From Ruminococcus sp. (GTDB lineage Bacteria > Bacillota > Clostridia > Oscillospirales > Ruminococcaceae): a DNA stretch of 64,000 nt. The stretch is from positions 40,132-104,131 of the forward strand of contig NZ_JAFYYT010000009.1 of assembly GCF_017549005.1 (NCBI RefSeq), written 5' to 3'. A program made the position numbers and the translations under genes. This document shows, piece after piece, positions 1-64,000 of the stretch; position 1 is the stretch's first letter, and every line of letters begins with the position of its first letter. Below the pieces are notes generated by a model. The model had not been told where the DNA came from, did not search any database, and worked only from the letters and a program-made list of their open reading frames with translations.

Positions 1-2
1 TC

Positions 3-365
3 AAGGAATTTTATACAGAGGCTGACAGTGTTGACAAAGCGGCTTTCCCACGGGTCTCAATACATGTTGAGAAAAGTAATGATTCTCCTGCCGGCTGTGC
101 AGATGAAATCTATAACAAGAAACTGGAAAAGAAAGAGAAATATCCTGTACTGACAAGGGATAAAAAGAACAGGTTCGGTTTTGAATGTGAGCGCTTTTAT
201 TTTGAATATGCTTCCGAATCAAGTGACTTTAAGACATTCAGCGATACATACTTTTTCAGAAACGGCGATCTTCTCTACACGATCAACGCATTATATGACA
301 CAGCCGAGAAAAAAGCCGATGCCGAAGAAATGCTTGACGGCATAACCATAAAGGATATCAAATAA
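3..365 (+). CDS. C-terminal part of an unknown protein (5' end outside window)
   Basis: An open frame runs from the left edge to a TAA at 363-365 with no start codon inside the window, so only about the last 120 residues are visible. The fragment is hydrophilic and rich in Lys, Glu and Asp. It ends in an alternating pattern with aromatic and acidic residues (FRNGDLLYTINALYD, then a Lys/Glu/Asp-rich helix ending DGITIKDIK). The look is that of a secreted or lipoprotein beta domain, but I do not recognise the family. It ends 27 bases before purD, so co-transcription is possible. There are no frameshifts, and codon use is like the neighbours. Confidence 0.6.
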   Translation, partial: KEFYTEADSVDKAAFPRVSIHVEKSNDSPAGCADEIYNKKLEKKEKYPVLTRDKKNRFGFECERFYFEYASESSDFKTFSDTYFFRNGDLLYTINALYDTAEKKADAEEMLDGITIKDIK

Positions 366-392
366 CTATTTACATACAGGAGGAATACCCCA

Positions 393-1679
393 ATGAAAAA
401 CGTATTAGTAGTAGGCGGCGGCGGACGCGAACACGCTATCATAATGAAGCTGGCTGAAAGCCCGAAGGTCGGCAAGCTCTATTGTACTCCCGGAAACGGC
501 GGTATATCAAAGTATGCCGAGTGCTTCAATGTTGCGGCGACCGATGTTGACGGCGTAGTCGCTCTCGCAAAGGAGCTCAGACCCGATATGGTAGTCGTAG
601 CTCCCGACGATCCGCTGGTACTCGGTATGGTGGACGCCCTGCAGGCAGAGGGCTTCATGACCTTCGGTCCTAAGGCAAATGCAGCTATAATCGAAGGCTC
701 AAAGGTTTTCTCCAAGGAGCTCATGAAGAAGTATGATATCCCTACAGCCTTTTACGAGGTATTTACCGAGTCCGACAAGGCTGTTGCCTATCTTAAAGAG
801 CAGAACAGCTACCCTGCCGTTATAAAGGCGGACGGTCTCGCTCTCGGAAAGGGCGTTATCATCGCTCAGAACGAGGAGGAAGCTGTAAAGGCTGTCCACG
901 AGATGATAGACGAGCTCAAATTCGGCAAGAGCTCTGCACGTATAGTTATCGAGGAGTTCCTTACAGGTCCCGAGGTATCTGTTCTCAGCTTCACAGACGG
1001 AAAGACCATAGTTCCCATGATATCTTCCATGGATCACAAGCGCGCTCTCGACGGCGACAAGGGCCTCAATACAGGCGGTATGGGTACGGTCTCTCCCAAT
1101 CCCTGCTATACCGACGATATCGCAAAGGAATGCATGGAAAAGATATTCATTCCCACTATGAACGCTATGAACGCAGAGGGACGCACCTTTGAGGGCTGCC
1201 TCTACTTCGGTCTTATGATAACTCCAAAGGGTCCGAAGGTAATAGAGTACAACTGCCGCTTCGGCGACCCCGAAACTCAGGTGGTTCTGCCTATGCTGGA
1301 CGCCGACCTCTATGAGATATTTGAAGCCATATACAACCATGAGCTTGACAAGGTGGATATCAAGTGGCATAAGGGCAGCTGTGCCTGCGTTGTCATGGCA
1401 AGCGGCGGCTATCCCGAAAGCTACCCGAAGGGCATCGAAATGAACGGCTTCGATGATAAGGGACAGGTCGAGGGCTGCTTCGTTTACCATGCTGGCACCA
1501 AGCTCTCAGAGGACGGAAAGTTCCTCACAAACGGCGGAAGAGTTATCGGTGTTACCGCAAAGGGCGATACATTGCAGGCTGCTCTCGATAAGGCTTATGA
1601 GGGAGTTTCAAAGATAAGCTTTGAGGGAGCTCATTTCAGAAAAGATATCGGTCAGAGAGCACTCAAGGCTCTCGGTTAA
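393..1679 (+). CDS. purD: Phosphoribosylamine-glycine ligase (GARS)
   Basis: The second enzyme of de novo purine synthesis joins phosphoribosylamine and glycine with ATP to form glycinamide ribonucleotide in the cytoplasm. The 428 residues match the usual length. The N-terminus has the VGGGGREHA loop typical of PurD. An ATP-grasp domain follows, with IKADGLALGKGV near residue 145, the glycine-rich GGMG segment near 230, and the metal-binding EYNCRFGDPETQ near 290. A strong AGGAGG lies 9-10 bases before the ATG. No other pur genes are in the window, so purD here is probably at the end of, or separate from, the pur cluster. A small membrane protein gene follows 9 bases later. Confidence 0.96.
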   Translation: MKNVLVVGGGGREHAIIMKLAESPKVGKLYCTPGNGGISKYAECFNVAATDVDGVVALAKELRPDMVVVAPDDPLVLGMVDALQAEGFMTFGPKANAAIIEGSKVFSKELMKKYDIPTAFYEVFTESDKAVAYLKEQNSYPAVIKADGLALGKGVIIAQNEEEAVKAVHEMIDELKFGKSSARIVIEEFLTGPEVSVLSFTDGKTIVPMISSMDHKRALDGDKGLNTGGMGTVSPNPCYTDDIAKECMEKIFIPTMNAMNAEGRTFEGCLYFGLMITPKGPKVIEYNCRFGDPETQVVLPMLDADLYEIFEAIYNHELDKVDIKWHKGSCACVVMASGGYPESYPKGIEMNGFDDKGQVEGCFVYHAGTKLSEDGKFLTNGGRVIGVTAKGDTLQAALDKAYEGVSKISFEGAHFRKDIGQRALKALG

Positions 1680-1688
1680 GGAGTTCTT

Positions 1689-2309
1689 ATGCACGAAAGA
1701 TTGAACTTCGGACTGAAACTGAGCTTTTTAGGCAATATACTGTTTATTGCTTTCGGCGTTATATGCTTCATATTCTATAAGACCTATGATCCCGGATCGT
1801 TCCTCACAAGTTTTCTGAGCTTTATCGCTTATGCTGTGGAGATCGCAGGCTTTGCGCTGCTCCTCATGGGCGACTGGCTCATGGTGTCCTCAATGAGATT
1901 CAGAACAACTCTGAAAGCCGCTTGGACGTTTTATATCTTCCTTGAGGCGATAATGATGGTGCTCGAACTCAATTCCTACAAGATAGAGGCTTATAAGCCA
2001 TACTCCCTTGCAGTTGCTATTGCACATTCCGTTATTTCGGGCTTTGTATGCCTTACATTCCTGCAGTTTGAAAAGGACAACAAAAAGCTGGAGGTAAAAG
2101 TGATAATCTGCATATCAATGATGTTCGCAGGTATGCTCGGAAATATCCTCGGTATAAGAGTTTATTTCAGTATCATCGTAAACGCTCTTGCTTTCGTTAG
2201 CATGTTCCAGTCCATAAGGAGCCTCGTCAAACACGGCGATATTGAGATCGACTGCCACGGCGACAGGGCTCGCGTTGCAGAATATAAAAGTACATTCGTC
2301 GACGACTGA
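1689..2309 (+). CDS. Polytopic membrane protein of unknown function
   Basis: The 206-residue protein has about six hydrophobic segments and short loops, no signal peptide, and an acidic hydrophilic tail (residues 185-206). It starts 9 bases after purD with an AAGGAG site inside the purD stop region, so it is translated from the purD mRNA. The overall form (evenly spaced helices, LLMGDWLM near residue 60, LGNILGIR near 158) is somewhat like YhhN or other small lysoplasmalogenase-type membrane proteins, but similarity by eye is too weak to name it. A role connected with purine synthesis is not implied by the operon position alone. Confidence 0.8.
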   Translation: MHERLNFGLKLSFLGNILFIAFGVICFIFYKTYDPGSFLTSFLSFIAYAVEIAGFALLLMGDWLMVSSMRFRTTLKAAWTFYIFLEAIMMVLELNSYKIEAYKPYSLAVAIAHSVISGFVCLTFLQFEKDNKKLEVKVIICISMMFAGMLGNILGIRVYFSIIVNALAFVSMFQSIRSLVKHGDIEIDCHGDRARVAEYKSTFVDD

Positions 2310-2345
2310 TTACGTCCTTTCATAAGGGGGCTGAAATAAGCCTCT

Positions 2346-2367
2346 ATTAAACGGAAAACCGTTTAAT
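2346..2367. terminator. Perfect 9-bp palindrome, possible terminator
   Basis: Arms ATTAAACGG and CCGTTTAAT pair around AAAA. An A-run rather than a T-run follows on the plus strand, so it is not a textbook terminator. It lies 37 bases after the membrane protein stop. It could be a 3'-end processing hairpin or an operator. Confidence 0.35.
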
Positions 2368-2459
2368 AAGAAAAAAATAATTTTTGGATTCTCTGTTTTG
2401 CACAAAAAATACTTGTCTGCATTGTGCAGAGCGAGTGGTTGGTAAATAGTAATCAGTTG

Positions 2460-2490
2460 CGGGCTGCCTTTGGCAGCCCGTTTGTCTTTT
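2460..2490 (+). terminator. Rho-independent terminator after the purD operon
   Basis: A nine-base stem (CGGGCTGCC / GGCAGCCCG) with a TTT loop is followed by TTTGTCTTTT. This is the main terminator for purD and the downstream membrane gene. The remainder of 2310-2564 shows no other gene. Confidence 0.8.
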
Positions 2491-2564
2491 CATTGACTTT
2501 TTTCAGGTTTTGCTGTATACTGATTACTAATATATGTAATTATTTATGATCAGGAGGGCATAAA

Positions 2565-3236
2565 ATGGACTCAGAAGCAATCATGATTATTCTGACGCTT
2601 CTTTTTGTAGGCACAGTCTGCGGACTTATATGGCTGATACTTCTGATAATCGGCTGCGTAAAAAAGAGCAAAAAGCGCATTATACTGTCGTTTATCCCCG
2701 TCGGAGTTTTTGCGGTCATAGCAGGCGGCATATTTGCCCATGACGCTGTAAAAAGGCATGGATTCGAGAAGATACCATGCCTTGAGGTAAAAAATGATTC
2801 GGTAACTATCCTCATGCGTATCCATAAAGGTTTGAATCCCAATTTTCACTATGTTCTTGCGGAGGAAGGCGAAAAAGGTAATATAGTCGTCAGGAACACA
2901 GAAAGGAATACGCAAAAATACATTGGCAATTTCTTTATGACTTCCGATGAAAGCATTCTGACGGAAACAGATCATCAATTTCACATGAATCACAGCATGA
3001 CAAAATCAGGGTATACGTTTAAAGTCAATAAGCCCGGAACTGCTTATGTATGCATTTTTGTCCGGGAAAACGGACATTATGTATTTCTGGAAATCTATAA
3101 GGTCATTGCCGATGATAATAAATCAGTAACAGCTGAAAAAATCGAGCATATAGAGTGCAATGATAAGTTCAGTGAGGAATTGCCCGAGGAGTTTTCATTT
3201 CTTACGGAAGTATTTGATAAAATGAATAAAAGATAA
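2565..3236 (+). CDS. Membrane-anchored hypothetical protein with extracytoplasmic domain
   Basis: The 223-residue protein has two closely spaced N-terminal hydrophobic segments (about 6-30 and 38-58) separated by a basic KKSKKR turn, then a soluble domain of about 160 residues outside the membrane. That domain alternates short beta-like stretches, and its middle part (GYTFKVNKPGTAYVCIFVR) looks like an immunoglobulin-like or bacterial-adhesion beta fold. The ATG follows an AGGAGGG site. The gene stands alone between two terminators. I do not recognise a family and infer no function. Confidence 0.75.
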   Translation: MDSEAIMIILTLLFVGTVCGLIWLILLIIGCVKKSKKRIILSFIPVGVFAVIAGGIFAHDAVKRHGFEKIPCLEVKNDSVTILMRIHKGLNPNFHYVLAEEGEKGNIVVRNTERNTQKYIGNFFMTSDESILTETDHQFHMNHSMTKSGYTFKVNKPGTAYVCIFVRENGHYVFLEIYKVIADDNKSVTAEKIEHIECNDKFSEELPEEFSFLTEVFDKMNKR

Positions 3237-3240
3237 AAAA

Positions 3241-3266
3241 GGCGAACCTTCCGGTTCGCCTTTAAT
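3241..3266. terminator. Bidirectional terminator between the hypothetical gene and groEL
   Basis: GGCGAACC and GGTTCGCC pair around TTCC, with A6 on the left and TTTAATT on the right. It can therefore end transcripts from both sides: the membrane protein on plus and groEL on minus. Confidence 0.85.
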
Positions 3267-3272
3267 TATGCA

Positions 3273-4913
<1,641 letters not shown>

Positions 4914-4929
4914 TTATATTTAGATCTGT

Positions 4930-4955
4930 AGGGAACGGCGCCCTCGGCGTTCCCT
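4930..4955 (-). other. Intercistronic hairpin between groES and groEL
   Basis: AGGGAACG and CGTTCCCT form an 8-bp stem around a GC-rich 10-base loop in the 70-base spacer. No T-run follows on the minus strand, so it is more likely an mRNA processing or stability element than a terminator. Confidence 0.5.
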
Positions 4956-4965
4956 ATAATAATTT

Positions 4966-5307
<342 letters not shown>

Positions 5308-5399
5308 TTTTACCACCTTTTTACAATAAATCAAGCCTTTTCTGCAAGCTTTCACAATTTTTGGCGCTATGTACAAATATCTGCTTTTGAAGTGAATTT

Positions 5400-6515
5400 T
5401 TATGTGCTGTAAGCCGAGCTTTCCCCGTTGTTCTTTCCGTATTCCAGCATGAGCATTATCACCATTATTACAAGCATTACCGAGGGTATCGCCGAATCTG
5501 CGCCACGTTCGCTAACCCTTATGTCAGCCGCTTCCACCGCCTCGCCGAATATGAAATACGGCAGCAGAAAACGACATATCACAAAGCTCAGTACTGCCGC
5601 AGCCGCTCTCATTATTATAAAGGGCTTCAGTGAGAGCTTTCCTGCGGTCAGCGCCCTCAGCTGGAAAAATACGCACAGTCCGCCGAATGAAACAGCTCCG
5701 CTCACGCAGGGCAGCAGCTCACCGCCGCCTGCGATACTTCCTGCATTTGTTATGTCTATGAGCGAGGCGATAACAGTCTCACCGCTTTCACGGTCAAGAC
5801 ACAGGAGCTTCGCAATAAGCTCCCCTGCTGCTGACATAGCGCCTGTGCGGACAAGAAAGGCGGTGAACACTGCAAATCCCACTATCATTATGCATATGTC
5901 CGCCATAGCCCTGCCGCTGCGGAGAACGCAGTCCGTCAGCATTTCAGCGGAGATACTCACAGAACGGCGTGTGCGGGGCTGCTTTTCATAAGCTCTGCGG
6001 AGAAGAAATGATACTCCGAACGCCATAACGATATTTGCGGATACAGTCGAGGTGAGTATGAGCAGCCCCATGCGCTCAGAACTGAAAAACTGCGGCGCGA
6101 TACAGCCGAATATAAAAGCAGGTCCTGCTCCGAAGCAAAGACCAGAGAGAAGCTCTGCACGGCGTTTGCCTATGCGCCCTGCGCTGTACAGCTCGCAGAG
6201 CATTTTCACTCCCACAGGATAGCCTGCAAGCATTCCGAAAGAGAATATGGGGAACTCCGCTTCGTCCATGCCGAATATGAAGCGGCTTATCCGCCCGGAC
6301 TGCCCGGGCAGAAGCTCCGCGATACCGCTGCGGACTATTAATGACGATATGGTCATCATCGCAAAGAGCGACGGTATCACCACATTTATACAGCGTAATA
6401 CGCTGCCGTATACTGCCTGCGAAACTGCCGCCGTATCTGTGGCGCAGAACAGAAAAAACAGTATCATCAGCGCCGTTTTTGCGGCTTTTACAGCTTTTTT
6501 CCCGAGTTTTCTCAT
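5400..6515 (-). CDS. ylbJ: Sporulation integral membrane protein YlbJ
   Basis: The roughly 371-residue polytopic membrane protein has the features of the YlbJ family, which is related to nucleoside-recognition (Gate) proteins. These include IPSLFAMM near residue 47, GMLAGYPVGVKM near 95, and LCFGAGPAFIFG near 125. In Bacillus ylbJ is a sigma-E gene required for spore heat resistance. In-frame starts exist at 6524, 6521 and 6515. The ATG at 6515 is chosen because AAGGGGTG lies 5-7 bases before it. It is divergent from yqfC with only about 58 bases between them, so a shared control region (sigma-E would be expected) is likely. Confidence 0.88.
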   Translation of the reverse strand: MRKLGKKAVKAAKTALMILFFLFCATDTAAVSQAVYGSVLRCINVVIPSLFAMMTISSLIVRSGIAELLPGQSGRISRFIFGMDEAEFPIFSFGMLAGYPVGVKMLCELYSAGRIGKRRAELLSGLCFGAGPAFIFGCIAPQFFSSERMGLLILTSTVSANIVMAFGVSFLLRRAYEKQPRTRRSVSISAEMLTDCVLRSGRAMADICIMIVGFAVFTAFLVRTGAMSAAGELIAKLLCLDRESGETVIASLIDITNAGSIAGGGELLPCVSGAVSFGGLCVFFQLRALTAGKLSLKPFIIMRAAAAVLSFVICRFLLPYFIFGEAVEAADIRVSERGADSAIPSVMLVIMVIMLMLEYGKNNGESSAYST

Positions 6516-6573
6516 AATCATCACCCCTTAAATCATATTATTGGAAGTGAAAAAATATACGGGAGTGGCTCTT

Positions 6574-6885
6574 ATGTTTGAACGGTTTGCGGAACTTGCC
6601 CGCGAAAAGCTCTGTCTTGAAACCAATATACATATTTCGGGGCGAAACGAGCTGATAATCGACGGCTGCCGAAGGATAGAGGAATGCAACGAGGTCTATA
6701 TGCGTCTGCTGTCGGGAGATATCTTCGTGAATATCCACGGCTGCGGTCTGAGGGCTTACGATTTCAGGACGGGCGGTCTTGTCGTCCGCGGCTGCATAGA
6801 AAAAATAGAATTCGAGGAGAGAAGCAAAAAACATGAAACTCAGACGGCTTGTAAGGATAAACGCTCGGGGGAAGAGACTCTCTGA
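6574..6885 (+). CDS. yqfC: Sporulation protein YqfC (YabP/YqfC family)
   Basis: A small protein of about 103 residues with the YabP/YqfC fold pattern: a short amphipathic start, then beta-type stretches HISGRNELIIDGC, GDIFVNIHGCGLRAYDF and VRGCIEKIEFEE. A TTG at 6541 would extend it by 11 codons but has no ribosome binding site. The ATG at 6574 is preceded by GGGAGTGG and fits the family start. The C-terminal tail (KKHETQTACKDKRSGEETL) overlaps the beginning of yqfD by 53 bases and is longer than usual. Known as a sigma-E spore gene, it is almost always next to yqfD, as here. Confidence 0.82.
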   Translation: MFERFAELAREKLCLETNIHISGRNELIIDGCRRIEECNEVYMRLLSGDIFVNIHGCGLRAYDFRTGGLVVRGCIEKIEFEERSKKHETQTACKDKRSGEETL

Positions 6886-7990
6886 GTTCATCAACCTCAT
6901 TCATGAGCGCAGGATAGAATGCAGGGAGGAGTTCTGCCGTGGAGAGGTGTTCCACGGGGACGTTTTCCGCAGGGAGCTCCGCGAAATACAGGATATAGCA
7001 AGAGAATGCGGTGTCGAGCTAAAAACCGCGGACTATGATACTCTCGGGGAGCGGCTTTTCCGCTACAGAAGACGCATCGGTCTGCTCATCGGACTTATCC
7101 TTGCGGCTTTTACCGCAGTCTGCTTCTCGGACGTCATCGTTACCATCGAGATAAGCGGCAATACCTCCATAAGCGACGAGGTCATTCTCGCAGCCCTGGC
7201 TGAGCTCGATATAAAGCGCGGTACGCCCATTCACAGCGTCGACCTGGAAAAGTGCGGCAACAGGCTGCCCTTTCTCGTTGACGGCGTCGCATGGGTCGGT
7301 ATGCACCGCACAGGGAACCGCATTGCCGTGCAGATAAGGGAAACTGCTCCCATACCACAAAAGGAAAAGGGACGGATACCATGCAATGTGGTCGCGGCTC
7401 ACGACGCGGAGATAACCTATATCCTCGCGCGGAGCGGCTTTGCCATGTTCAGGGAGGGCGACTATGTCCCCAAAGGTGCTCTGCTCATCAGCGGCGTCGT
7501 TCAGTCGAAAACGGGGCGTACCTCCGTAAGCCATGCTATGGGCGAAGTACGCGGCATTTACAGCGAAACTGTCAGCTTCTCGGGAGCTTACCGAAGCACT
7601 GAGCAGTCTCTCACGGGCAGGAGCAGCACTCAGCGTACTCTGAGGCTTTTCAGTCTGGATATTCCCCTGTATTTCGGGGGAGATAAGTTCATGAGCAGCA
7701 CATCGGAGTACTCGGAAAGTCCCCTTGTGCTCTTCGGGAAGGAGCTCCCCATAAGCATAAAGCGACGAAAACTCTCGGAAACTGTGTGCAGCGAAAGGCT
7801 TTTCACGCCCGACGAGCTGAAAGACAGACTCATGGATAAGGTCAGCCTGTACGAGAAGAACTTTCTCGGTGACACTAAGATAATAAGCAGGGATATAAAG
7901 ACTTCAAGGAACGATGATACGCTGACTCTCAACGTCTTTTACAGACTGGAGGGAGATATCGGCAGACAGCAGGAGGTATTTGTCAAATAG
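6833..7990 (+). CDS. yqfD: Sporulation protein YqfD
   Basis: The 385-residue, single-pass membrane protein has an N-terminal cytoplasmic part (1-80), one hydrophobic segment (about 83-102, after RYRRRIG), and a large extracytoplasmic part. The pattern SGNTSISDEVILAAL after the membrane segment and VRGIYSETVSFSG in the second half are typical of YqfD. In Bacillus it is mother-cell expressed, and loss affects spore formation. It starts inside yqfC with GGAGAGAAGC upstream of the ATG, so it is translationally coupled. A sigma-A promoter for the next gene follows 55 bases after the stop. Confidence 0.9.
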   Translation: MKLRRLVRINARGKRLSEFINLIHERRIECREEFCRGEVFHGDVFRRELREIQDIARECGVELKTADYDTLGERLFRYRRRIGLLIGLILAAFTAVCFSDVIVTIEISGNTSISDEVILAALAELDIKRGTPIHSVDLEKCGNRLPFLVDGVAWVGMHRTGNRIAVQIRETAPIPQKEKGRIPCNVVAAHDAEITYILARSGFAMFREGDYVPKGALLISGVVQSKTGRTSVSHAMGEVRGIYSETVSFSGAYRSTEQSLTGRSSTQRTLRLFSLDIPLYFGGDKFMSSTSEYSESPLVLFGKELPISIKRRKLSETVCSERLFTPDELKDRLMDKVSLYEKNFLGDTKIISRDIKTSRNDDTLTLNVFYRLEGDIGRQQEVFVK

Positions 7991-8045
7991 CAGTAGCAAC
8001 AAATCACGCTGCCGTTTTTTGTAAAAAGTCACGAAAGCCCTCTTA

Positions 8046-8074
8046 GTGACAAAAATATAAAACTATGATATAAT
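8046..8074 (+). promoter_or_regulatory. Sigma-A promoter of the Tim44-like gene
   Basis: GTGACA (8046-8051), 17 bases, TATAAT (8069-8074), 30 bases before the start codon. The -35 is also the right half of GTCAC...GTGAC (8028-8050), which could be an operator. Confidence 0.75.
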
Positions 8075-8103
8075 ATAGTTAATGTTTTTAAGGGGGGAAT
8101 CCT

Positions 8104-9033
8104 ATGAAAAAATATCTGAGGATCATATCACTTTTGGCTTTTATATCAGCATTCGTACTCTTTCCATTGAAGCCTCTGTACACCGAGGCTTCGCCGAGAC
8201 GTGCCGATTTCGGCGACTTTTCAGGCGATTCGGACTTCGGCGACAGCGGCTGGGACAGCGGTGGCAGCGACTGGGACAGCGGCGGCAGCTGGGACAGTGA
8301 CAGCGGCAGCTACAGCAGCAGCGGCAGTTCGGGAAGTGCGAGCTGGGGCGAAACGATCATTGTTTTAGCTGTTATCATCGTTATTATCATTGCTTCGGCT
8401 TCTTCAAACAAGAAAAAGAGCAGTTCTGCGCTCCCTCCGCCTGTGAATACTCCTGCTCTGCGCCGTGTGGAGGAATATACGCAGATAGACCCGAGCTTCA
8501 ACGCGGAACAGTTCAGGGACAAGGTCTCAAATCTCTATGTACAGTTCCAGAACGCATGGCAGAAAAAGGACCTCTCCCCTCTCAGACCTTACCTCACAGA
8601 TACATATTATTCGCAGATGGATAACCAGCTCAGCAGATACCGCAACAGCGGTCAGACCAACATTGTCGACAGGATAACCGTCCTGAAGACCGAACTCATG
8701 GGCTGGAAACAGGAAAGCGGCTTCGACGAGATGATAGTAAAGCTCGATACACGTATCGTTGACTACGTTGTTGACGACAATACGGGCAATATCGTCCGCG
8801 GCAGCAAGACCGCCGAGAAGTTCATGACCTACGAATGGACTCTCGTCCGCACTACAGGCGTGACTACCTCGCGCTCCACAGGCACGACGGGTCAGACCTG
8901 TCCGTACTGCGGCGCAAGCGTGAATATCAATCAGTCCGCTGTATGCGAGTACTGCGGCTCTGTCCTCACAACGGACAAGTTCGACTGGGCTGTAAGCAAT
9001 ATCAAGGCTCTTGCACAGCGTACACGCCAGTAA
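8104..9033 (+). CDS. Tim44-like membrane protein with C-terminal zinc ribbon
   Basis: A 309-residue protein with a signal-like segment (residues 8-28), a Gly/Ser/Asp/Trp low-complexity region (35-80), a membrane segment (about 84-100), then a soluble domain. That domain (FNAEQFRDKVSNLYVQFQNAW and on) resembles the Tim44/TIM44-like fold found in bacterial proteins. A zinc ribbon follows at Cys266, Cys269, Cys281 and Cys284. Its own sigma-A promoter, a strong AGGGGGG site and a downstream hairpin make it monocistronic. If the first segment is cleaved, the soluble domain sits inside the cell. The reducing-type Cys4 ribbon supports a cytoplasmic location. The exact role is unknown. Confidence 0.75.
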   Translation: MKKYLRIISLLAFISAFVLFPLKPLYTEASPRRADFGDFSGDSDFGDSGWDSGGSDWDSGGSWDSDSGSYSSSGSSGSASWGETIIVLAVIIVIIIASASSNKKKSSSALPPPVNTPALRRVEEYTQIDPSFNAEQFRDKVSNLYVQFQNAWQKKDLSPLRPYLTDTYYSQMDNQLSRYRNSGQTNIVDRITVLKTELMGWKQESGFDEMIVKLDTRIVDYVVDDNTGNIVRGSKTAEKFMTYEWTLVRTTGVTTSRSTGTTGQTCPYCGASVNINQSAVCEYCGSVLTTDKFDWAVSNIKALAQRTRQ

Positions 9034-9054
9034 GCTTTCTGAACAGACCAATAC

Positions 9055-9079
9055 GGGCTGCCCATCGGCAGCCCTTGCG
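9055..9079 (+). terminator. Terminator-like hairpin after the Tim44-like gene
   Basis: GGGCTGCC and GGCAGCCC pair around CATC. The following T-run is short (TTGCGATT), so termination may be partial with read-through into the Spo0A-like gene 27 bases on. Confidence 0.55.
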
Positions 9080-9105
9080 ATTATACTCCATACGAGGTGG
9101 GAAAC

Positions 9106-9789
9106 ATGAAGGAAAGGATACTTATCTGCGATATGTCGCCGAGTCTCGGCAGACTGTTAGTGCGTAGCTTCATAAATACAGGCATTCAGGCAGACTTCTG
9201 CCGCGGAAGCCTGTCCGCCATAAAAAACGCAATGTCAAAGAAAAAGTACAGCTCCCTGCTCTTTTTTGCTTTTTCTCCCGATGAACAGCTCCTTGACTTT
9301 GCCAAAGCCAGCGCTGAAAGCGGTATAAAGGTGTTTGTGGGACTGTATTCGGGCTCTGCCTCCGTACACAGGAGCTTCCGCAGCGCAGGCGTCTCAGCGT
9401 CATTTACCATGCCCTGCTCCGTCAGAGGAATGTGCGTAAGCGTTCTCATGCGTATCGGAAATACAAAGGATATCCTTTCACAGATAGAGATATTTCTCGA
9501 GGAAACAGGCTTTCCCAGGCGGCTGAAGGGCTTTGCCTACCTTGCAGGCATGAGTACGGCCTGCCTGACAGCTCCGGAAAGACTGTGGGGCGGTTTGTCG
9601 GAGCTGTACAGCGAAACTGCGGAAAAGCTCTTCACAGAACCCTCTCTTGTGGAAAGGGCTGTGAGAAATCTCAGCGCCCATGCCACCGAAAACGGCTCGG
9701 TATCACGCCTGACCGAGGGCAGGCTCACCGTAAAGCCAACAAATACGGAGCTCATTTGTGCAGTATGCGATAAGTTTACTCGCCGTTAG
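9106..9789 (+). CDS. Spo0A-like regulator with degenerate receiver domain
   Basis: A 227-residue protein with the two-domain plan of Spo0A. Residues 1-118 follow a receiver fold (RILICDMSPSLGRLL), but the phosphoacceptor position falls in SLLFFAF (50-56) with no Asp. The Lys near the domain end is also missing (FTMPCS, 100-105). Residues 122-227 match the Spo0A C-terminal DNA-binding domain: the helix EIFLEETGFPRRLKGFAYL, the recognition region FTEPSLVERAVRNL (176-189), and the closing KPTNTELICAVCDK. The ATG at 9106 is preferred over GTG 9097 because GAGGTGG (9094-9100) is the binding site. It probably binds 0A-box-like DNA without phosphorylation, or acts as a competitor. The target genes are unknown. 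Confidence 0.8.
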   Translation: MKERILICDMSPSLGRLLVRSFINTGIQADFCRGSLSAIKNAMSKKKYSSLLFFAFSPDEQLLDFAKASAESGIKVFVGLYSGSASVHRSFRSAGVSASFTMPCSVRGMCVSVLMRIGNTKDILSQIEIFLEETGFPRRLKGFAYLAGMSTACLTAPERLWGGLSELYSETAEKLFTEPSLVERAVRNLSAHATENGSVSRLTEGRLTVKPTNTELICAVCDKFTRR

Positions 9790-9836
9790 CACATTTTTAA
9801 CACCTGTTTTTTGTAGAAAATAGCTTAAAATTATAA

Positions 9837-9863
9837 CACTAATTCAAAAATTAGTGATTTTTG
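9837..9863 (+). terminator. Terminator after the Spo0A-like gene
   Basis: CACTAATT and AATTAGTG pair around CAAA, followed by ATTTTTG. It sits immediately before the next promoter. Confidence 0.7.
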
Positions 9864-9864
9864 A

Positions 9865-9893
9865 TTGACATTTTTGTAAAACTGAGTTATAAT
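9865..9893 (+). promoter_or_regulatory. Consensus sigma-A promoter of the two-component/HtrA operon
   Basis: TTGACA (9865-9870), 17 bases, TATAAT (9888-9893), a perfect consensus. It gives a leader of roughly 108 bases that contains a hairpin (CAGGC/GCCTG at 9913-9928) and a short upstream ORF. Confidence 0.9.
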
Positions 9894-9977
9894 TATCTTA
9901 ATATATCATAACCAGGCGTATTTGCCTGTATTGTGTCAAATGCTTTCTTTGCGAATTATGCAAATAAGGGGAAGTAT

Positions 9978-10004
9978 ATGTTGAATACGGAAGGAAGGTA
10001 TTAA
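9978..10004 (+). CDS. Possible 8-codon leader ORF before the response regulator
   Basis: ATG at 9978 encodes MLNTEGRY and stops at 10002-10004, three bases before the regulator start. AAGGGGA lies upstream at suitable spacing. The regulator's own binding site (GGAAGG) is inside this ORF, which suggests translational coupling rather than a functional peptide. Confidence 0.35.
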   Translation: MLNTEGRY

Positions 10005-10007
10005 AAA

Positions 10008-10715
10008 ATGGCTAACGAAAAAAATCCAAAGGTACTTATAGTTGACGACGATAAGAACATCTGCGACCTTCTCCGCCTCTATCTTGAAAAAGACGGATAC
10101 AGTGTTCTTCTCTGTCACGACGGCGACGACGCTGTTGTTAAGTTCAAGGCTCTCAGCCCCGATATGGTGCTGCTCGATATAATGCTGCCCGGTAAGGACG
10201 GCTGGCAGGTATGTCGTGAGATCAGAAAAATCTCAAACGTTCCGATCATTATGATCACTGCCAAGGGGGAAACTATCGACAAGGTAATCGGACTTGAGCT
10301 GGGCGCTGACGACTATATTGTAAAGCCTTTCGACGCCAAGGAAGTAATAGCCCGTATCAACGCTGTTACACGCCGCGTTGGCACTGGTATGGCTGAGCCC
10401 GAGCAGAAGGAAGTACACTACGATAAGCTTACTGTCAATATGGACAGCTATGAGCTGAAGGTAAACGGAAAGAATATCGACACTCCGCCTAAGGAACTGG
10501 AGCTTCTCTATTACCTTGCTTCCAATCCGAACAGAGTTTATACCCGTGACCAGCTTCTTGATGAAGTATGGGGCTTTGAATACTACGGCGATTCACGTAC
10601 CATTGACGTACATATCAAGCGTCTCCGTGAAAAGCTCGACGGTGTTTCCGACAAATGGACTCTCAAAACAGTCTGGGGCGTCGGATACAAGTTCGAGGCT
10701 GATGAAGAGGAATAA
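10008..10715 (+). CDS. OmpR/PhoB-family response regulator
   Basis: The 235 residues comprise an N-terminal receiver with the acidic pocket Asp13-Asp14-Asp15, phosphoacceptor Asp57 (VLLDIMLPG) and the conserved Lys in YIVKPF. A winged-helix DNA-binding domain follows (about 135-230), with the typical TPPKELELLYYL and SRTIDVHIKRLREKL. It is first in an operon with a sensor kinase and an HtrA protease. By context it may control an envelope or secretion stress response, as CssR does for htrA in Bacillus. That is inference from gene order. Confidence 0.92.
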   Translation: MANEKNPKVLIVDDDKNICDLLRLYLEKDGYSVLLCHDGDDAVVKFKALSPDMVLLDIMLPGKDGWQVCREIRKISNVPIIMITAKGETIDKVIGLELGADDYIVKPFDAKEVIARINAVTRRVGTGMAEPEQKEVHYDKLTVNMDSYELKVNGKNIDTPPKELELLYYLASNPNRVYTRDQLLDEVWGFEYYGDSRTIDVHIKRLREKLDGVSDKWTLKTVWGVGYKFEADEEE

Positions 10716-10740
10716 GCTTATAACAACTCCAGAAATTCAA

Positions 10741-10763
10741 GGGGACATCTGTCCCCTTATTTT
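10741..10763 (+). terminator. Attenuator-like hairpin between regulator and kinase
   Basis: GGGGAC and GTCCCC pair around ATCT, followed by TTATTTTG. It lies in the 65-base spacer before the kinase, so it probably lowers kinase and htrA expression relative to the regulator. Confidence 0.6.
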
Positions 10764-10780
10764 GTATAGAGGTGATACCA

Positions 10781-12247
10781 TTGAAAGGCAGAAAAAGCTC
10801 ATATGACAAGCTTTTTATTTTTATAATCGTCATTATCCTTTCGATAAATATCATACTGGGTATAGTTGCTATAACTGTCAGCTCCACTATATTCAAATCC
10901 AATAAGCTTGACGAGCTTCATAAAATAGGGGATCTTTTTATACTCTGTATGAAGGACAGCTATTCGGAGAATACCAATACCCGTTCAACCGCCATAAAAA
11001 ATCTGCATAAGAGATTTTCAAGCAAATACCACCTGATAATCTATATATATGACACTAACGGCAACTGTGTCCTCTCTGACGCGGACTATGAGGACCAGCC
11101 GCAGAAGATAGTAAAAAACAGCGAAAAGATCTCGGAAAAAGAGCGCGAACGCCTTGGCAAGGACGATTATCTCGCTCTCGAGACCAAAAGCATATCCGCA
11201 AACGAACCGTATATGCTGTACGCTTCATGCTTCTTCCTGCAGGGGAAGGACGATACGGTCCCTAACCGTATGTATGCCAAGATATATTCCAACTCAAGCT
11301 CCGTAAACTCATTCTCGGTGAAGCTGATCGTGTTCTATACCCTGTTCTGTCTGCTGAATGTGTTCATACAGGTGCTCATTCTCAGCCGCCGTTTCAAGGC
11401 GCTGTCAAATTACGAAACAACTTTCAGACGTATCAGCGAACAGTTCGCAAAGCGTGACTTCTCAGAGAATATACCTACTTCTGTGCCGTATACAACTCCC
11501 GAGATAGCGGAATATGTAAATAAAGTTGCCGCTGACGTTGCAAAGAGCGAAGAGACCAGTAAGACCTTTATCGCAAACGTTTCACATGAGCTGAGAACAC
11601 CTATAACTACTATCGGCGGATTTGTTGACGGTATTCTTGACGGAACTATCCCGAAAGGCAGACAAAGAGAGTACCTCATACTCGTTTCCAAGGAAATAAA
11701 GCGACTGCGTATACTTATTTCTTCAATGCTGAATATGTCGCGCTTTGAAACCGGTACTCTCAGACCTAATTTCCGCGACGTTAACCTGACAGATATAGTC
11801 ATACAGACAGTTCTCATGTTCGAGAAGAAAATAGAAGACAAACACCTGGAGGTCGAGGGACTCGGCAGCGACCGTATGTCCGCTGAGGTAGACCCCGACC
11901 TTATCCAGCAGGTAATATACAACCTCGTCGAGAACGCCGTAAAGTTCATCAACGACGGCGGTATACTCTCATTCCGCTTTGAGCGTTCAGTTAACGGCTC
12001 CTGCACAATAGGCATAAAGAATACGGGCGAGGGTCTGAAAAACGACGAGATACAGCAGGTATTCGACCGCTTCTACAAGACGGATTCCTCACGCGGTAAG
12101 GATACTACGGGACTTGGTCTCGGACTTGCTATTTCACGTAAAATAGTTCATCTCCACCACGGTCATATCGTTGTCAAGAGCGTGTACGGAGAATATACGG
12201 AGTTTCTCATTCAGCTTCCCGAGAAACAGCCGAAAAAGAAAGGATAA
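10781..12247 (+). CDS. Membrane sensor histidine kinase
   Basis: About 488 residues with two membrane segments (near 12-36 and 185-205) flanking an extracytoplasmic sensor of about 145 residues, then a linker of HAMP type. The dimerisation/phosphoacceptor helix FIANVSHELRTPITT has His269. The ATPase domain carries the N box (QVIYNLVENAVKF), G1 (IKNTGEG) and G2 (GLGLGLAIS). A GTG at 10772 lies inside the AGAGGTGA binding site, so the TTG at 10781, five bases after that site, is the more likely start. The partner regulator is upstream and the HtrA protease gene begins 3 bases downstream. Confidence 0.92.
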   Translation: MKGRKSSYDKLFIFIIVIILSINIILGIVAITVSSTIFKSNKLDELHKIGDLFILCMKDSYSENTNTRSTAIKNLHKRFSSKYHLIIYIYDTNGNCVLSDADYEDQPQKIVKNSEKISEKERERLGKDDYLALETKSISANEPYMLYASCFFLQGKDDTVPNRMYAKIYSNSSSVNSFSVKLIVFYTLFCLLNVFIQVLILSRRFKALSNYETTFRRISEQFAKRDFSENIPTSVPYTTPEIAEYVNKVAADVAKSEETSKTFIANVSHELRTPITTIGGFVDGILDGTIPKGRQREYLILVSKEIKRLRILISSMLNMSRFETGTLRPNFRDVNLTDIVIQTVLMFEKKIEDKHLEVEGLGSDRMSAEVDPDLIQQVIYNLVENAVKFINDGGILSFRFERSVNGSCTIGIKNTGEGLKNDEIQQVFDRFYKTDSSRGKDTTGLGLGLAISRKIVHLHHGHIVVKSVYGEYTEFLIQLPEKQPKKKG

Positions 12248-12250
12248 CAG

Positions 12251-13843
12251 ATGGACGAAAGAGAAGATCTATATCAGGGATCCCCTGATAACGGCTCAAA
12301 TGAGCCGTACATCCCAAAGCATGAGAAGCCTGCCTCCGAAAACGGCATGAACGGCTTCTACGGACAGCAGCAGAATAACAGCTACAGTCAGCAGGGCTAT
12401 GGTCAGCAGCAGAACAACGGCTACATTCAGCAGGGCTATGGTCAGCAACAGAATAACAGCTACAGTCAGCAGGGCTATGGTCAGCAGCAAAACAACGACT
12501 ACAGTCAGCAGGGCTACGGCCAGCAGAACAACGGCTACAGTCAGCAAGGCTACGGTCAGCCCCGCAGACCTGTTTACGACCGCTTCATGTACGAGCCTAT
12601 AGGATTCGAGGACACTGACAACAAGCAGCAGTCCGATACACTCGAGGCTGATCAGAAGCAGCGGTCTAAAAGCGAAAAGGGAATTGTCTTCCTATTTGCG
12701 ATGATTGCCGGTATAGCCGCATTTTTGGCTGTTTTCGGTATCGTTTACGATGTTGTCAACAGCGACAAGATAATAAAGAAGATAGGCAGCCCGAATCAAA
12801 TAGTCATATATCAGGAGTCAAAGCCGGAGGGCGCAAACGACCTGGAAAACTTCAAGGACGAGAACGGAAAGTATACTCCCGAGGGAGCTGCTGCTCTCGT
12901 AAAGCCCTCCATCGTCAAGATCTACACCTATGAGAACTACCAGACCTACGCTGCGAAGAGACCTTTGGGCACGGGCTCGGGAATAGTTCTCAACGAGGAC
13001 GGATATATCGCCACGAATGCCCATGTTCTCGAGGCTGAGGGATATCACAAGATAGAGACCTCGGACGGCAAGTTCTATGACGCTAAGGTCGTCGGCAGAG
13101 ACACCAAGACAGATATAGCCGTTATCAAGGTGGAGGGAGCAGACCTCACACCTGCCGTTCTCGGCAACTCCGATGAGGCTATCGTGGGCGAGACGGTTAT
13201 CGCTATCGGTAATCCCGCAAACCTTGCAGGAACCGTCACGGACGGTATAATCTCCGCCGTTGACCGTAAGATAAGAAGCGATTCCTCGGGCTTTGAAATG
13301 AAATGCTTGCAGACAAACGCTGAGATAAGCCCAGGAAACTCGGGCGGCGCTCTTGTCAATATGTACGGTCAGGTCATCGGTATCACTTCATCAAAGTACG
13401 TCAGCAGCGACCTTGAGGGTCTCGGCTTTGCGATCACCATAAACGAAGCTACTCCCGTTATCGAGGAGCTTATCAGGAACGGCTTCATCGCAGGACGTTT
13501 CAGGATAGGCATACACCTGCTCGATATGAGCTCTGAGGAAAAGATAGGCGCTATCGAGGAGCGTATGGGTATCACTCTCCCCGACGACTTCAAGGGAATA
13601 TATATCGACGAGATCGACAAGGACTGCGATATCGCCAATACCGAGCTGAAAAAGGGCGACTTCATCATTGCTATCAACGGCAAATCCGTCAGCACCTACG
13701 ACGAGCTCTACGATACCATAAGCGGTCAGTACGAGGCAGGCGATACAGTTCCTGCTACCTGCGCGAGCATTGACAAAAATGGCAAGGTAAGCTACTATGA
13801 AATAGAATTCAGGCTCATGGAAGACAAGTCAGGAAATTACTAA
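12251..13843 (+). CDS. htrA: Membrane-anchored HtrA/DegP-type serine protease
   Basis: A 530-residue protease of the S1C family. Residues 1-140 are hydrophilic and cytoplasmic. About 38-103 of these form five near-identical 12-13-residue Gln/Asn/Tyr/Gly-rich repeats. One membrane segment follows (about 144-166). The trypsin-like domain has the triad His258 (IATNAHVLE), Asp288 (KTDIAVIKV) and Ser364 (SPGNSGGAL). A C-terminal PDZ domain (about 415-520) includes [14 protein letters not shown]. It degrades or refolds misfolded exported proteins at the outer membrane face. The gene is co-transcribed with the two-component pair, so stress-induced expression is likely. Its stop overlaps the stop of the convergent gene by four bases. 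Confidence 0.94.
12362..12560 (+). repeat. Tandem 39-bp coding repeats in htrA
   Basis: Five direct copies of a unit encoding GQQQNNxYxQQGY (one copy lacks one codon). Copies differ mainly at two residues (Ser/Gly/Asp and Ser/Ile). High DNA identity between copies suggests recent expansion and possible copy-number variation. Confidence 0.9.
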
Positions 13844-14238
13844 TCCATTAGCTTTTTCGGGCGTTTCGAGTTAACGCCTGCAACTCCTCCTGCTGCACCC
13901 GAAACGGTGAGCATGAGGAGTTTTTTTATGTCCGCAGGTGCTCCCAGTATAATAAGCCCTGCGATACTCACAGCTCCGTACATGAGAGCTCCGCACAGAG
14001 AGCCGCCGAAAAGCCCATTTCTGCGGCGGTACTTGCCATGCAGGAATGCTCCTGTATATGCCCCTGATACGAGGGCTGCCCCCGAAAAGGCTTTAATAAG
14101 CTTCATATCGCCCATAACAAAAAACAATATCCCACTGAGCAGCAGCCATGCCGCCCCTGTGGTCAAAAGTCCGCAGAATACAGCGGCAGCGGCACTCAGC
14201 GGAGCATTTGTCCATATACTACGTCTGTGTTTTCGCAT
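13840..14238 (-). CDS. Small membrane protein of TIGR04086 type
   Basis: 132 residues with four hydrophobic segments, a basic N-terminus (MRKHRRS) and a glycine-rich last helix ([11 protein letters not shown]). Size, layout and position next to yajC agree with the TIGR04086 family (YrzE-like), whose function is unknown. The gene follows yajC on the minus strand. Its GGAGG binding site lies in the 3' arm of the terminator hairpin at 14245-14280, so translation may depend on how that hairpin folds. The stop codon overlaps the htrA stop. Confidence 0.75.
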
Positions 14239-14244
14239 GAAAAA

Positions 14245-14280
14245 ACCTCCGCATAGATTTTTTCAATTCTATGCGGAGGT
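14245..14280 (-). terminator. Terminator after yajC that contains the next gene's ribosome binding site
   Basis: A perfect 13-bp stem (ACCTCCGCATAGA / TCTATGCGGAGGT) with a 10-base loop, followed on the minus strand by TTTTTTC and then the ATG at 14238. The descending arm ends in GGAGGT, at the correct distance to serve as Shine-Dalgarno. Confidence 0.85.
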
Positions 14281-14288
14281 CATATTTT

Positions 14289-14825
14289 TTATTCTTCTTC
14301 GTCAGCTTTCTTTTTCTTAGCCTTCTTGTCCTCAGCGTCATCATCGACTACTGCTGCGGATTCAAGCTTTGCAGATGAAGCGCTCTTGCCCGAAGCCTTT
14401 GCGTCCTTGATACGCTCTGCTGCTGTTACATTCTCGGTGATAGCCCAGTTCTTTATTCTGAGCTTGTGCTTTGCGCCGCCGGTCTCTATAACAACTGTGT
14501 CCTCGCCGACGCTTACTACGATACCAACGATACCGCCGCCTGTAACGACTTCATCGCCTACCTGTAAGCTCTCCTGCATTTCCTTGAGCTCCTTGTCACG
14601 CTTTTTCTGCGGTCTGATAGCTACAAAGTAGAGAAGTGCGAACATGATAGCAAGGGGGATGAGCATTCCGCCGAGACCCATAGCAGGCGTCTGCTGTGTG
14701 CCGTCAGCTGCAGCCGCTGTAGCTGCCTGTGCGTCGTCAGCAAAAGCCGTCATAGCCGTATATCCTGCCATAGCAGCCGTTGAAGCAGCTGCTGAAATAA
14801 CGCTTATCAACTTTTTCATATTCAT
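14289..14825 (-). CDS. yajC: Preprotein translocase subunit YajC
   Basis: The 178-residue accessory subunit of SecDF-YajC has the core signature. One membrane helix (about 52-70) is followed directly by FVAIRPQKKRDKELKEMQESLQVGDEVVTGGGIVG and the short beta domain ending near 130. Two features are longer than usual. An extra N-terminal signal-like segment with an Ala-rich stretch (1-45) precedes the helix, and a charged tail rich in Lys, Ala, Asp and Glu (140-178) ends the protein. An AGGAG site precedes the ATG. SecY is encoded about 5 kb away in the ribosomal operon. Confidence 0.92.
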   Translation of the reverse strand: MNMKKLISVISAAASTAAMAGYTAMTAFADDAQAATAAAADGTQQTPAMGLGGMLIPLAIMFALLYFVAIRPQKKRDKELKEMQESLQVGDEVVTGGGIVGIVVSVGEDTVVIETGGAKHKLRIKNWAITENVTAAERIKDAKASGKSASSAKLESAAVVDDDAEDKKAKKKKADEEE

Positions 14826-14966
14826 AGTTTTTCTCCTGTTCTGATGGGATTTATTTCATACAATGGTTATTATAACATATATCCCGGGGTTTTGCAAGTA
14901 CTTTTCTTCGATTTTCCGCAATTTTTATGGCATTTCTGCGATAATGCCGTTTTGCAGGGGATACGG

Positions 14967-14997
14967 AAAAGCCGCTCCCGTAAAGGGAACGGCTTTT
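14967..14997 (-). terminator. Terminator of the ribosomal protein superoperon
   Basis: On the minus strand a GCCGTTCCC/GGGAGCGGC stem with a TTTAC loop is followed by TTTT and flanked by AAAA, directly after rplQ. The rest of 14826-15014 shows nothing else. Confidence 0.85.
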
Positions 14998-15014
14998 ATA
15001 ATAATTATCTGCGA

Positions 15015-15365
15015 TCAAACGAGCTTGATGATAGCCATTTCAGCAGCGTCTCCGCGGCGGGGTCCGATCTTTACGATCTGTGTATAACCACCGTTCTTCT
15101 CTGCATACTTGGGAGCGATCTCGTCGATAAGCTTCTTAGCAACGGACTCCTTTGTGATGTATGAGAATACCTGACGCTTGGAGTGCAGATCATCATTTTT
15201 ACCGATAGTGATCATTTTTTCTGCAACTGCACGAACTTCCTTTGCTCTTGTTACGGTAGTTTCGATCTGACCGTTCTCAAGCAGGAAAGTTACCATGCCT
15301 CTGAGCATAGCCTTTCTATGATCAGATGTTCTGCCCAGTTTTCTTGTACCCGGCATTGTATTCAC
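15015..15365 (-). CDS. rplQ: 50S ribosomal protein L17
   Basis: 116 residues starting [18 protein letters not shown] (after the first two codons), the near-invariant L17 start. It is the last gene of the rpsJ-rplQ superoperon, 38 bases after rpoA, and a strong terminator follows. L17 sits near the exit tunnel. An AGGAG precedes the ATG. Confidence 0.97.
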
Positions 15366-15403
15366 TCCTTTTTATAGTGGTGCGCTAACGCACGTTTTAT
15401 GGT

Positions 15404-16369
15404 TTATTCCTCTTCTGAAGAAAGGTCGAAGCCCAGTGACTGGAGCTTTTCCTTTACCTCGTCGAAGGATTTCTTTCCAAGGTTTCTAACCTTCATCATT
15501 TCTTCCTCAGACTTATTGATCAAGTCATCTACGGTATTGATACCTGCACGCTTCAAGCAGTTGAAGGAACGTACAGATAAGTCAAGATCCTCAATGGTCA
15601 TCTCAAGGATTTTTTCCTTACCCTTCTCATCCTTTTCAACAAGGACCTCAGCAAGTCCAGCCTCTTCCGAGAGGTCGATGAACAGCTTCAGATGCTCGTT
15701 GAGGAGATTGGCTGCCTGTGATAAAGCTTCCTTAGCGGAGATGGTACCGTCTGTCCATACCTCCATGGTAAGCTTATCATAGTCGGTGACCTGACCGAGT
15801 CGCGTATCCTCTACGGTGTAATTTACCTTCAGGACAGGAGTATAGATACTGTCTACGGCGATAACGTCAACGGGGAGGTTGATCTGCTTCTTGTTTCTTT
15901 CTGCTGAAACATAGCCTCTGCCTCTGTCTATTGTGATCTCCATGTAGAGCTTAGCGTCCTTGCCAAGTGTAGCGATATGCATACCGGGATCGAGGATATT
16001 TACCTCAGAATCGGTCTTTATATCGCCTGCGGTGATCTCGCATTCGCCCTCTGCCTCTATATATACTGTCTTCGGGCCTTCGCCGTAGAGCTTAGCCGTC
16101 AGTCCTTTGATACTGAGGATTATTTCCGTAACGTCTTCTTTAACGCCAGGAATGGTTGACAACTCATGGTGAACCGTACCATCCTTGCCCGAAAGCTTTA
16201 CAGATGTTACAGCCACACCAGGAAGTGAGGAGAGCAGCACACGTCTGAGGCTGTTTCCAAGTGTAATACCATATCCACGCTCCAGCGGTGCTAAAACGAA
16301 TTTGCCGTATTTGCCGTCACTTTTAAGCTCGACGATCTCAATATCAGGCTTATTAATTTTTTCCAGCAT
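15404..16369 (-). CDS. rpoA: RNA polymerase subunit alpha
   Basis: About 321 residues. The N-terminal assembly domain (1-230) has [28 protein letters not shown] near 25. The C-terminal domain that contacts UP elements and activators ends [18 protein letters not shown]. An in-frame codon at 16390 would add seven residues. The ATG at 16369 is chosen because GGAGGG lies just before it and the protein then begins [11 protein letters not shown], as in relatives. It lies between rpsD and rplQ, the usual clostridial order. Confidence 0.97.
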
Positions 16370-16435
16370 AAAAACCCTCCTATTTCGCAATTAATGTTGA
16401 TTTCGAATACTGACGCTTCAAGTATATCAATTTGA

Positions 16436-17035
16436 TTACTTGGAGTACAGCTCGACGATGAGGTGAGTAGCTACCTCGTAGTCAATATCCTCAGCCAGTG
16501 GAAGACGTGTTACTGTTGCGGAGAAGTCGTCCTTTTTAGCTGTGAGCCATACAGGAACGAGTCTGTCCTTAGTCTCTTCAACTGTAGCCTTGAACTTCTC
16601 GGAAGTTCTGTCCTTTTCTCTGAGGGCGATAACGTCGCCAACCTTAACTCTATAGGAAGGAATGTTTACCTTCTTGCCGTTTACTGTAAAGTGGCTGTGT
16701 ACAACGAGCTGTCTTGCTTCTCTTCTTGTGAGAGCGAGGCCCATTCTGTAAACAACACTGTCGAGTCTGGATTCGAGGACTGTGATAAGGTTATCACCGG
16801 CCTTACCCTCCATTTTTTCAGCGATAGAGAAGTAATGTCTGAACTGCTTCTCGAGTACGCCGTAGATAAACTTCAGCTTCTGCTTTTCCTTGAGCTGGAG
16901 TCCGTATTCAGATATCTTCTTTCTGTTATTAGCGTTCTTGAAGCGGATAGACTCCTTCTTTGAAACGCCCATTACAGCGGGGCTGATGCCCAGATATCTG
17001 CACTTTTTAAGAATTGGTTCTTTCTGTACTGCCAT
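16436..17035 (-). CDS. rpsD: 30S ribosomal protein S4
   Basis: 199 residues. The S4 RNA-binding domain is seen near 90-150 (RLDSVVYRMGLALTRREARQLVVHSHFTVNG). The N-terminus has a single Cys and no zinc CxxC pattern, so this is the zinc-independent form. In many bacteria S4 represses its own operon. Here it lies in the rpsM-rpsK-rpsD-rpoA-rplQ block. Confidence 0.97.
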   Translation of the reverse strand: MAVQKEPILKKCRYLGISPAVMGVSKKESIRFKNANNRKKISEYGLQLKEKQKLKFIYGVLEKQFRHYFSIAEKMEGKAGDNLITVLESRLDSVVYRMGLALTRREARQLVVHSHFTVNGKKVNIPSYRVKVGDVIALREKDRTSEKFKATVEETKDRLVPVWLTAKKDDFSATVTRLPLAEDIDYEVATHLIVELYSK

Positions 17036-17056
17036 ATTAATACACCTCCAATTTGA

Positions 17057-17461
17057 TCAGACACGACGTCTCTTAGGCGGACGGCAGCCATTGTGCGGGA
17101 TAGGTGTAACGTCCTTGATCATTCTTACCTCAAGGCCTACGGTCTGAAGTGCTCTGATAGCTGCTTCACGGCCTGCACCAGGTCCCTTTACGTATACTTC
17201 AACATTCTTGAGGCCGTGCTCCATAGCTGCCTTTGCAGCTGTCTCGGCAGCTGTCTGAGCTGCGAAAGGAGTAGACTTCTTTGAGCCTCTGAAGCCGAGC
17301 TCGCCTGCGCTTGCCCAAGAAATAGCATTTCCAGCTGTATCTGTGATCGTAACGATCGTGTTATTGAAAGTGGACTGGATATGAACAGCGCCGCTTTCGA
17401 TATTCTTACGTTCTCTACGTCTTCTGACAGTAGTAACTTTTTTACCCTTCTGCTGTGCCAA
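17057..17461 (-). CDS. rpsK: 30S ribosomal protein S11
   Basis: 134 residues. Typical S11 segments are visible: [15 protein letters not shown] near 28 and [13 protein letters not shown] near 92. The basic tail [13 protein letters not shown] binds 16S rRNA in the platform. It sits 14 bases after rpsM. Confidence 0.97.
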
Positions 17462-17475
17462 AGCTCATGACCTCC

Positions 17476-17844
17476 TTACTTCTTCTTGTTAGCGATAGTC
17501 TTTACAGGGCCCTTGCGGGTTCTTGCGTTTGTCTTGGTTCTCTGACCTCTTACGGGGAGACCCTTACGGTGACGAACGCCTCTGTAGCAGCCTATTTCAA
17601 CAAGTCTCTTGATGTTAAGAGCAACTTCACGGCGGAGGTCACCCTCTACTGTGTAATGCTCGTCGATATAATCACGAAGCTTAGCTACATCCTCTTCTGC
17701 GAGATCCTTTACTCTTACGTCAGGATTAACGCCTGTTGCTGCGAGGATATTTGTTGCAGTCTGACGACCGATTCCGTAGATATAAGTGAGACCGATTTCG
17801 ATTCTCTTATTCTTTGGAAGGTCAACACCGGCTATTCTTGCCAT
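17476..17844 (-). CDS. rpsM: 30S ribosomal protein S13
   Basis: 122 residues beginning [26 protein letters not shown] and ending in the basic tail [19 protein letters not shown], both standard for S13. S13 contacts the head of the small subunit and the tRNAs. It follows rpmJ directly. Confidence 0.97.
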
Positions 17845-17877
17845 ATTATAATTGCACCTCCATTAATGCGTCGGGGA

Positions 17878-17991
17878 TCAGCCCTGGCGCTGCTTATGCT
17901 TTGGGTTTTCGCAGATAACCATGATTCTGCCTTTACGTTTAATAACCTTGCACTTTTCGCAAATAGGTTTTACTGAAGGTCTGACTTTCAT
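17878..17991 (-). CDS. rpmJ: 50S ribosomal protein L36
   Basis: Only 37 residues: [20 protein letters not shown] and on, ending KHKQRQG, with stop TGA at 17878-17880. Cys11, Cys14, Cys27 and His32 form the zinc site, so this is the zinc-dependent type. An AGGAGG precedes the ATG. It lies between infA and rpsM as in most Firmicutes. Confidence 0.95.
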
Positions 17992-18041
17992 TGAAAATAC
18001 CTCCTTTAGCGGATAGAGGATATCTGTGATATCCTGTATTT

Positions 18042-18260
18042 TTACTTAACGCGCCATGTTATACGGCCTTTTGAAAGGTCGTATGGTGACATTTCAAGTT
18101 TTACCTTGTCACCGGGTACGATTCTGATATAATTCATTCTGAGCTTTCCCGATACATGAGATAATACCTCATGACCGTTTTCAAGCTGAACCTTAAACAT
18201 TGCATTCGGCAGAGCGTCAGTTACAACGCCCTCAACCTCGATTACATCTTCTTTTGACAC
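18042..18260 (-). CDS. infA: Translation initiation factor IF-1
   Basis: 72 residues making an S1-like OB fold. Key segments are [38 protein letters not shown] and the final GRITWR. It begins with GTG at 18260 after AAGGAGG. IF-1 binds the ribosomal A site during initiation. Confidence 0.97.
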
Positions 18261-18275
18261 TTTGCATAACCTCCT

Positions 18276-18518
18276 TTACTCAGCGCTGCTGAACTGTTTC
18301 AGCACATTTCTGAGTTTTTTATCAGTTATATCGTTTAGATCGATCATACTGTCTGTAATGCGGATATGTTTTATATTCTTACGCTTCGGGGCTGAGAGCT
18401 TTCTGCTCTTTCCGTCCGCGATAAGGCAATATTTTTCATCGGCTTCCACGACTGCGAAATACTTTCCGCCGTCACGTCCTGCCTCCGCTCTTACAACAGA
18501 GCCTTTCAGCAGCTTCAC
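18276..18518 (-). CDS. KOW-domain RNA-binding protein (L14e-like)
   Basis: An 80-residue basic protein that opens with a KOW-type strand-turn (GSVVRAEAGRDGGKYFAVVE), followed by KRKNIKHIRI. Small KOW proteins of this kind are common between map and infA in clostridia and are annotated as L14E-family RNA-binding proteins of unknown role. The start is GTG after GGAGGG. It is tightly packed, 14-15 bases from each neighbour. Confidence 0.85.
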   Translation of the reverse strand: MKLLKGSVVRAEAGRDGGKYFAVVEADEKYCLIADGKSRKLSAPKRKNIKHIRITDSMIDLNDITDKKLRNVLKQFSSAE

Positions 18519-18532
18519 GATAATTCCCTCCG

Positions 18533-19285
18533 TCAGGGCTGTGTCAAAATGACGGGACCGTCAGGAGTTATTGCGATAGCGTGCTCAAAATGAGCCGACA
18601 GTGAACCAGATTTGGTAACCACGGTCCAATTGTCCTTGAGAGTTTTTACATCATCGCCTCTGACATTTATCATTGGCTCGATACATATCGTCATTCCCGC
18701 AACCAGTCTTGGTCCGTGACCTGCACGTCCCCAGTTCGGTACTTCGGGTGATTCGTGAACCTCTCTGCCGATTCCGTGGCCGCAGTAATTTCTTACGATT
18801 CCGTAGCCTCGTGAAGCACAATACTCTTCTACAGCATGAGAAATATCTCCGATTCGTGCGCCGACCTGAGCCTGTGCGATACCTTCATAGAGGCTCGCCT
18901 CAGTGACCTCAAGCAATGCTTTAGCTTCATCAGAAATTTTACCCACAGGGAAGGTCCAGCAGCTGTCTCCGTTGAAGCCTTTATAAGCAGCTCCCGTATC
19001 GATGCTTACTATATCTCCTTCTTTTAACCTGTGGCTTGCCTTCGGGATACCGTGTATAACTTCCTCATTTACTGAGATACAAGCGTTTCCGGGGAATCCA
19101 TAAAGGCCTTTAAAGCATGATTTGCTGTTATGACGAGCGAAGTACTCGCCCACCAGCTTATCAACGTCGAGCGTTGACATACCAGGCTTTAATCTTTCGC
19201 CCGCATACCATATTGCGCCGCAGGTAATCCTACCTGCTTCACGCATTATGGCTAATTCGGACTTTGATTTAATGACTATACTCAT
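18533..19285 (-). CDS. map: Methionine aminopeptidase type I
   Basis: 250 residues of the type Ia class that removes the initiator Met from new proteins. Metal ligands are seen in the expected order: Asp in SIDTGAAYKGFNGDSCWTF, His in CGHGIGREVHESP, Glu in MTICIEPMI and a Glu near the end (HFEHAIAIT). The ATG overlaps the adk stop by one base, so the two are coupled. Confidence 0.96.
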   Translation of the reverse strand: MSIVIKSKSELAIMREAGRITCGAIWYAGERLKPGMSTLDVDKLVGEYFARHNSKSCFKGLYGFPGNACISVNEEVIHGIPKASHRLKEGDIVSIDTGAAYKGFNGDSCWTFPVGKISDEAKALLEVTEASLYEGIAQAQVGARIGDISHAVEEYCASRGYGIVRNYCGHGIGREVHESPEVPNWGRAGHGPRLVAGMTICIEPMINVRGDDVKTLKDNWTVVTKSGSLSAHFEHAIAITPDGPVILTQP

Positions 19286-19923
19286 TACTTCTCTACTCCT
19301 ACTGCTGCGAGTGTGAGCTTGGAAGTTTCTGCGACCTCTTCCTGACCGATAACAGTGACAAGCTTGCCCTGCTTCTCGTAATAGTCCTTGAGAGGAGCTG
19401 TTTTTTCGTGATAAGTTGCGAGTCTTTCGAGAACTACCTCGGGCTGATCGTCCTTACGAACGATAGTCTTGTCGCCGCACTTATCGCAAACACCCTCGGC
19501 CTTGGTAGGCTTATACTCAACGTGGTATGAAGCTCCGCAGCCCTGGCAGACTCTTCTGCCCGAAACTCTCTGCTTGATAGTCTCGTCGGGAACGTGGATC
19601 TCGATTACCTTGTCGATACGGATGTTCATTTTATCAAGAGCTTCTGCCTGAGGCACCGTTCTTGGGAAACCGTCGAGGATAAAACCGTTTTTGCAGTCAT
19701 CCTCAGCGATCCTCTCCTTCAGGATACCGATAACGATATCGTCTGAAACGAGAGCGCCTGCGTCCATAGCAGCCTTAGCCTTAAGACCGTACTCTGTGCC
19801 GTTCTTTGCAGCCTCACGAAGGATATTGCCTGTTGAGATCTGAGGAATATTCAGTGCTTCGGAAACCACCTCAGCCTGAGTACCCTTGCCTGCGCCGGGA
19901 GCGCCTAAAAAGATAAGGTTCAT
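19285..19923 (-). CDS. adk: Adenylate kinase
   Basis: 212 residues. Adenylate kinase interconverts AMP, ATP and 2 ADP. The P-loop is GAPGAGKGTQ (7-16), and the AMP site FILDGFPRTVPQAEAL is near 81. The LID domain carries a zinc knuckle with Cys126, Cys129, Cys146 and Cys149, the Gram-positive long form. It lies in the conserved secY-adk-map order. Confidence 0.97.
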   Translation of the reverse strand: MNLIFLGAPGAGKGTQAEVVSEALNIPQISTGNILREAAKNGTEYGLKAKAAMDAGALVSDDIVIGILKERIAEDDCKNGFILDGFPRTVPQAEALDKMNIRIDKVIEIHVPDETIKQRVSGRRVCQGCGASYHVEYKPTKAEGVCDKCGDKTIVRKDDQPEVVLERLATYHEKTAPLKDYYEKQGKLVTVIGQEEVAETSKLTLAAVGVEK

Positions 19924-19938
19924 ATTGACGGTCCTCCT

Positions 19939-21294
19939 TTACTGTAAGAAGCCCTTATGATGACGCATCATAAGATGTGATTCAAGTGTTCTTGTTGTTT
20001 CGAGAGCAACTGATACTGCAATGAGTATCGTTGTACCACCCATTGAAAGCTGCTGCAGCTCATGATCTGCCATAGCCATGAAGATCGGGATAACTGCAAT
20101 GAAGCCGAGGAAGATAGCACCCACGAGAGAGATCTTGTTGAGTACTCTCTGGATATAATCAGATGTGGGCTTACCGGGTCTGATACCGGGGATACCGCCG
20201 TTTGACTGACGGAGATTGTTTGCTATCTCAATAGGATTGTACTGGATCGAAACGTAGAAGTAGTTGAACGCGATAACGAGCAGGAAGTAAATTACAGCGT
20301 AACCCCAGCCTCTTGTGCTGAAGAAATCGCAGAACTTGCTGTAGAAGCTGCCGTCATGCGGATTCTGTTTGAACATCTGTATAGCAGATGGGAGAGACAT
20401 AAACGACATAGCGAAGATGATAGGCATAACGCCGCTCATAATTACCTTTATCGGGATATGTGTCTTCTGTCCGCCGTACTGTTTTCTGCCGACTACGCGC
20501 TTTGCGTACTGTATCGGGATACGTCTTTCCGCCTCATTCATAAAGACGATAAAGCCGATCTCGAAGATTATGAATGCAAGGTATGCAAGTGATATCCAGA
20601 GGTACTTACCGTTCTGTCCGGTCTTGATGCTGTCTCTTGTAAGTCTTATAAGAAGTGCAGCGTCATTCGGGAATCTTGCTGCAATACCTGCAAAGAGTAT
20701 GATAGAGATACCGTTTCCGATACCCTTATCGCTGACTCTGTTACCCATCCATACAACTATGAGCGCGCCTGCAACGAACAGTGCGATGATTACGAAGGCT
20801 GCAAAAACGCCCTCGCCGCCCGTTTTATACTTCAGAGCATTGCCGATAACATTGCCGTCCTTGTCTTCAACGCCGTTTGTATGCTTAAGAGTAAGATAAT
20901 AAGCAAACGACATGAATACCGCAAGTACCATTGCTACGAAAGCAGTGATCTTTTCGATCTTCTTTCTTCCCTCTTCGCCCTCGTCGCGCATTCGCTCGAG
21001 AGGAGGCAGTGCATATGTCAGCAGCTGCATAATGATGGAAGCGTTGATGAACGGTGTTATCGAAAGTGAGAACACAGTTGCCTTTTCAAGTGCGTTACCT
21101 GTGATAGTATTCAGATAATCGAGGATACCGCCGTCCTTTGCGTTGTTCTCCATCCATGCCCTTACTACTTCGGTATTGATGAAGGGAACAGTTACGGCAC
21201 ATCCGAATCTGAACAGTATTATCATGAGTAATGTGTATAAGATCTTTTTGCGTATCTCGGGTACACCCCACGCTTTTTTCAGCGTATGGAACAC
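19939..21294 (-). CDS. secY: Protein translocase subunit SecY
   Basis: The 451-residue channel protein has ten predicted membrane helices. Recognisable parts are the plug/first-helix region RFGCAVTVPFINTEV, SLGITPFINASIIMQLL-like text near 78, GGIPGIRPGKPT in the cytoplasmic loop near 358, and the C-terminal LMMRHHKGFLQ. It starts with GTG at 21294, with GAGGTGATG inside the end of rplO as binding site. With YajC encoded nearby it forms part of the Sec export path. Confidence 0.97.
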   Translation of the reverse strand: MFHTLKKAWGVPEIRKKILYTLLMIILFRFGCAVTVPFINTEVVRAWMENNAKDGGILDYLNTITGNALEKATVFSLSITPFINASIIMQLLTYALPPLERMRDEGEEGRKKIEKITAFVAMVLAVFMSFAYYLTLKHTNGVEDKDGNVIGNALKYKTGGEGVFAAFVIIALFVAGALIVVWMGNRVSDKGIGNGISIILFAGIAARFPNDAALLIRLTRDSIKTGQNGKYLWISLAYLAFIIFEIGFIVFMNEAERRIPIQYAKRVVGRKQYGGQKTHIPIKVIMSGVMPIIFAMSFMSLPSAIQMFKQNPHDGSFYSKFCDFFSTRGWGYAVIYFLLVIAFNYFYVSIQYNPIEIANNLRQSNGGIPGIRPGKPTSDYIQRVLNKISLVGAIFLGFIAVIPIFMAMADHELQQLSMGGTTILIAVSVALETTRTLESHLMMRHHKGFLQ

Positions 21295-21295
21295 A

Positions 21296-21736
21296 TTACA
21301 TCACCTCAGTCTTTCCGCCTGCCTTTTCTATCTTCTCAACAGCGCTCTGTGAGAATTTTGCAGCTTTAACTGTCAGCTTAGCGGTAAGCTCTCCATTTCC
21401 GAGGATCTTTACTCCGTCATTTAACTTCTTAACGAGACCGGAAGCTACGAGGAGCTCTGTGTCTACTACTGTACCGTCCTTGAACTTGTTAAGATCGGAA
21501 ACGTTAACGATAGCATACTTTGTAGCGAAGATGTTGTTGAAGCCTCTCTTAGGGATTCTTCTTGCGAGTGGCATCTGACCGCCTTCAAAGCCGATCCTTA
21601 CGCCGCCGCCGCTACGAGCATTCTGACCCTTGTGGCCCTTACCTGCTGTCTTGCCGTTACCCGAACCGTGGCCTCTGCCTATACGCTTTACAGCCTTGTT
21701 GGAATCGAGTGCAGGTGTTAATTCATGAATTTTCAT
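21296..21736 (-). CDS. rplO: 50S ribosomal protein L15
   Basis: 146 residues with the L15 start [38 protein letters not shown] (read as two adjoining blocks) and the second-half segment [12 protein letters not shown]. It ends one base before the secY start. Confidence 0.97.
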
Positions 21737-21754
21737 ATCGTTGCACCTCCTTGT

Positions 21755-21931
21755 TTACGCTTCTGTAACCTCAACGAGGTGTGAGATCTTCTTGATTTTT
21801 CCGTTTGTCTGCTCGTTGTCGGGCTGTGTTGTAACATCTCCGACTTTTCTGAGGCCAAGTGACTCAGCAGTAGCGATCTGGTCCTGCTTTCTGCCGATGA
21901 GGCTCTTTACAAGCTTGATATTCTTTGCCAT
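21755..21931 (-). CDS. rpmD: 50S ribosomal protein L30
   Basis: 58 residues starting [19 protein letters not shown] and ending [11 protein letters not shown], typical of short bacterial L30, with stop TAA at 21755-21757. It lies between rpsE and rplO as expected, with an AGGAGG site. Confidence 0.95.
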
Positions 21932-21945
21932 TTCTTACTGCCTCC

Positions 21946-22446
21946 TTAACCTAAAATTTCCTTAACAGACTTGCCTCTCTTAGCTGCTACGTCCTTAGCG
22001 GAAGTGCAGTTTACGAGACCGTCGATAGTAGCTCTTACTACGTTGCAGGGATTGTTTGAACGAAGTGACTTTGTTCTGATATCCTTGATGCCTGCAACCT
22101 CGATCACGGCACGAACAGGGCCGCCTGCGATAACGCCGGTACCGGGTGCAGCGGGCTTCATAAGAACTCTGCCTGCGCCGAATGCGCCAACGATTTCGTG
22201 TGGGATAGTAGTTCCCTTGAGAGCGACCTTTACAAGGTTCTTCTTTGCGTCCTCGATGCCCTTACGGATAGCATCGGGAACTTCTCCTGACTTTCCGAGG
22301 CCAAAGCCGACTGTACCGTTTCCGTCGCCTACAACAACGAGTGCTGAGAACTTCATGATACGGCCGCCCTTAACTGTCTTTGATACACGGTTGATAGCAA
22401 CAACCTTCTCAACGAACTCAGGAGCCTGTGTTTCGATATTAGCCAT
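21946..22446 (-). CDS. rpsE: 30S ribosomal protein S5
   Basis: 166 residues. The double-stranded RNA-binding half is [30 protein letters not shown], and [18 protein letters not shown] is the loop where spectinomycin and error-restrictive mutations are known. The C-terminal half ([17 protein letters not shown]) is intact. Confidence 0.97.
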
Positions 22447-22461
22447 TGTTTTACCTCCCTC

Positions 22462-22821
22462 TTAGAACTTTAATCCGTTTTCACGTGCGCCCTCTGCGAG
22501 TTCCTTGACTCTGCCGTGGTAGAGGTAGCCGCCTCTGTCGAAAACTACTTCGCTGATACCCTTGTCAGCTGCGTTCTTAGCGATCATCTCGCCGACCTTG
22601 CGAGCACCCTCAACGTTGCTGCCGTTGCCCTCAAAGCCCTTATCCATGCTTGATGCAGAAGCAAGAGTAACGCCGTTTACATCATCGATAAGCTGAGCAT
22701 AGATGTGCTTTGTCGAACGGAACACATTCAGACGGGGACGCTCGGGAGTTCCTGAGATCTTTGCACGAACTCTGCGGTGTCTCTTTAATCTTGCCTTATT
22801 GCTGTCAAATTTCTTAATCAT
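22462..22821 (-). CDS. rplR: 50S ribosomal protein L18
   Basis: 119 residues with the 5S rRNA-binding pattern [20 protein letters not shown] and the ending [22 protein letters not shown]. It sits between rplF and rpsE. Confidence 0.97.
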
Positions 22822-22840
22822 AGCAATTTGCTCCTTTTAA

Positions 22841-23386
22841 TTACTTCTTGCCCTTACCAGCTTTACCTTCCTTGCGGATGATATGCTCGCCTTCGTATCT
22901 GATACCCTTGCCCTTGTACGGCTCAGGTGGACGCTTTTCGCGTATCTCAGCTGCAAACTGACCTACAGCCTGCTTGTCGATACCGTTTACTATGATCTTG
23001 TTGGGCTGAGGAACTTCAAGCTTGATAGCGTCTGTATCCTCGAATACAACAGGATGTGAGAAGCCAAGGTTAAGAGTTACCTTGTTGCCGCTCTTTGCTG
23101 CACGGTAGCCGACACCCTCGATCTCGAGAGTCTTTGAATATCCGTTTGTTACACCCTCAACCATGTTGTGGATGAGTGTTCTTGTAAGACCGTGAAGTGA
23201 ACGAAGACGCTTGTCGTCGTTAGGTCTTGTTACTGTTACAGTGCCGTTCTCGACCTCAATGCCGAGCTCTGTGCTGAACTGTCTTGAAAGCTGACCCTTA
23301 GGTCCCTTTACAGTGATAAGATTGTTTTCGTTCTTAACCTCTACACCTGCAGGAACGCTGATGGGCATTTTACCGATTCTTGACAT
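22841..23386 (-). CDS. rplF: 50S ribosomal protein L6
   Basis: 181 residues with [17 protein letters not shown] at the start, the duplicated L6 fold, and the signature [14 protein letters not shown] near residue 153. The basic tail KGKK is typical. Confidence 0.97.
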
Positions 23387-23401
23387 AATCAGTTTTCCTC
23401 C

Positions 23402-23800
23402 TTACCAGATGTATGCAAGGACTTCGCCGCCGACATTGAGCTCTCTTGCCTTCTTGTCAGTTACGATTCCCTTTGATGTTGAAACGATTGCGATACCAAG
23501 GCCTTTTCTTACCTTAGGCATATCCGCGCAGCTTGAATAGATACGCAGACCGGGCTTAGAAACTCTTCTAAGGCCTGTTATAACAGGAGACTTATTGTCG
23601 CCGTATTTAAGCGTGATCCTGATAACACCCTGCTTTCCGTCCTCAATGAGCTGGAAGCCCTTTACATATCCCTCGTCTACGAGGATCTGTGTAATGTCCT
23701 TCTTTACTCTTGAAGCGGGAACGTCAACTGTGGCGTGCTTTGCAGTATTCGCATTGCGAATTCTTGTTAAAAGATCAGCGATTGTATCAGTTATCTGCAT
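23402..23800 (-). CDS. rpsH: 30S ribosomal protein S8
   Basis: 132 residues starting [22 protein letters not shown], with the C-terminal signature [31 protein letters not shown]. In enterobacteria S8 represses the spc operon. No such site was identified here. Confidence 0.97.
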
Positions 23801-23824
23801 GCCGAATGACCTCCTTTTTGTATT

Positions 23825-24010
23825 TTACCAGCTTGCCTTTTTAACACCAGGAATCTGACCGTCGTGTGCAAGCTCTCTGAAGCAGATACGGCAGATGCCG
23901 AACTTTCTGAGATATGCGTGCGGTCTGCCACAGATCTTACATCTGTTGTAAGCTCTTGTGGAATACTTGGGAGTTCTCTGCTGCTTATTGATCATTGCCT
24001 TCTTAGCCAT
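23825..24010 (-). CDS. rpsZ: 30S ribosomal protein S14, zinc type
   Basis: 61 residues, [20 protein letters not shown] and on, with the Cys4 zinc knuckle [20 protein letters not shown] (24-43). The short length and zinc site mark the Gram-positive type Z form. The ATG at 24010 has a GGAGG site. An upstream in-frame extension into rplE is spurious. Confidence 0.96.
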
Positions 24011-24026
24011 TTTTAATCCTCCCTGA

Positions 24027-24566
24027 TTACTTGATGAACGGAGCGCCCATAAGTGAAAGGAGCTCTCTTGCCTCTTCATCGGTCTGTGCTGTTGTGATGA
24101 AGTTTATATCCATACCTCTTACCTTATCGATCTTATCGTACTCGATCTCAGGGAAGATAAGCTGTTCCTTGATACCTGTTGAATAGTTGCCCTTGCCGTC
24201 GAATGAATTTGCGCTGATTCCTCTGAAGTCACGTACACGTGGGAACGCAACGTTGAAGAGCTTGTTTACAAATTCATACATTCTTTCGCCTCTGAGAGTA
24301 ACTTTAACGCCGATAGGCATACCCTCACGGAGCTTGAAGTTAGCAACTGACTTCTTAGCTCTGCACACTACAGGCTTCTGGCCTGTGATAGCTGCGAGAT
24401 CGGTCATGATAGCATCGATGACCTTTGCGTTGTCCTTTGCTTCACCTGCGCCGACGTTGATAACAACCTTGTCGAGCTTCGGGATCTGCATAACACTCTT
24501 ATAGCCGAACTTCTTCATAAGTGCAGGAGCAACGTCGCTAACATAAAAATCCTTTAAACTTGCCAT
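24027..24566 (-). CDS. rplE: 50S ribosomal protein L5
   Basis: 179 residues that bind 5S rRNA. Segments [31 protein letters not shown] and [11 protein letters not shown] are characteristic. Confidence 0.97.
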
Positions 24567-24584
24567 GTCGTTTCTCCTTTACTA

Positions 24585-24926
24585 TTATTCAAAAGACTTT
24601 CCGCACTTCTTGCAAACGCGGAGCTTCTTGCCGTCCTCTATAACGTGGCCTACTCTTGTGGGCTTGCCGCACTTAGGGCAAACAAGCTGTACCTTACAAG
24701 CGTAAACGGGAGCCTCAGTTTTTACGATGCCGCCCTTTTCGCCCATTCTTGTAGGCTTTACGTGCTTTGTGATCATGTTGACGCCTTCAACGATGACCTT
24801 TTCTTCCTTAGGGCTTACCTCGACGATCTTACCTGTCTTTCTGTCGCCCTTGCTGTCGTACTTGTCCTCGTACTTGCCGGTGAGAAGGATTACAGTGTCA
24901 CCGGTTTTAACGTGTACTTTACTCAT
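24585..24926 (-). CDS. rplX: 50S ribosomal protein L24
   Basis: 113 residues. The KOW motif region (KTGDTVILLTGKYEDKY...GKIVEVSPKEEKVIVEGVN) initiates 50S assembly. An insertion after the KOW turn (DKYDSKGDR) and a C-terminal Cys4 pattern (CPKCGKPTRVG, CKKCGKSFE) make it slightly longer than the enterobacterial form. The zinc-ribbon variant is common in clostridia. Confidence 0.96.
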   Translation of the reverse strand: MSKVHVKTGDTVILLTGKYEDKYDSKGDRKTGKIVEVSPKEEKVIVEGVNMITKHVKPTRMGEKGGIVKTEAPVYACKVQLVCPKCGKPTRVGHVIEDGKKLRVCKKCGKSFE

Positions 24927-24944
24927 AATCGAATGACACCTCCA

Positions 24945-25313
24945 TTAAAGAACTTCAGGGGCAAGGCTGAGGATCTTTGTATACTCCTTTTCACGGAGCT
25001 CCTTAGCAACAGGTCCGAAAATACGGGTTCCCTTGGGGTTCTTGTCTTCCTTAATAATAACAGCAGCGTTCTCATCGAAACGGATGTAAGTACCGTCCTC
25101 TCTTCTGAGACCCTTTGCTGAACGAACGATAACTGCCTTTACAACATCGCCCTTCTTTACAACGCCTCCGGGTGTTGCTTTCTTTACTGAAGCAACTACG
25201 ACATCGCCGATATTTGCATATCTTCTGCGTGTACCTCCCAGAACTCTGATACACATAAGCTCCTTAGCGCCTGTGTTATCAGCGACTTTAAGATAAGTCT
25301 GCATCTGTATCAC
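24945..25313 (-). CDS. rplN: 50S ribosomal protein L14
   Basis: 122 residues, [27 protein letters not shown] at the start and [15 protein letters not shown]-type text (here [20 protein letters not shown]) near the end, both diagnostic. Confidence 0.97.
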
Positions 25314-25352
25314 AGCGAGTTCCTCCTTTCAAGCTTTAAGCTTCTATCAAAA

Positions 25353-25613
25353 TTACTTAGCCTTTTCAATGATATTTGTTACACGCCATCTCTTGTCCTT
25401 GGAAAGCGGACGTGTTTCCATAACCTCAACGCGGTCACCGATTCTGCACTCATTGTTTTCATCGTGAGCCTTAAGCTTAACGGTACGCTTGATGATCTTC
25501 TTATAAAGCGGGTGTTTAACGTTATCAACGATAGCAACTACGACGGTTTTATCCATCTTATCGCTTACAACCTTACCTACTCTTGTTTTTCTAAGGTTTC
25601 TCTCAGTAGACAT
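25353..25613 (-). CDS. rpsQ: 30S ribosomal protein S17
   Basis: 86 residues with the OB-fold pattern [40 protein letters not shown] and [20 protein letters not shown]. Confidence 0.97.
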
Positions 25614-25632
25614 TAGCTAAATCCTCCCTTTC

Positions 25633-25833
25633 TTACTGCTGTGCAGCAAGCTCTGCCTCACGCAGAGATGTCTTGATGCGTGCAATATCCTTCTTTACAG
25701 CCTTGAGTCTTGCTGTATTATCAAGCTGATTGATTGCCAGCTGAAAGCGGAGAGCGAAGAGCTCTTCCTTGAGGCTGGCGAGCTTCTCGTTGAGCTCATC
25801 AACTGACATTTCTCTGATTTCCGATGCCTTCAT
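25633..25833 (-). CDS. rpmC: 50S ribosomal protein L29
   Basis: 66 residues forming two helices. [19 protein letters not shown] and [19 protein letters not shown] are standard. The ATG overlaps the rplP stop by one base. Confidence 0.96.
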
Positions 25834-26258
25834 TACTGCTCAACCTCCTGCTCTGCTTTAGTTACGAACTTACACTTGATAGGAAGCTTGTGCATAGCAA
25901 GACGCATAGCTTCTCTTGCAGTCTCTTCAGCAACGCCCTTGATCTCAAAGAGAACACGGCCCGGCTTAACAACTGCTACCCAGTATTCCGGTGAACCCTT
26001 ACCTGAACCCATTCGTGTTTCAGCGGGCTTTTCTGTGATAGGCTTGTCAGGGAATATCTTGATCCAAACCTGACCGCCTCTCTTGATATAACGAGTCATG
26101 GCAATACGGGCAGACTCGATCTGGTTGGAAGTGATCCAAGCAGGCTCGAGAGCCTGAAGACCGTAATCACCGTAAGTTACCTTGTTTCCTCTGTATGCCT
26201 TACCCTTAAGACGTCCTCTGTGGACTCTGCGGTATTTAACTCTCTTTGGAAGCAGCAT
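25833..26258 (-). CDS. rplP: 50S ribosomal protein L16
   Basis: 141 residues, [19 protein letters not shown] at the start and [19 protein letters not shown] near residue 83. L16 helps place tRNA in the A site. It overlaps rpsC and rpmC by one base each, so the trio is translationally coupled. Confidence 0.97.
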
Positions 26259-27040
26259 TACTGGTTACCTCCTTCTCTTTTAGCAGCGCGAGTCTTGTTG
26301 AACTCTCTGCGGTTATCCTTTGACTTGTCGTCTCTGCGACGTCTGTCATTGTTTCTTGTATCGTTCTTTCTCTCGAGCTTTTCTCTCTGAGCAGCAGCCT
26401 TTGCAGCATCGCCCTTGAGAACTTCGCCCTTATAGATCCAGACCTTTACGCCAAGCTTGCCGTATGTTGTATCAGCCTCAGCAAAGCCGTAGTCGATATC
26501 AGCACGGATAGTCTGGAGCGGGATAGTACCCTCGTGGTAGCTCTCGCTTCTTGCGATCTCGGCACCGGCAAGTCTGCCTGATACCTTGACCTTGATACCC
26601 TTTGCGCCGAGACGCATTGTTCTGCCGATAGACTGCTTCATAGCTCTTCTGAAAGATACTCTGTTCTCAAGGTCGAGAGCGATCTTCTCTGCTACGAGCT
26701 GGCTGTCCATATCGGGCTGCTTTACTTCAATGATATTGATGAAAACCTGCTTGTTCATCATCTTCTCGAGCTGTGCTCTGAGCTTCTCGATTTCTGCACC
26801 GCCTCTGCCGATTACGATACCGGGCTTAGCGCAGTGGATGTGGATTCTTACCTTATCGGCAAAACGCTCGATCTCGATTCTCGGAACGCCTGCAGCATAG
26901 AGGCTCTTCTTTACGAAATTACGAACGTTGTAGTCCTCAACGAGAGTGTTGCCGAAATCGGACTTGTTTGCATACCAACGAGAATCCCAATCTTTAATAA
27001 CGCCGACACGAAGACCGTGCGGATTAACTTTCTGGCCCAT
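26258..27040 (-). CDS. rpsC: 30S ribosomal protein S3
   Basis: 260 residues. The KH domain with [11 protein letters not shown] is near residue 80, and the C-terminal domain contains [13 protein letters not shown] charged tail of about 40 residues (Arg, Lys, Asp, Asn, e.g. [15 protein letters not shown]) extends the protein beyond the usual end. Confidence 0.97.
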
Positions 27041-27059
27041 TCTTCAAACCTCCTTGGGA

Positions 27060-27395
27060 TTATTCTTTTTCTGTGAGAACTACTGTGATGTGTGATGTTC
27101 TCTTTAAAATTCTATATGCTCTGCCCTGTGCTCTCGGCATGATCCTCTTCATTATAGGTCCTGGTGTTACGAAGCACTCGGAAACCACGAGGTTATCCTT
27201 GTCCATGCTGAAGTTGTTCTCAGCATTTGCCTGAGCGGACTTAACAAGCTTTGCAACGATAGGACTTGCAGCCTTAGGAGTAAGATCTAAAGTAGCTAAA
27301 GCGAGATCAACAGGCTTGTTTCTGATAAGATCCAGAACAATCTGCACCTTTCTGGGTGATATACGAGCATTTCTTAAATAAGCTCTTGCTTCCAT
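27060..27395 (-). CDS. rplV: 50S ribosomal protein L22
   Basis: 111 residues. [20 protein letters not shown] is the typical opening. The tunnel-lining hairpin around [19 protein letters not shown] is the known site of macrolide-resistance changes. No such change is claimed here. Confidence 0.97.
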
Positions 27396-27415
27396 CTCTG
27401 AACTCCTCCTTCCGC

Positions 27416-27700
27416 TTATTTCTTACCGTTGTTGGATGTCTTTGAGCCTGCGTGGCCCTTATAGGTTCTTGTAGGAGCAAACTCGCCGAGCTTGTGACCT
27501 ACCATATCCTCTGTAACGTATACCGGAACGTGCTTGCGTCCGTCGTGTACAGCGAATGTGTGACCTACGAAATCAGGGAATATTGTTGAAGAACGGCTCC
27601 ATGTCTTGAGAACCTTCTTTTCGCCTGCTTCGTTCATTGCAACGACCCTCTTCAGGAGAACTTCCTGGACATAAGGTCCCTTTTTGATGCTTCTGCTCAT
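27416..27700 (-). CDS. rpsS: 30S ribosomal protein S19
   Basis: 94 residues, [19 protein letters not shown] at the start and [17 protein letters not shown] near the end. Confidence 0.97.
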
Positions 27701-27721
27701 TAATCAGTTCCTCCTTTCAGA

Positions 27722-28555
27722 TTACTTGCCGTTGCGGCGCTTTACGATGAACTTATCAGTTCTGTGATGCTTCTTACGTGTCTTATAGCCGAGTGCTGGC
27801 TTACCCCAAGGAGTAACAGGGCCCGGACGTCCGACAGGTGACTTACCTTCACCACCACCGTGCGGGTGATCGCATGGGTTCATGACAGAACCACGAACTG
27901 TAGGTCTCCAGCCCATGTTTCTTACACGACCAGCCTTACCGTAGTTAACGTTCTCGTGGTCGATATTTGAAACCTGACCGATAGCAGCCTTACAATTGAT
28001 CGGAACCTTTCTCATCTCGCCTGAAGGAAGTCTTACGAGAGCGTATGTGTCTTCCTTACCCATGAGCTGAGCCTGGTTGCCTGCGCTTCTTACGAGCTGA
28101 GCGCCCTTGCCGGGATAAAGCTCGATAGCGTGGATAAATGTACCAACAGGGATATCAGCGAGCTTGAGTGCGTTGCCGGGCTTGATATCAGCCTCTGCGC
28201 CTGACTCGATCTTATCGCCGACCTTTAAGCCGTTTGGTGCGAGAATGTATCTCTTCTCACCGTCCTCGTACTCAACGAGCGCGATGAATGCGCTTCTGTT
28301 AGGATCGTACTCAAGAGTCTTGACAACTGCGATCATATCGTCCTTGTCTCTCTTGAAGTCGATTACACGGTACTTTCTTCTGTTACCGCCGCCTCTGTGG
28401 CGAACTGTTATACGGCCGTAGCTGTTTCTTCCCGACTTCTTCTTCATTGGTTCGAGAAGGCTCTTCTCCGGCTCAACCTTTGACAGAACCGAGTAGTCAG
28501 TTACAGTCATCTGACGTCTCGAAGGTGTCGTAGGCTTATAAGTCTTTATAGCCAT
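27722..28555 (-). CDS. rplB: 50S ribosomal protein L2
   Basis: 277 residues. L2 supports the peptidyl transferase centre. [18 protein letters not shown] and the strongly conserved [21 protein letters not shown] (read as two blocks, near residue 222) identify it. The 74-base spacer to rplW upstream is wider than elsewhere and holds a small GGGAG/CTCCC hairpin. Confidence 0.97.
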
Positions 28556-28629
28556 TTTAACTTTCTCCTTTAATGCATTTTTTGCGGGAGCATTACTCCC
28601 ATAACTCTCTTACTTATTTAATAGTGGGA

Positions 28630-28923
28630 TCAAACCATGCCCTCGAAGAACTCGATAGCCTTTGAATCCGCTGTAAGAGTAACGATAGCCTTCTTCCAGT
28701 CGGGTGTCTTGCCGACATATCTTCCGACTCTCTTATCGCGTCCGTTGCAGTTCATTGTGTTTACCTTTGCAACCTCAACGCCGAAGAGCTGCTCAACAGC
28801 CTTCTTGATCTCGGACTTGTTAGCGTCCTTAGCTACCTTAAAGGTGTACTTTCCAGCCTGAAGATCGTCCATGGACTTCTCAGTGATAACAGGCTTGAGA
28901 ATGATGTCCTGAGCTGCTTTCAT
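28630..28923 (-). CDS. rplW: 50S ribosomal protein L23
   Basis: 97 residues, [25 protein letters not shown] at the start and a middle [15 protein letters not shown] loop. L23 docks trigger factor and SRP at the tunnel exit. Its ATG overlaps the rplD stop by one base. Confidence 0.96.
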
Positions 28924-29546
28924 TATGCGTACACCTCCTCGATCTTTCCTACAGCATTCTTTACAACGATGAACTTGTCATAGTTGAGAATGTCGTAAAC
29001 ATTAAGTGTATTTACAGCAGCAGTCTTAACACCGGGGATGTTAGCTGCGCTCTTGATAACCTTTGTATCAGCCTCTGCTGTTACGATGAGAGCCTTGCCC
29101 TCAACGCCGAGAGCCTTGAGCATATCAACAACTGTCTTTGTCTTGAAGCCGTCAAGTGTAAGAGCGTCAAGAACGATCATGTTGTTGTCGATGACCTTAG
29201 CAGAAAGCGCGGACTTCATTGCAAGTCTCTTTACCTTCTTGTTAAGCTCGTATCTGTAATCTCTGGGCTTGGGGCCGAGAGCGATTCCTCCGTGTACCCA
29301 CTGAGGAGCACGGGTCGAACCCTGTCTTGCATGGCCTGTACCCTTCTGTCTCCAGGGCTTTCTGCCGCCGCCGCTTACTTCTGTTCTTGTAAGTGTGGAC
29401 TGTGTGCCCTGTCTCTGGTTTGCAAGGTAATTAACAACTGCAGCGTGCATAACGCCTTCATTGGGAGTGATTCCGAAAACTGCGTCATTGAGCTCTGTCT
29501 CGGAAACCTGCTTACCTGTCATATCAAATACTGAAATAGTAGACAT
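28923..29546 (-). CDS. rplD: 50S ribosomal protein L4
   Basis: 207 residues. [24 protein letters not shown] (two blocks) is the tunnel-reaching loop. In enterobacteria L4 also represses the S10 operon. A long leader exists upstream of rpsJ here, but the mechanism in clostridia is not established. Confidence 0.97.
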
Positions 29547-29563
29547 TTACGCTTCCTCCTTCC

Positions 29564-30202
29564 TTAAGCCTTAACGCTGTCAACGATATAAACGATACCG
29601 CCCTTAGGACCGGGGATAGCGCCCTTGATAGCGATGAGATTGTTCTCAGTGTCTATTTTAACGATTTCGAGATTCTGTACAGTTACCTGCTCAGCACCCA
29701 TGTGACCTGCCATGCCCTTGCCCTTGTAGATTCTTGAAGGGGATGAGCAAGCGCCCATTGAACCTGCCTGTCTGTGAACAGGACCTGTACCGTGAGTTTC
29801 CTTGAGTCTGTGCTGATTGTGGCGCTTGATAGCACCTGCGAATCCCTTACCTTTGCTTGTGCCGACAACGTCGATAGCGTCGCCTACAGCAAATGTATCT
29901 GCCTTGATGATGTCGCCTACGTTGAGAGCGTCGCAGTCGTCAAGTCTGAACTCCTTGAGTTCCTTCTTGCAAGCAACGTCTGCCTTGTCGAAGTGACCCT
30001 TCATAGGCTTGTTAACTCTCTGTACCTTTACGTCGCCGTAGCCCAGCTGAAGTGCTGCATAGCCGTCGTTCTCAACGGTCTTCTTCTGTACAACAACGCA
30101 CGGGCCAGCTTCTACTACTGTTACAGGAACAACTTTTCCTGTTTCGTCGAAGATCTGAGTCATACCGATCTTCTTGCCGATAATGCCTTTCTGCATTTTC
30201 AT
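29564..30202 (-). CDS. rplC: 50S ribosomal protein L3
   Basis: 212 residues, [29 protein letters not shown] at the start and [29 protein letters not shown] in the loop that approaches the catalytic centre. A spacer of 104 bases with three hairpins separates it from rpsJ. Confidence 0.97.
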
Positions 30203-30222
30203 TTCCTCCTGTTAGGTTATTG

Positions 30223-30281
30223 GTTGATGATTTACACATCAACTTGACCGACGGATCACCGTCATTCCGCTTCCCGAGCGG
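30223..30281 (-). other. Three consecutive hairpins between rpsJ and rplC
   Basis: GTTGATG/CATCAAC (30223-30243), GACGG/CCGTC (30250-30263) and CCGCT/AGCGG (30267-30281) occur back to back. None has a T-run. They probably form an mRNA element in the rplC leader. Confidence 0.6.
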
Positions 30282-30306
30282 TAGTTTCAAGCGTAATATC
30301 AGTCAA

Positions 30307-30621
30307 TTACTTGACTTCCATAACAACGTCTACGCCTGCGGGGATCTCGAGCTTGTCAAGAGCAGCTGTTGTCTTGTCTGTAGGACGGATAACGTCTACG
30401 AGTCTCTTGTGAGTTCTCATCTCGAACTGCTCACGGCTGTCCTTGTACTTGTGTACAGCGCGGAGAATAGTAACAACTTCCTTATCTGTAGGGAGCGGGA
30501 TAGGACCCGAAACTCTTGCACCGCTTCTCTTGGCTGCCTCAACGATCTTAGCTGCTGCAATATCAACAGTAGCGTGATCGTAGCCCTTGATCTTGAATCT
30601 GATTTTTTCGTTGACTGCCAT
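30307..30621 (-). CDS. rpsJ: 30S ribosomal protein S10
   Basis: 104 residues beginning [20 protein letters not shown] and including [37 protein letters not shown] (in blocks). The ATG at 30621 is used because AAGGAGG lies just before it. The longer upstream frame has no support. S10 also serves as NusE. It is the first gene of the superoperon. Confidence 0.97.
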
Positions 30622-30936
30622 TGTTTTCGCCTCCTTGGAATTAATTACGGGGACGCAGATTGGAATATCACACGTTTCCGTGTGTTTCATGCTTCATCTC
30701 ATAAAAAACTCGAAAAACTGGTGTTTTCCGAGCGGTTTCAGCAAAATATGAGCACAAAAAGAGCATAATCCACGCATACGCAAGCTGCGTGAACAATAAC
30801 CACAAACTGTGTTCGATATCCCATTCGCCCGGTTTAAAATCGGACATACTCCACGGAAATTACCTGCCATACCGACAGCAACCTTCCGTTTCAACGCATA
30901 TCTTCGTGCAGTCAGTGCGCGTACAGCGCACTCAAC
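30622..30936 (-). other. Long structured 5' leader of the ribosomal superoperon
   Basis: About 315 bases of untranslated leader separate the promoter at 30944-30972 from rpsJ. Hairpins include AGTGCGC/GCGCACT (30914-30932) near the start, ACGCA/TGCGT (30777-30789), and CACACG/CGTGTG with a TTTC loop (30670-30685). No coding sequence with a binding site is seen. This is a plausible site for autogenous control. Confidence 0.55.
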
Positions 30937-30943
30937 GTAATCA

Positions 30944-30972
30944 ATTATATCACATATATAGGGATAAATCAA
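30944..30972 (-). promoter_or_regulatory. Sigma-A promoter of the rpsJ-rplQ superoperon
   Basis: On the minus strand TTGATT, 17 bases, TATAAT. It is the only strong promoter seen before rpsJ, and no internal terminator was found in the 15 kb that follow. Confidence 0.8.
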
Positions 30973-31030
30973 CAATTTGCAGAAATTGTATTTGTAAATT
31001 TTTAATGAACAATAATTTTATTTTAACAAT

Positions 31031-31067
31031 ATACTCCGAACCGTGATTTCCTCACAGCCCGGAGTAT
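31031..31067 (-). terminator. Hairpin terminator after the GDPD gene
   Basis: ATACTCCG and CGGAGTAT flank an inner GTGA/TCAC stem. The T-run on the minus strand is poor (TGTTAAAAT), so confidence is moderate. Confidence 0.5.
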
Positions 31068-31092
31068 GGATAAATGCCTGTTCATCGCCTTT

Positions 31093-32907
31093 TCAGCTTC
31101 CGAAGATAAATTTCAGAGCTGTCAGGACAGTATCGCCGACCTTCTTCGAGTTCACGATCTCGAGAGCCTTGTCGGGGCGGTCTGTGATGATATTGTCAAC
31201 TCCGAGAGCCATCATCTTCTGCATTTCGCTCTGCCTGTTCACAGTCCATACGAAAATGCGCTTTCCGTGATGATGAGCCGAGTTCACCACAGCCTGGTTG
31301 ACGAAGAGATAGTTCATACTCACAGCGTCGATATATGGCAGCTGTGCAAATGACGTAGCCGTTGCGAGGTTTGCGATAAAGCCCGTCTTAATCTTTGGAT
31401 TGAGCTGCTTAACCTTTTTCAGTGCAGGGTACGAGAACGACGTGATATAGCAGGAATTGACGATACCGTACTCCTCTATGAGCTCCACAGCCTTTTCAGC
31501 AGTCTTTTTCGGGTCGCCCGAGCGCTTTATCTCAATATTCAGCATTATATCATCCCCCACAAGCTCCAGCACGTCCGAGAAGAGCGGTATCTCCACGTCG
31601 TCGAACTCCCCGTCCTTTCCGAACCACGAGCCTGCGGACAGCGTTCTGAGCTGGTCGTAGGTGTATTTCTCCACCATGCCCGTTCCGTTCGTTGTACGGT
31701 CGAGCTTGTCGTCATGTATCACGACGAGGCGGTCGTCAGCAGTCAGCTGTATATCGAGCTCTATGTAGTCCGCACCGCAGTCCATCGCCGATTTGAAGGC
31801 AGGCAGGGTGTTCTCCGGAGCTACCTTTGAGAAGCCCCTGTGCGCCGTTACCTGAGTACGGCTTATAATTCCCACGTTGAGGCTTACATTTCCGCGTGAA
31901 AGGGCTTTCAGGTAGGACAGGTTCATCACCGAGCTGACAGCTGCAAGACACACTATGATGACCGCACTCTTTTTCTTGCTGAACTTCTTATAGCCCGCAT
32001 TCGGGAGAACTATATCCTCGTCCTTAACGTCCTTCATGAACTTGTCGGTAAGCAGCCATATAATGGCAGGAGCCGAGAAGAAAGCCGATACCGCCGTAAA
32101 GACGCTCCACGTATAACGCAGTATCTTCAGCGCCGTGCCGAAAGCAGCTCCTGGCTTTGAAAAGCCCTTTACGATAAAGACTATGATGAAGCTGAGACCG
32201 AAAGTCAGCAAGCCGATAAAGGCAACTATGCCTATGCTCCACAGGAGCGCCGAAATTATCATCTTTCTGCGCTGTCCGTGCATTTTCTCCTTGCTGCTCT
32301 TTATGCACTCCTTAAAAGGCTTGTCGGTAAGGATAAGGTAGTGGATACTGTAGCTCGCGCTTATGATAAGGATAATGAACAGCAGCTGCACAAGTACATA
32401 GCATACAACTGCCAGAGCTCCGTTCATGGAGTTGAATATCCTCCTCATCACAGGCATGAGCGGAGCCATGAACATACCCGATGACAATGAGAACTGTGCA
32501 AGGGGCATTATTGCCATGTACGCAAGGAAAGAGACTATCCCCGTGCCTCTGAAAGCCTTTGCAAAAGCTTTCAGACCCGTTCGGAACATTCCTCCGGTGT
32601 ATATCCGCTGCTTTTTGTTATAGCAGGAAAAGCAGGCTACAAGAGCGGAGAGCTCCACAAAGGAGAAGAACGCATAGCTGAAAAGCATCAGAGCTATGAC
32701 TATAAGGGTCGAGGGATGTCTTAAATATGTAAGAAGATTTTCATCGTTGAGATAAGTAACTCCCGAAAGCTTCATGGTGAGCTTCAGAAGCAAGGCAGTC
32801 ACAGGCGTTCCCACTGCAAGCAGAAGGAGCTTGAAAATAAGCTCGAATACCAGGAAGTGGGGCATCGCTTTTATAAAGACCCCTGCGGGTCTGAGTATCT
32901 TTTTCAT
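31093..32907 (-). CDS. Glycerophosphodiester phosphodiesterase with N-terminal membrane domain
   Basis: 604 residues. The first half (1-345) contains about eight hydrophobic segments, as in the GPDPase_memb family. The second half is a TIM-barrel GDPD domain starting TAHRGFSKVAPENT with catalytic His356, followed by YIELDIQLTADDRLVVIHD and LDRTTNGTG. It hydrolyses glycerophosphodiesters to glycerol-3-phosphate and an alcohol, probably acting on lipid or teichoic-acid-like glycerophosphates at the membrane. The start ATG follows CCGGAG. It is monocistronic between two terminators. Confidence 0.92.
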   Translation of the reverse strand: MKKILRPAGVFIKAMPHFLVFELIFKLLLLAVGTPVTALLLKLTMKLSGVTYLNDENLLTYLRHPSTLIVIALMLFSYAFFSFVELSALVACFSCYNKKQRIYTGGMFRTGLKAFAKAFRGTGIVSFLAYMAIMPLAQFSLSSGMFMAPLMPVMRRIFNSMNGALAVVCYVLVQLLFIILIISASYSIHYLILTDKPFKECIKSSKEKMHGQRRKMIISALLWSIGIVAFIGLLTFGLSFIIVFIVKGFSKPGAAFGTALKILRYTWSVFTAVSAFFSAPAIIWLLTDKFMKDVKDEDIVLPNAGYKKFSKKKSAVIIVCLAAVSSVMNLSYLKALSRGNVSLNVGIISRTQVTAHRGFSKVAPENTLPAFKSAMDCGADYIELDIQLTADDRLVVIHDDKLDRTTNGTGMVEKYTYDQLRTLSAGSWFGKDGEFDDVEIPLFSDVLELVGDDIMLNIEIKRSGDPKKTAEKAVELIEEYGIVNSCYITSFSYPALKKVKQLNPKIKTGFIANLATATSFAQLPYIDAVSMNYLFVNQAVVNSAHHHGKRIFVWTVNRQSEMQKMMALGVDNIITDRPDKALEIVNSKKVGDTVLTALKFIFGS

Positions 32908-32990
32908 TTTTTACTCCGGAACCAATGGATTTACTTCAATTATACGCCCCTGACCGTCCGTTGTCAATATCACATTGTGCTTATCGGACA

Positions 32991-33027
32991 AAAAAGGCAT
33001 AAAGAAATTTCTTCCTTATGCCTTTTT
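32991..33027 (-). terminator. Terminator of the large ABC operon
   Basis: A perfect 12-bp stem, AAAAAGGCATAA/TTATGCCTTTTT, with the loop partly self-paired (AGAAATTTCT). On the minus strand TTTTTT follows. Confidence 0.85.
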
Positions 33028-33043
33028 CTGTAATAATACATAT

Positions 33044-34075
33044 TCAGCCAACTATTCCCGAGCGTTCTATTCCCTCGGTGAAGTGCTTCTGCAAAAATAC
33101 ATACATGATAAGCACGGGAGCTATGGAAAGCAGACAGCCTGCCTCTTTCCATACTATCTGGTCACGGGGACTTATCTGCACCGTCGGGTCGTCGAAAAGG
33201 TTCATTTTCAGCTCGTTGTCGAGATTTGTCAGCATGAGGGCTATGGTCCTGGTGTCCGTGAAGAAGGTGCTGCTCACATAGTAGTCGTTCCAGTACCATA
33301 CAACGGAAAACAGGAATACAGTCAGCAGCGCTGCCGAAGCGTTGGGCAGCATTACCCTTACGAACGTTCTGAAAGGTCCGCAGCCGTCGATATACGCAGC
33401 GTCCTCCAGTTCTCTCGGCATTCCCTTGAAGAACTGACGGAATATATATATCATCAATCCTGCGCGTATGCCGTTGGCGGTCATTGCAGGTAGATACATG
33501 GTAAGTCTGCTGTCAATGAGATTAAGTGAGAAAAGCCCTTTTATGCCGAAGTATCTGAACTGGGTATACAGCGGCAGGGATATCACCTGCGTCGGCACAA
33601 GTATCATCATGATGACAACTCCGAAGAGAAGCCTGCTGCCCCTGAACCTGAATCTTGCAAAGCCGTAGCCCGTCAGGGCGCATGAGAACACCTGCACCAG
33701 CGAGCAGCCTATATTCAGGAACAGAGTGTTGCCGAGAGTTTTCCAGTAGTCCATAGCGTCAATGGTCTCGGCTATGACCTTCAGCGTGTAATGCCTCGGT
33801 ATCCACATTACCGTGGGGTCGCTCATATCAGCCCTGTCTCTGAAAGCGCAGCTTATCATGTATATCAGTGGATACATTATGACAAAGCCCAGTCCTATGA
33901 GTATAACGGCTCTGAAAAACGGCCATACCTTATCCGCAACGGCTTTCCTCCGCAGATAGCGCCTTTCCTCCGCCGTGACGGAAGCTCTTCTTCGGCGTCC
34001 TGCTTCGCGGCTGTCCATGCCGCTGCCTGTCTCGTCGGCTGTCTTTATCTTCGGTGCATTCGTTACATCTGCCAT
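33044..34075 (-). CDS. Carbohydrate ABC permease, MalG type (second pair)
   Basis: 343 residues with six membrane helices after a long basic cytoplasmic N-terminus (1-50, DSREAGRRRRASVTAEERRYLRR). The EAA loop that would contact an ATPase is seen as RELEDAAYIDGCGPFRTFVRVMLPNASA. It forms a pair with the MalF-type protein immediately upstream. No ATPase gene is nearby, so a shared MsmK-type ATPase would be needed. It is the last gene of the eight-gene operon, with a GGAGG site. Confidence 0.9.
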   Translation of the reverse strand: MADVTNAPKIKTADETGSGMDSREAGRRRRASVTAEERRYLRRKAVADKVWPFFRAVILIGLGFVIMYPLIYMISCAFRDRADMSDPTVMWIPRHYTLKVIAETIDAMDYWKTLGNTLFLNIGCSLVQVFSCALTGYGFARFRFRGSRLLFGVVIMMILVPTQVISLPLYTQFRYFGIKGLFSLNLIDSRLTMYLPAMTANGIRAGLMIYIFRQFFKGMPRELEDAAYIDGCGPFRTFVRVMLPNASAALLTVFLFSVVWYWNDYYVSSTFFTDTRTIALMLTNLDNELKMNLFDDPTVQISPRDQIVWKEAGCLLSIAPVLIMYVFLQKHFTEGIERSGIVG

Positions 34076-34087
34076 TCATGCACCTCC

Positions 34088-35017
34088 TCAGTCGTTCTCA
34101 TAGTATATGAACCTGTTCATAACAGCCGTGACCACGCCTATAGCGGCAATAACGACTGCAAAATATATCCACGCCATTGCGGAAGCCTCTCCGAAATCGA
34201 ACTGGCTCCTCATGGTGGAGATACGGTTCATAACGCTGTTCATCGGGTTAGTGAACGAATCTATTACGGTAAATATGAGATTTGCAAGTATGAACGGGCT
34301 GACATACGGGAAGGTTATCTTCCAGAAGTACTCCCATGCGGTAGCGCCCTCCATCTGTGCCGCTTCACGGGCAGAGGCAGGGATATTCTGCAGAGCCGCA
34401 AGGAAAAGGATTATCTGTATGCCCGAATTCCATACGATACCGAAGATATTGTCCGCGACTGCTGAAATAAAGGTGCTGACGCTGTCGCTTATGCCGTAGA
34501 TACCGAGGAACTGCATCAGCTCACCCACAAGATTCGTGGAAAACATGGTATTGAACTGCTCAGCGCCCGCATTGCCCGTAGAGTCCATATCGCCGCTGAT
34601 TATCCTGAAAACAGGTCCCGTGGCGATTATGACGGGCAGAAAGAATACAGCCCTCGCAAGTGTCCTTCCCCTGAACTTCTGATTGAGCACCACCGCGATA
34701 AACAGCGAGAATATCAGTATCAACGGCGTTTTCCAAAGAGTTTCGAGGAGAACGTCCCCGAGATATTCCGTATAATAGGGGTCTTCACCAAGTACGCTGA
34801 AATAGTTGTCCATGCCCCTGAATTCGGTATTCAGCGAGCCGGGATCCACCGAAACACTGCAGAATGAGTACCACAGCGACTTCCCGAGAGGTATCAGGAA
34901 GAAAAGCACCGTTCCCGCCAGCCATAAGCTGATAAAACCGTAGCCGTACAGGGATTTTCTCCGCTGATAGGACATTATGCGCCTTTTTTTACTGCTTTTT
35001 TCAGTTTTTGCGCTCAA
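34088..35017 (-). CDS. Carbohydrate ABC permease, MalF type (second pair)
   Basis: About 309 residues, six membrane helices. The EAA-type loop is SAREAAQMEGATAWEYFWKITFPYVSP. A long loop (near 150-195) holds the segment between helices 3 and 4. Two TTG starts are possible. One at 35050 overlaps the preceding gene. One at 35017 follows AGGAAAGG at good distance and is used here. It works with the MalG-type protein downstream. The substrate is unknown. Linkage to the secreted DUF5696 protein suggests an oligo- or polysaccharide-derived ligand. Confidence 0.88.
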   Translation of the reverse strand: MSAKTEKSSKKRRIMSYQRRKSLYGYGFISLWLAGTVLFFLIPLGKSLWYSFCSVSVDPGSLNTEFRGMDNYFSVLGEDPYYTEYLGDVLLETLWKTPLILIFSLFIAVVLNQKFRGRTLARAVFFLPVIIATGPVFRIISGDMDSTGNAGAEQFNTMFSTNLVGELMQFLGIYGISDSVSTFISAVADNIFGIVWNSGIQIILFLAALQNIPASAREAAQMEGATAWEYFWKITFPYVSPFILANLIFTVIDSFTNPMNSVMNRISTMRSQFDFGEASAMAWIYFAVVIAAIGVVTAVMNRFIYYEND

Positions 35018-35033
35018 TTTCTTCCCGCCTTTC

Positions 35034-37835
35034 CTATGTGATTTCGCCAAGAGAGATGAAGCCGCCGTCCCAGCTGACCGTCATTGCCCCAAGGTCGGTA
35101 ACGACCCTTGTTCCGTCCGAATAATCTGTAGTTATGATATCGCCGTCCGCATGATAACCGGTAATATAGCAGTCCGAGACACTGCTCAGGAGCGGCTCGA
35201 GCATGGCGTAATCCTCTGCCGCTTTTCTGATATTGCCCTTATAATTGGCATAATACAGGAAATCAAGCTCTGTGTCTTTCAGTTCGCTTGTCTCCTCGTG
35301 AATCATATCGTAGCTGAGAGAGCTTCCGGTAGCCGCCGCCATGAGCATCAGCCTTTCGGGGTCGGGGCTTCCGTTGACAGCCTCCGCTGAATACGGTATA
35401 ACACCGTGCATTACCATCTGATAGAACGGGATATCCTCGTCAAAGAGGTCGAATCTGCCCGAATTCATGGGAACTCCCGTGATATGGCTGACATATGGGA
35501 GAGCATAGGCGTTTGCATTGTCTGCAAGTATGCCGCCCCCAAGCTTCTCCGTGACAGTCTCATAGCCCTCCGTAAGGAGCTTTTCCGCGCCTGCCCTTGA
35601 AATGCTCTTTTTGCCATAGTCTCCGTAAAGCGAGGAGGTAAGACTTGCGAGAGAAACTCCGCCGAGCCCTGCATTTGAATAGTTTTCGGCGATATCTCCG
35701 AAAACCTCACCGTAGCAGTCAGGAGTAAGCAGAGAAAGATTCTTTCTGAAACCGTCGGGTATGCCGTAAGCCCTGTCATAGCTGACTATCCTCGAATATG
35801 AGCCCGAAACCCTCACGGCTGTGTCCGAAAATGAGTAATAGCCGTTTCCCGAGCTGAAATCCCTGTTGTCGGAAACAGGGTACAGGCTGTAACCGCATTC
35901 GTCTATAAGGTCGGTGAGGCTGCGGAAGTCTCTTACTCCACCAAGCTTTCCCGAGGGCTTTGCGCCCTTGTCGACCTTGTTTTTTATACCGTCGTTGGTC
36001 CAGTTGCTGTAGGAGACGACCATATCGTCAACTCCGCGCTCTTTCAGCTCGCTTATTATGTCAGCTGCCTGCCCGAAATCTGTAACGGAGGTCCGAAACG
36101 AGAGCGGTATGCCGAGAACCGACTTTTTCTTCATAACTCCGCCGTAAAGTCCGAGATACAAAGGTGCTTTGTCCGCGCTGCTCCTTATCTTCACGCCCTG
36201 CTCTTCAAGGAGATACTGCCTGTATCTTGCAGCTATATCGGTATAATCAGCGCCTTTCTTCGCAATGGGGTAGTAGAGCAGCTCTATATCGTCCGATCTT
36301 ATCTTTCCCTTTTCAAAGACAGTGTACTTATCGTGGCTGTTTCCCGACATGTAAAATGTGTCCGTACCGCGGAGAATAAAGGTGAAATTGCAGATATTGT
36401 ACCTGCTTTTGGACTGTCCCGACACGTTTGCCGTGATATAAGCGTTGGAGTCGCCCTTTGCCGCGACCGCAAGGAGGGCGTTGCCCCCTCTTACTATGCC
36501 GTATACGGGCAGATATATCTGCTCCGTGAGAGCTCCCCTGTTCTGCGGTACAGCCGTTACATCGCTGCCATAGATACGCTGCTGATAGAGGTTCGTCTGC
36601 ATAGTCCTGCCGTTGTTGAAGCGCACAAGGGCTCCGCAGCCGTCGGGTATGACGAAATATCCCTCTTCATCGTCGGGAGCTGCTCCGAAGCTGCCAAGCA
36701 GTGTCATCTCAGTCGCTATGTTTTCAGGCTTTGATTCGGCTATCTCAGATATTTTCACCCTTGCCCTTAGGTGATCGTCCTCTATGGTATACTCCACAGG
36801 AACAGTAAAGCCTGCGTCTTTGTAGCCGTATATCACGCGGATACCGTTTTCGATATCGCTGACATTGAATACGCAGTCCTTATCGCTGCCCGAGCGGAGC
36901 ATATTATTGCCCGAACGGCTCATAGGTATGCCGTAGCGAAGCACATTCGACGAGCGCAGCTCGTCCGCTACAAGTCCCGTAGCAGTTGTATCCTGAGAAG
37001 CTTCGAGGGGCGACGACCACCATATAAAGCCGTTTTCCTTGTTCTCGATACCGAATGAGGCGCTCCTGTCGTCTATTATCATACGGAGCTTATCATTTTC
37101 CGCGCCGTAGCGGAAAGCTCCGAGGTAATGGCTGCCGTCGGCGGTCAGCCACGCAAAACCGCCCTCTGCGGACTTGTATATCCGCTTTCCGTCTTCTGTC
37201 CTGTCAAAGCTGTAGCTCTTGTCCGTGCCTTTCATATCACCGCGGAGGAACTCCAGCGTATTCTTGTCGGCAGACAAAAAGGCGTATTTGCTGTCAAGGG
37301 TGGAAACTATCTCCCTTATCCTTATGACTCTGCCGGTATCTTCATCGGTAAGCACGAAAAATCTTCCTGCGTCGCTGACATAGAGCTTTCCCTCGTCGCA
37401 TTTGACGCCGCTTCTGAATGAAGCCGCAGCTTTTCCGCTTTTACTGTCAATTATAACGAGCTCGCCCAGTTTTTTCAGCTCGTCTGCCTTGTCGGCTATC
37501 TTCTGCTGCTCGGAAGTATAGTCCTTTTTGCTCTTAGGCTTGCCGCCCACGGTCTCCCAGAGCTCATCTTCAATGTCCTTGCTCCTGAAATAAACATCGT
37601 AGCCGTCGCAATATCCTATCTTTTTAAGGTATCTGTCAGCGTCCTCCGCCGAAAGCTCGGCTTTCTCAACTGACTCCGAACGTTTGGACTTCTCGGTATC
37701 TCCGCCGCTTTCGGTTTCCGAAGCCGTATCGGACTGCACGGCTTTTCCTTCGCTGTCCGCATAGGCGCTGCCCGAAGCCGCCATTGAAGCCGCAATGAGC
37801 AGACAGAGCAGCGTTCTTCTTATCTTTTTGCCCAT
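35034..37835 (-). CDS. Large secreted DUF5696-type protein
   Basis: 933 residues with a signal peptide (1-27, ending ASGSAYA). A charged Ser/Glu/Asp-rich stretch follows to about 60. A beta-rich middle (to about 560) has repeated aromatic/Gly patterns. The last third is an alpha/beta region of TIM-barrel look (LYLGLYGGVMKKKSVLGIP, then SELKERGVDDMVVSYSNW and SDNRDFSSGNGYY). This resembles the DUF5696 family found next to sugar ABC genes in Firmicutes. A glycoside-hydrolase-like role is possible, but catalytic residues cannot be assigned by eye. No C-terminal anchor is seen. It lies between the YIP1-type gene and the second permease pair. Confidence 0.75.
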   Translation of the reverse strand: MGKKIRRTLLCLLIAASMAASGSAYADSEGKAVQSDTASETESGGDTEKSKRSESVEKAELSAEDADRYLKKIGYCDGYDVYFRSKDIEDELWETVGGKPKSKKDYTSEQQKIADKADELKKLGELVIIDSKSGKAAASFRSGVKCDEGKLYVSDAGRFFVLTDEDTGRVIRIREIVSTLDSKYAFLSADKNTLEFLRGDMKGTDKSYSFDRTEDGKRIYKSAEGGFAWLTADGSHYLGAFRYGAENDKLRMIIDDRSASFGIENKENGFIWWSSPLEASQDTTATGLVADELRSSNVLRYGIPMSRSGNNMLRSGSDKDCVFNVSDIENGIRVIYGYKDAGFTVPVEYTIEDDHLRARVKISEIAESKPENIATEMTLLGSFGAAPDDEEGYFVIPDGCGALVRFNNGRTMQTNLYQQRIYGSDVTAVPQNRGALTEQIYLPVYGIVRGGNALLAVAAKGDSNAYITANVSGQSKSRYNICNFTFILRGTDTFYMSGNSHDKYTVFEKGKIRSDDIELLYYPIAKKGADYTDIAARYRQYLLEEQGVKIRSSADKAPLYLGLYGGVMKKKSVLGIPLSFRTSVTDFGQAADIISELKERGVDDMVVSYSNWTNDGIKNKVDKGAKPSGKLGGVRDFRSLTDLIDECGYSLYPVSDNRDFSSGNGYYSFSDTAVRVSGSYSRIVSYDRAYGIPDGFRKNLSLLTPDCYGEVFGDIAENYSNAGLGGVSLASLTSSLYGDYGKKSISRAGAEKLLTEGYETVTEKLGGGILADNANAYALPYVSHITGVPMNSGRFDLFDEDIPFYQMVMHGVIPYSAEAVNGSPDPERLMLMAAATGSSLSYDMIHEETSELKDTELDFLYYANYKGNIRKAAEDYAMLEPLLSSVSDCYITGYHADGDIITTDYSDGTRVVTDLGAMTVSWDGGFISLGEIT

Positions 37836-37847
37836 ATTCCGCGCCTT

Positions 37848-38477
37848 TCAGACTCTCGCTCTGTAGGAGAGCTCCGTGTAAACAGTGGATATGAAGATGT
37901 ATACCTGCTGTATCAGCGACATGAAAAGCACCAGCAGGAACAGCATTATGAGCATTGCCGCTATGGTCAGCAATACCGCAAATACCGTCTTTCTGAAGGT
38001 GTACTGATGTACCGACTTCACCGCCGAGAACAGCAGCACCACCGTCCAGCAGGTGCCGATGATCTCTATCACCTGCATGAAGACAGCTTCGTCGCGCACA
38101 AGTATGTGGGAAAGCAGTACATTCACGTAAAGCTGCACCACATAGGGTATAAGTGCGTAGGCACTGTATATGCAGATATTCCTCAGCGTTCCCTCTCCCT
38201 CGAGGAGAGTGCACACTGCCCAGTTGCCCACTGTCCATGCTCCGAAAAGCACGAAGCTGCGGACTATATAAGGTATGATATTGAAAGTCTTGTCGTATGA
38301 GATGTGAAACTGAAAGCCGTAGAGCCGCCCGTAGGCTATCTCGCCGAAAAAGAGGAGCAGAACGATGAGCATGGCTATTTTCAGCGAGCCCGACTTCTTC
38401 CAGCGCATATCCTCAAAGCCCTCAAAAGGGTGCGTCACCGCGTGCTTTACCCACTGACGCTGAGTAAGATCCATCAT
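37848..38477 (-). CDS. YIP1-family-like membrane protein
   Basis: 209 residues with a short N-terminal soluble part (LTQRQWVKHAVTHPFEGFEDMRWKKSGS) and five hydrophobic segments. The layout is typical of bacterial Yip1-domain proteins. The ATG at 38477 overlaps the stop of the NHL gene (ATGA) and has GGAGGCGG upstream. A longer reading of the frame is an artefact. Its function is unknown. In the operon it may anchor or regulate the surrounding secreted and membrane parts. Confidence 0.75.
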   Translation of the reverse strand: MMDLTQRQWVKHAVTHPFEGFEDMRWKKSGSLKIAMLIVLLLFFGEIAYGRLYGFQFHISYDKTFNIIPYIVRSFVLFGAWTVGNWAVCTLLEGEGTLRNICIYSAYALIPYVVQLYVNVLLSHILVRDEAVFMQVIEIIGTCWTVVLLFSAVKSVHQYTFRKTVFAVLLTIAAMLIMLFLLVLFMSLIQQVYIFISTVYTELSYRARV

Positions 38478-39985
38478 TGCTGCTCCGCCTCCTTTTCTTC
38501 CGTATTTTTCGCAGCTCTGCGCCTTTTCCTGTAATGTCCGGAAACTATGAGAGCTCCGGCGCAGAGTATCAAAGCCGCCGCTACAGCCGTGAAATGCTCC
38601 CTGAGGAACTCCCTGCGCCTGCCCTCGAAGGCTTTGTTGTAGATGTCGCCTGCGTCCGCAAGCTTCGCGTACTTCATGGAGCCCTTGTAATCGCCCTTTC
38701 TGAGAAGCGCCGAAGCTATTCCCACATAGGCTCTGCGGTAGTTTCCGTCCCTTGCAAGGACCTCCTGCCACGGTTCGAGAGCCTCCTCGTAGTATCCGTC
38801 GTTGTAGAGTGCGGCAGCCTTGTGGACCACCTGTCCGAATGAGGTCTCCTTAAATACCGTCACCGTGTCCTTTGAGGAGTCAAGGACGTATATCTTGTCG
38901 TCGAGGGACTCCACCGCCGTCGCATGGTCAAATCCGCCTGTCTGTTTGGCAATGGCACCCGTGATGAACAGCAGATTGCAGTCCTCGTCGTACTGGAAAA
39001 CTCTACCCGTGGTGAAGTCAAGGCAGTTTATGCAGCCGTCTGCGGCTACATCTATATCGACTATGGACGGCATGAACATCTTGTTCTGCGATGTATCGTA
39101 CATGGGCTTGTAGTCGCCGAAAGTCAGCGAAAGTCCTGCAAAAATGTTGTTTCCTGCCGCATTCAGCTTCTTGACAGCGTCAACTGACTGAGTATTTGAA
39201 GCGGTACAGGTGAAGATAAAGTCTCCGTCGATGTCAAAGCTGGTTATTCCCGTGGGGACTGTCCTTTTTCGCCGTGCCTTCTTCTCGTCGGACATGAAAA
39301 GGCTCCTGAAATAGTTGCTTACCACCTTTGCGGTAGCTTCAACGCGGTTCGCGCCGTAAAATCCGATAAATCCGCCGTCGGGCGAGAACATCGCGGCTCC
39401 CGTTGTGATATTTCCGAGAACAGTGTAGACGTTACCTGCCTTGTCGGCAACTACTCTCTGGGGCAGAAAAGTCCTCTTCTGGTCGTAGACCTCAGACTCG
39501 GGCTTTGTTATCTCAGTTTTTACGCTGCCGGCCATATCCGTTACAAGTATGCGTGAATTATCCGTATCGGCTATGTAAAGGCAGTCGTTCGACGCGGAAA
39601 CGAAAACTCCCATAGGCTTGCTGAGCTTTGTTTCCGAGCCGTCGGGCATGGTGAAGCTGTCATAAACGCGGAGAACGCTTTTCAGCTCGGAGTCCGCCGC
39701 GATAATGCGGTCGTTGCCCGTATCGGTTATGTATACCGTGCCGCTGCTGTCTATGAAAAGGTCGGAGGGGCTGTCGAAGCCGCCTATCTCAAGGTCGTTT
39801 CCCGAGACCGTCCTGTCGGCGGTATAGCCTGCCTGTGAGGGGATAGCCTCGCCCCAGCGGTCGTAGTTGTAGCTCTCCGAGGGAACTCCTGCCGCCGAGA
39901 CAGACGATACGCTCACGGAAGCGAGTGCAGCAAATGCCGTCAGCGCTGTGATACATCTTTTCAGTTTTGTATTCGTTTGCTTCAC
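38474..39985 (-). CDS. NHL-type beta-propeller protein with TPR-like tail and membrane anchor
   Basis: 503 residues. A signal peptide (1-31) is followed by propeller repeats (about 65-375) with the NHL pattern: FDSPSDLFIDSSGTVYITDTGNDRII, LSKPMGVFVSASNDCLYIADTDNSRILV and later blocks ending KIYVLDSSKDTVTVF. A TPR-like region follows (about 385-450, AALYNDGYYEEALEPWQEVLARDGNYRRAYVGIASALLRKGDY in blocks). A C-terminal membrane helix (about 465-483) precedes a basic tail. The domains therefore sit outside, anchored by the C-terminus. The GTG start lies very close to its AAAGGGA site, so the exact start is uncertain. It probably binds a ligand or protein partner of the transporter. Confidence 0.82.
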   Translation of the reverse strand: MKQTNTKLKRCITALTAFAALASVSVSSVSAAGVPSESYNYDRWGEAIPSQAGYTADRTVSGNDLEIGGFDSPSDLFIDSSGTVYITDTGNDRIIAADSELKSVLRVYDSFTMPDGSETKLSKPMGVFVSASNDCLYIADTDNSRILVTDMAGSVKTEITKPESEVYDQKRTFLPQRVVADKAGNVYTVLGNITTGAAMFSPDGGFIGFYGANRVEATAKVVSNYFRSLFMSDEKKARRKRTVPTGITSFDIDGDFIFTCTASNTQSVDAVKKLNAAGNNIFAGLSLTFGDYKPMYDTSQNKMFMPSIVDIDVAADGCINCLDFTTGRVFQYDEDCNLLFITGAIAKQTGGFDHATAVESLDDKIYVLDSSKDTVTVFKETSFGQVVHKAAALYNDGYYEEALEPWQEVLARDGNYRRAYVGIASALLRKGDYKGSMKYAKLADAGDIYNKAFEGRRREFLREHFTAVAAALILCAGALIVSGHYRKRRRAAKNTEEKEAEQQ

Positions 39986-40060
39986 TCCCTTTCATTTTAT
40001 CGGTTTGCACCGGGCGTCAATGATGCAGTCACCAACTAATCATCAAAAACTACTTACTGC

Positions 40061-40939
40061 TCACTCTTTGATGCCCGAATGTGCCATAGTCTCGATGACC
40101 TGCCTCTGAGCAAGCATGAATATGACTATAGGCGGTACGAGCATGAATACCGCTGCCGCCATTGCTACGCCTGCACGGGCAAGTCCCGAGGTGGCAGCCT
40201 GCGAGACTACTGTGGGAAGGGTCTTGTACTCCTCCCTGAATACCACCGAGCCTGTCTGTATGTTCCACGCCCCCTGAAATGCGAATATTATCAGGGTCAT
40301 GAGCGCAGGCTTCTGATTGGGTATAACTATCTGCCAGCATATGCGGAAAAGTCCTGCGCCGTCCACCTTTGCGGCTTCTATCATGGAGTCGGGCACCTGA
40401 CTTATGGACTGCCTCATGAGGAAAAGTCCCATGGGCGACGCCACCGCAGGGAAGATAAGCGCCATATAAGTATCTATCATGTGGAGCTTCGCCATAACTA
40501 TGTACTGCATTATGTATATGACGCTGCTCTGATAGAGAAGCGCTATTACTATTATGCCGTTCAGCAGTTTGCTTCCCGGGAACTTGCACTTTGCAAGCAC
40601 GAATGCCGCCATTGACGAGAATACGCACTGCAATACCGTTACCGCCGCAGTCACAAATATGCTGTTGAACACATAACGTGAGAACGGTACGCGGTTCTGA
40701 TGGAGCACACGGAACATATCCCTGAAATTGTCAAGGGTGGGTCTTACTGCGTAAAGCTTCGGCGGGAAAACGAAAAGCTCCTCAACGGGCTTTACCGACA
40801 TTACTATCGTAAGGTATATGGGCAGCACCATGAAAAGTCCGAGTATCGCAAGAAGCATGAATATACTGATACTTCCGCCGAATTTTCTGCCTGCCTGTCT
40901 GTTTGAAGCGCGAAGCTTCGCAACGTCTGTAACTGCCAC
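40061..40939 (-). CDS. Carbohydrate ABC permease, MalG type (first pair)
   Basis: 292 residues, six membrane helices, EAA loop DSMIEAAKVDGAGLFRICWQIVIPNQKPAL. It starts with GTG after AAGGAGG. It pairs with the MalF-type protein encoded 12 bases upstream. No ATPase gene is in the operon. Confidence 0.92.
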   Translation of the reverse strand: MAVTDVAKLRASNRQAGRKFGGSISIFMLLAILGLFMVLPIYLTIVMSVKPVEELFVFPPKLYAVRPTLDNFRDMFRVLHQNRVPFSRYVFNSIFVTAAVTVLQCVFSSMAAFVLAKCKFPGSKLLNGIIVIALLYQSSVIYIMQYIVMAKLHMIDTYMALIFPAVASPMGLFLMRQSISQVPDSMIEAAKVDGAGLFRICWQIVIPNQKPALMTLIIFAFQGAWNIQTGSVVFREEYKTLPTVVSQAATSGLARAGVAMAAAVFMLVPPIVIFMLAQRQVIETMAHSGIKE

Positions 40940-40951
40940 AGCTTCGCCTCC

Positions 40952-41890
40952 TTAGTCCATATATTTGCCAAGCGCCTTGCTGATGAGCTTGTTGCAGACG
41001 AACATGGCAGCGAAGAGTATAAGGCATATCGCCGAAGCATAGCCCATTTCAAATCTCTGCCAGCCGTAGTCGAAGGCGTGGGTCATTATCGTATGCGCCT
41101 TGTAGTCCGTACTCGGGAAGCCTACAAGGTTCTGAGCAACAGTTCCTGCGGTGAACGAGCTTACTATCTGCATTACCGCCGCGAACATGAGCTGAGGTCC
41201 CATTGACGGGATAACGATGTAAATGAGCTCCTGCCAGCGTGTGCGGATACCCTCGATAGCTCCCGCCTCGTACATGGAGCGGTCAATATTCTGAAATCCC
41301 GCACGAAGCGCAAGAAATCCTGCGCCCAGCGATATCCACAGCTGCACAACTATCGTGACGCCAAGCACGTATCTGCCGTCCGTAAGCCACTGCACAGGTG
41401 AATTGATGATACCGAGATTTATGAGGAAGGAGTTCATGTAGCCGTTCATATCGCCGCTGAAAATGAGCTGCCATACCGTGTATACGTTGGCCATTGAGGG
41501 CGCGTAGAATATCAGCGTAAACAGCGTTTTCAGCTTCGGGTGCATCTCGTTTATCATCCATGCCAGCAGGAAACACAGCACGTAGCTGACAGGTCCCGTA
41601 AGCAGGGCGAATACCAGCGTTACCCTTATCGAGCGTATGAATATCTTGTCAGAAAGAAAGAGCGTGGTGAAGTTGGAAAGTCCCACATATTTCGGCGGAC
41701 GGACCATGTCAAAGTCCGTGAAGCCCATAGGCAGCGACATCAGCACAGGCACTACGGTAAAGACTATGAAGAATATCATAAAGGGCGCTATCATGCCGTA
41801 ACAGGCTTTGCTGCGCTTTATATCGCGCCAAAGCGTACCGCGCTTTTCCTTTTTTATTCTTTTTCCGGTATTTTCAGCGGAAACTGCCAC
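40952..41890 (-). CDS. Carbohydrate ABC permease, MalF type (first pair)
   Basis: 312 residues, six membrane helices after a basic N-terminus (GKRIKKEKRGTLWRDIKRSK). The EAA loop is RSMYEAGAIEGIRTRWQELIYIVIPSMGP. The GTG start has AAGGAAG upstream. It lies downstream of the solute-binding gene, separated from it by a hairpin-rich spacer (41976-42047) that could set a higher expression for the binding protein. Confidence 0.92.
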   Translation of the reverse strand: MAVSAENTGKRIKKEKRGTLWRDIKRSKACYGMIAPFMIFFIVFTVVPVLMSLPMGFTDFDMVRPPKYVGLSNFTTLFLSDKIFIRSIRVTLVFALLTGPVSYVLCFLLAWMINEMHPKLKTLFTLIFYAPSMANVYTVWQLIFSGDMNGYMNSFLINLGIINSPVQWLTDGRYVLGVTIVVQLWISLGAGFLALRAGFQNIDRSMYEAGAIEGIRTRWQELIYIVIPSMGPQLMFAAVMQIVSSFTAGTVAQNLVGFPSTDYKAHTIMTHAFDYGWQRFEMGYASAICLILFAAMFVCNKLISKALGKYMD

Positions 41891-41975
41891 CTATTTCACT
41901 TCCTTTACGTTTTAACCGAGGCGGATATTACCTGTCTATTAAAGTAACGCCTTCTCTTGCAAGGCGACTTCGTAT

Positions 41976-42047
41976 TTTGGGGCGCTGCCCCAAACCCTGC
42001 AAGGGCTGTCAGCCCTTGACCCGACCAAAGGGGTGTAAACCCTTTGG
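41976..42047 (-). repeat. Cluster of three hairpins in the binding protein-permease spacer
   Basis: TTTGGGGC/GCCCCAAA-type (41976-41994), CAAGGGCT/AGCCCTTG (42000-42018) and CCAAAGGG/CCCTTTGG (42025-42047) stand in a row. This is GC-rich and unlike nearby spacers, suggesting a dispersed repetitive palindrome unit that also stabilises the upstream mRNA. Confidence 0.65.
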
Positions 42048-42063
42048 AATCCCAGGTTTAACC

Positions 42064-44985
42064 TCAGTTGAGTCCAAGATTTTTACGCTTTCGCGTTATT
42101 TCGTCGTTTATGTCCTTATTGTACCATATCAGCGTATCACGGGGGTTATTATGCTCGTTTATGGTCTCTCTGAATGCGTTCATTATATTCCGCGTCACCG
42201 CATATGAGGCAGGAGTTACGGGTATCTCCTCAAGCTCTGCCTGCTGTGCGCGAAGCCGCTCAAGCTCGCCGTTCGACCACGACATACGCCCGAGAGCTTC
42301 AACATTGGCAGTATCGAACCGTCCCAGAGTTCCCAGAAGTCCCTCTATCTGAGAAGCGTACTGCACCTGCGTCTCCGTATCAGTGAACCACTTGACGAAC
42401 TCCCACGCATTTTCCTTGTTTTTCACCTTGCTGAATATCACAGCTCCTGCGCCGTTTGAGTTTGCCGCGTGTGATACGGTACCGTCGGCTCTTTCAGTTC
42501 CGGGTACGGGACAGAAGTCCCACAAGCCCTTTATCTCGGGAGAAGCAGCCGTAAGCTGGTTGAAAAAGGTATAATTTGCGATAACTATGGGATATTCCCC
42601 TGTTCTGAAACGGCTGAATGCGTCGTAGGTCTGCTCGAAGCAGTAGTCCGTGTAGAAATCCGTCCACTCCTCAAAGGACTGCACCGCTTCTATAGTATCA
42701 AGGGACGAAGCCGTCAGGTCTTCATTATAATAGGTCTTCCCCTTTTGCAGCAGAAGCATGGCAAAGGTATGACCTGCCTCCGTCGCAGGAGAGATATTAT
42801 TCGGCGGAAGAACAAGTCCAACCGACATATAGTTCCTTTGTAGGGCTGGGAGCATATCCCTGAGCTCCGACCATGTCTCGGGAGGCGAGAAGTATCCAAG
42901 CTCCGTGAGCACGTCCGTGCGGTAGAACATCATCGGGAAGGACTGGCTCAAAGGCAGTCCGTAGCAGCCGCCGTTGTAGGTATACTGCGTCATGGCGTTC
43001 CTCTGAAAACGCTCCCTTACCTCGCCGAAGTCATCAAACTGCGACAGATCAACAAGGAGATCACGGGCAGCAAGGTTCACAGGGAACTCTCCACCGAGGA
43101 AAAGCGCAACATCAGGCCCTTTCCCTGCAAGTGAAGCCTCCACCACTCCGCCTGTGACAAGGTTCACGGAAACAGGTATGCCCGTTTCCTGCATGAAGCG
43201 GTTCTCAGTCATTTCCTTCACAACCTGTGCCTGATCGCGTCCCAGTGAGACCCATACCTCCATAGCCTCCTCGTTCTCAACATCGGAAAGGGTGGTATAG
43301 TCCTCGAAAAAGGAGCCGATAAAGGCGTCAAGTCCGAATTTCAGCGACTTTCCAAGCTTCTCATCACAGCTTGAGAACTCCCTGTCGGCAGTAGCAAATT
43401 CAATGTAATCAATTTCAAGGGGCTGGTCGCGGTTATCCCTCATCCATGCGGAAAGAGATGTGATACTGTCCTTTATCTGGCTTAGATACGAGGGGATACG
43501 CAGAGGCTTTTCCGTGCATTTGTCCAGTATCACAGCCATATTCTCCAATGCAGCCGCCTCTGTGCCCTTGCTCCCGGCAAGAGCCTCTATGCCGCTCTGA
43601 ACGTCTTTCAGCTCCGCGGAAATGCTGCCGAACCTTTCTACAAGCCCCGGTATCTTTTCATGTACATAATAATCCGTGTATTTATCGGGAGAAGGTCCCG
43701 TTATCATCAATACCTTCCGGTAATAAGTGTTCAGCTCCCTGACTACGCCCTCGAGACGGCGGAGATACTCGCCGATATCGCCTGTTACGGCTTCAAGGGA
43801 GATAGTGTGGGGCATTCCGCCCTCCAGCCATACATATACGTAATCGCCGCCGCTTTCCGGAGTTACTACCGACCAGTCCGTATCGTAGGCGAACTCGACG
43901 CGGTCAAGCTCCCTGCATGGAACTTTTCCGTCGATATAGATACGCCTGTTGGAGTCAAAGCCGCGTATCTGATCCTGACGCGCCTTTATGCCTATCTTAT
44001 ACCAGCCGCCCGAACCGATATCCTCCTCGGGTATCTCCCATGTAACGGTTTGCAGAGCCTTTTTCCAGCTGCCGCTGCCAAGGGTGTTGTACACCATTTT
44101 ACGTGGGTCGGCAGGCGAAGCAAGGTAACTGCTGTTGTCATAGGTAGGATAAAGCGTGGGGTCGGACTTGTACAGGGCGCTTTCGCCCTCTATCCTGAAC
44201 AGAGCGGATGGCGTTCCGCCAATGGTCTGTTCAGTCGCCGCAGAAGCCGCATATTCGCTGTATGCGGGGAGTTCCTCAGGATTGAAAAGCTTTATGCGTT
44301 CAATGGCGAGCTGTGCCCTCTCGGAGCTGAAACGCAGCTCATGCTTTCCCTTTTCGAGATAAATGAACAAAGGCTCGCTGAAAAGTCCGTCAATATCGCC
44401 GAATACCGAGCTTTTCCACACAGGGCGCTGCACCTGGGCGGGACGCACCTGATTTCCGCGTATATCCGTGTATATCTCATGCTCATCCGTCCATACTCTG
44501 CTTAAAGTCATGCGTGAAGCCGTATCGTAAGGGAGCTTCCCGTCTATCTCCATTTTCAGCTCTATATCGGGACTTCCCGACAGCATGGGGCAGTAATCCG
44601 CAGAAATGCAGTAGTTGCCCGTTTCCTTTACGTCGAGGCCGAAAACTATACTTCCGTCGGCGCTGTTCCAAAGAATGACGTTATTTCTGGTCTCGCCGTC
44701 ATCGGAGGTGAAGCTGCCCGTGGTGATATCGCCGTTCTCAACTGCCGAGATATCGCTTTTATCAAGAATTATCTCCTTATCTGGGCGGTTTTCGCCCGAA
44801 TACTTATCATAATACTCGCTGAAAGTGAGAAGTCCGCTGTCAAATGGCTCAATGCTGTAATAATCCGCGGTCAGTGCCGCAGATACAGTGTTTTCAGCTC
44901 CGAAGGCGCATAAAGGAGCTGCTCCGGAAGCCGCAAGCTGCAAAGCCATTGCCGCCGAAGCTATCCTGCCTATTGGTAATTTCAC
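42064..44985 (-). CDS. Giant extracellular solute-binding protein with N-terminal carbohydrate-binding-like domains
   Basis: 973 residues, about twice a normal sugar-binding protein. A signal peptide (1-30, ending APLCAFGA) has no clear lipobox. Two beta-sandwich-like regions (about 75-240 and 265-400) resemble galactose-binding/CBM folds (e.g. GNYCISADYCPML, GKHELRFSSERAQLAIERIKLF). A helical linker (400-590) follows. The last part (about 595-960) is a MalE-type domain: MQETGIPVSVNLV, GKGPDVALFLGGEFPVNLA, PETWSELRDMLPAL and ENAWEFVKWFTDTETQVQYA. It is first in the operon and captures a ligand for one or both permease pairs. The GTG start follows AAAGGCGGTGA. Confidence 0.88.
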   Translation of the reverse strand: MKLPIGRIASAAMALQLAASGAAPLCAFGAENTVSAALTADYYSIEPFDSGLLTFSEYYDKYSGENRPDKEIILDKSDISAVENGDITTGSFTSDDGETRNNVILWNSADGSIVFGLDVKETGNYCISADYCPMLSGSPDIELKMEIDGKLPYDTASRMTLSRVWTDEHEIYTDIRGNQVRPAQVQRPVWKSSVFGDIDGLFSEPLFIYLEKGKHELRFSSERAQLAIERIKLFNPEELPAYSEYAASAATEQTIGGTPSALFRIEGESALYKSDPTLYPTYDNSSYLASPADPRKMVYNTLGSGSWKKALQTVTWEIPEEDIGSGGWYKIGIKARQDQIRGFDSNRRIYIDGKVPCRELDRVEFAYDTDWSVVTPESGGDYVYVWLEGGMPHTISLEAVTGDIGEYLRRLEGVVRELNTYYRKVLMITGPSPDKYTDYYVHEKIPGLVERFGSISAELKDVQSGIEALAGSKGTEAAALENMAVILDKCTEKPLRIPSYLSQIKDSITSLSAWMRDNRDQPLEIDYIEFATADREFSSCDEKLGKSLKFGLDAFIGSFFEDYTTLSDVENEEAMEVWVSLGRDQAQVVKEMTENRFMQETGIPVSVNLVTGGVVEASLAGKGPDVALFLGGEFPVNLAARDLLVDLSQFDDFGEVRERFQRNAMTQYTYNGGCYGLPLSQSFPMMFYRTDVLTELGYFSPPETWSELRDMLPALQRNYMSVGLVLPPNNISPATEAGHTFAMLLLQKGKTYYNEDLTASSLDTIEAVQSFEEWTDFYTDYCFEQTYDAFSRFRTGEYPIVIANYTFFNQLTAASPEIKGLWDFCPVPGTERADGTVSHAANSNGAGAVIFSKVKNKENAWEFVKWFTDTETQVQYASQIEGLLGTLGRFDTANVEALGRMSWSNGELERLRAQQAELEEIPVTPASYAVTRNIMNAFRETINEHNNPRDTLIWYNKDINDEITRKRKNLGLN

Positions 44986-45035
44986 CGAACTTCACCGCCT
45001 TTCCGCATATCACAGCCTTTTCCGCTGCCTGACAA

Positions 45036-45084
45036 ATAAAAAAGCGCACGTTCCCCTGACACGGGAATTATGTGCACAGGCAGC
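45036..45084 (-). promoter_or_regulatory. Probable transcription attenuator in the leader of the large ABC operon
   Basis: In the minus-strand leader a stem (GCAC plus TTCCC with GGGAA plus GTGC, 45046-45075) is followed by CTTTTTTATTT, a terminator form. Flanking octamers GCTGCCTG (45024-45031) and CAGGCAGC (45077-45084) are perfectly complementary and could form an alternative enclosing stem. No ligand-binding core of a known riboswitch was recognised. Confidence 0.6.
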
Positions 45085-45113
45085 CTGCAAAAGCCGCGTT
45101 CTTCATTAAAGTT

Positions 45114-45142
45114 AGTATATCAAATTTATTCCCCGATGTCAA
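45114..45142 (-). promoter_or_regulatory. Sigma-A promoter of the large ABC operon
   Basis: On the minus strand TTGACA, 17 bases, TATACT. The start would be near 45107, giving a leader of about 120 bases. Between this and the next promoter (45143-45349) nothing coding is seen. Confidence 0.85.
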
Positions 45143-45349
45143 GAAAACGGGTGTGTCGGAAATATAAATAATATCTTTTACCTGTTTTGATTTAGCTTAA
45201 TTATAAGTTTTCTTGATAAAGCTGTACAAATCACAGTGCTCCAAACTGTAAGCTTCTCCAATATTTTTCACCTGATTTTCATTTTTTCGGAATAGTATTT
45301 CATCATTATTAAAAAACTGTAAAATTTGAGTTCGTTTCTACGTTTTGTA

Positions 45350-45381
45350 TTGACAATTTGTACGATTTGTGGTATTATAAT
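45350..45381 (+). promoter_or_regulatory. Sigma-A promoter of the NatAB-like operon
   Basis: TTGACA (45350-45355), 17 bases, TATTAT (45373-45378). TATAAT three bases later is an alternative with wider spacing. Confidence 0.8.
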
Positions 45382-45433
45382 ATTGGAAAAACTAACAGTT
45401 TCAATACAACTCCACAATAAAAGGAGAGATATC

Positions 45434-46174
45434 TTGGCAAAAGTTTTAGAAGTAAAGGAACTGTCAAAGCAGTACTCAAAAGTACTTGCCGTAGACAGAA
45501 TATCCTTTGATATAAATGAGGGCGAGATATTTGCTCTTATCGGACCCAACGGCGCAGGTAAGACAACTACTATCCGCATGATCTCAACCCTCCTCACTCC
45601 TACATCGGGAGACGCTTCCGTCGCAGGACACAGCATAATCAAGGCTCCCGACAAGGTAAGAGAATCAATAACCTACCTCCCCGACGAGGCAGGCGCTTAC
45701 AAGCAGATGACAGGTATCAAGTACCTGAGATTCATGGCAGGTCTGTTCACCTCAGATATCGACAAACTCAACGCTTACGTTGAACGCGCAAAGAATATCT
45801 GCGGTCTCGGAGACAGACTGGGCGACAAGATCGGCACCTACAGCCGCGGTATGATCCGCAAGCTGCTCCTTGCGAGAGCGGTAATGACAAAACCGAAACT
45901 CGCGATACTTGACGAGCCGACAAGCGGTCTCGACGTTCTCAACGCCATCGAGATACGCAAAATGATAAAAAAACTTGCAGAAGAAGAGGGAATGTCCTTC
46001 CTTCTCTCATCACATAATATGCTCGAGATAGAGTTCGTTTCCGACCGCATCGGCATCATCTCAAAGGGTCACCTTATGGTAACGGGCAGGGCGGACGAGC
46101 TGAAAGAACGCTATCAGGCGCCTAATCTCGAACAGGTATTTGAAAGGGTGGTGAATGAGAATGAAGTTCATTAA
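45434..46174 (+). CDS. ABC transporter ATP-binding protein, NatA type
   Basis: About 246 residues. Walker A is GPNGAGKTT, Walker B LAILDEPTSGLD, switch His in LLSSHNMLE. The signature helix reads YSRGMIRKLLLARA instead of LSGGQ, a deviation found in some exporters of this group. The TTG at 45434 is preferred because AAGGAGAG lies 7-8 bases before it. The longer frame back to 45326 runs through the promoter. It powers the permease encoded by the overlapping next gene. Confidence 0.92.
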   Translation: MAKVLEVKELSKQYSKVLAVDRISFDINEGEIFALIGPNGAGKTTTIRMISTLLTPTSGDASVAGHSIIKAPDKVRESITYLPDEAGAYKQMTGIKYLRFMAGLFTSDIDKLNAYVERAKNICGLGDRLGDKIGTYSRGMIRKLLLARAVMTKPKLAILDEPTSGLDVLNAIEIRKMIKKLAEEEGMSFLLSSHNMLEIEFVSDRIGIISKGHLMVTGRADELKERYQAPNLEQVFERVVNENEVH

Positions 46175-47534
46175 CCTTCTCAAAAAAGAGCTCTCGGAGC
46201 TCATAAACAAGCAGATGATCATATCGCTGGTGTTCGTTCTCGCAGTATTCCTTATTATGGGAAACGTCATGCAGTCGGCTACGTCCGAAATGGTCAACGA
46301 CGCAAAAAATCCCAAGATAAATATCTGCAACCTTGACGATACGGACTTTACCAACGAAATGCTGAGCTATTTCAAGTCAAACGACACTGAGATAAACAGT
46401 ATCACCCTTACCGATAACGACTACGCAAGCGCTTTCAGGGACAATTCAAAGCTGAAAAGCTACATTATCATACCGCAGGGTTTCGCGGACGAGGTACTCG
46501 CCGGCAAAAAGCCCGAGGTGCTCTCCGTAAACAAGGTGCAGGGAGTTTCCGCTTTCAGCGGAATGACAGGCGGCACAGAAGGAACAGTTTCTCTTCTGAA
46601 CGGCTATATTTCCCTTAAACTTGCGGAACAGCAGGGTGTTTCAAAGGAAGACCTCGGTATAATCGAGGCTCCGCTGAAAGTGAAGGAGCATACAGTGGTC
46701 GCGGATAAGTCCGCAGAGATATCCAGCGGCACCATACTCACAAAGGTGCTCATGCAGAACATGATACTCCCGCTCATAGTGCTCATACTCATTATGATGA
46801 CATCTCAGGCACTTATAGCTTCGATCTCAAACGAAAAGATAGACAAGACACTGGAAACTCTGCTTTCCACACCTGTTTCGAGAGGTTCTGTCATAACGGC
46901 GAAAATGCTGGCAGCTGCCATTGCGGCTCTCCTCAATGCAGGAGTCATGATGCTCGGATTCTCGTCCTACACAAAGGGCATGATGGGCTCTATGACCTCG
47001 GACTTATCCACAGGTGTTCCTACAGGCGTGACTGACACGGCAAAGGAGACTGCCGCCTCTATCATATCGTCCGGCGACGCTTTGAAGCAGCTGGGACTTA
47101 CTTTGGGAGCTTCCGATTATCTGCTCATAGGAGTCCAGCTCTTCCTGACCATAATGATATGCCTTGCGATATCGATTATCCTCGGCGCACTGGTCAACGA
47201 CTCAAAATCGGCACAGACAATGCTGCTTCCAATAATGATGATGGTAATGATACCGTGGATAGTAACGCTTCTTGCCGATATCAATACAATGCCCACAGCC
47301 GCAAAGCTGGTGATATGGGCAATACCTTTCACTCACACGTTCACGGCTATGCCAAACCTGATGTTCGGCAATTATGCGGCATTCTGGGGCGGTCTGGCTT
47401 ATCAGATAGTATTCTTCGCAATAGTGATGTTCTTCGCTCTGAAGCTCTTCAAGTCAGACAAGATACTCACTATATCGCTCAACTTCGGACAAAAGTCCAG
47501 GTTCAAAAAATCAAAGAAGACCAACGAGGATTGA
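46155..47534 (+). CDS. ABC-2 type exporter permease, NatB-like
   Basis: 459 residues. One N-terminal helix (about 20-40) and a large extracytoplasmic domain (40-200) are followed by five helices (205-440). The LETLLSTPVSRGSVITAKM stretch after the second helix is typical of ABC-2/NatB permeases. It overlaps the ATPase gene by 20 bases. The substrate (sodium, drug or peptide) cannot be judged from sequence. A bidirectional terminator follows. Confidence 0.9.
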   Translation: MRMKFINLLKKELSELINKQMIISLVFVLAVFLIMGNVMQSATSEMVNDAKNPKINICNLDDTDFTNEMLSYFKSNDTEINSITLTDNDYASAFRDNSKLKSYIIIPQGFADEVLAGKKPEVLSVNKVQGVSAFSGMTGGTEGTVSLLNGYISLKLAEQQGVSKEDLGIIEAPLKVKEHTVVADKSAEISSGTILTKVLMQNMILPLIVLILIMMTSQALIASISNEKIDKTLETLLSTPVSRGSVITAKMLAAAIAALLNAGVMMLGFSSYTKGMMGSMTSDLSTGVPTGVTDTAKETAASIISSGDALKQLGLTLGASDYLLIGVQLFLTIMICLAISIILGALVNDSKSAQTMLLPIMMMVMIPWIVTLLADINTMPTAAKLVIWAIPFTHTFTAMPNLMFGNYAAFWGGLAYQIVFFAIVMFFALKLFKSDKILTISLNFGQKSRFKKSKKTNED

Positions 47535-47555
47535 TCCTCTTCCCCTTTCCCCATG

Positions 47556-47597
47556 AAAAGGCGCAGCAGTTCCCAGCGGGAGCTGCTGCGCCTTTTT
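47556..47597. terminator. Bidirectional terminator between natB-like and DUF4190-type genes
   Basis: A 14-bp stem AAAAGGCGCAGCAG/CTGCTGCGCCTTTT with a loop that itself pairs (TCCC/GGGA) serves both converging genes. Confidence 0.9.
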
Positions 47598-47616
47598 ATA
47601 TTCGTATTTCTCAGTA

Positions 47617-48228
47617 TCAGCTTGTGAGGAAGTCCCATAATCCGTCGTAGCCTGCGTTTGACATTATAACGTCCCATAACAGGAAACCTATCACGATAGT
47701 GAATACGCTGATTATGATACCTGCAATAGCAAAGCCCTTTCCGCCCTTGACTATCATTCCCACGATTCCGAATATGATTCCGAGTACTGCAAATGGAAGT
47801 CCGCCGACATAGGCACAAACTCCGCCAAGAAGCGAAAGTATACCCATTACAAGCGAAGTTATGCCGAATCCTGCCCCACTCTCCTTGCGCTGAAGGTTCT
47901 GAGGGTCGTATGGGTTGAGCATCGGCGGCGGATATGCGCTGTAGGGCTGATTATAATACGGCGGCGGAGCTCCCTGAGGAGGTCCGTACTGCTGGGGATA
48001 ACCGCCGTAAGGCTGTCCGTACTGAGGAGGCGGTCCCTGCGGAGGGCCATACTGCTGAGGATAGCCGCCGTACGGCTGCCCGTACTGAGGCGGTGCGCCC
48101 TGCGGCTGGGTATACTGCTGCGGAGCGCCGTTTACAGGCTGAGAGCCCTGCGGCGTTTCATTTATCTGAGCGTTGGTGTTATCGTAACCACCGTAATCAA
48201 TATTCTGATCTGTGTTATTATTATCCAT
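47617..48228 (-). CDS. DUF4190-type small membrane protein with Pro/Gln/Tyr/Gly-rich N-terminus (copy 1)
   Basis: 203 residues. Residues 1-110 are low-complexity, with two perfect copies of PPQYGQPYGGYPQQYGPPQG. Two or three membrane helices follow (about 118-190) in the DUF4190 pattern (GITSLVMGILSLLGG, LGIIFGIVGMIVKGGKGFAIAGIIIS). The ATG at 48228 follows AAGGAGG. It resembles the proteins at 50796 and 51819 in plan. The function is unknown. Confidence 0.82.
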   Translation of the reverse strand: MDNNNTDQNIDYGGYDNTNAQINETPQGSQPVNGAPQQYTQPQGAPPQYGQPYGGYPQQYGPPQGPPPQYGQPYGGYPQQYGPPQGAPPPYYNQPYSAYPPPMLNPYDPQNLQRKESGAGFGITSLVMGILSLLGGVCAYVGGLPFAVLGIIFGIVGMIVKGGKGFAIAGIIISVFTIVIGFLLWDVIMSNAGYDGLWDFLTS

Positions 48229-48256
48229 AGCAGCCTCCTTGTGCCAATTTTTCATA

Positions 48257-48285
48257 ATTATATCATAACACGATAAAAATGTCAA
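48257..48285 (-). promoter_or_regulatory. Consensus sigma-A promoter of DUF4190-type copy 1
   Basis: On the minus strand TTGACA, 17 bases, TATAAT, about 29 bases before the start codon. Confidence 0.9.
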
Positions 48286-48302
48286 CAATCCCCGTATAAA
48301 GT

Positions 48303-48329
48303 AAAAAGCTATGCAAAAATTTGCATAGC
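48303..48329 (-). terminator. Terminator after deoD
   Basis: GCTATGCA/TGCATAGC stem, followed on the minus strand by TTTTTACTTT. The rest of 48330-48469 shows nothing coding. Confidence 0.8.
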
Positions 48330-48469
48330 CTAAACAAATGAAATGAATAAATATAGAAGGGGAATTGGGGGATTACTTAATCCACTTATAATATACAATT
48401 CCAACCTTAAAATAGTCTTAAAGTAATCTTAAAATACAATTAATTTTTGTTTAATTTTATTTTAGGCAG

Positions 48470-49180
48470 TTATTTAACCTTAATTACAGTTTCAAGAGCT
48501 ATCTCCATCATGTCTCTGAAAGTAGTCTGACGCTCCTCCGCTGTGGTGGATAAGCCCTTGAGGGGGCAGTCCGATACAGTAAGGATACAGAGAGCGTTCT
48601 TCCCTGCCCTTGCTGCATTCATGTAAAGTGCGGCAGCTTCCATTTCTATGGCAAGCACGCCCATTTTCTGCCAGTCAGCAAGACTGTTGGCGTCGTCGTA
48701 AAAAGTGTCGCTTGAAAGGATATTTCCCACATGGAAGGAGCTTCCCTTTTCCACGGCGGACTTGACAGCTGCCGAAAGGAGCTTCCATGAAGCTGTGGGA
48801 GCATAGGTACCCGGAAGTCTGTACTGCGAAGCATAGGCGGAATTTGTGCTTGCGCTCATTCCGATGACAACGTCGCGGAGCTCAACATTGTCGGCAATAC
48901 TTCCTGCCGTGCCTACGCGGATAATATTCTCAACACCGTACTCGCTGAAAAGCTCCCATGAGTAAATGCCTATAGAGGGCATACCCATGCCGCTTCCCTG
49001 CACGGAAACGGGAACTCCCTTGTAAGTGCCTGTAAATCCGAGCATTCCCCTGACCTCGTTGTAGCATACGGGATCATCGAGATAATTCTCGGCGATGAAT
49101 TTTGCTCTCAGCGGATCTCCCGGCATGAGAACTGTCCTGGCGATATCGCCTTTTTTTGCATTGTTGTGTGGTGTCGGCAT
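48470..49180 (-). CDS. deoD: Purine nucleoside phosphorylase, DeoD type
   Basis: 236 residues. The enzyme cleaves purine nucleosides with phosphate for salvage. PHNNAKKGDIARTVLMPGDPLRAKFIAENYL (in blocks), VGTAGSI, EMEAAALY and the catalytic Asp of TVSDCPL are all in place, as in the hexameric DeoD family. The ATG at 49180 follows GGGAGGG. A TTG two codons earlier is less likely. It lies downstream of the flippase gene, separated by a GGGCGCA/TGCGCCC hairpin at 49219-49237. Confidence 0.96.
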   Translation of the reverse strand: MPTPHNNAKKGDIARTVLMPGDPLRAKFIAENYLDDPVCYNEVRGMLGFTGTYKGVPVSVQGSGMGMPSIGIYSWELFSEYGVENIIRVGTAGSIADNVELRDVVIGMSASTNSAYASQYRLPGTYAPTASWKLLSAAVKSAVEKGSSFHVGNILSSDTFYDDANSLADWQKMGVLAIEMEAAALYMNAARAGKNALCILTVSDCPLKGLSTTAEERQTTFRDMMEIALETVIKVK

Positions 49181-49218
49181 AATCAAGCCCTCCCTTTTTA
49201 CAGTTTAGAGTTGTGCAG

Positions 49219-49237
49219 GGGCGCACAGTTTGCGCCC
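49219..49237 (-). terminator. Hairpin between flippase gene and deoD
   Basis: A 7-bp GC-rich stem with CAGTT loop and no T-run. It is either a weak terminator or a processing site. Confidence 0.4.
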
Positions 49238-49256
49238 ATTAAACGTTCAAATTATA

Positions 49257-50687
49257 TCAGCTTCTTTTAAGAAGCTTGTTAACCGTTACGAGCAGCGCCT
49301 TGTAGTTCAGAGCGGCGATAACTGCCGCAAGTATCAGCGCCCATAACGGATAGAGCTTCACATCTGCAAGCAGCAAGCCGCTCATCGCAAGCAGAACTGT
49401 CATATTAAGCAGATTCTTCAGGCCGTCAAAGCGGAATGGCACATAGTACCTCGCGTCGATTATACGCGCCCAGAAGCTTATCACATAGCTCAGGAAAGTC
49501 GCAACTGCCGCACCCTGTATTCCCCATACTGGTATGAGGAAGAAGTTCATGGGGATATTTATGCCGCAGGCAACGAGAGCTGTCCAGAATGAGTTCTGCG
49601 GACGCTTTATAGCCGAATAGATACTGCCAAGGAACTGGCTGAAGCACATGAATACTGCCGCTACAACGAGTATCGGAGTGTACACATACACGCCTGCATA
49701 CTCTATATGCTTGTCCGCAGGCACAAGGAAAGTTGTCACAGGCTTGATTATCACAAGAAGTGCTGCCGCCGCAATGAACATAATGGACTCATAGGTGTTG
49801 TATACCTTCCCGTAAAAATTGTTCCTGTCGGCGGAGTTGCTTTCGGTTATGGCAGACATACTCCACGCCTGGAAGAATATCGTTGATACTATGCCGATAA
49901 GTCTCGGGATCATATTGGCGAAGTAGTATATTCCTACAGCGCCCTCACCGAGCTGGTGATAATCGCTGTGCATCTGCTTGATGAAAAGTCTGTCTGAGAG
50001 CGATGTTACAGCCCACATAACTATTGTTGGTATAAGAGGCACTGCAAAGTGCATCATTTCCTTTGCAAGAGCCTTGTTGAAGTACTCCGCGCCAATAAAG
50101 CTCCTGAGTCTTGCCGCTATGCACAGGAACACCACCGAGCAGCTGTCTGAGAGTATCACTGCGAGGAGGAAGCCCTTTACTCCCATTCCAAGCCACATTA
50201 TGAACATCACATTGAAGATGAAGAATGTCAGCGTCGCAAGTATCCCGTCAAGGGAGAACAGCTTTACCATGTCACGGGAACGGACGAAGTTCTGACACAG
50301 CATCCGTATTGACGACATGGTCACATAGAGAATGAACAGTATACCGTATCCGCTGAAGAAGCTGAACAGCGGAATAAAATGGAGAAACGGCACTATCAGC
50401 GCCATGACCACCATTCCCGTCAGCGTTATAACGCCGGAGGTGGTGAATACCTCACGCTTGTCGTAGTCCTTGTCAAGTCCGAAGCGTATAAGGTACTCCT
50501 GCAAAGCAAATGTAAAGACGGGCTGCAAGAACAGCAGCATGGTCTCGAGGAGGTCCTTTATTCCGTTGTTGACAGAGTCCATATTATGGGCATAAAGCCT
50601 TGTCAGCAGGATTATGAGTATTTTCGAGCCAAACGTGCCTATTGCGAATATTCCTGTATTGAATACCAACTTTTTATATTTATTCAT
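49257..50687 (-). CDS. Polysaccharide/lipid-linked oligosaccharide flippase (MOP superfamily)
   Basis: 476 residues with 12-14 hydrophobic segments and the opening KLVFNTGIFAIGTFGSKILIILLTRLYA (two blocks), which is the hallmark of the polysaccharide synthesis (Wzx/SpoVB-like) group. It probably moves a lipid-linked sugar across the membrane. No glycosyltransferase genes adjoin it, so the substrate is unknown. Its stop codon lies within an AGCTTCT/AGAAGCT hairpin (49260-49277). Confidence 0.88.
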   Translation of the reverse strand: MNKYKKLVFNTGIFAIGTFGSKILIILLTRLYAHNMDSVNNGIKDLLETMLLFLQPVFTFALQEYLIRFGLDKDYDKREVFTTSGVITLTGMVVMALIVPFLHFIPLFSFFSGYGILFILYVTMSSIRMLCQNFVRSRDMVKLFSLDGILATLTFFIFNVMFIMWLGMGVKGFLLAVILSDSCSVVFLCIAARLRSFIGAEYFNKALAKEMMHFAVPLIPTIVMWAVTSLSDRLFIKQMHSDYHQLGEGAVGIYYFANMIPRLIGIVSTIFFQAWSMSAITESNSADRNNFYGKVYNTYESIMFIAAAALLVIIKPVTTFLVPADKHIEYAGVYVYTPILVVAAVFMCFSQFLGSIYSAIKRPQNSFWTALVACGINIPMNFFLIPVWGIQGAAVATFLSYVISFWARIIDARYYVPFRFDGLKNLLNMTVLLAMSGLLLADVKLYPLWALILAAVIAALNYKALLVTVNKLLKRS

Positions 50688-50761
50688 TTTTCACACTCCG
50701 AATAATGGTAATACTCAATTATTATACCACAAAAAAAAGTCTTTGTCATCTTTTTTGTAAA

Positions 50762-50785
50762 AAAGCTCCCGATAGCGGGAGCTTT
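50762..50785 (-). terminator. Terminator after DUF4190-type copy 2
   Basis: AAAGCTCCCG/CGGGAGCTTT stem with a 4-base loop. On the minus strand TTTTTTAC follows. Confidence 0.85.
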
Positions 50786-50795
50786 AAGTGCGAGA

Positions 50796-51308
50796 TCAAG
50801 TGAACAATGAAACAAATGAAAATGCAAAGGCCATTGTCAGCACAGCTATAACTATAGTGATAATACTGAGAACAACGCCTGTTATAGCCATTCCCTTGCC
50901 TGCGCCCTTCTTGAGTCCTACTGCGCCGAGGATAAGTCCTATGACAGCGATGATTAATGCAATCAGATGAAAACAGCATGATAAAAGTATAGCCAGGATA
51001 CCGAGTATCATAGAAGCTATGGAGAGACCTATGCCTTCGTCAGTCTGCTGCAAGCCGTTACCGTTATTGGTCATCTGTCCGTAGAACTGCGGAGCCTGAC
51101 CGTAGGGCTGTTGACCATATGGCTGTCCGTAGGGTATCTGACCGTTGGGCTGTCCGCCCTGCTGATAGTTCTGCTGTGCGTTGGACTCTCCGCTCATAGG
51201 GGCAACAGGTCCGTTCTGCTGCTGTGCGTTCGGAGCGCCGTTCTGCGGGACCATAGGCTCGCCGTTCTGCTGTCCTTCCTGCTGTCCGTTATTGTAATTA
51301 TTATCCAT
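50796..51308 (-). CDS. DUF4190-type small membrane protein with Gln/Asn/Gly-rich N-terminus (copy 2)
   Basis: 170 residues. The first 90 are low-complexity (YGQPYGQQPYGQAPQFYGQ), followed by two hydrophobic segments (about 98-125 and 140-168) with the internal LGAVGLKKGAGKGMAITGVVLS pattern typical of DUF4190. The ATG at 51308 follows GGGAAGG. The N-terminal MDNNYNN is shared with copy 3. Confidence 0.82.
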   Translation of the reverse strand: MDNNYNNGQQEGQQNGEPMVPQNGAPNAQQQNGPVAPMSGESNAQQNYQQGGQPNGQIPYGQPYGQQPYGQAPQFYGQMTNNGNGLQQTDEGIGLSIASMILGILAILLSCCFHLIALIIAVIGLILGAVGLKKGAGKGMAITGVVLSIITIVIAVLTMAFAFSFVSLFT

Positions 51309-51382
51309 AATAATACCTTCCCGTGAATAAAGTAGCGATATCATGGCATTTCTGCCTTTACAGCAATATCGCAGTGTAAAAG

Positions 51383-51412
51383 AATAAGCTCCCGCAATTG
51401 CAGAAGCTTATT
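51383..51412 (-). terminator. Terminator-like hairpin after the DUF2752 gene
   Basis: AATAAGCT/AGCTTATT stem with a GCAATTGC core, followed on the minus strand by CTTTTAC. Confidence 0.6.
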
Positions 51413-51419
51413 TGTCATC

Positions 51420-51815
51420 CTAAGATATGGGGGCAATAACAGGAATGAAATTCCTTACTATAAAGTAAACAATGAACGCTCCTATCACAAATCCCCAGAA
51501 AAGCCCCTTCCGCGGCAAAAGCTTTATCTCCCTGCCGAAAAGAGCTCCAAGATTTTCCAGATAAAGCAGAATCAGAAGCAGACTGAGGAACGGTATAAGG
51601 GCGTTGTTCCTTACTGCGGTGATAAAATGACCGCGGAGCATTGCCTCCACGCACCGTGTATTTCCGCAGCCCGTACACCAGTACCCCGTCAGCTTATGAA
51701 ACGTACATTCCGGAAAGAATCTTTTTAAGCTTATAATATAGTTTCTGAGAGCAAATATTACTGCAATAAGAACAGGTGCGCCTGCCGCAATAAATATCCT
51801 CAGACGTTTAGACAT
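51420..51815 (-). CDS. DUF2752 membrane protein
   Basis: 131 residues. The Cys-rich DUF2752 motif CTFHKLTGYWCTGCGNTRC (Cys37, Cys47, Cys50, Cys55) sits between the first and second of three or four hydrophobic segments. DUF2752 proteins are often next to DUF4190/TM2-type genes, as here, where the DUF4190-type copy 3 ends only 3 bases upstream. The function is unknown. The Cys cluster suggests metal binding or redox. Confidence 0.85.
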   Translation of the reverse strand: MSKRLRIFIAAGAPVLIAVIFALRNYIISLKRFFPECTFHKLTGYWCTGCGNTRCVEAMLRGHFITAVRNNALIPFLSLLLILLYLENLGALFGREIKLLPRKGLFWGFVIGAFIVYFIVRNFIPVIAPIS

Positions 51816-51818
51816 ATC

Positions 51819-52202
51819 TTACTTGATGAAAAGAGCTGACTGTTGTGAATATTCCTTCAGCCATTCAGTCAATGATTCAGCAGAATCCTTTAATACAACT
51901 AAAAGGATAATGTTGATTATTACTAATACAAGACCAACGATACCGCAAACGATACCTGCGATAGCCATACCCTTGCCGTCCTCGTCGTTCTTTCTTGACA
52001 GGTAGCCAAGTACGAGAGCAACTATTGCAAGAGGAAGACCGAGCCAGATCCAGCAGCAGCCGGGAATGACAGAACAGATACCTGTTACCATTGAGCCTAT
52101 AGCCTTGCCCTTGGAACCACCCTGAGGCGGCATGCTTCCGTTGTACGGATCCATAGGAGCCTGATTGAACTGACCGTTCTGATTGTTGTAATTATTATCC
52201 AT
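51819..52202 (-). CDS. DUF4190-type small membrane protein (copy 3)
   Basis: 127 residues. The hydrophilic N-terminus is short (MDNNYNNQNGQFNQAPMDPY). Two membrane segments follow with the pattern LAIVALVLGYLSRKNDEDGKGMAIAGIVCGIVG. A soluble tail ends SQQSALFIK. It is first in an operon with the DUF2752 gene. An AGGGAGG site lies before the ATG. Confidence 0.85.
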   Translation of the reverse strand: MDNNYNNQNGQFNQAPMDPYNGSMPPQGGSKGKAIGSMVTGICSVIPGCCWIWLGLPLAIVALVLGYLSRKNDEDGKGMAIAGIVCGIVGLVLVIINIILLVVLKDSAESLTEWLKEYSQQSALFIK

Positions 52203-52239
52203 TATTATTGAACCTCCCTAAAGGTATATTAATGTAAAT

Positions 52240-52268
52240 AGTATAACATCTTTCACGAATTTTGTCAA
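52240..52268 (-). promoter_or_regulatory. Sigma-A promoter of the DUF4190/DUF2752 operon
   Basis: On the minus strand TTGACA, 17 bases, TATACT, about 38 bases before the start codon. Confidence 0.88.
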
Positions 52269-52334
52269 TAGAAAGCGCAAAAAATATCAAAAAAAGTTAT
52301 TGACCAATATAAAAAGTATATCAATACAGTAAAA

Positions 52335-52364
52335 GGGCGCAGCCGTTTTTCCGCAGCTGCGCCC
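52335..52364 (-). terminator. Terminator of the second ABC operon
   Basis: GGGCGCAGC/GCTGCGCCC stem. On the minus strand CTTTTACTG follows. Confidence 0.8.
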
Positions 52365-52409
52365 CTAATTAAGGAGGTTGTAATTATTTTTTATTTATAG
52401 CTGTTTCTA

Positions 52410-54884
52410 TCAGCTCTGCTCACTGAGGATAAGTGAGATACGTGTCTGGAGAAGGTCGATAGCCTCGTCAGCTGTCTTCTCGCCCTTCATGTAAGCCATG
52501 ATCTCTTCCTCGAGGATAGACTCCATATCAGGGTCAAAATCGCCCATTAACTGAGTGGTGTTCATGATATAATCCGAAAGGAAGTCTACCTGCTCCTGTG
52601 AAAGGGGCTTAACGTCTACCTGCTCCTGCTTCTTGTCATCATAGTAGGAATACTCGTATTCCTGCTTCTTGCCGTTATTGTCATAGTAGTAAGGCTTGTT
52701 CATGCACTTGTTGAGCTGTCTCTCAAAGTTCTTCTTCAATGCAGACATACCGAAGCTGTAACGTGAATAGCCTTCCTTCTCGTCCTCATCTGTCTCTTCC
52801 TTGAAGTTGTCCTTGATGAGCTCCCAGCAGAGATCCTTGTACTGTGAAGTCGTAAGGATAGAGAATGTGGTGTTAAACATCATTACAGAACCCTGGCCCT
52901 CATTGCATGGGTAGCCGATAAAGGTAATAGGATCCTTTGCGTACTGACCGTTGAGCTCTCCTACAAGCTCACTCGGCTCATAAATGTATAATGCATCGAG
53001 GAGCACCTTGTCGGAATTGAATGCTTCAGAACCATAGTACTCGTCCATTTCCGAATAATATTCCTCAGCCTCCGGATCGCCGTCTTCAAATTCCTTGCTG
53101 GGCTCGAATGAGTCGATGAAGTTGAGGAGCTTCTTGAACTCGGGATCGTCAAAATGGCACTTGCCGTTCTCATAGTCGATAAGGCTTGCGAATGAGTGCA
53201 TGAGTATCGACATTATGGAATCTCTTGTATCTGTTCCCAGAAGATGTGTTTCCTTGTTGGAACGGTTCTCATATGCATCGATGAGCTCGTCGGCTGTCCA
53301 TCTTTCCTTGTCGATGTTCTTCTTCTTTGCTACAAGAGTGCTGATCTGGAATGAAGATGTGAGTGAAAGGAGCTTGCCGTCGACCTCACAGGCTTTGAGT
53401 ACGTTCGGCATAAGGTCTTCCTTCTTGAGGTCGGAATCCTTGTCGAGCATCTCATAGAGGTCAACGAAGAGGCCCTTCTTGCCGAGGCTCTTTGTGAGGA
53501 CATTGCTGCTGCCGCAGATCATATCGGGAGCGTCGCCCGAAATGATGTCCTTCTTGAGCTGGCTTGCACCAAGCTGCTGGTATGTTCCGTTTTCCTTGTC
53601 ATATTCGTCGAACTTGCTGTAATCAACGATCTTGAAGCGAACGCCGTCGTGAGCCTTGTTGAACTTCGATACCTGCTCTCTGATCTCCCAGTCGCCGTTG
53701 AGAGCACCGATAGTGATGATCTTTGTATTCTCTATCTCGGAAGCGTCGCGCTGTGTAAGTCTGTAGAAGGTGCTGCCGCCCTTTGACGAAGAATAATCGT
53801 TGTAAAGCACGACATACTCGCCGTTGTCCATGGCAACAATGGAGTTTACGCCGCCGTCGCCCAGGTCGGAGTCGAGCCAGTTGATGATCTCATCAGATGA
53901 ACCGTCGTCCTTGATTCCGTAAAGTCCAGAAGAGCTGAGCGAAAGGAGCTTGTAATCGCCTGAACCGGGATAGAAGGTTCCGTACATTACGTCGCTCATA
54001 TTGTCGCCGTCTATCTCCTGACCTGTAGGCTTGAGAGTCTCAGCATCAACGAAAGCGACCTTCATGCCGTTCTTTTCATAGCCGTTAACGATAAGTGTCT
54101 TGGCGTCAAGCAAAGATATGCCGTAAACGTATTCAAAGTCGGGGAAATCCACCTCTTCCTTGACATTTCCGTCCTTGTCAAGAAGAACATATGTCTCTCC
54201 CATGCCGCCGTATATCTCAAGGATAGCTCTGCCGCCGCCGCAGGGAACAAGACGTCCGACGTTGGCGCCGATGCCCTTTGCGTACTTAGAGTCCTCGTCT
54301 TCTTCAACGTATTCATCAAGGCCTGTGATCTCCTTCTCGAGCTTTACATTGCCGTCAAGGTCGATCACATAGAGCTTGTTGCTGTACTTTGCGTTCTTTT
54401 CAACTTCTTCCTGATATTTTTCCCAGTCAAATTTCTCATAATCAAAGTCGGGATCGTCGAAATCAGGTCTCTCCATATCGCCGTAATCAGTGAAAGCAAC
54501 CATTGCGTAGATATCTCCCTCGGGAGAAACAGAAGCGTTCACATTGGCTTCGACCTTTTCCTTGTCAACGCCGAGGTCAAACTCTACAGCCTCTATATTG
54601 GAAAATTCGTTGTCTGTCTTGTATATCTTCTGCTCGCCGTTTTCATAATCATAGCCGAGCAGTACGATGGTGTTCTCGTCAACCCTGTACATAGAGTCCA
54701 CAGAATCCACATCAGCGTCCATTTCAACAGCGCGGTAGGAAGTTGCCATGAGATTCTGCGTATCCTTTGCCTTGCCGTTCTTATTGTTGTTCTGCTTCTT
54801 TTCACCGCATGATACAGCCGAACCTGCCATTACCATAACAGCGGCAGATAATGCTGTTATCCTTCTTAAAACTGACTTTTTCAT
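52410..54884 (-). CDS. Lipoprotein joining a probable beta-propeller to a solute-binding domain
   Basis: 824 residues. The signal ends AGSAVSC with Cys26, a plausible lipid anchor, then a Lys/Asn-rich spacer. Residues about 48-385 contain repeated four-strand patterns (VDSMYRVDENTIVLLGYDYENGEQKIYK, KTLIVNGYEKNGMKVAFVD, VNSIVAMDNGEYVVLYND in blocks) that look like propeller blades. From about 395 a MalE-type domain follows (KIITIGALNGDWEIREQVSKFNKAHDGVRFKIVDY in blocks, SGDAPDMICGSS, ERWTADELIDAY). It is last in an operon with permeases, an HlyD-type adaptor and a MacB-core protein. AAGAGG precedes the ATG. The ligand is unknown. Confidence 0.82.
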   Translation of the reverse strand: MKKSVLRRITALSAAVMVMAGSAVSCGEKKQNNNKNGKAKDTQNLMATSYRAVEMDADVDSVDSMYRVDENTIVLLGYDYENGEQKIYKTDNEFSNIEAVEFDLGVDKEKVEANVNASVSPEGDIYAMVAFTDYGDMERPDFDDPDFDYEKFDWEKYQEEVEKNAKYSNKLYVIDLDGNVKLEKEITGLDEYVEEDEDSKYAKGIGANVGRLVPCGGGRAILEIYGGMGETYVLLDKDGNVKEEVDFPDFEYVYGISLLDAKTLIVNGYEKNGMKVAFVDAETLKPTGQEIDGDNMSDVMYGTFYPGSGDYKLLSLSSSGLYGIKDDGSSDEIINWLDSDLGDGGVNSIVAMDNGEYVVLYNDYSSSKGGSTFYRLTQRDASEIENTKIITIGALNGDWEIREQVSKFNKAHDGVRFKIVDYSKFDEYDKENGTYQQLGASQLKKDIISGDAPDMICGSSNVLTKSLGKKGLFVDLYEMLDKDSDLKKEDLMPNVLKACEVDGKLLSLTSSFQISTLVAKKKNIDKERWTADELIDAYENRSNKETHLLGTDTRDSIMSILMHSFASLIDYENGKCHFDDPEFKKLLNFIDSFEPSKEFEDGDPEAEEYYSEMDEYYGSEAFNSDKVLLDALYIYEPSELVGELNGQYAKDPITFIGYPCNEGQGSVMMFNTTFSILTTSQYKDLCWELIKDNFKEETDEDEKEGYSRYSFGMSALKKNFERQLNKCMNKPYYYDNNGKKQEYEYSYYDDKKQEQVDVKPLSQEQVDFLSDYIMNTTQLMGDFDPDMESILEEEIMAYMKGEKTADEAIDLLQTRISLILSEQS

Positions 54885-54887
54885 AAA

Positions 54888-56090
54888 TTACCTCTTTTTC
54901 TTTTTTATTTTTGAACTTTCTTTTGTCTGCTCACTTTCTTTTTCTGAGCTTTTCTCTTTTACGATCTCCTCAGACTTTTGTTTTTTATCTCTTATCCTTC
55001 TCGTTTTTGACGAGAAGAACCTCTCTATAGCGTCTTTAAGATCATCTTTGTTTTGCCTGAACCTTTTATATGCCAATGCAAGCAGACATATAAACGTTAT
55101 CAGCGGTATAGCAAGGAGGAGCCTGCGTCCCCCGTAGATGAATGAAAGCCTGAGCTCCGTCAGCCTTGAAGCGTTCTCCCAGAACGGATAAACAACGCTG
55201 TCGTTCCTGACGATGTATCTGTCAAGCTTTTTCAGAGCCTTTACCCTCTTTGACGGCAAAAAGCGCTCCGCATTGTTTACAATGCTGATATTTCCCTTAT
55301 ACGCCTCGGCTAACTGTCCTTTTACCGAGTTATAAGCGAAATGCTCAACAGGTTCGGGAATGGCACATTCATAGCAGGTGACCTTCGTGAACTCGGGTTC
55401 CCTTTGCTCTGAGCCTTTCCACATATCAGAATATGCAGAGCCGAATATCGGTCCTGCGGCTTTATAGGTTATATAAGCCCGCGGAATATCGTCTATGCTC
55501 TTCTTTTCGGGCTTGGTGCCGGGAGTATCTATAACTCCCGAGATATACATCTCTTCACCGTTTATGTACAGCTTTTCTCCTGCGATCTCTACCGAGCCGT
55601 AAAGCCGCCATGCAAGCTCCTTGTCAATGACAGCTCCGTCCTGCAGGAAGTTCCTGTCAGAGAAAAATGAGCCGTTAAGGAGCCCGAAACCTCTGAACAG
55701 GAAGAAATCTCCTCCCACAACAGTGACTTTCGCCTGTGACTGCCCGTTTCTGTCGCCTGATACAGTTGCAGTTCCTGCGTCGGCGCTGTAGGCGTGGGGA
55801 ACTATGTCCTCCCCTTCCCCCGGTATAACCGAAACGCTTTTCAGCGAGCTGTAGATCTGATTTTTCACGCCTGCGGCTGCATTTTTGTCAAAGCCCGAGT
55901 CCGCGCTGAAAAAGCAGCTTACCTGTCCGTAGTCGTAATCGCTGCCCTTCTCTATGCGCTCAGCGGTGAAGTTGTACTTCTGCGATTCCGCAGCGCTGCC
56001 GCCTGCCGCCGTGAGTATGACCGCTCCGATGATCGCCGCGGCGTTAAGAGCCGCAATGAACATCTGTCCGAATTTGTATCTGTTCCTCAT
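54888..56090 (-). CDS. MacB-like periplasmic core protein without FtsX helices
   Basis: 400 residues. One helix at the N-terminus (about 10-30), an extracytoplasmic domain (35-315) and one helix (about 323-342), then a Lys/Glu/Ser-rich cytoplasmic tail (345-400). The outer domain follows the MacB/LolC core plan: VVGGDFFLFRGFGLLNGSFFSDRNFLQDGAVIDKELAWRLYG, then GEKLYINGEEMYISGVID. A full MacB or FtsX-type permease would have four helices and three of them after this domain. Here only one is left. It lies between the HlyD-type adaptor and the lipoprotein gene with 3-15 base gaps, so it is probably part of the same complex. Confidence 0.72.
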   Translation of the reverse strand: MRNRYKFGQMFIAALNAAAIIGAVILTAAGGSAAESQKYNFTAERIEKGSDYDYGQVSCFFSADSGFDKNAAAGVKNQIYSSLKSVSVIPGEGEDIVPHAYSADAGTATVSGDRNGQSQAKVTVVGGDFFLFRGFGLLNGSFFSDRNFLQDGAVIDKELAWRLYGSVEIAGEKLYINGEEMYISGVIDTPGTKPEKKSIDDIPRAYITYKAAGPIFGSAYSDMWKGSEQREPEFTKVTCYECAIPEPVEHFAYNSVKGQLAEAYKGNISIVNNAERFLPSKRVKALKKLDRYIVRNDSVVYPFWENASRLTELRLSFIYGGRRLLLAIPLITFICLLALAYKRFRQNKDDLKDAIERFFSSKTRRIRDKKQKSEEIVKEKSSEKESEQTKESSKIKKKKR

Positions 56091-56105
56091 AAGGTCAGCA
56101 CCGCC

Positions 56106-57833
56106 TTATTTATCCTTCATGCGGACCTGATCCCCTGGTTCAACTAATTTGCTTGCAGCAGTGATAACGTAATCTCCTCTGTTGAGACCGCCTGATACTG
56201 CATAGGATATCTCATCCTCAGCTTCGACGTTAACGCTTACCTTTTCAGCGTAGTAACGGTTGCCGAGAGGGGTATTCTTTGAGCTTACCATAAGCACATA
56301 CGGCTCTGTTGCAGGGCCGCAGAGAGCGCTTCTCGGGATAATGGCGTCGTATGTACCGCTTCCGCACGGAACAGAGAGATCAAGTCTGTCACCTGAGTTG
56401 ACCTCGCCTGAGATCGTGTATATGAGCATCTTTTTCCTTGCGCCTGCGGAGCTGTTCTTTATCTCCTTGAGAACGGCTGTGATATCGCTGCCGTAGCTGT
56501 TGGTTATATCAGCCTCAGAGCCGACCTTTACCTTCTTGACCTTTTCGGCGTCAAGGCCGTCAAGGGTCACGGTGAAGCCCTCGGATATGATGTCTATAAC
56601 TGCCGCAGCAACGCCTTCGGTCGCCTTGTCGTCAAGCTTTACGTTTATGGAGCTTACAACGCCGTCGTATTTCGACTTTATCTCTGTAGACTCCGACTCT
56701 GTTTTGAGCTTGTCATACTTTTCCTGGAGCTTGTCGAGAGCCTTTTTCTCGGCCTGGAGGTCGAGCGCCTCGGACTGCGAGGTTTTTGAATCTGTTTTCT
56801 TTGTCTTGTCGAGGTCAATGATAGCCTCTTCAAGCTCGTTCTGCTTTGCTTTTACGGATTCCGCAAGAGTATCATAGCTTTCGGACTTTTCGCTGCCGTT
56901 TTCAGAGTTGTATTCATCTATAGCGGCTTTGAGCTCGTCGATCCTGTTATTTGCCTCGCTCATTCTTGAAGCAAGACCGTCGCGGACGCTTTTCTTTGAC
57001 TGGTCGTAGGTGTCCTTTGCTGTATTTCTCTCAGCTTCCTTTGCCTCCATCTCAGCCTTTGCGCGCTCGGCATTGTCGCTCTCGGCTTTCTCGAAAGCCT
57101 CACGGGCTGCCTGATATGCTGTCTCGGCACTGTTCCAGGCCGCACAGAGGGAAGTAAGATCGCCTGCAAGCTCCACGTCAGCTTCCATATAGTCGTCCAT
57201 ATCTATGCACCTTATGGTCGATGAAAGCTTTGCGGCCTCATTCTCCAGCTTTTTCAGCTCTGCGCTGTTGTTTCTGTAGGCTTCTTTTGCAGCGGCAACA
57301 TTGCCCTCGTTAGCCTTTGCTGCGTCCCTCTTGTTTATGAGGTCGTTCAGCTCATTCCTGAGATTCCTTATCTTCTGATTGTCCTTTGTATAGTCCGCAG
57401 GCTCGACCTTGAGTAGATTCTTCTCATAGGAGAGCTTTGCGGTCTCGAGAGCTTCCTCAGCAGCGTCGAGAGCTTCATTGCTCACGGTGTTGACGGTGAA
57501 GAGGACATCTCCCTTTTTGACCTCCTGACCTGACTTTACGTGTATCTTCTCGATAGTCCTGTTGCCGTCTATCATGACCTCATAGGACTGATTCGACTCC
57601 ACGTAGCCTGTCTGCCTGATCCTCTCGATGAGCTTTCCGGAGCCTACCGACTCGGTGGAGATCTCGGCGAGGGATCTGTTCATTATCGTGTTTGAGAAGA
57701 AAGTGAGCACAAGCATTATTGCAAGAAATATAATAATGAGCGTCTTTATCAGCTCTCTTCTCCTTGCGGGGGACATTTTTTCTTTTTCGTCCTTTTCCGC
57801 AAGTATATCCTTAACTTCTTTTGTTTCGTTCAT
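56106..57833 (-). CDS. HlyD/MacA-type membrane fusion (adaptor) protein
   Basis: 575 residues. One N-terminal helix (about 28-47) is followed by a beta-barrel/lipoyl strand block (SGKLIERIRQTGYVESNQSYEV, VKSGQEVKKGDVLFTV). A long coiled coil (about 115-395) is rich in Glu, Ala, Lys and Leu. The second lipoyl half is YDGVVSSINVKLDDKA, and closing beta-barrel segments include the VLMVSSKNTPLGNRYYAEKV type. In Gram-positives such adaptors usually serve MacB-type exporters. Here it lies between MalF/MalG importer-like permeases and the FtsX-less MacB-core gene. AGGAGC precedes the ATG. Confidence 0.88.
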   Translation of the reverse strand: MNETKEVKDILAEKDEKEKMSPARRRELIKTLIIIFLAIMLVLTFFSNTIMNRSLAEISTESVGSGKLIERIRQTGYVESNQSYEVMIDGNRTIEKIHVKSGQEVKKGDVLFTVNTVSNEALDAAEEALETAKLSYEKNLLKVEPADYTKDNQKIRNLRNELNDLINKRDAAKANEGNVAAAKEAYRNNSAELKKLENEAAKLSSTIRCIDMDDYMEADVELAGDLTSLCAAWNSAETAYQAAREAFEKAESDNAERAKAEMEAKEAERNTAKDTYDQSKKSVRDGLASRMSEANNRIDELKAAIDEYNSENGSEKSESYDTLAESVKAKQNELEEAIIDLDKTKKTDSKTSQSEALDLQAEKKALDKLQEKYDKLKTESESTEIKSKYDGVVSSINVKLDDKATEGVAAAVIDIISEGFTVTLDGLDAEKVKKVKVGSEADITNSYGSDITAVLKEIKNSSAGARKKMLIYTISGEVNSGDRLDLSVPCGSGTYDAIIPRSALCGPATEPYVLMVSSKNTPLGNRYYAEKVSVNVEAEDEISYAVSGGLNRGDYVITAASKLVEPGDQVRMKDK

Positions 57834-57886
57834 ATCAATGCTCCTTACGAAAGAATAGCTCCTGTTGATGTGTATTTATCTTTATA

Positions 57887-58792
57887 TCAGCCCTTGATAC
57901 CGCCCGAATAGGTTATTCCCTCGATGAGGTAATCCTCTCCGTAAAGGAACATGAGCACCGTCGGTATCATATATACCGTTCCCACTGCAAAGGCAAGTCC
58001 TATATCTCCCGTATTTATCTCTGAGAGGAACACCGAAAGCGGATGCAGGGTATTGTTTTTCATAAGTACGATAGGCTGCTCGACCATATTCCAGTAGTCG
58101 ATGAAAACAAGCATTGCTATAGACACTATCGCGCCCTTGCATAATGGCATATATATCTTTGTGAGTATCTTCAGCTCGCTTGCTCCGTCAAGCTTTGCAG
58201 CTTCGACATAGGAAACAGGTATCCTCTTCATTACCTTCGTCAGCAGGAATATGCTGAACGGCGAGAATATGGCGGGAAGTATCACAGCCTTTCGCGTATC
58301 GAGCATATCAAGCTTGTCTGCAACGAGGAAATTCGGTACGAGCGTTACCTGATAGGGCATTATCATAAGGATTATGTACGCGAAGAAGATAATGCTCTTG
58401 AATTTGTTTGGATATCTCGAAAAACCGTATGAAGCAAGTATCGCTACGAGTATCTGGAACACTGTTATGGGAACTGTGAGTATCACAGAGTTCCAGAACT
58501 TCATGAGATAATCCGAATTCTGTATCAGTACAGCCTTGTACTGGTCGAACGTGACCTTGTCGGGTATGAATTTCAGGTTGACGTCATCGGCAATAAATAC
58601 CTTTTTCTTCTCGGTCATGTTCGAGAACATCGCGCCGTAGTTGGCGGAGATCTCGTTTGACGTCATAAACGAGTTCGCAATGGTGAGCACTGTGGGCATA
58701 AGGAACATCAGCGCCGCAAACAGTATGAATATCAGTACGCAGCCGTTGAACATCCTGCGCCTGTTTCTCAGTCCGAACAATCTTCTTCTCAT
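57887..58792 (-). CDS. Carbohydrate ABC permease, MalG type (second cluster)
   Basis: 301 residues, six helices, with a long first outer loop (about 45-95) and the EAA loop PVSYVEAAKLDGASELKILTKIYMPLCKG. The ATG at 58792 overlaps the stop of the MalF-type gene (TGATG). A longer frame beginning at 59083 runs through that gene and is an artefact. Confidence 0.92.
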   Translation of the reverse strand: MRRRLFGLRNRRRMFNGCVLIFILFAALMFLMPTVLTIANSFMTSNEISANYGAMFSNMTEKKKVFIADDVNLKFIPDKVTFDQYKAVLIQNSDYLMKFWNSVILTVPITVFQILVAILASYGFSRYPNKFKSIIFFAYIILMIMPYQVTLVPNFLVADKLDMLDTRKAVILPAIFSPFSIFLLTKVMKRIPVSYVEAAKLDGASELKILTKIYMPLCKGAIVSIAMLVFIDYWNMVEQPIVLMKNNTLHPLSVFLSEINTGDIGLAFAVGTVYMIPTVLMFLYGEDYLIEGITYSGGIKG

Positions 58793-59679
58793 CAGCTCTC
58801 CACATCCTTTCCGAATATGTTCTCGGCAACGAGAAGAACTGCCATGATAACTATCATGAGAAGCGCAAGCAGCACAGCTGCCGCCGAAAGCTTCTGATAA
58901 TCGAGACTGTTGAAGGTGTTGTTCATGAAGTGCTGAAGCATATACAGCTTGTCCTGAGGATAATTTCCTGTCAGGAGGTATACCTCGCGGAATATCTTGA
59001 AGGAGTTTATCATGGAAAGTATCAGCACGAAAAGGATAGTCGGAGAAAGGTATCTCAGCTTTATATGTATGAACTTGTACCATGCTCCCGCGCCCTCCAG
59101 CTCGGCAACCTCGATTATGTCACGGGGTATCGCACAAAGGGCAGCCATGAAAAGTATCATGTTGTAGCCTAAGTTCTTCCACAGGAACATACATATTATA
59201 ACAAGCTGTCCGTAAGGGGACTTTATCCAGTCTACAGGCTGTCCGCCGCAGGCCTCGACTATCTGGTTGACAGTTCCGTGGTTGTGGAAGAGTACCTGCC
59301 ATACAAGTACTACGGAAGCCGTCGGCACCATGAGTGGACTCAGGAAGAACGTCCTGAAAACGCTCTTGCCGGGAATATTCCTTTCAAGCAGCATTGCAAG
59401 CCCCAGTGATAACACAACAGCAAGGGGGACCGATACCAGCGAGAAGAACGCAGTATTCTTTGCCGCCTTTGTAAACGCCTCATTGCTGAAAAGCCTCGTG
59501 TAGTTCTCAAGGCCGACGAAATCCTTCAGCACGGGATTGTTTATTAAGGAATAGTATATTACGATACAGAACGGAACGAGAAAGAAGAGCATGACTCCCA
59601 GAAAACTGGGAAGTATACAGACATTGCTGAATATCCTCTCTCCCCTTCTTCCGCACTGATCTCTGGTTTTGTTTTTCAT
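58792..59679 (-). CDS. Carbohydrate ABC permease, MalF type (second cluster)
   Basis: 295 residues, six helices, EAA loop PRDIIEVAELEGAGAWYKFIHIKLRYLSP. It is the first gene of the five-gene operon. GAGGTTGTG lies 6-8 bases before the ATG. No ATPase gene is in the operon. Confidence 0.92.
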   Translation of the reverse strand: MKNKTRDQCGRRGERIFSNVCILPSFLGVMLFFLVPFCIVIYYSLINNPVLKDFVGLENYTRLFSNEAFTKAAKNTAFFSLVSVPLAVVLSLGLAMLLERNIPGKSVFRTFFLSPLMVPTASVVLVWQVLFHNHGTVNQIVEACGGQPVDWIKSPYGQLVIICMFLWKNLGYNMILFMAALCAIPRDIIEVAELEGAGAWYKFIHIKLRYLSPTILFVLILSMINSFKIFREVYLLTGNYPQDKLYMLQHFMNNTFNSLDYQKLSAAAVLLALLMIVIMAVLLVAENIFGKDVES

Positions 59680-59973
59680 TTGAACACAACCTCACAGATG
59701 ATCTTTTGTTCTCATATTTTAAAGCCGTTTTGCGCTGCATATAATATAGTGTCTTTCAAACGGCAAAAAGACGACGGAAATAATATATTTTTATATTTTA
59801 ACTTAGTCACGCCACTGAAGGGCAGCTGTGCGATTATCCCTGCAATACCGCCTATCAATAAATAAGATGTATTTTTCAGTGCTTTCATACTGCCACTCCG
59901 ACATAGCTGCGCGAATCCTTAGCAGCCGCTGTTTTTCAACTGAGAAGCACGACATAAAAAGCACACTAATACT
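59680..59973 (-). other. Long leader of the second ABC operon
   Basis: About 290 bases between the promoter at 59974-60002 and the first gene. A 62-codon frame on the minus strand (59803-59991) begins upstream of the likely transcription start, so it is not convincing. No terminator-type hairpin with T-run was recognised. The region is AT-rich near 59760-59810. Confidence 0.45.
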
Positions 59974-60002
59974 ATAATACAACTTTGACAAAGGCTTGTC
60001 AA
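59974..60002 (-). promoter_or_regulatory. Sigma-A promoter of the second ABC operon
   Basis: On the minus strand TTGACA, 17 bases, TATTAT. The spacer and -35 form a near-palindrome (TTGACAAGCCTTTGTCAA), a possible operator. Confidence 0.82.
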
Positions 60003-60357
60003 TATTAAGAAAGTTATTTCAACTTAACAATTCTCAAATACTATGCCTGTGTTAGATAAAACGGTCAGGTCTCCGCTTTTTTTGTAGCTTTTTTCGTCAG
60101 TCAGCGTCACGCTTCCTTAGTACATTTACTATCATACACTGTCAACGTGACATTAACATGACTTTTAAGTTACAATATTGTCACTTTCACGGTCACCTGT
60201 AAAACGGCTTCCATATTAATTAGACGATACAAAAGACGATTTTGTGACATTTTTTCAGGAAAAATTTCGGCTTTCTCATGCTAATCGGCATTTTGACTTT
60301 GCATAAGTGCTGCCACAGAGAAATTTTAGTGAATGTGACTGTTTTTCAATTGTGCTA
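60003..60357. other. Gene-free region with repeated GTGAC/GTCAC motifs
   Basis: No credible ORF. GTCAC or GTGAC occurs at about 60107, 60147, 60180, 60192 and 60245. GTGACA-18 bases-TACAAT (60147-60176, plus) could be a further promoter, but no product is evident before the tRNAs. Confidence 0.4.
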
Positions 60358-60386
60358 TTGACTTTTTCCTCTTGTTATGATACAAT
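60358..60386 (+). promoter_or_regulatory. Sigma-A promoter of the tRNA cluster
   Basis: TTGACT, 17 bases, TACAAT, 20 bases before tRNA-Gly. Confidence 0.85.
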
Positions 60387-60406
60387 ATTTTCTGTTGAAA
60401 CGCCAT

Positions 60407-60480
60407 GCGGGTGTAGTTCAATGGTAGAATGTCAGCCTTCCAAGCTGAACACGTGGGTTCGATTCCCATCACCCGCTCCA
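60407..60480 (+). tRNA. tRNA-Gly (anticodon TCC)
   Basis: A complete cloverleaf with acceptor GCGGGTG/CACCCGC and anticodon loop CTTCCAA reading GGA and GGG. The TTCGATT T-loop is present, and the 3' CCA is encoded. Confidence 0.95.
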
Positions 60481-60514
60481 TTTGTTAGCAGCTTTAGCTG
60501 CTATATTTTTCTGT

Positions 60515-60591
60515 GCGCCTTTAACTCAGCTGGATAGAGTAACTGCCTTCTAAGCAGTAAGCCGCTGGTTCGAATCCAGCAAGGCGCGCCA
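60515..60591 (+). tRNA. tRNA-Arg (anticodon TCT)
   Basis: Acceptor GCGCCTT/AAGGCGC, anticodon stem ACTGC/GCAGT with loop CTTCTAA reading AGA and AGG, T-loop TTCGAAT, encoded CCA. Confidence 0.95.
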
Positions 60592-60655
60592 TTCCGAGAC
60601 TCTCCGTTATATGACTCCATTTAATGGAGAGCTTCGTTTTTATTTATTGAATATG

Positions 60656-60730
60656 GTGGGTGTAGCTTAGCTGGTTAAAGCGTCGGATTGTGGTCCCGAA
60701 GACCGTGGGTTCGAATCCCATCTCCCACCC
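60656..60730 (+). tRNA. tRNA-His (anticodon GTG)
   Basis: Loop TTGTGGT with anticodon GTG. A G precedes the acceptor at 60655 as the -1 position typical of tRNA-His, with C as discriminator. One T-T mismatch in the acceptor stem and one A-C at the end of the anticodon stem are seen. The CCA is not encoded, unlike the two upstream tRNAs. Confidence 0.9.
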
Positions 60731-60741
60731 TCATGAAATAG

Positions 60742-60771
60742 GCACTTTCGAGAAATCGGAAGTGCTTTTTT
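60742..60771 (+). terminator. Terminator of the tRNA cluster
   Basis: A ten-base stem GCACTTTCGA/TCGGAAGTGC (one G-T pair) closed by a GAAA tetraloop, followed by six T. Confidence 0.9.
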
Positions 60772-60820
60772 CGTTGTTTTCCTAATACTTTCCTAATGTT
60801 AAAATTTTATACACGACAAA

Positions 60821-60901
60821 TCCCCGCAATTGCGGGGACTCTCCATATCATTTTTTCATAAGTTGTTGATCTATCATGGTACTAATCGAAATCAGGATTT
60901 A
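60821..60901 (-). repeat. 81-bp repeat, copy A
   Basis: Begins with the perfect palindrome TCCCCGCAATTGCGGGGA (a terminator for the minus-strand gene) and continues past its stop codon. Copy B is at 62966-63046, the same length with about seven differences by eye. Confidence 0.85.
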
Positions 60902-61227
60902 GACAATTCAGCTAATTCTTCTTTAGAGTATTCCTTATAGTATTTAGATGTTGTAGACAGCATTGAATCTGTTGTATCAGGAATTATTTTCATAAGTTTT
61001 TTTAAGTTGATCTCACCAGGCATAGAAAGAATATTACCATCTTCGTCTTCAGATTTAATGGCACAAAAAATAAAATGGCCACTCTCATAATCAATATCAA
61101 AAAAATCTGATACTTCAGCCTTATCTACATCTAAATACTTATCTTGATTTGCAATAAAATTTTCATAAATATATTCAAACAGCGCATCTTTACTTATTTT
61201 GATAACTCTCACTTTATCTTTATCCAT
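60892..61227 (-). CDS. Small acidic protein of unknown function
   Basis: 111 residues, rich in Asp, Glu, Lys and Ser. It begins MDKDKVRVIKISKDALFEY with a helix, then SDFFDIDYESGHFIFCAIKSEDEDGN as a beta pair, and ends in a Tyr/Lys/Glu helix. The ATG at 61227 follows GGAGG at 8-9 bases. An earlier in-frame start at 61257 lacks a site. No family is recognised. The last codons lie in repeat copy A, and the leader shares a motif with the gene at 63044. Confidence 0.7.
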   Translation of the reverse strand: MDKDKVRVIKISKDALFEYIYENFIANQDKYLDVDKAEVSDFFDIDYESGHFIFCAIKSEDEDGNILSMPGEINLKKLMKIIPDTTDSMLSTTSKYYKEYSKEELAELSKS

Positions 61228-61278
61228 AGAATGCTCCTCCATATCTCGATTTATCATAGTAACTTATGTTTTATCCAT

Positions 61279-61308
61279 ATTATACACCGCACTGTCGCCA
61301 AAAGTCAA
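61279..61308 (-). promoter_or_regulatory. Sigma-A promoter of the small acidic protein gene
   Basis: On the minus strand TTGACT, 18 bases, TATAAT. The transcript would begin just before the ACTATGATAAATCG motif at 61249-61262. Confidence 0.8.
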
Positions 61309-61564
61309 GAATACGTATATGAACGAAGAAGTCCCCTCGCGTGGACTTTCTGTTTTTTCAGGAACGGCAAGAAACTACATATTCGAGCTCCATAAGAAGT
61401 CTATCGCACATTTGCCTATAAATAGCCAATGCAACGACGGTTAACACGATTGTTAACGTCCGTTGACGGATTTCCAGCGACAGTTGGTAGACTTATCCGA
61501 GCCAGAATGATACTATGGATTCATCAAAGGAACTATCGCTCAGCGATAGAAGGAGGAGTCTATT
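61309..61564 (+). other. Upstream region of the CPBP protease operon
   Basis: No gene is seen. A hairpin CTATCGC/GCGATAG (61535-61551) lies directly before the AAGGAGGAG site of the protease gene and could affect its translation. No clear sigma-A promoter was found. GATACT at 61509-61514 is a possible -10. Confidence 0.4.
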
Positions 61565-62542
61565 ATGAAAAAAAGTATCGTATTAAACCAAAGCACGGTC
61601 GGTCAGAAAAGTGCCGGAGCATTAAAAACATTTTTTAAAAATATCAGTCCTTTCAACAACAGAACAGATATGCCATCGATACTGCTGGTACTGAAAAAAG
61701 TGTTCGCTTTCTACCTTTGCTATTGGGCAGGTATACTTCTTGCGGAAGGACTCGTTATAGGCGGGCTCTTCGCCTGCGGTAAAAACTTTTTACACGGAGA
61801 GATGTTCAGCGACGACATAATGATGCTCATTAAGCTTTATGGTATGATAGTTGTTATTGCTTCAAGCGTCATCTACTGGAAGCTGATAGAAAAAAGAAAG
61901 CTCTCGAAAATGGGAGTTACCAGAAGTATCGGCGGATGGTTCAGCGGCGCAGGCGTGGGTATACCGTTGCTTATTGTCTCGGTTTCTGCTATAATGGTAA
62001 CAGGTACCATAAAATTTGTCGGAGTTTCAACAGATCTCAACATCACAATGCTGCTGCTCATGCTCGGCGGATATATCGTACAGGGTGCAGCTGAGGAGTT
62101 CCTTTCCCGAGGAGTAGTCTTCCACGGACTTAAAGGCAAGGTTTCCATGCCCTTTGCTGTTGGCGCAAACGCACTCGTGTTCACTCTTCCGCACCTTAGC
62201 ACACTGATTGGTTCAAAGCCGCAGTTCATAATCTCAGGAGTGATAAATTTAGCAGTTATTTCATGCTTGTTCTCGTTCATTACGCTCCGCACCAAGAGCA
62301 TATGGGCAGCCTGCGGACTTCATTCCTTGTGGAATTTCTGCCTGAGCTGTGTCCTTGGACTTACACTCACCGGCAGCGAGGGTACAGCATCTGTCATCAA
62401 TATGCGTTCAAAAGGAGAAAATCTCCTCAATGGCGGTATATATGGCATAGAAGCAAGCATTATCACCGCTGCAGTAATAGCAGTTGCAGCTGTACTGATG
62501 TGGTATTCATATAAAAAAGACAATACAGAAAGGCAGGCGTGA
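61565..62542 (+). CDS. CPBP-family intramembrane metalloprotease
   Basis: 325 residues with about eight membrane helices. The CPBP (Abi/CAAX-protease-like) motifs are GAAEEFLSRGVVF with Glu177 and Glu178 plus Arg182, FTLPHLST with the second metal His, and the third motif SLWNFC. Such proteases act in prenyl-protein processing, bacteriocin self-immunity or membrane signalling in Firmicutes. It is followed 3 bases later by an XRE regulator with a membrane helix, so a regulated-proteolysis or immunity pair is plausible but not shown. Confidence 0.88.
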   Translation: MKKSIVLNQSTVGQKSAGALKTFFKNISPFNNRTDMPSILLVLKKVFAFYLCYWAGILLAEGLVIGGLFACGKNFLHGEMFSDDIMMLIKLYGMIVVIASSVIYWKLIEKRKLSKMGVTRSIGGWFSGAGVGIPLLIVSVSAIMVTGTIKFVGVSTDLNITMLLLMLGGYIVQGAAEEFLSRGVVFHGLKGKVSMPFAVGANALVFTLPHLSTLIGSKPQFIISGVINLAVISCLFSFITLRTKSIWAACGLHSLWNFCLSCVLGLTLTGSEGTASVINMRSKGENLLNGGIYGIEASIITAAVIAVAAVLMWYSYKKDNTERQA

Positions 62543-62545
62543 ATT

Positions 62546-62938
62546 ATGGAGTTCAATAATAAGCTTTACGAGCTCAGGAAACAGAAAGGCTTCTCACAGG
62601 AGGAGCTCGCCAATCGTCTGAACGTTTCAAGACAGACTGTATCAAAATGGGAAGTCGGTGACTCCACTCCTGATATGGAGAAGCTCATCGCTATCAGTGA
62701 CCTTTTCGGCATATCCCTCGACGAGCTTGTTCTAAACAAGACTCCCGAACCTGCCCCTGCTCCTCAGCCTGCCAAATCAGAGCTGTATACTGATATAAAA
62801 GAGAAAGTTCTTACGGACGAAAACAGAAAAAAAGCCAAAAAAGGCTTGAAGATCGGCGCAATAATTCTGGGAGTATTTCTTGCAATAGACCTGATATCAT
62901 TCGTTATATATGTTGCCCTGAACGGATTTCCGAAGTAA
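62546..62938 (+). CDS. XRE-family transcriptional regulator with C-terminal membrane helix
   Basis: 130 residues. The N-terminal helix-turn-helix reads LRKQKGFSQEELANRLNVSRQTVSKWEVGDSTPDMEKLIAISDLFG (in blocks). A proline-rich linker (TPEPAPAPQPAK) and a basic stretch follow, then one helix (about 104-125). It is co-transcribed with the CPBP protease, which could cleave or control it. Confidence 0.9.
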   Translation: MEFNNKLYELRKQKGFSQEELANRLNVSRQTVSKWEVGDSTPDMEKLIAISDLFGISLDELVLNKTPEPAPAPQPAKSELYTDIKEKVLTDENRKKAKKGLKIGAIILGVFLAIDLISFVIYVALNGFPK

Positions 62939-62965
62939 ACACATATCCCAATAGATAAAACTCAG

Positions 62966-63046
62966 TCCCCGCAACTGCGGGGACTTTCCATATCATTTTT
63001 TCATAAGTTGTTGATATATCATGGTATTAAGCTAAATCAGAATTTA
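62966..63046 (-). repeat. 81-bp repeat, copy B
   Basis: The same unit as 60821-60901. The stem GTCCCCGCA/TGCGGGGAC can end the minus-strand kinase-like gene and, from the other side, the XRE operon. Confidence 0.85.
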
Positions 63047-63835
63047 CGTTGCTGTGTTTAGTTCCTGAATAATTCTTGAGTATGTTTTGTTCCAGTTTTC
63101 ATTGGGATTATTGATAATCATATATTGTACATTCAAGCCACGCAGTATTTCTGTTTCTCTGCGCTGGCGTTCTTCCAGTGCTTCTATATATCCGTCAAAT
63201 CCGGTCAGATGTTCCACTTTGCCATAAGCACCATTACAATGATAGTCTATCACACCGTTCAGCCAATCTGTTCCACGTTCAGAAACAGCTTTTTCGATTG
63301 CATTTCTTATATTATCAGAATGAAGATAGACAATAAACGGATTCATCGGTCTTATGATATTGCAGATGCTGGTGATATATTCTGATGACATTTGAATATC
63401 AAATCCAAAACGCATCATTGTTTCACACATTGGATTCTGCAATAATACGCAGTTAAACACATATTGATTATCCGATTCGGCCGCATGGACAAATTTTGTC
63501 CATTTATCCAGCATAAGAGGCTTTTCAGTTTCCCAAGGCAGAAAATCATAGATCTTATGCTGTAAAAGTTTGTCAAACAATTCTCCGCTGAATAAGCTCA
63601 GAGAAATAATATATCCATCAGCTTTGGAAACAGCATTCTGTTTTATAAGTACTTGTTCTTCCGGTAAAAAGCTGCATAATTCCTTGTTTTTTATAAACGA
63701 ATGAAATTCGTAATCAGCAGGGTGATTTCCACTTCCTTCATCATAGAATTTTGCCCCTATACTGTCTGCAATATATTTTGAAGTTGTGCTTTTACCTGAG
63801 CAGGGCAAGCCTTCCACTATTATAAGTCTGTGCAT
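63044..63835 (-). CDS. P-loop kinase-like protein of unknown substrate
   Basis: 263 residues. Walker A is EGLPCSGKST (8-17) at the very N-terminus. This layout and the small size are as in nucleoside/thymidylate-type or aminoglycoside-modifying kinases of the P-loop superfamily. No second motif was fixed by eye, although FIVYLHSDNIRNAIEKAV fits the LID region. An AGGAGGT-like site (GGAGGT) precedes the ATG. It is monocistronic on the minus strand, and its ends are linked to the repeat pair shared with the gene at 60892. Confidence 0.72.
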   Translation of the reverse strand: MHRLIIVEGLPCSGKSTTSKYIADSIGAKFYDEGSGNHPADYEFHSFIKNKELCSFLPEEQVLIKQNAVSKADGYIISLSLFSGELFDKLLQHKIYDFLPWETEKPLMLDKWTKFVHAAESDNQYVFNCVLLQNPMCETMMRFGFDIQMSSEYITSICNIIRPMNPFIVYLHSDNIRNAIEKAVSERGTDWLNGVIDYHCNGAYGKVEHLTGFDGYIEALEERQRRETEILRGLNVQYMIINNPNENWNKTYSRIIQELNTAT

Positions 63836-63875
63836 AACATCATACCTCCGGTAAATTCCGATTTATCATAGTATA

Positions 63876-63903
63876 ATTATATTATTCCGCTAAATCCAGC
63901 CAA
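63876..63903 (-). promoter_or_regulatory. Probable sigma-A promoter of the kinase-like gene
   Basis: On the minus strand TTGGCT, 16 bases, TATAAT. The ACTATGATAAATCG motif (63859-63872) follows directly. Confidence 0.65.
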
Positions 63904-64000
63904 AAGTTCGCCCTTTTGATAATGAAAATATGCATTTGGTCAACAAAATGGCAACTTTTGTAGCTTTTGGTCAACTGCGGTAACTTGTTTTATGCTCCCT

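Follow-up and report, generated by a model that had tools for sequence, protein, structure and literature searches.

We report a deeply conserved block of five genes in the genome of a gut Ruminococcus sp. in which two sugar-importer permeases stand beside a HlyD/MacA-like adaptor, a MacB periplasmic-core protein and a binding lipoprotein. Judged from sequence, the block probably encodes a CUT1 importer carrying a fixed MacAB-related extracytoplasmic module and energized by a shared UgpC/MsmX-type ATPase. HlyD-type adaptors and MacB cores are otherwise familiar from exporters or mechanotransmission systems. Their constant association with a sugar-type importer, held across nine clostridial families, suggests a form of uptake machinery that the literature searched does not describe as a class, in keeping with an initial annotation that matched the mix to no known transporter class. 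All five genes were confirmed on the minus strand of the window (i.e., the whole 64,000-nucleotide stretch of contig NZ_JAFYYT010000009.1 that was analyzed), together with two candidate signals:

59974..60002, minus strand: promoter-like site, TTGACA-17-TATTAT; 11 of 12 consensus matches, alone not significant
58792..59679, minus strand: MalF-like permease, 295 aa; HlyD-linked MalF group by tree; PF00528; EAA motif
57887..58792, minus strand: MalG-like permease, 301 aa; PF00528; EAA motif; longer outer loop; WNMVEQP
56106..57833, minus strand: HlyD/MacA-like adaptor, 575 aa; PF13533 above cut-off; profile match to MacA 5nik
54888..56090, minus strand: MacB periplasmic-core protein, 400 aa; PF12704 above cut-off; no FtsX match; two helices
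52410..54884, minus strand: binding lipoprotein, 824 aa; C26 lipobox; profile match to CbpC 7x0o
52331..52364, minus strand: terminator-like hairpin, then a T run; inner part from the site scan, full stem by reading of the sequence

The initial annotation had read these genes as one tightly spaced unit with a single promoter-terminator pair. The spacing is as described: MalF and MalG overlap by 1 base (TGATG), and the spacers that follow measure 53 (MalG-HlyD), 15 (HlyD-MacB core) and 3 bases (MacB core-binding lipoprotein). The promoter-like site, about 294 bases ahead of the MalF start, and the hairpin do flank the block, but such sites are only mildly commoner than in shuffled sequence (32 promoter-like sites versus 23.8, sd 5.3, and 20 terminator-like sites versus 12.3, sd 3.6, on both strands of positions 50000-64000), so it is chiefly the tight spacing that carries the idea of a single pair. 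An RNA leader ahead of MalF was also considered and was dropped when Rfam gave no match there.

Homologues of these genes are not scattered. The MacB-like gene was matched in 32 of 36 genomes of the genus, and the order MalF-MalG-HlyD-MacB holds in 31 of the 32 genus loci fetched. Over all 92 loci, 77 keep that order on one strand, one (L196) has another order and 14 are partial or core-less; the conserved unit proposed earlier, mixing importer permeases, an HlyD adaptor and an FtsX-less MacB core, is thus borne out. (L031 and L056, identical in sequence, are both counted in the gene-order, helix and EAA-motif figures, and L188 and L189 abut and represent a single site.) The main locus sets were picked by MacB match, so the presence of MacB in them is by construction; the reverse test used genomes and loci selected by MalG instead. 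Among 394 order-level genomes, 31 have a MalG match of at least 411 bits; all 31 have a MacB-core match, and in 28 the two share a contig. In 20 further MalG-selected loci, where some gene labels rest on scores as weak as 14 to 27 bits, the MacB-like gene was undetected in seven, and in one (L261) HlyD was not detectable. Another locus set (including G480 and G452) was picked by CbpC-like or MacB matches, with the host ATPase region as the exception. Alignments place every part of the operon under constraint, and in related operons HlyD is nearly constant and the MacB-core protein usual.

The permeases carry the signature of an importer. MalF scores 66.4 bits against BPD_transp_1 (PF00528; cut-off 26.4) and MalG 41.8 bits, also above the Pfam cut-off, while neither reaches an NCBIfam equivalog cut-off. 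Both have an EAA motif (EVAELEGA in MalF and EAAKLDGA in MalG), and a strict pattern finds an EAA-type motif in 78 of 82 MalG and 69 of 80 MalF sequences. In the window MalG, the outer loop that joins helices 1 and 2 is longer and a WNMVEQP motif is present; neither feature was seen in the five ordinary MalG proteins of the same genome. In the MalF tree, which carries a warning that the ordinary permeases have long branches and that long branches meet, HlyD-linked rows stand apart from ordinary MalF, and all two-helix systems fall into a single derived group (39 rows, support 100/100). On the MalF tree, the conserved order and the host's ordinary pairs without HlyD or MacB, we rejected chance adjacency of the genes.

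What would power these permeases? The earlier statement that no ATPase is present holds for the operon, whose ORFs include no ATPase gene, but the host genome has one stand-alone UgpC/MsmX-type ATPase, confirmed by curated models. The host also has five other CUT1 permease pairs, and the stretches fetched around them contain no UgpC-like ATPase and no HlyD- or MacB-like gene; given these pairs and the stand-alone ATPase, an operon without an ATPase is ordinary for this host. An OB_MalK match was found in 19 of the 22 same-genus genomes searched. UgpC-like ATPases (called at more than 480 bits to a profile built from six sequences) lie inside seven of 78 window-type loci (L134, L136, L138, L140, L143, L146 and L148), in two of the 14 other loci (L193 and L198) and in three of the 20 further MalG-selected loci (L248, L253 and L261; that of L253 is on the opposite strand, with one more gene in between). 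Curated models confirm those of L138, L143, L146, L193, L198 and L248. With a stand-alone ATPase in the host and UgpC-like ATPases inside relatives' operons, homology gives good support for assigning the operon core to the engine of a type I (CUT1) importer.

For the HlyD adaptor, also claimed at the outset, support comes from a Biotin_lipoyl_2 match to its first lipoyl half (PF13533; 37.0 bits, cut-off 29.8). PF13437 (16.5 bits, cut-off 22.2) and NCBIfam RND_mfp (66.0 bits, cut-off 94.9) fall below threshold, and the profile match to MacA 5nik has an E value of 2.9e-5. The protein has a single N-terminal membrane helix, and about 270 residues separate its two lipoyl half-motifs. Its partner matches MacB_PCD (PF12704; 39.7 bits, cut-off 27) and has no Pfam match to the FtsX domain (PF02687), which, with its two hydropathy helices, fits the earlier description of a MacB core without FtsX helices. 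It runs from helix 1 through the core domain and a WENASR stretch to helix 2 and a basic tail; W304, E305 and N306 are invariant across the 34 rows of alignment A1, and among the more distant members there are many in which a pattern search finds no WENASR stretch. Helices were counted by a simple hydropathy rule: 74 of 78 window-type rows have two and four have one (L036 and L149, cut by contig ends; L130, trimmed at the start; and L164). The protein has four or more helices in eight related operons, and the sequences show the two-helix form of MacB to be derived. A MacB/binding-protein fusion, raised by open frames in some relatives that span about 1,200 aa, was dropped because the fetched loci have two separate frames.

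The binding lipoprotein combines a C-terminal solute-binding domain with an N-terminal domain of uncertain, possibly propeller, fold. It scores 25.9 bits against SBP_bac_1 (cut-off 26), a family matched at E 0.1 or better in 29 of 32 binding-protein rows, and its lipobox cysteine, C26, is invariant in the 32 rows. The nearest solved binding protein is CbpC of Clostridium thermocellum transporter C (7x0o; profile E 4.7e-20, profile positions 379-791). The claim of a fused propeller fared less well: Pfam finds no propeller repeats in the window protein, and among the 32 relatives the matches are sporadic and weak (SGL in two, best E 5e-4; Reg_prop in two; a third family in one). Hints to the substrate come from this likeness of the binding domain to CbpC and from carbohydrate genes that neighbor related operons elsewhere (GH94 in L164, GH5 in L166 and a pectate-lyase-like gene in L137).

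We posit that MalF and MalG are energized by the host's shared UgpC/MsmX-type ATPase and form a complex with an extracytoplasmic module composed of the HlyD/MacA-like adaptor and the MacB core, the latter held by two membrane helices. The lipoprotein would bind a solute, most likely an oligosaccharide released from plant fiber. The adaptor ring would sit on the MacB core and the long MalG outer loop, above the permease mouth, where it would dock the binding protein and pass the solute to MalFG, with ATP hydrolysis by the shared ATPase powering uptake. More speculatively, this may be a tripartite pump turned to uptake, in which a MacA-like hairpin of about 20 nm, mounted on a MacB core stripped of helices, would extend into the thick wall and lead bound oligosaccharides to MalFGK; such a system might have become widespread in Clostridia as MacB was reduced step by step. 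Counting against the importer model are the export role in which HlyD adaptors are known elsewhere, the further loci without detected MacB and L261 without detectable HlyD. Sugar is not general as the substrate, given that some related operons or binding proteins are located within or close to RiPP clusters, and CbpC itself, in the available part of one study (PMC9601137), did not bind the sugars tested.

Could the complex sense rather than transport? A loaded binding protein and MalFG might shift shape with ATP, and the MacB core and HlyD might signal outward, either to wall enzymes in the manner of FtsEX or to two-component signaling. Mechanotransmission is a role of both MacB and FtsX, and a histidine kinase and response regulator, all eight proteins Pfam-confirmed, adjoin the operon in L188, L190, L198 and L199; among those listed, kinase/regulator-like pairs, by their opening residues, also lie near L055 (same genus, other strand), L157 and L158. 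The blocked pocket of CbpC and the normal growth of the transporter C mutant on three substrates (PMC9601137, as far as available) fit this reading too. The EAA motifs and in-operon ATPases, however, indicate a working importer engine, and no kinase gene was recognized beside the operon in the window ORF list, so we regard sensing as unlikely, though the foremost alternative. The link between substrate sensing and surface remodeling suggested in the initial annotation has no direct support, although the two-component systems confirmed beside four related operons would fit sensing.

Less probable still is a peptide-handling role, in which the cargo taken up or exported would be a modified peptide (RiPP) or one derived from the wall and the likeness to sugar importers would be only ancestral. 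In L187, L191 and L194, genes for a CcpM maturase (TIGR04068, above cut-off) and TIGR04066 occur with CbpC-like binding proteins; L248 has a CcpM-like gene (499.9 bits, cut-off 500) adjoining a 567-aa exporter-like gene, with MalF, MalG, a short HlyD-like gene (20 bits) and the UgpC ATPase adjoining; and in G480 and G452 such RiPP genes share a contig with the operon, at a distance of about 10-25 kb. None of these genes was recognized in the window ORF list, however, and the GH94, GH5 and pectate-lyase-like neighbors also argue against peptides. That HlyD and the MacB core are exporter remnants lying beside a sugar importer without joint function seems very improbable: the seven further loci without a detected MacB-like gene and otherwise only the odd mix speak for it, whereas the order held across nine families, the MalF group that tracks the HlyD link and the constraint on every part speak against it.

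The importer that we favor resembles the shared-ATPase CUT1 importers (MsmX/UgpC type, e.g., of Bacillus subtilis, and C. thermocellum transporter B) in its MalF/MalG pair and binding protein, its operon without an ATPase and the one stand-alone UgpC-type ATPase in the genome. It differs from the host's five ordinary CUT1 pairs, which lack HlyD and the MacB core, in that its MalF forms its own group and its MalG loop is longer. With MacAB-type tripartite pumps and their Gram-positive kin it shares a HlyD/MacA-like adaptor and a MacB periplasmic core; in contrast, it has no MacB ATPase, no FtsX domain, two helices only and importer permeases alongside. The host does have a complete MacAB-like set (L266: HlyD-like, 483 aa; NBD, 239 aa; MacB, 448 aa; L031 and L056 were omitted from this analysis), but that set has its own adaptor and ATPase, so we reject the idea that the window genes are orphan parts of a complete MacB elsewhere, a pairing raised at the outset.

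The closest comparison is C. thermocellum transporter C, whose CbpC is the nearest solved binding protein. As described in the available part of PMC9601137, it is a four-gene operon (msdC1, msdC2, a further gene and cbpC; Cthe_2125-2128), and an "acra" adaptor gene appears among the transporter clusters in the Fig. 1 legend; we infer that acra is Cthe_2127. That source, in its available part, mentions no MacB core, and CbpC, a chain of 438 aa, is without the N-terminal extra domain. A CbpC search of genomes for transporter C gave no near-identical match (best, 34% identity). The same study, as far as available, found a blocked pocket and no tested sugar bound, and growth of its transporter C mutant was normal on all three substrates tried (PMC9601137); an earlier study, as tabulated in the accessible part of PMC11212667, had given sub-micromolar binding of several sugars. 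The architecture proposed here may account for the behavior of transporter C in that one study (PMC9601137, available part), where, despite its naming for cellodextrins, it did not act like an importer of these sugars.

Five closely packed genes run from 59679 to 52410 on the minus strand, with gaps of -1, 53, 15, and 3 bases. Against Pfam, the MalF and MalG permeases both lie above the BPD_transp_1 cut-off, the third, HlyD-like protein is above that of Biotin_lipoyl_2, the fourth (the MacB-core protein) is above that of MacB_PCD with the FtsX domain absent, and the fifth, a binding lipoprotein, falls slightly below that of SBP_bac_1. Promoter-like and terminator-like sites flank the block, although such sites are not significant by count, and no Rfam family was found in the leader before MalF. 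The window contains the following features:

52410-59679, minus strand: the five-gene operon
51819-52202: first of three small proteins after the operon, with a DUF4190 match (Pfam)
50796-51344 and 47617-48288: the other two small proteins
33047-37835 and 40064-44985: two more type I sugar importer (CUT1) permease pairs, without HlyD or MacB, each beside a very long putative binding protein (933 or 973 aa)
30825-30902, minus strand: S10-Clostridia ribosomal protein leader

The three small proteins have Pro/Gln-rich starts and hydrophobic stretches, and similar small-protein genes also follow the operon in close relatives.

The initial annotation's five-gene order proved to be conserved across Ruminococcus. 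The MacB-core protein is matched in 32 of 36 same-genus genomes; MalF-MalG-HlyD-MacB occur in order in 31 of the 32 loci (L037-L068), the exception being L067, where the contig begins just before MalG, and the binding protein follows in 30, the exceptions being L054, which has none there, and L067, where the contig ends. The L065 binding protein is short and lacks the N-terminal domain, which is therefore optional. Among the genomes with no MacB-core match, the adaptor lies at a contig end in G010 and is likewise unmatched in G012 (98% complete), G028, and G032 (73% complete). In L054 (genome G020), 614-aa and 630-aa genes with weak matches to a UgpC-type ATPase model take the place of the binding protein.

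Beyond the genus, the MacB-core profile (A1) has matches at 3e-28 or better in 29 of the 394 genomes searched at order level and in 17 of the 291 at class level, and both counts include the host. The score gap below this value does not separate members cleanly: among the weaker matches are members by neighborhood (G187, G353, and G050), related operons (among them eight whose MacB-like protein has at least four helices), and, in the two others read (L203 and L204), sets resembling ordinary MacAB. In a five-model scan of 92 loci, 77 carry the four genes in order on the same strand, 1 (L196) has another order, and 14 show partial cover or absence. Nine families supply the window-type (two-helix) MalF rows of our tree. 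Among 70 four-gene window-type loci, 48 have a binding protein placed downstream, 11 have it upstream, 3 have one on each side, and 8 have none, the last figure including L158, where it is actually downstream and was missed by the overlap rule, L133, which ends at a contig edge, and L139, which starts close to one. In family f67 (L163, L165, L166, and L167), no binding protein of the operon's family was placed beside the core, which is followed instead by a transglutaminase-like gene (L163) or a GH5 cellulase gene (L166). In L160 and L161 (G603 and G643), genes for GntR-like, ABC ATPase-like, and 724- to 731-aa proteins, judged by opening residues only, reach the MalF frame on the same strand.

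The reverse search started from a MalG profile. All 31 order-level genomes with a MalG match of at least 411 bits also have a MacB-core match, on one contig in 28 and on separate contigs in G250, G277, and G303; G424 and G187 have a MacB-core match and no such MalG, and in each the MacB gene is close to the end of its contig. Among 20 further MalG-selected loci, 18 of them chosen with weaker MalG, 19 have an HlyD-like gene versus 13 with a MacB-like gene, and MalF-MalG-HlyD is therefore the most constant core; some of these adaptors are only 131 to 152 aa.

How might such a system have arisen? By a hydropathy rule, 74 of 78 window-type MacB rows show a single helix on either side of the core, and this rule assigns at least four helices to the MacB-like protein of eight related operons (L189, L190, L193, and L195-L199). 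None of these eight matches FtsX, and that of L199 is under the MacB_PCD cut-off. In the MalF tree, HlyD-linked rows stand apart from ordinary ones (support 98/95; long branches were flagged), and within them the two-helix systems cluster together as a single group (100/100). On the simplest reading of these sequences, a fuller MacB-like protein would have joined the operon first and lost helices later. Linked-group MalG proteins differ from the host's five ordinary ones by a longer outer loop and by a WN(M/I)VEQ motif, and these features are a candidate docking site. The window adaptor has ~270 residues between its lipoyl half-motifs, which we would read as two helices of ~135 residues, or a length of ~20 nm if each residue adds 0.15 nm; window-type adaptors (n = 76) have a median of 589.5 aa (range, 463 to 790), and seven related ones have a median of 435 aa (range, 420 to 596).

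We lean toward the operon being an importer, with an oligosaccharide as first candidate among possible substrates. The nearest relative of its binding domain is CbpC (profile E, 4.7e-20) of Clostridium thermocellum transporter C, encoded in the four-gene operon Cthe_2125-2128 (PMC8303734). In PMC9601137, the Fig. 1 legend places an AcrA gene, which we would equate with Cthe_2127, among transporter clusters, CbpC bound no tested sugar and has a blocked pocket, and growth of a transporter C mutant on glucose, cellobiose, and Avicel was normal; an earlier study, as tabulated in PMC11212667, found sub-micromolar binding by CbpC. Neighboring genes point different ways. Carbohydrate enzymes occur in relatives (GH94 in L164, GH5 in L166, and pectate-lyase-like in L137), CcpM and TIGR04066 RiPP genes above cut-off accompany CbpC-like binding proteins in L187 (G452), L191 (G485), and L194 (G480), and two-component systems lie beside related operons L188, L190, L198, and L199. 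L248 (G344), with MalF-MalG-HlyD-ATPase adjoining, has a CcpM match of 499.9 against a cut-off of 500; L192 has only an S8-protease-like match, below cut-off, and the one gene tested in L259 had no match.

The initial annotation's statement that no ATPase is present holds for the operon but not for the genome. The host has 13 BPD_transp_1 matches and a single OB_MalK match, a stand-alone ATPase of 372 aa, which scores 492 bits against the UgpC model's cut-off of 432. When a profile of six UgpC-type ATPases was run on 118 loci, ATPases scoring above 480 bits turned up in 7 of the 78 window-type loci, in 2 of the 14 related ones, and in 3 of the 20 selected by MalG, and also at the host's stand-alone gene; the profile found no ATPase above 480 bits by the host's five other MalF/MalG pairs, whose fetched stretches hold no HlyD- or MacB-like gene. 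Curated models confirmed the in-locus ATPases of L138, L143, L146, L193, L198, and L248. The stand-alone ATPase in the host, the ATPases in related loci, and the EAA motif retained in the permeases therefore explain the missing ATPase.

In the open-licence literature searched, as far as its accessible text goes and with Ruminococcus and Clostridium included, we found no description of the HlyD/MacB/sugar-permease/binding-protein combination as a class. Published work describes multitask ATPases in Bacillus (PMC5730181 and PMC7658222), and for C. thermocellum transporter B the ATPase is encoded away from the transporter cluster (PMC9601137); both accord with a shared ATPase.
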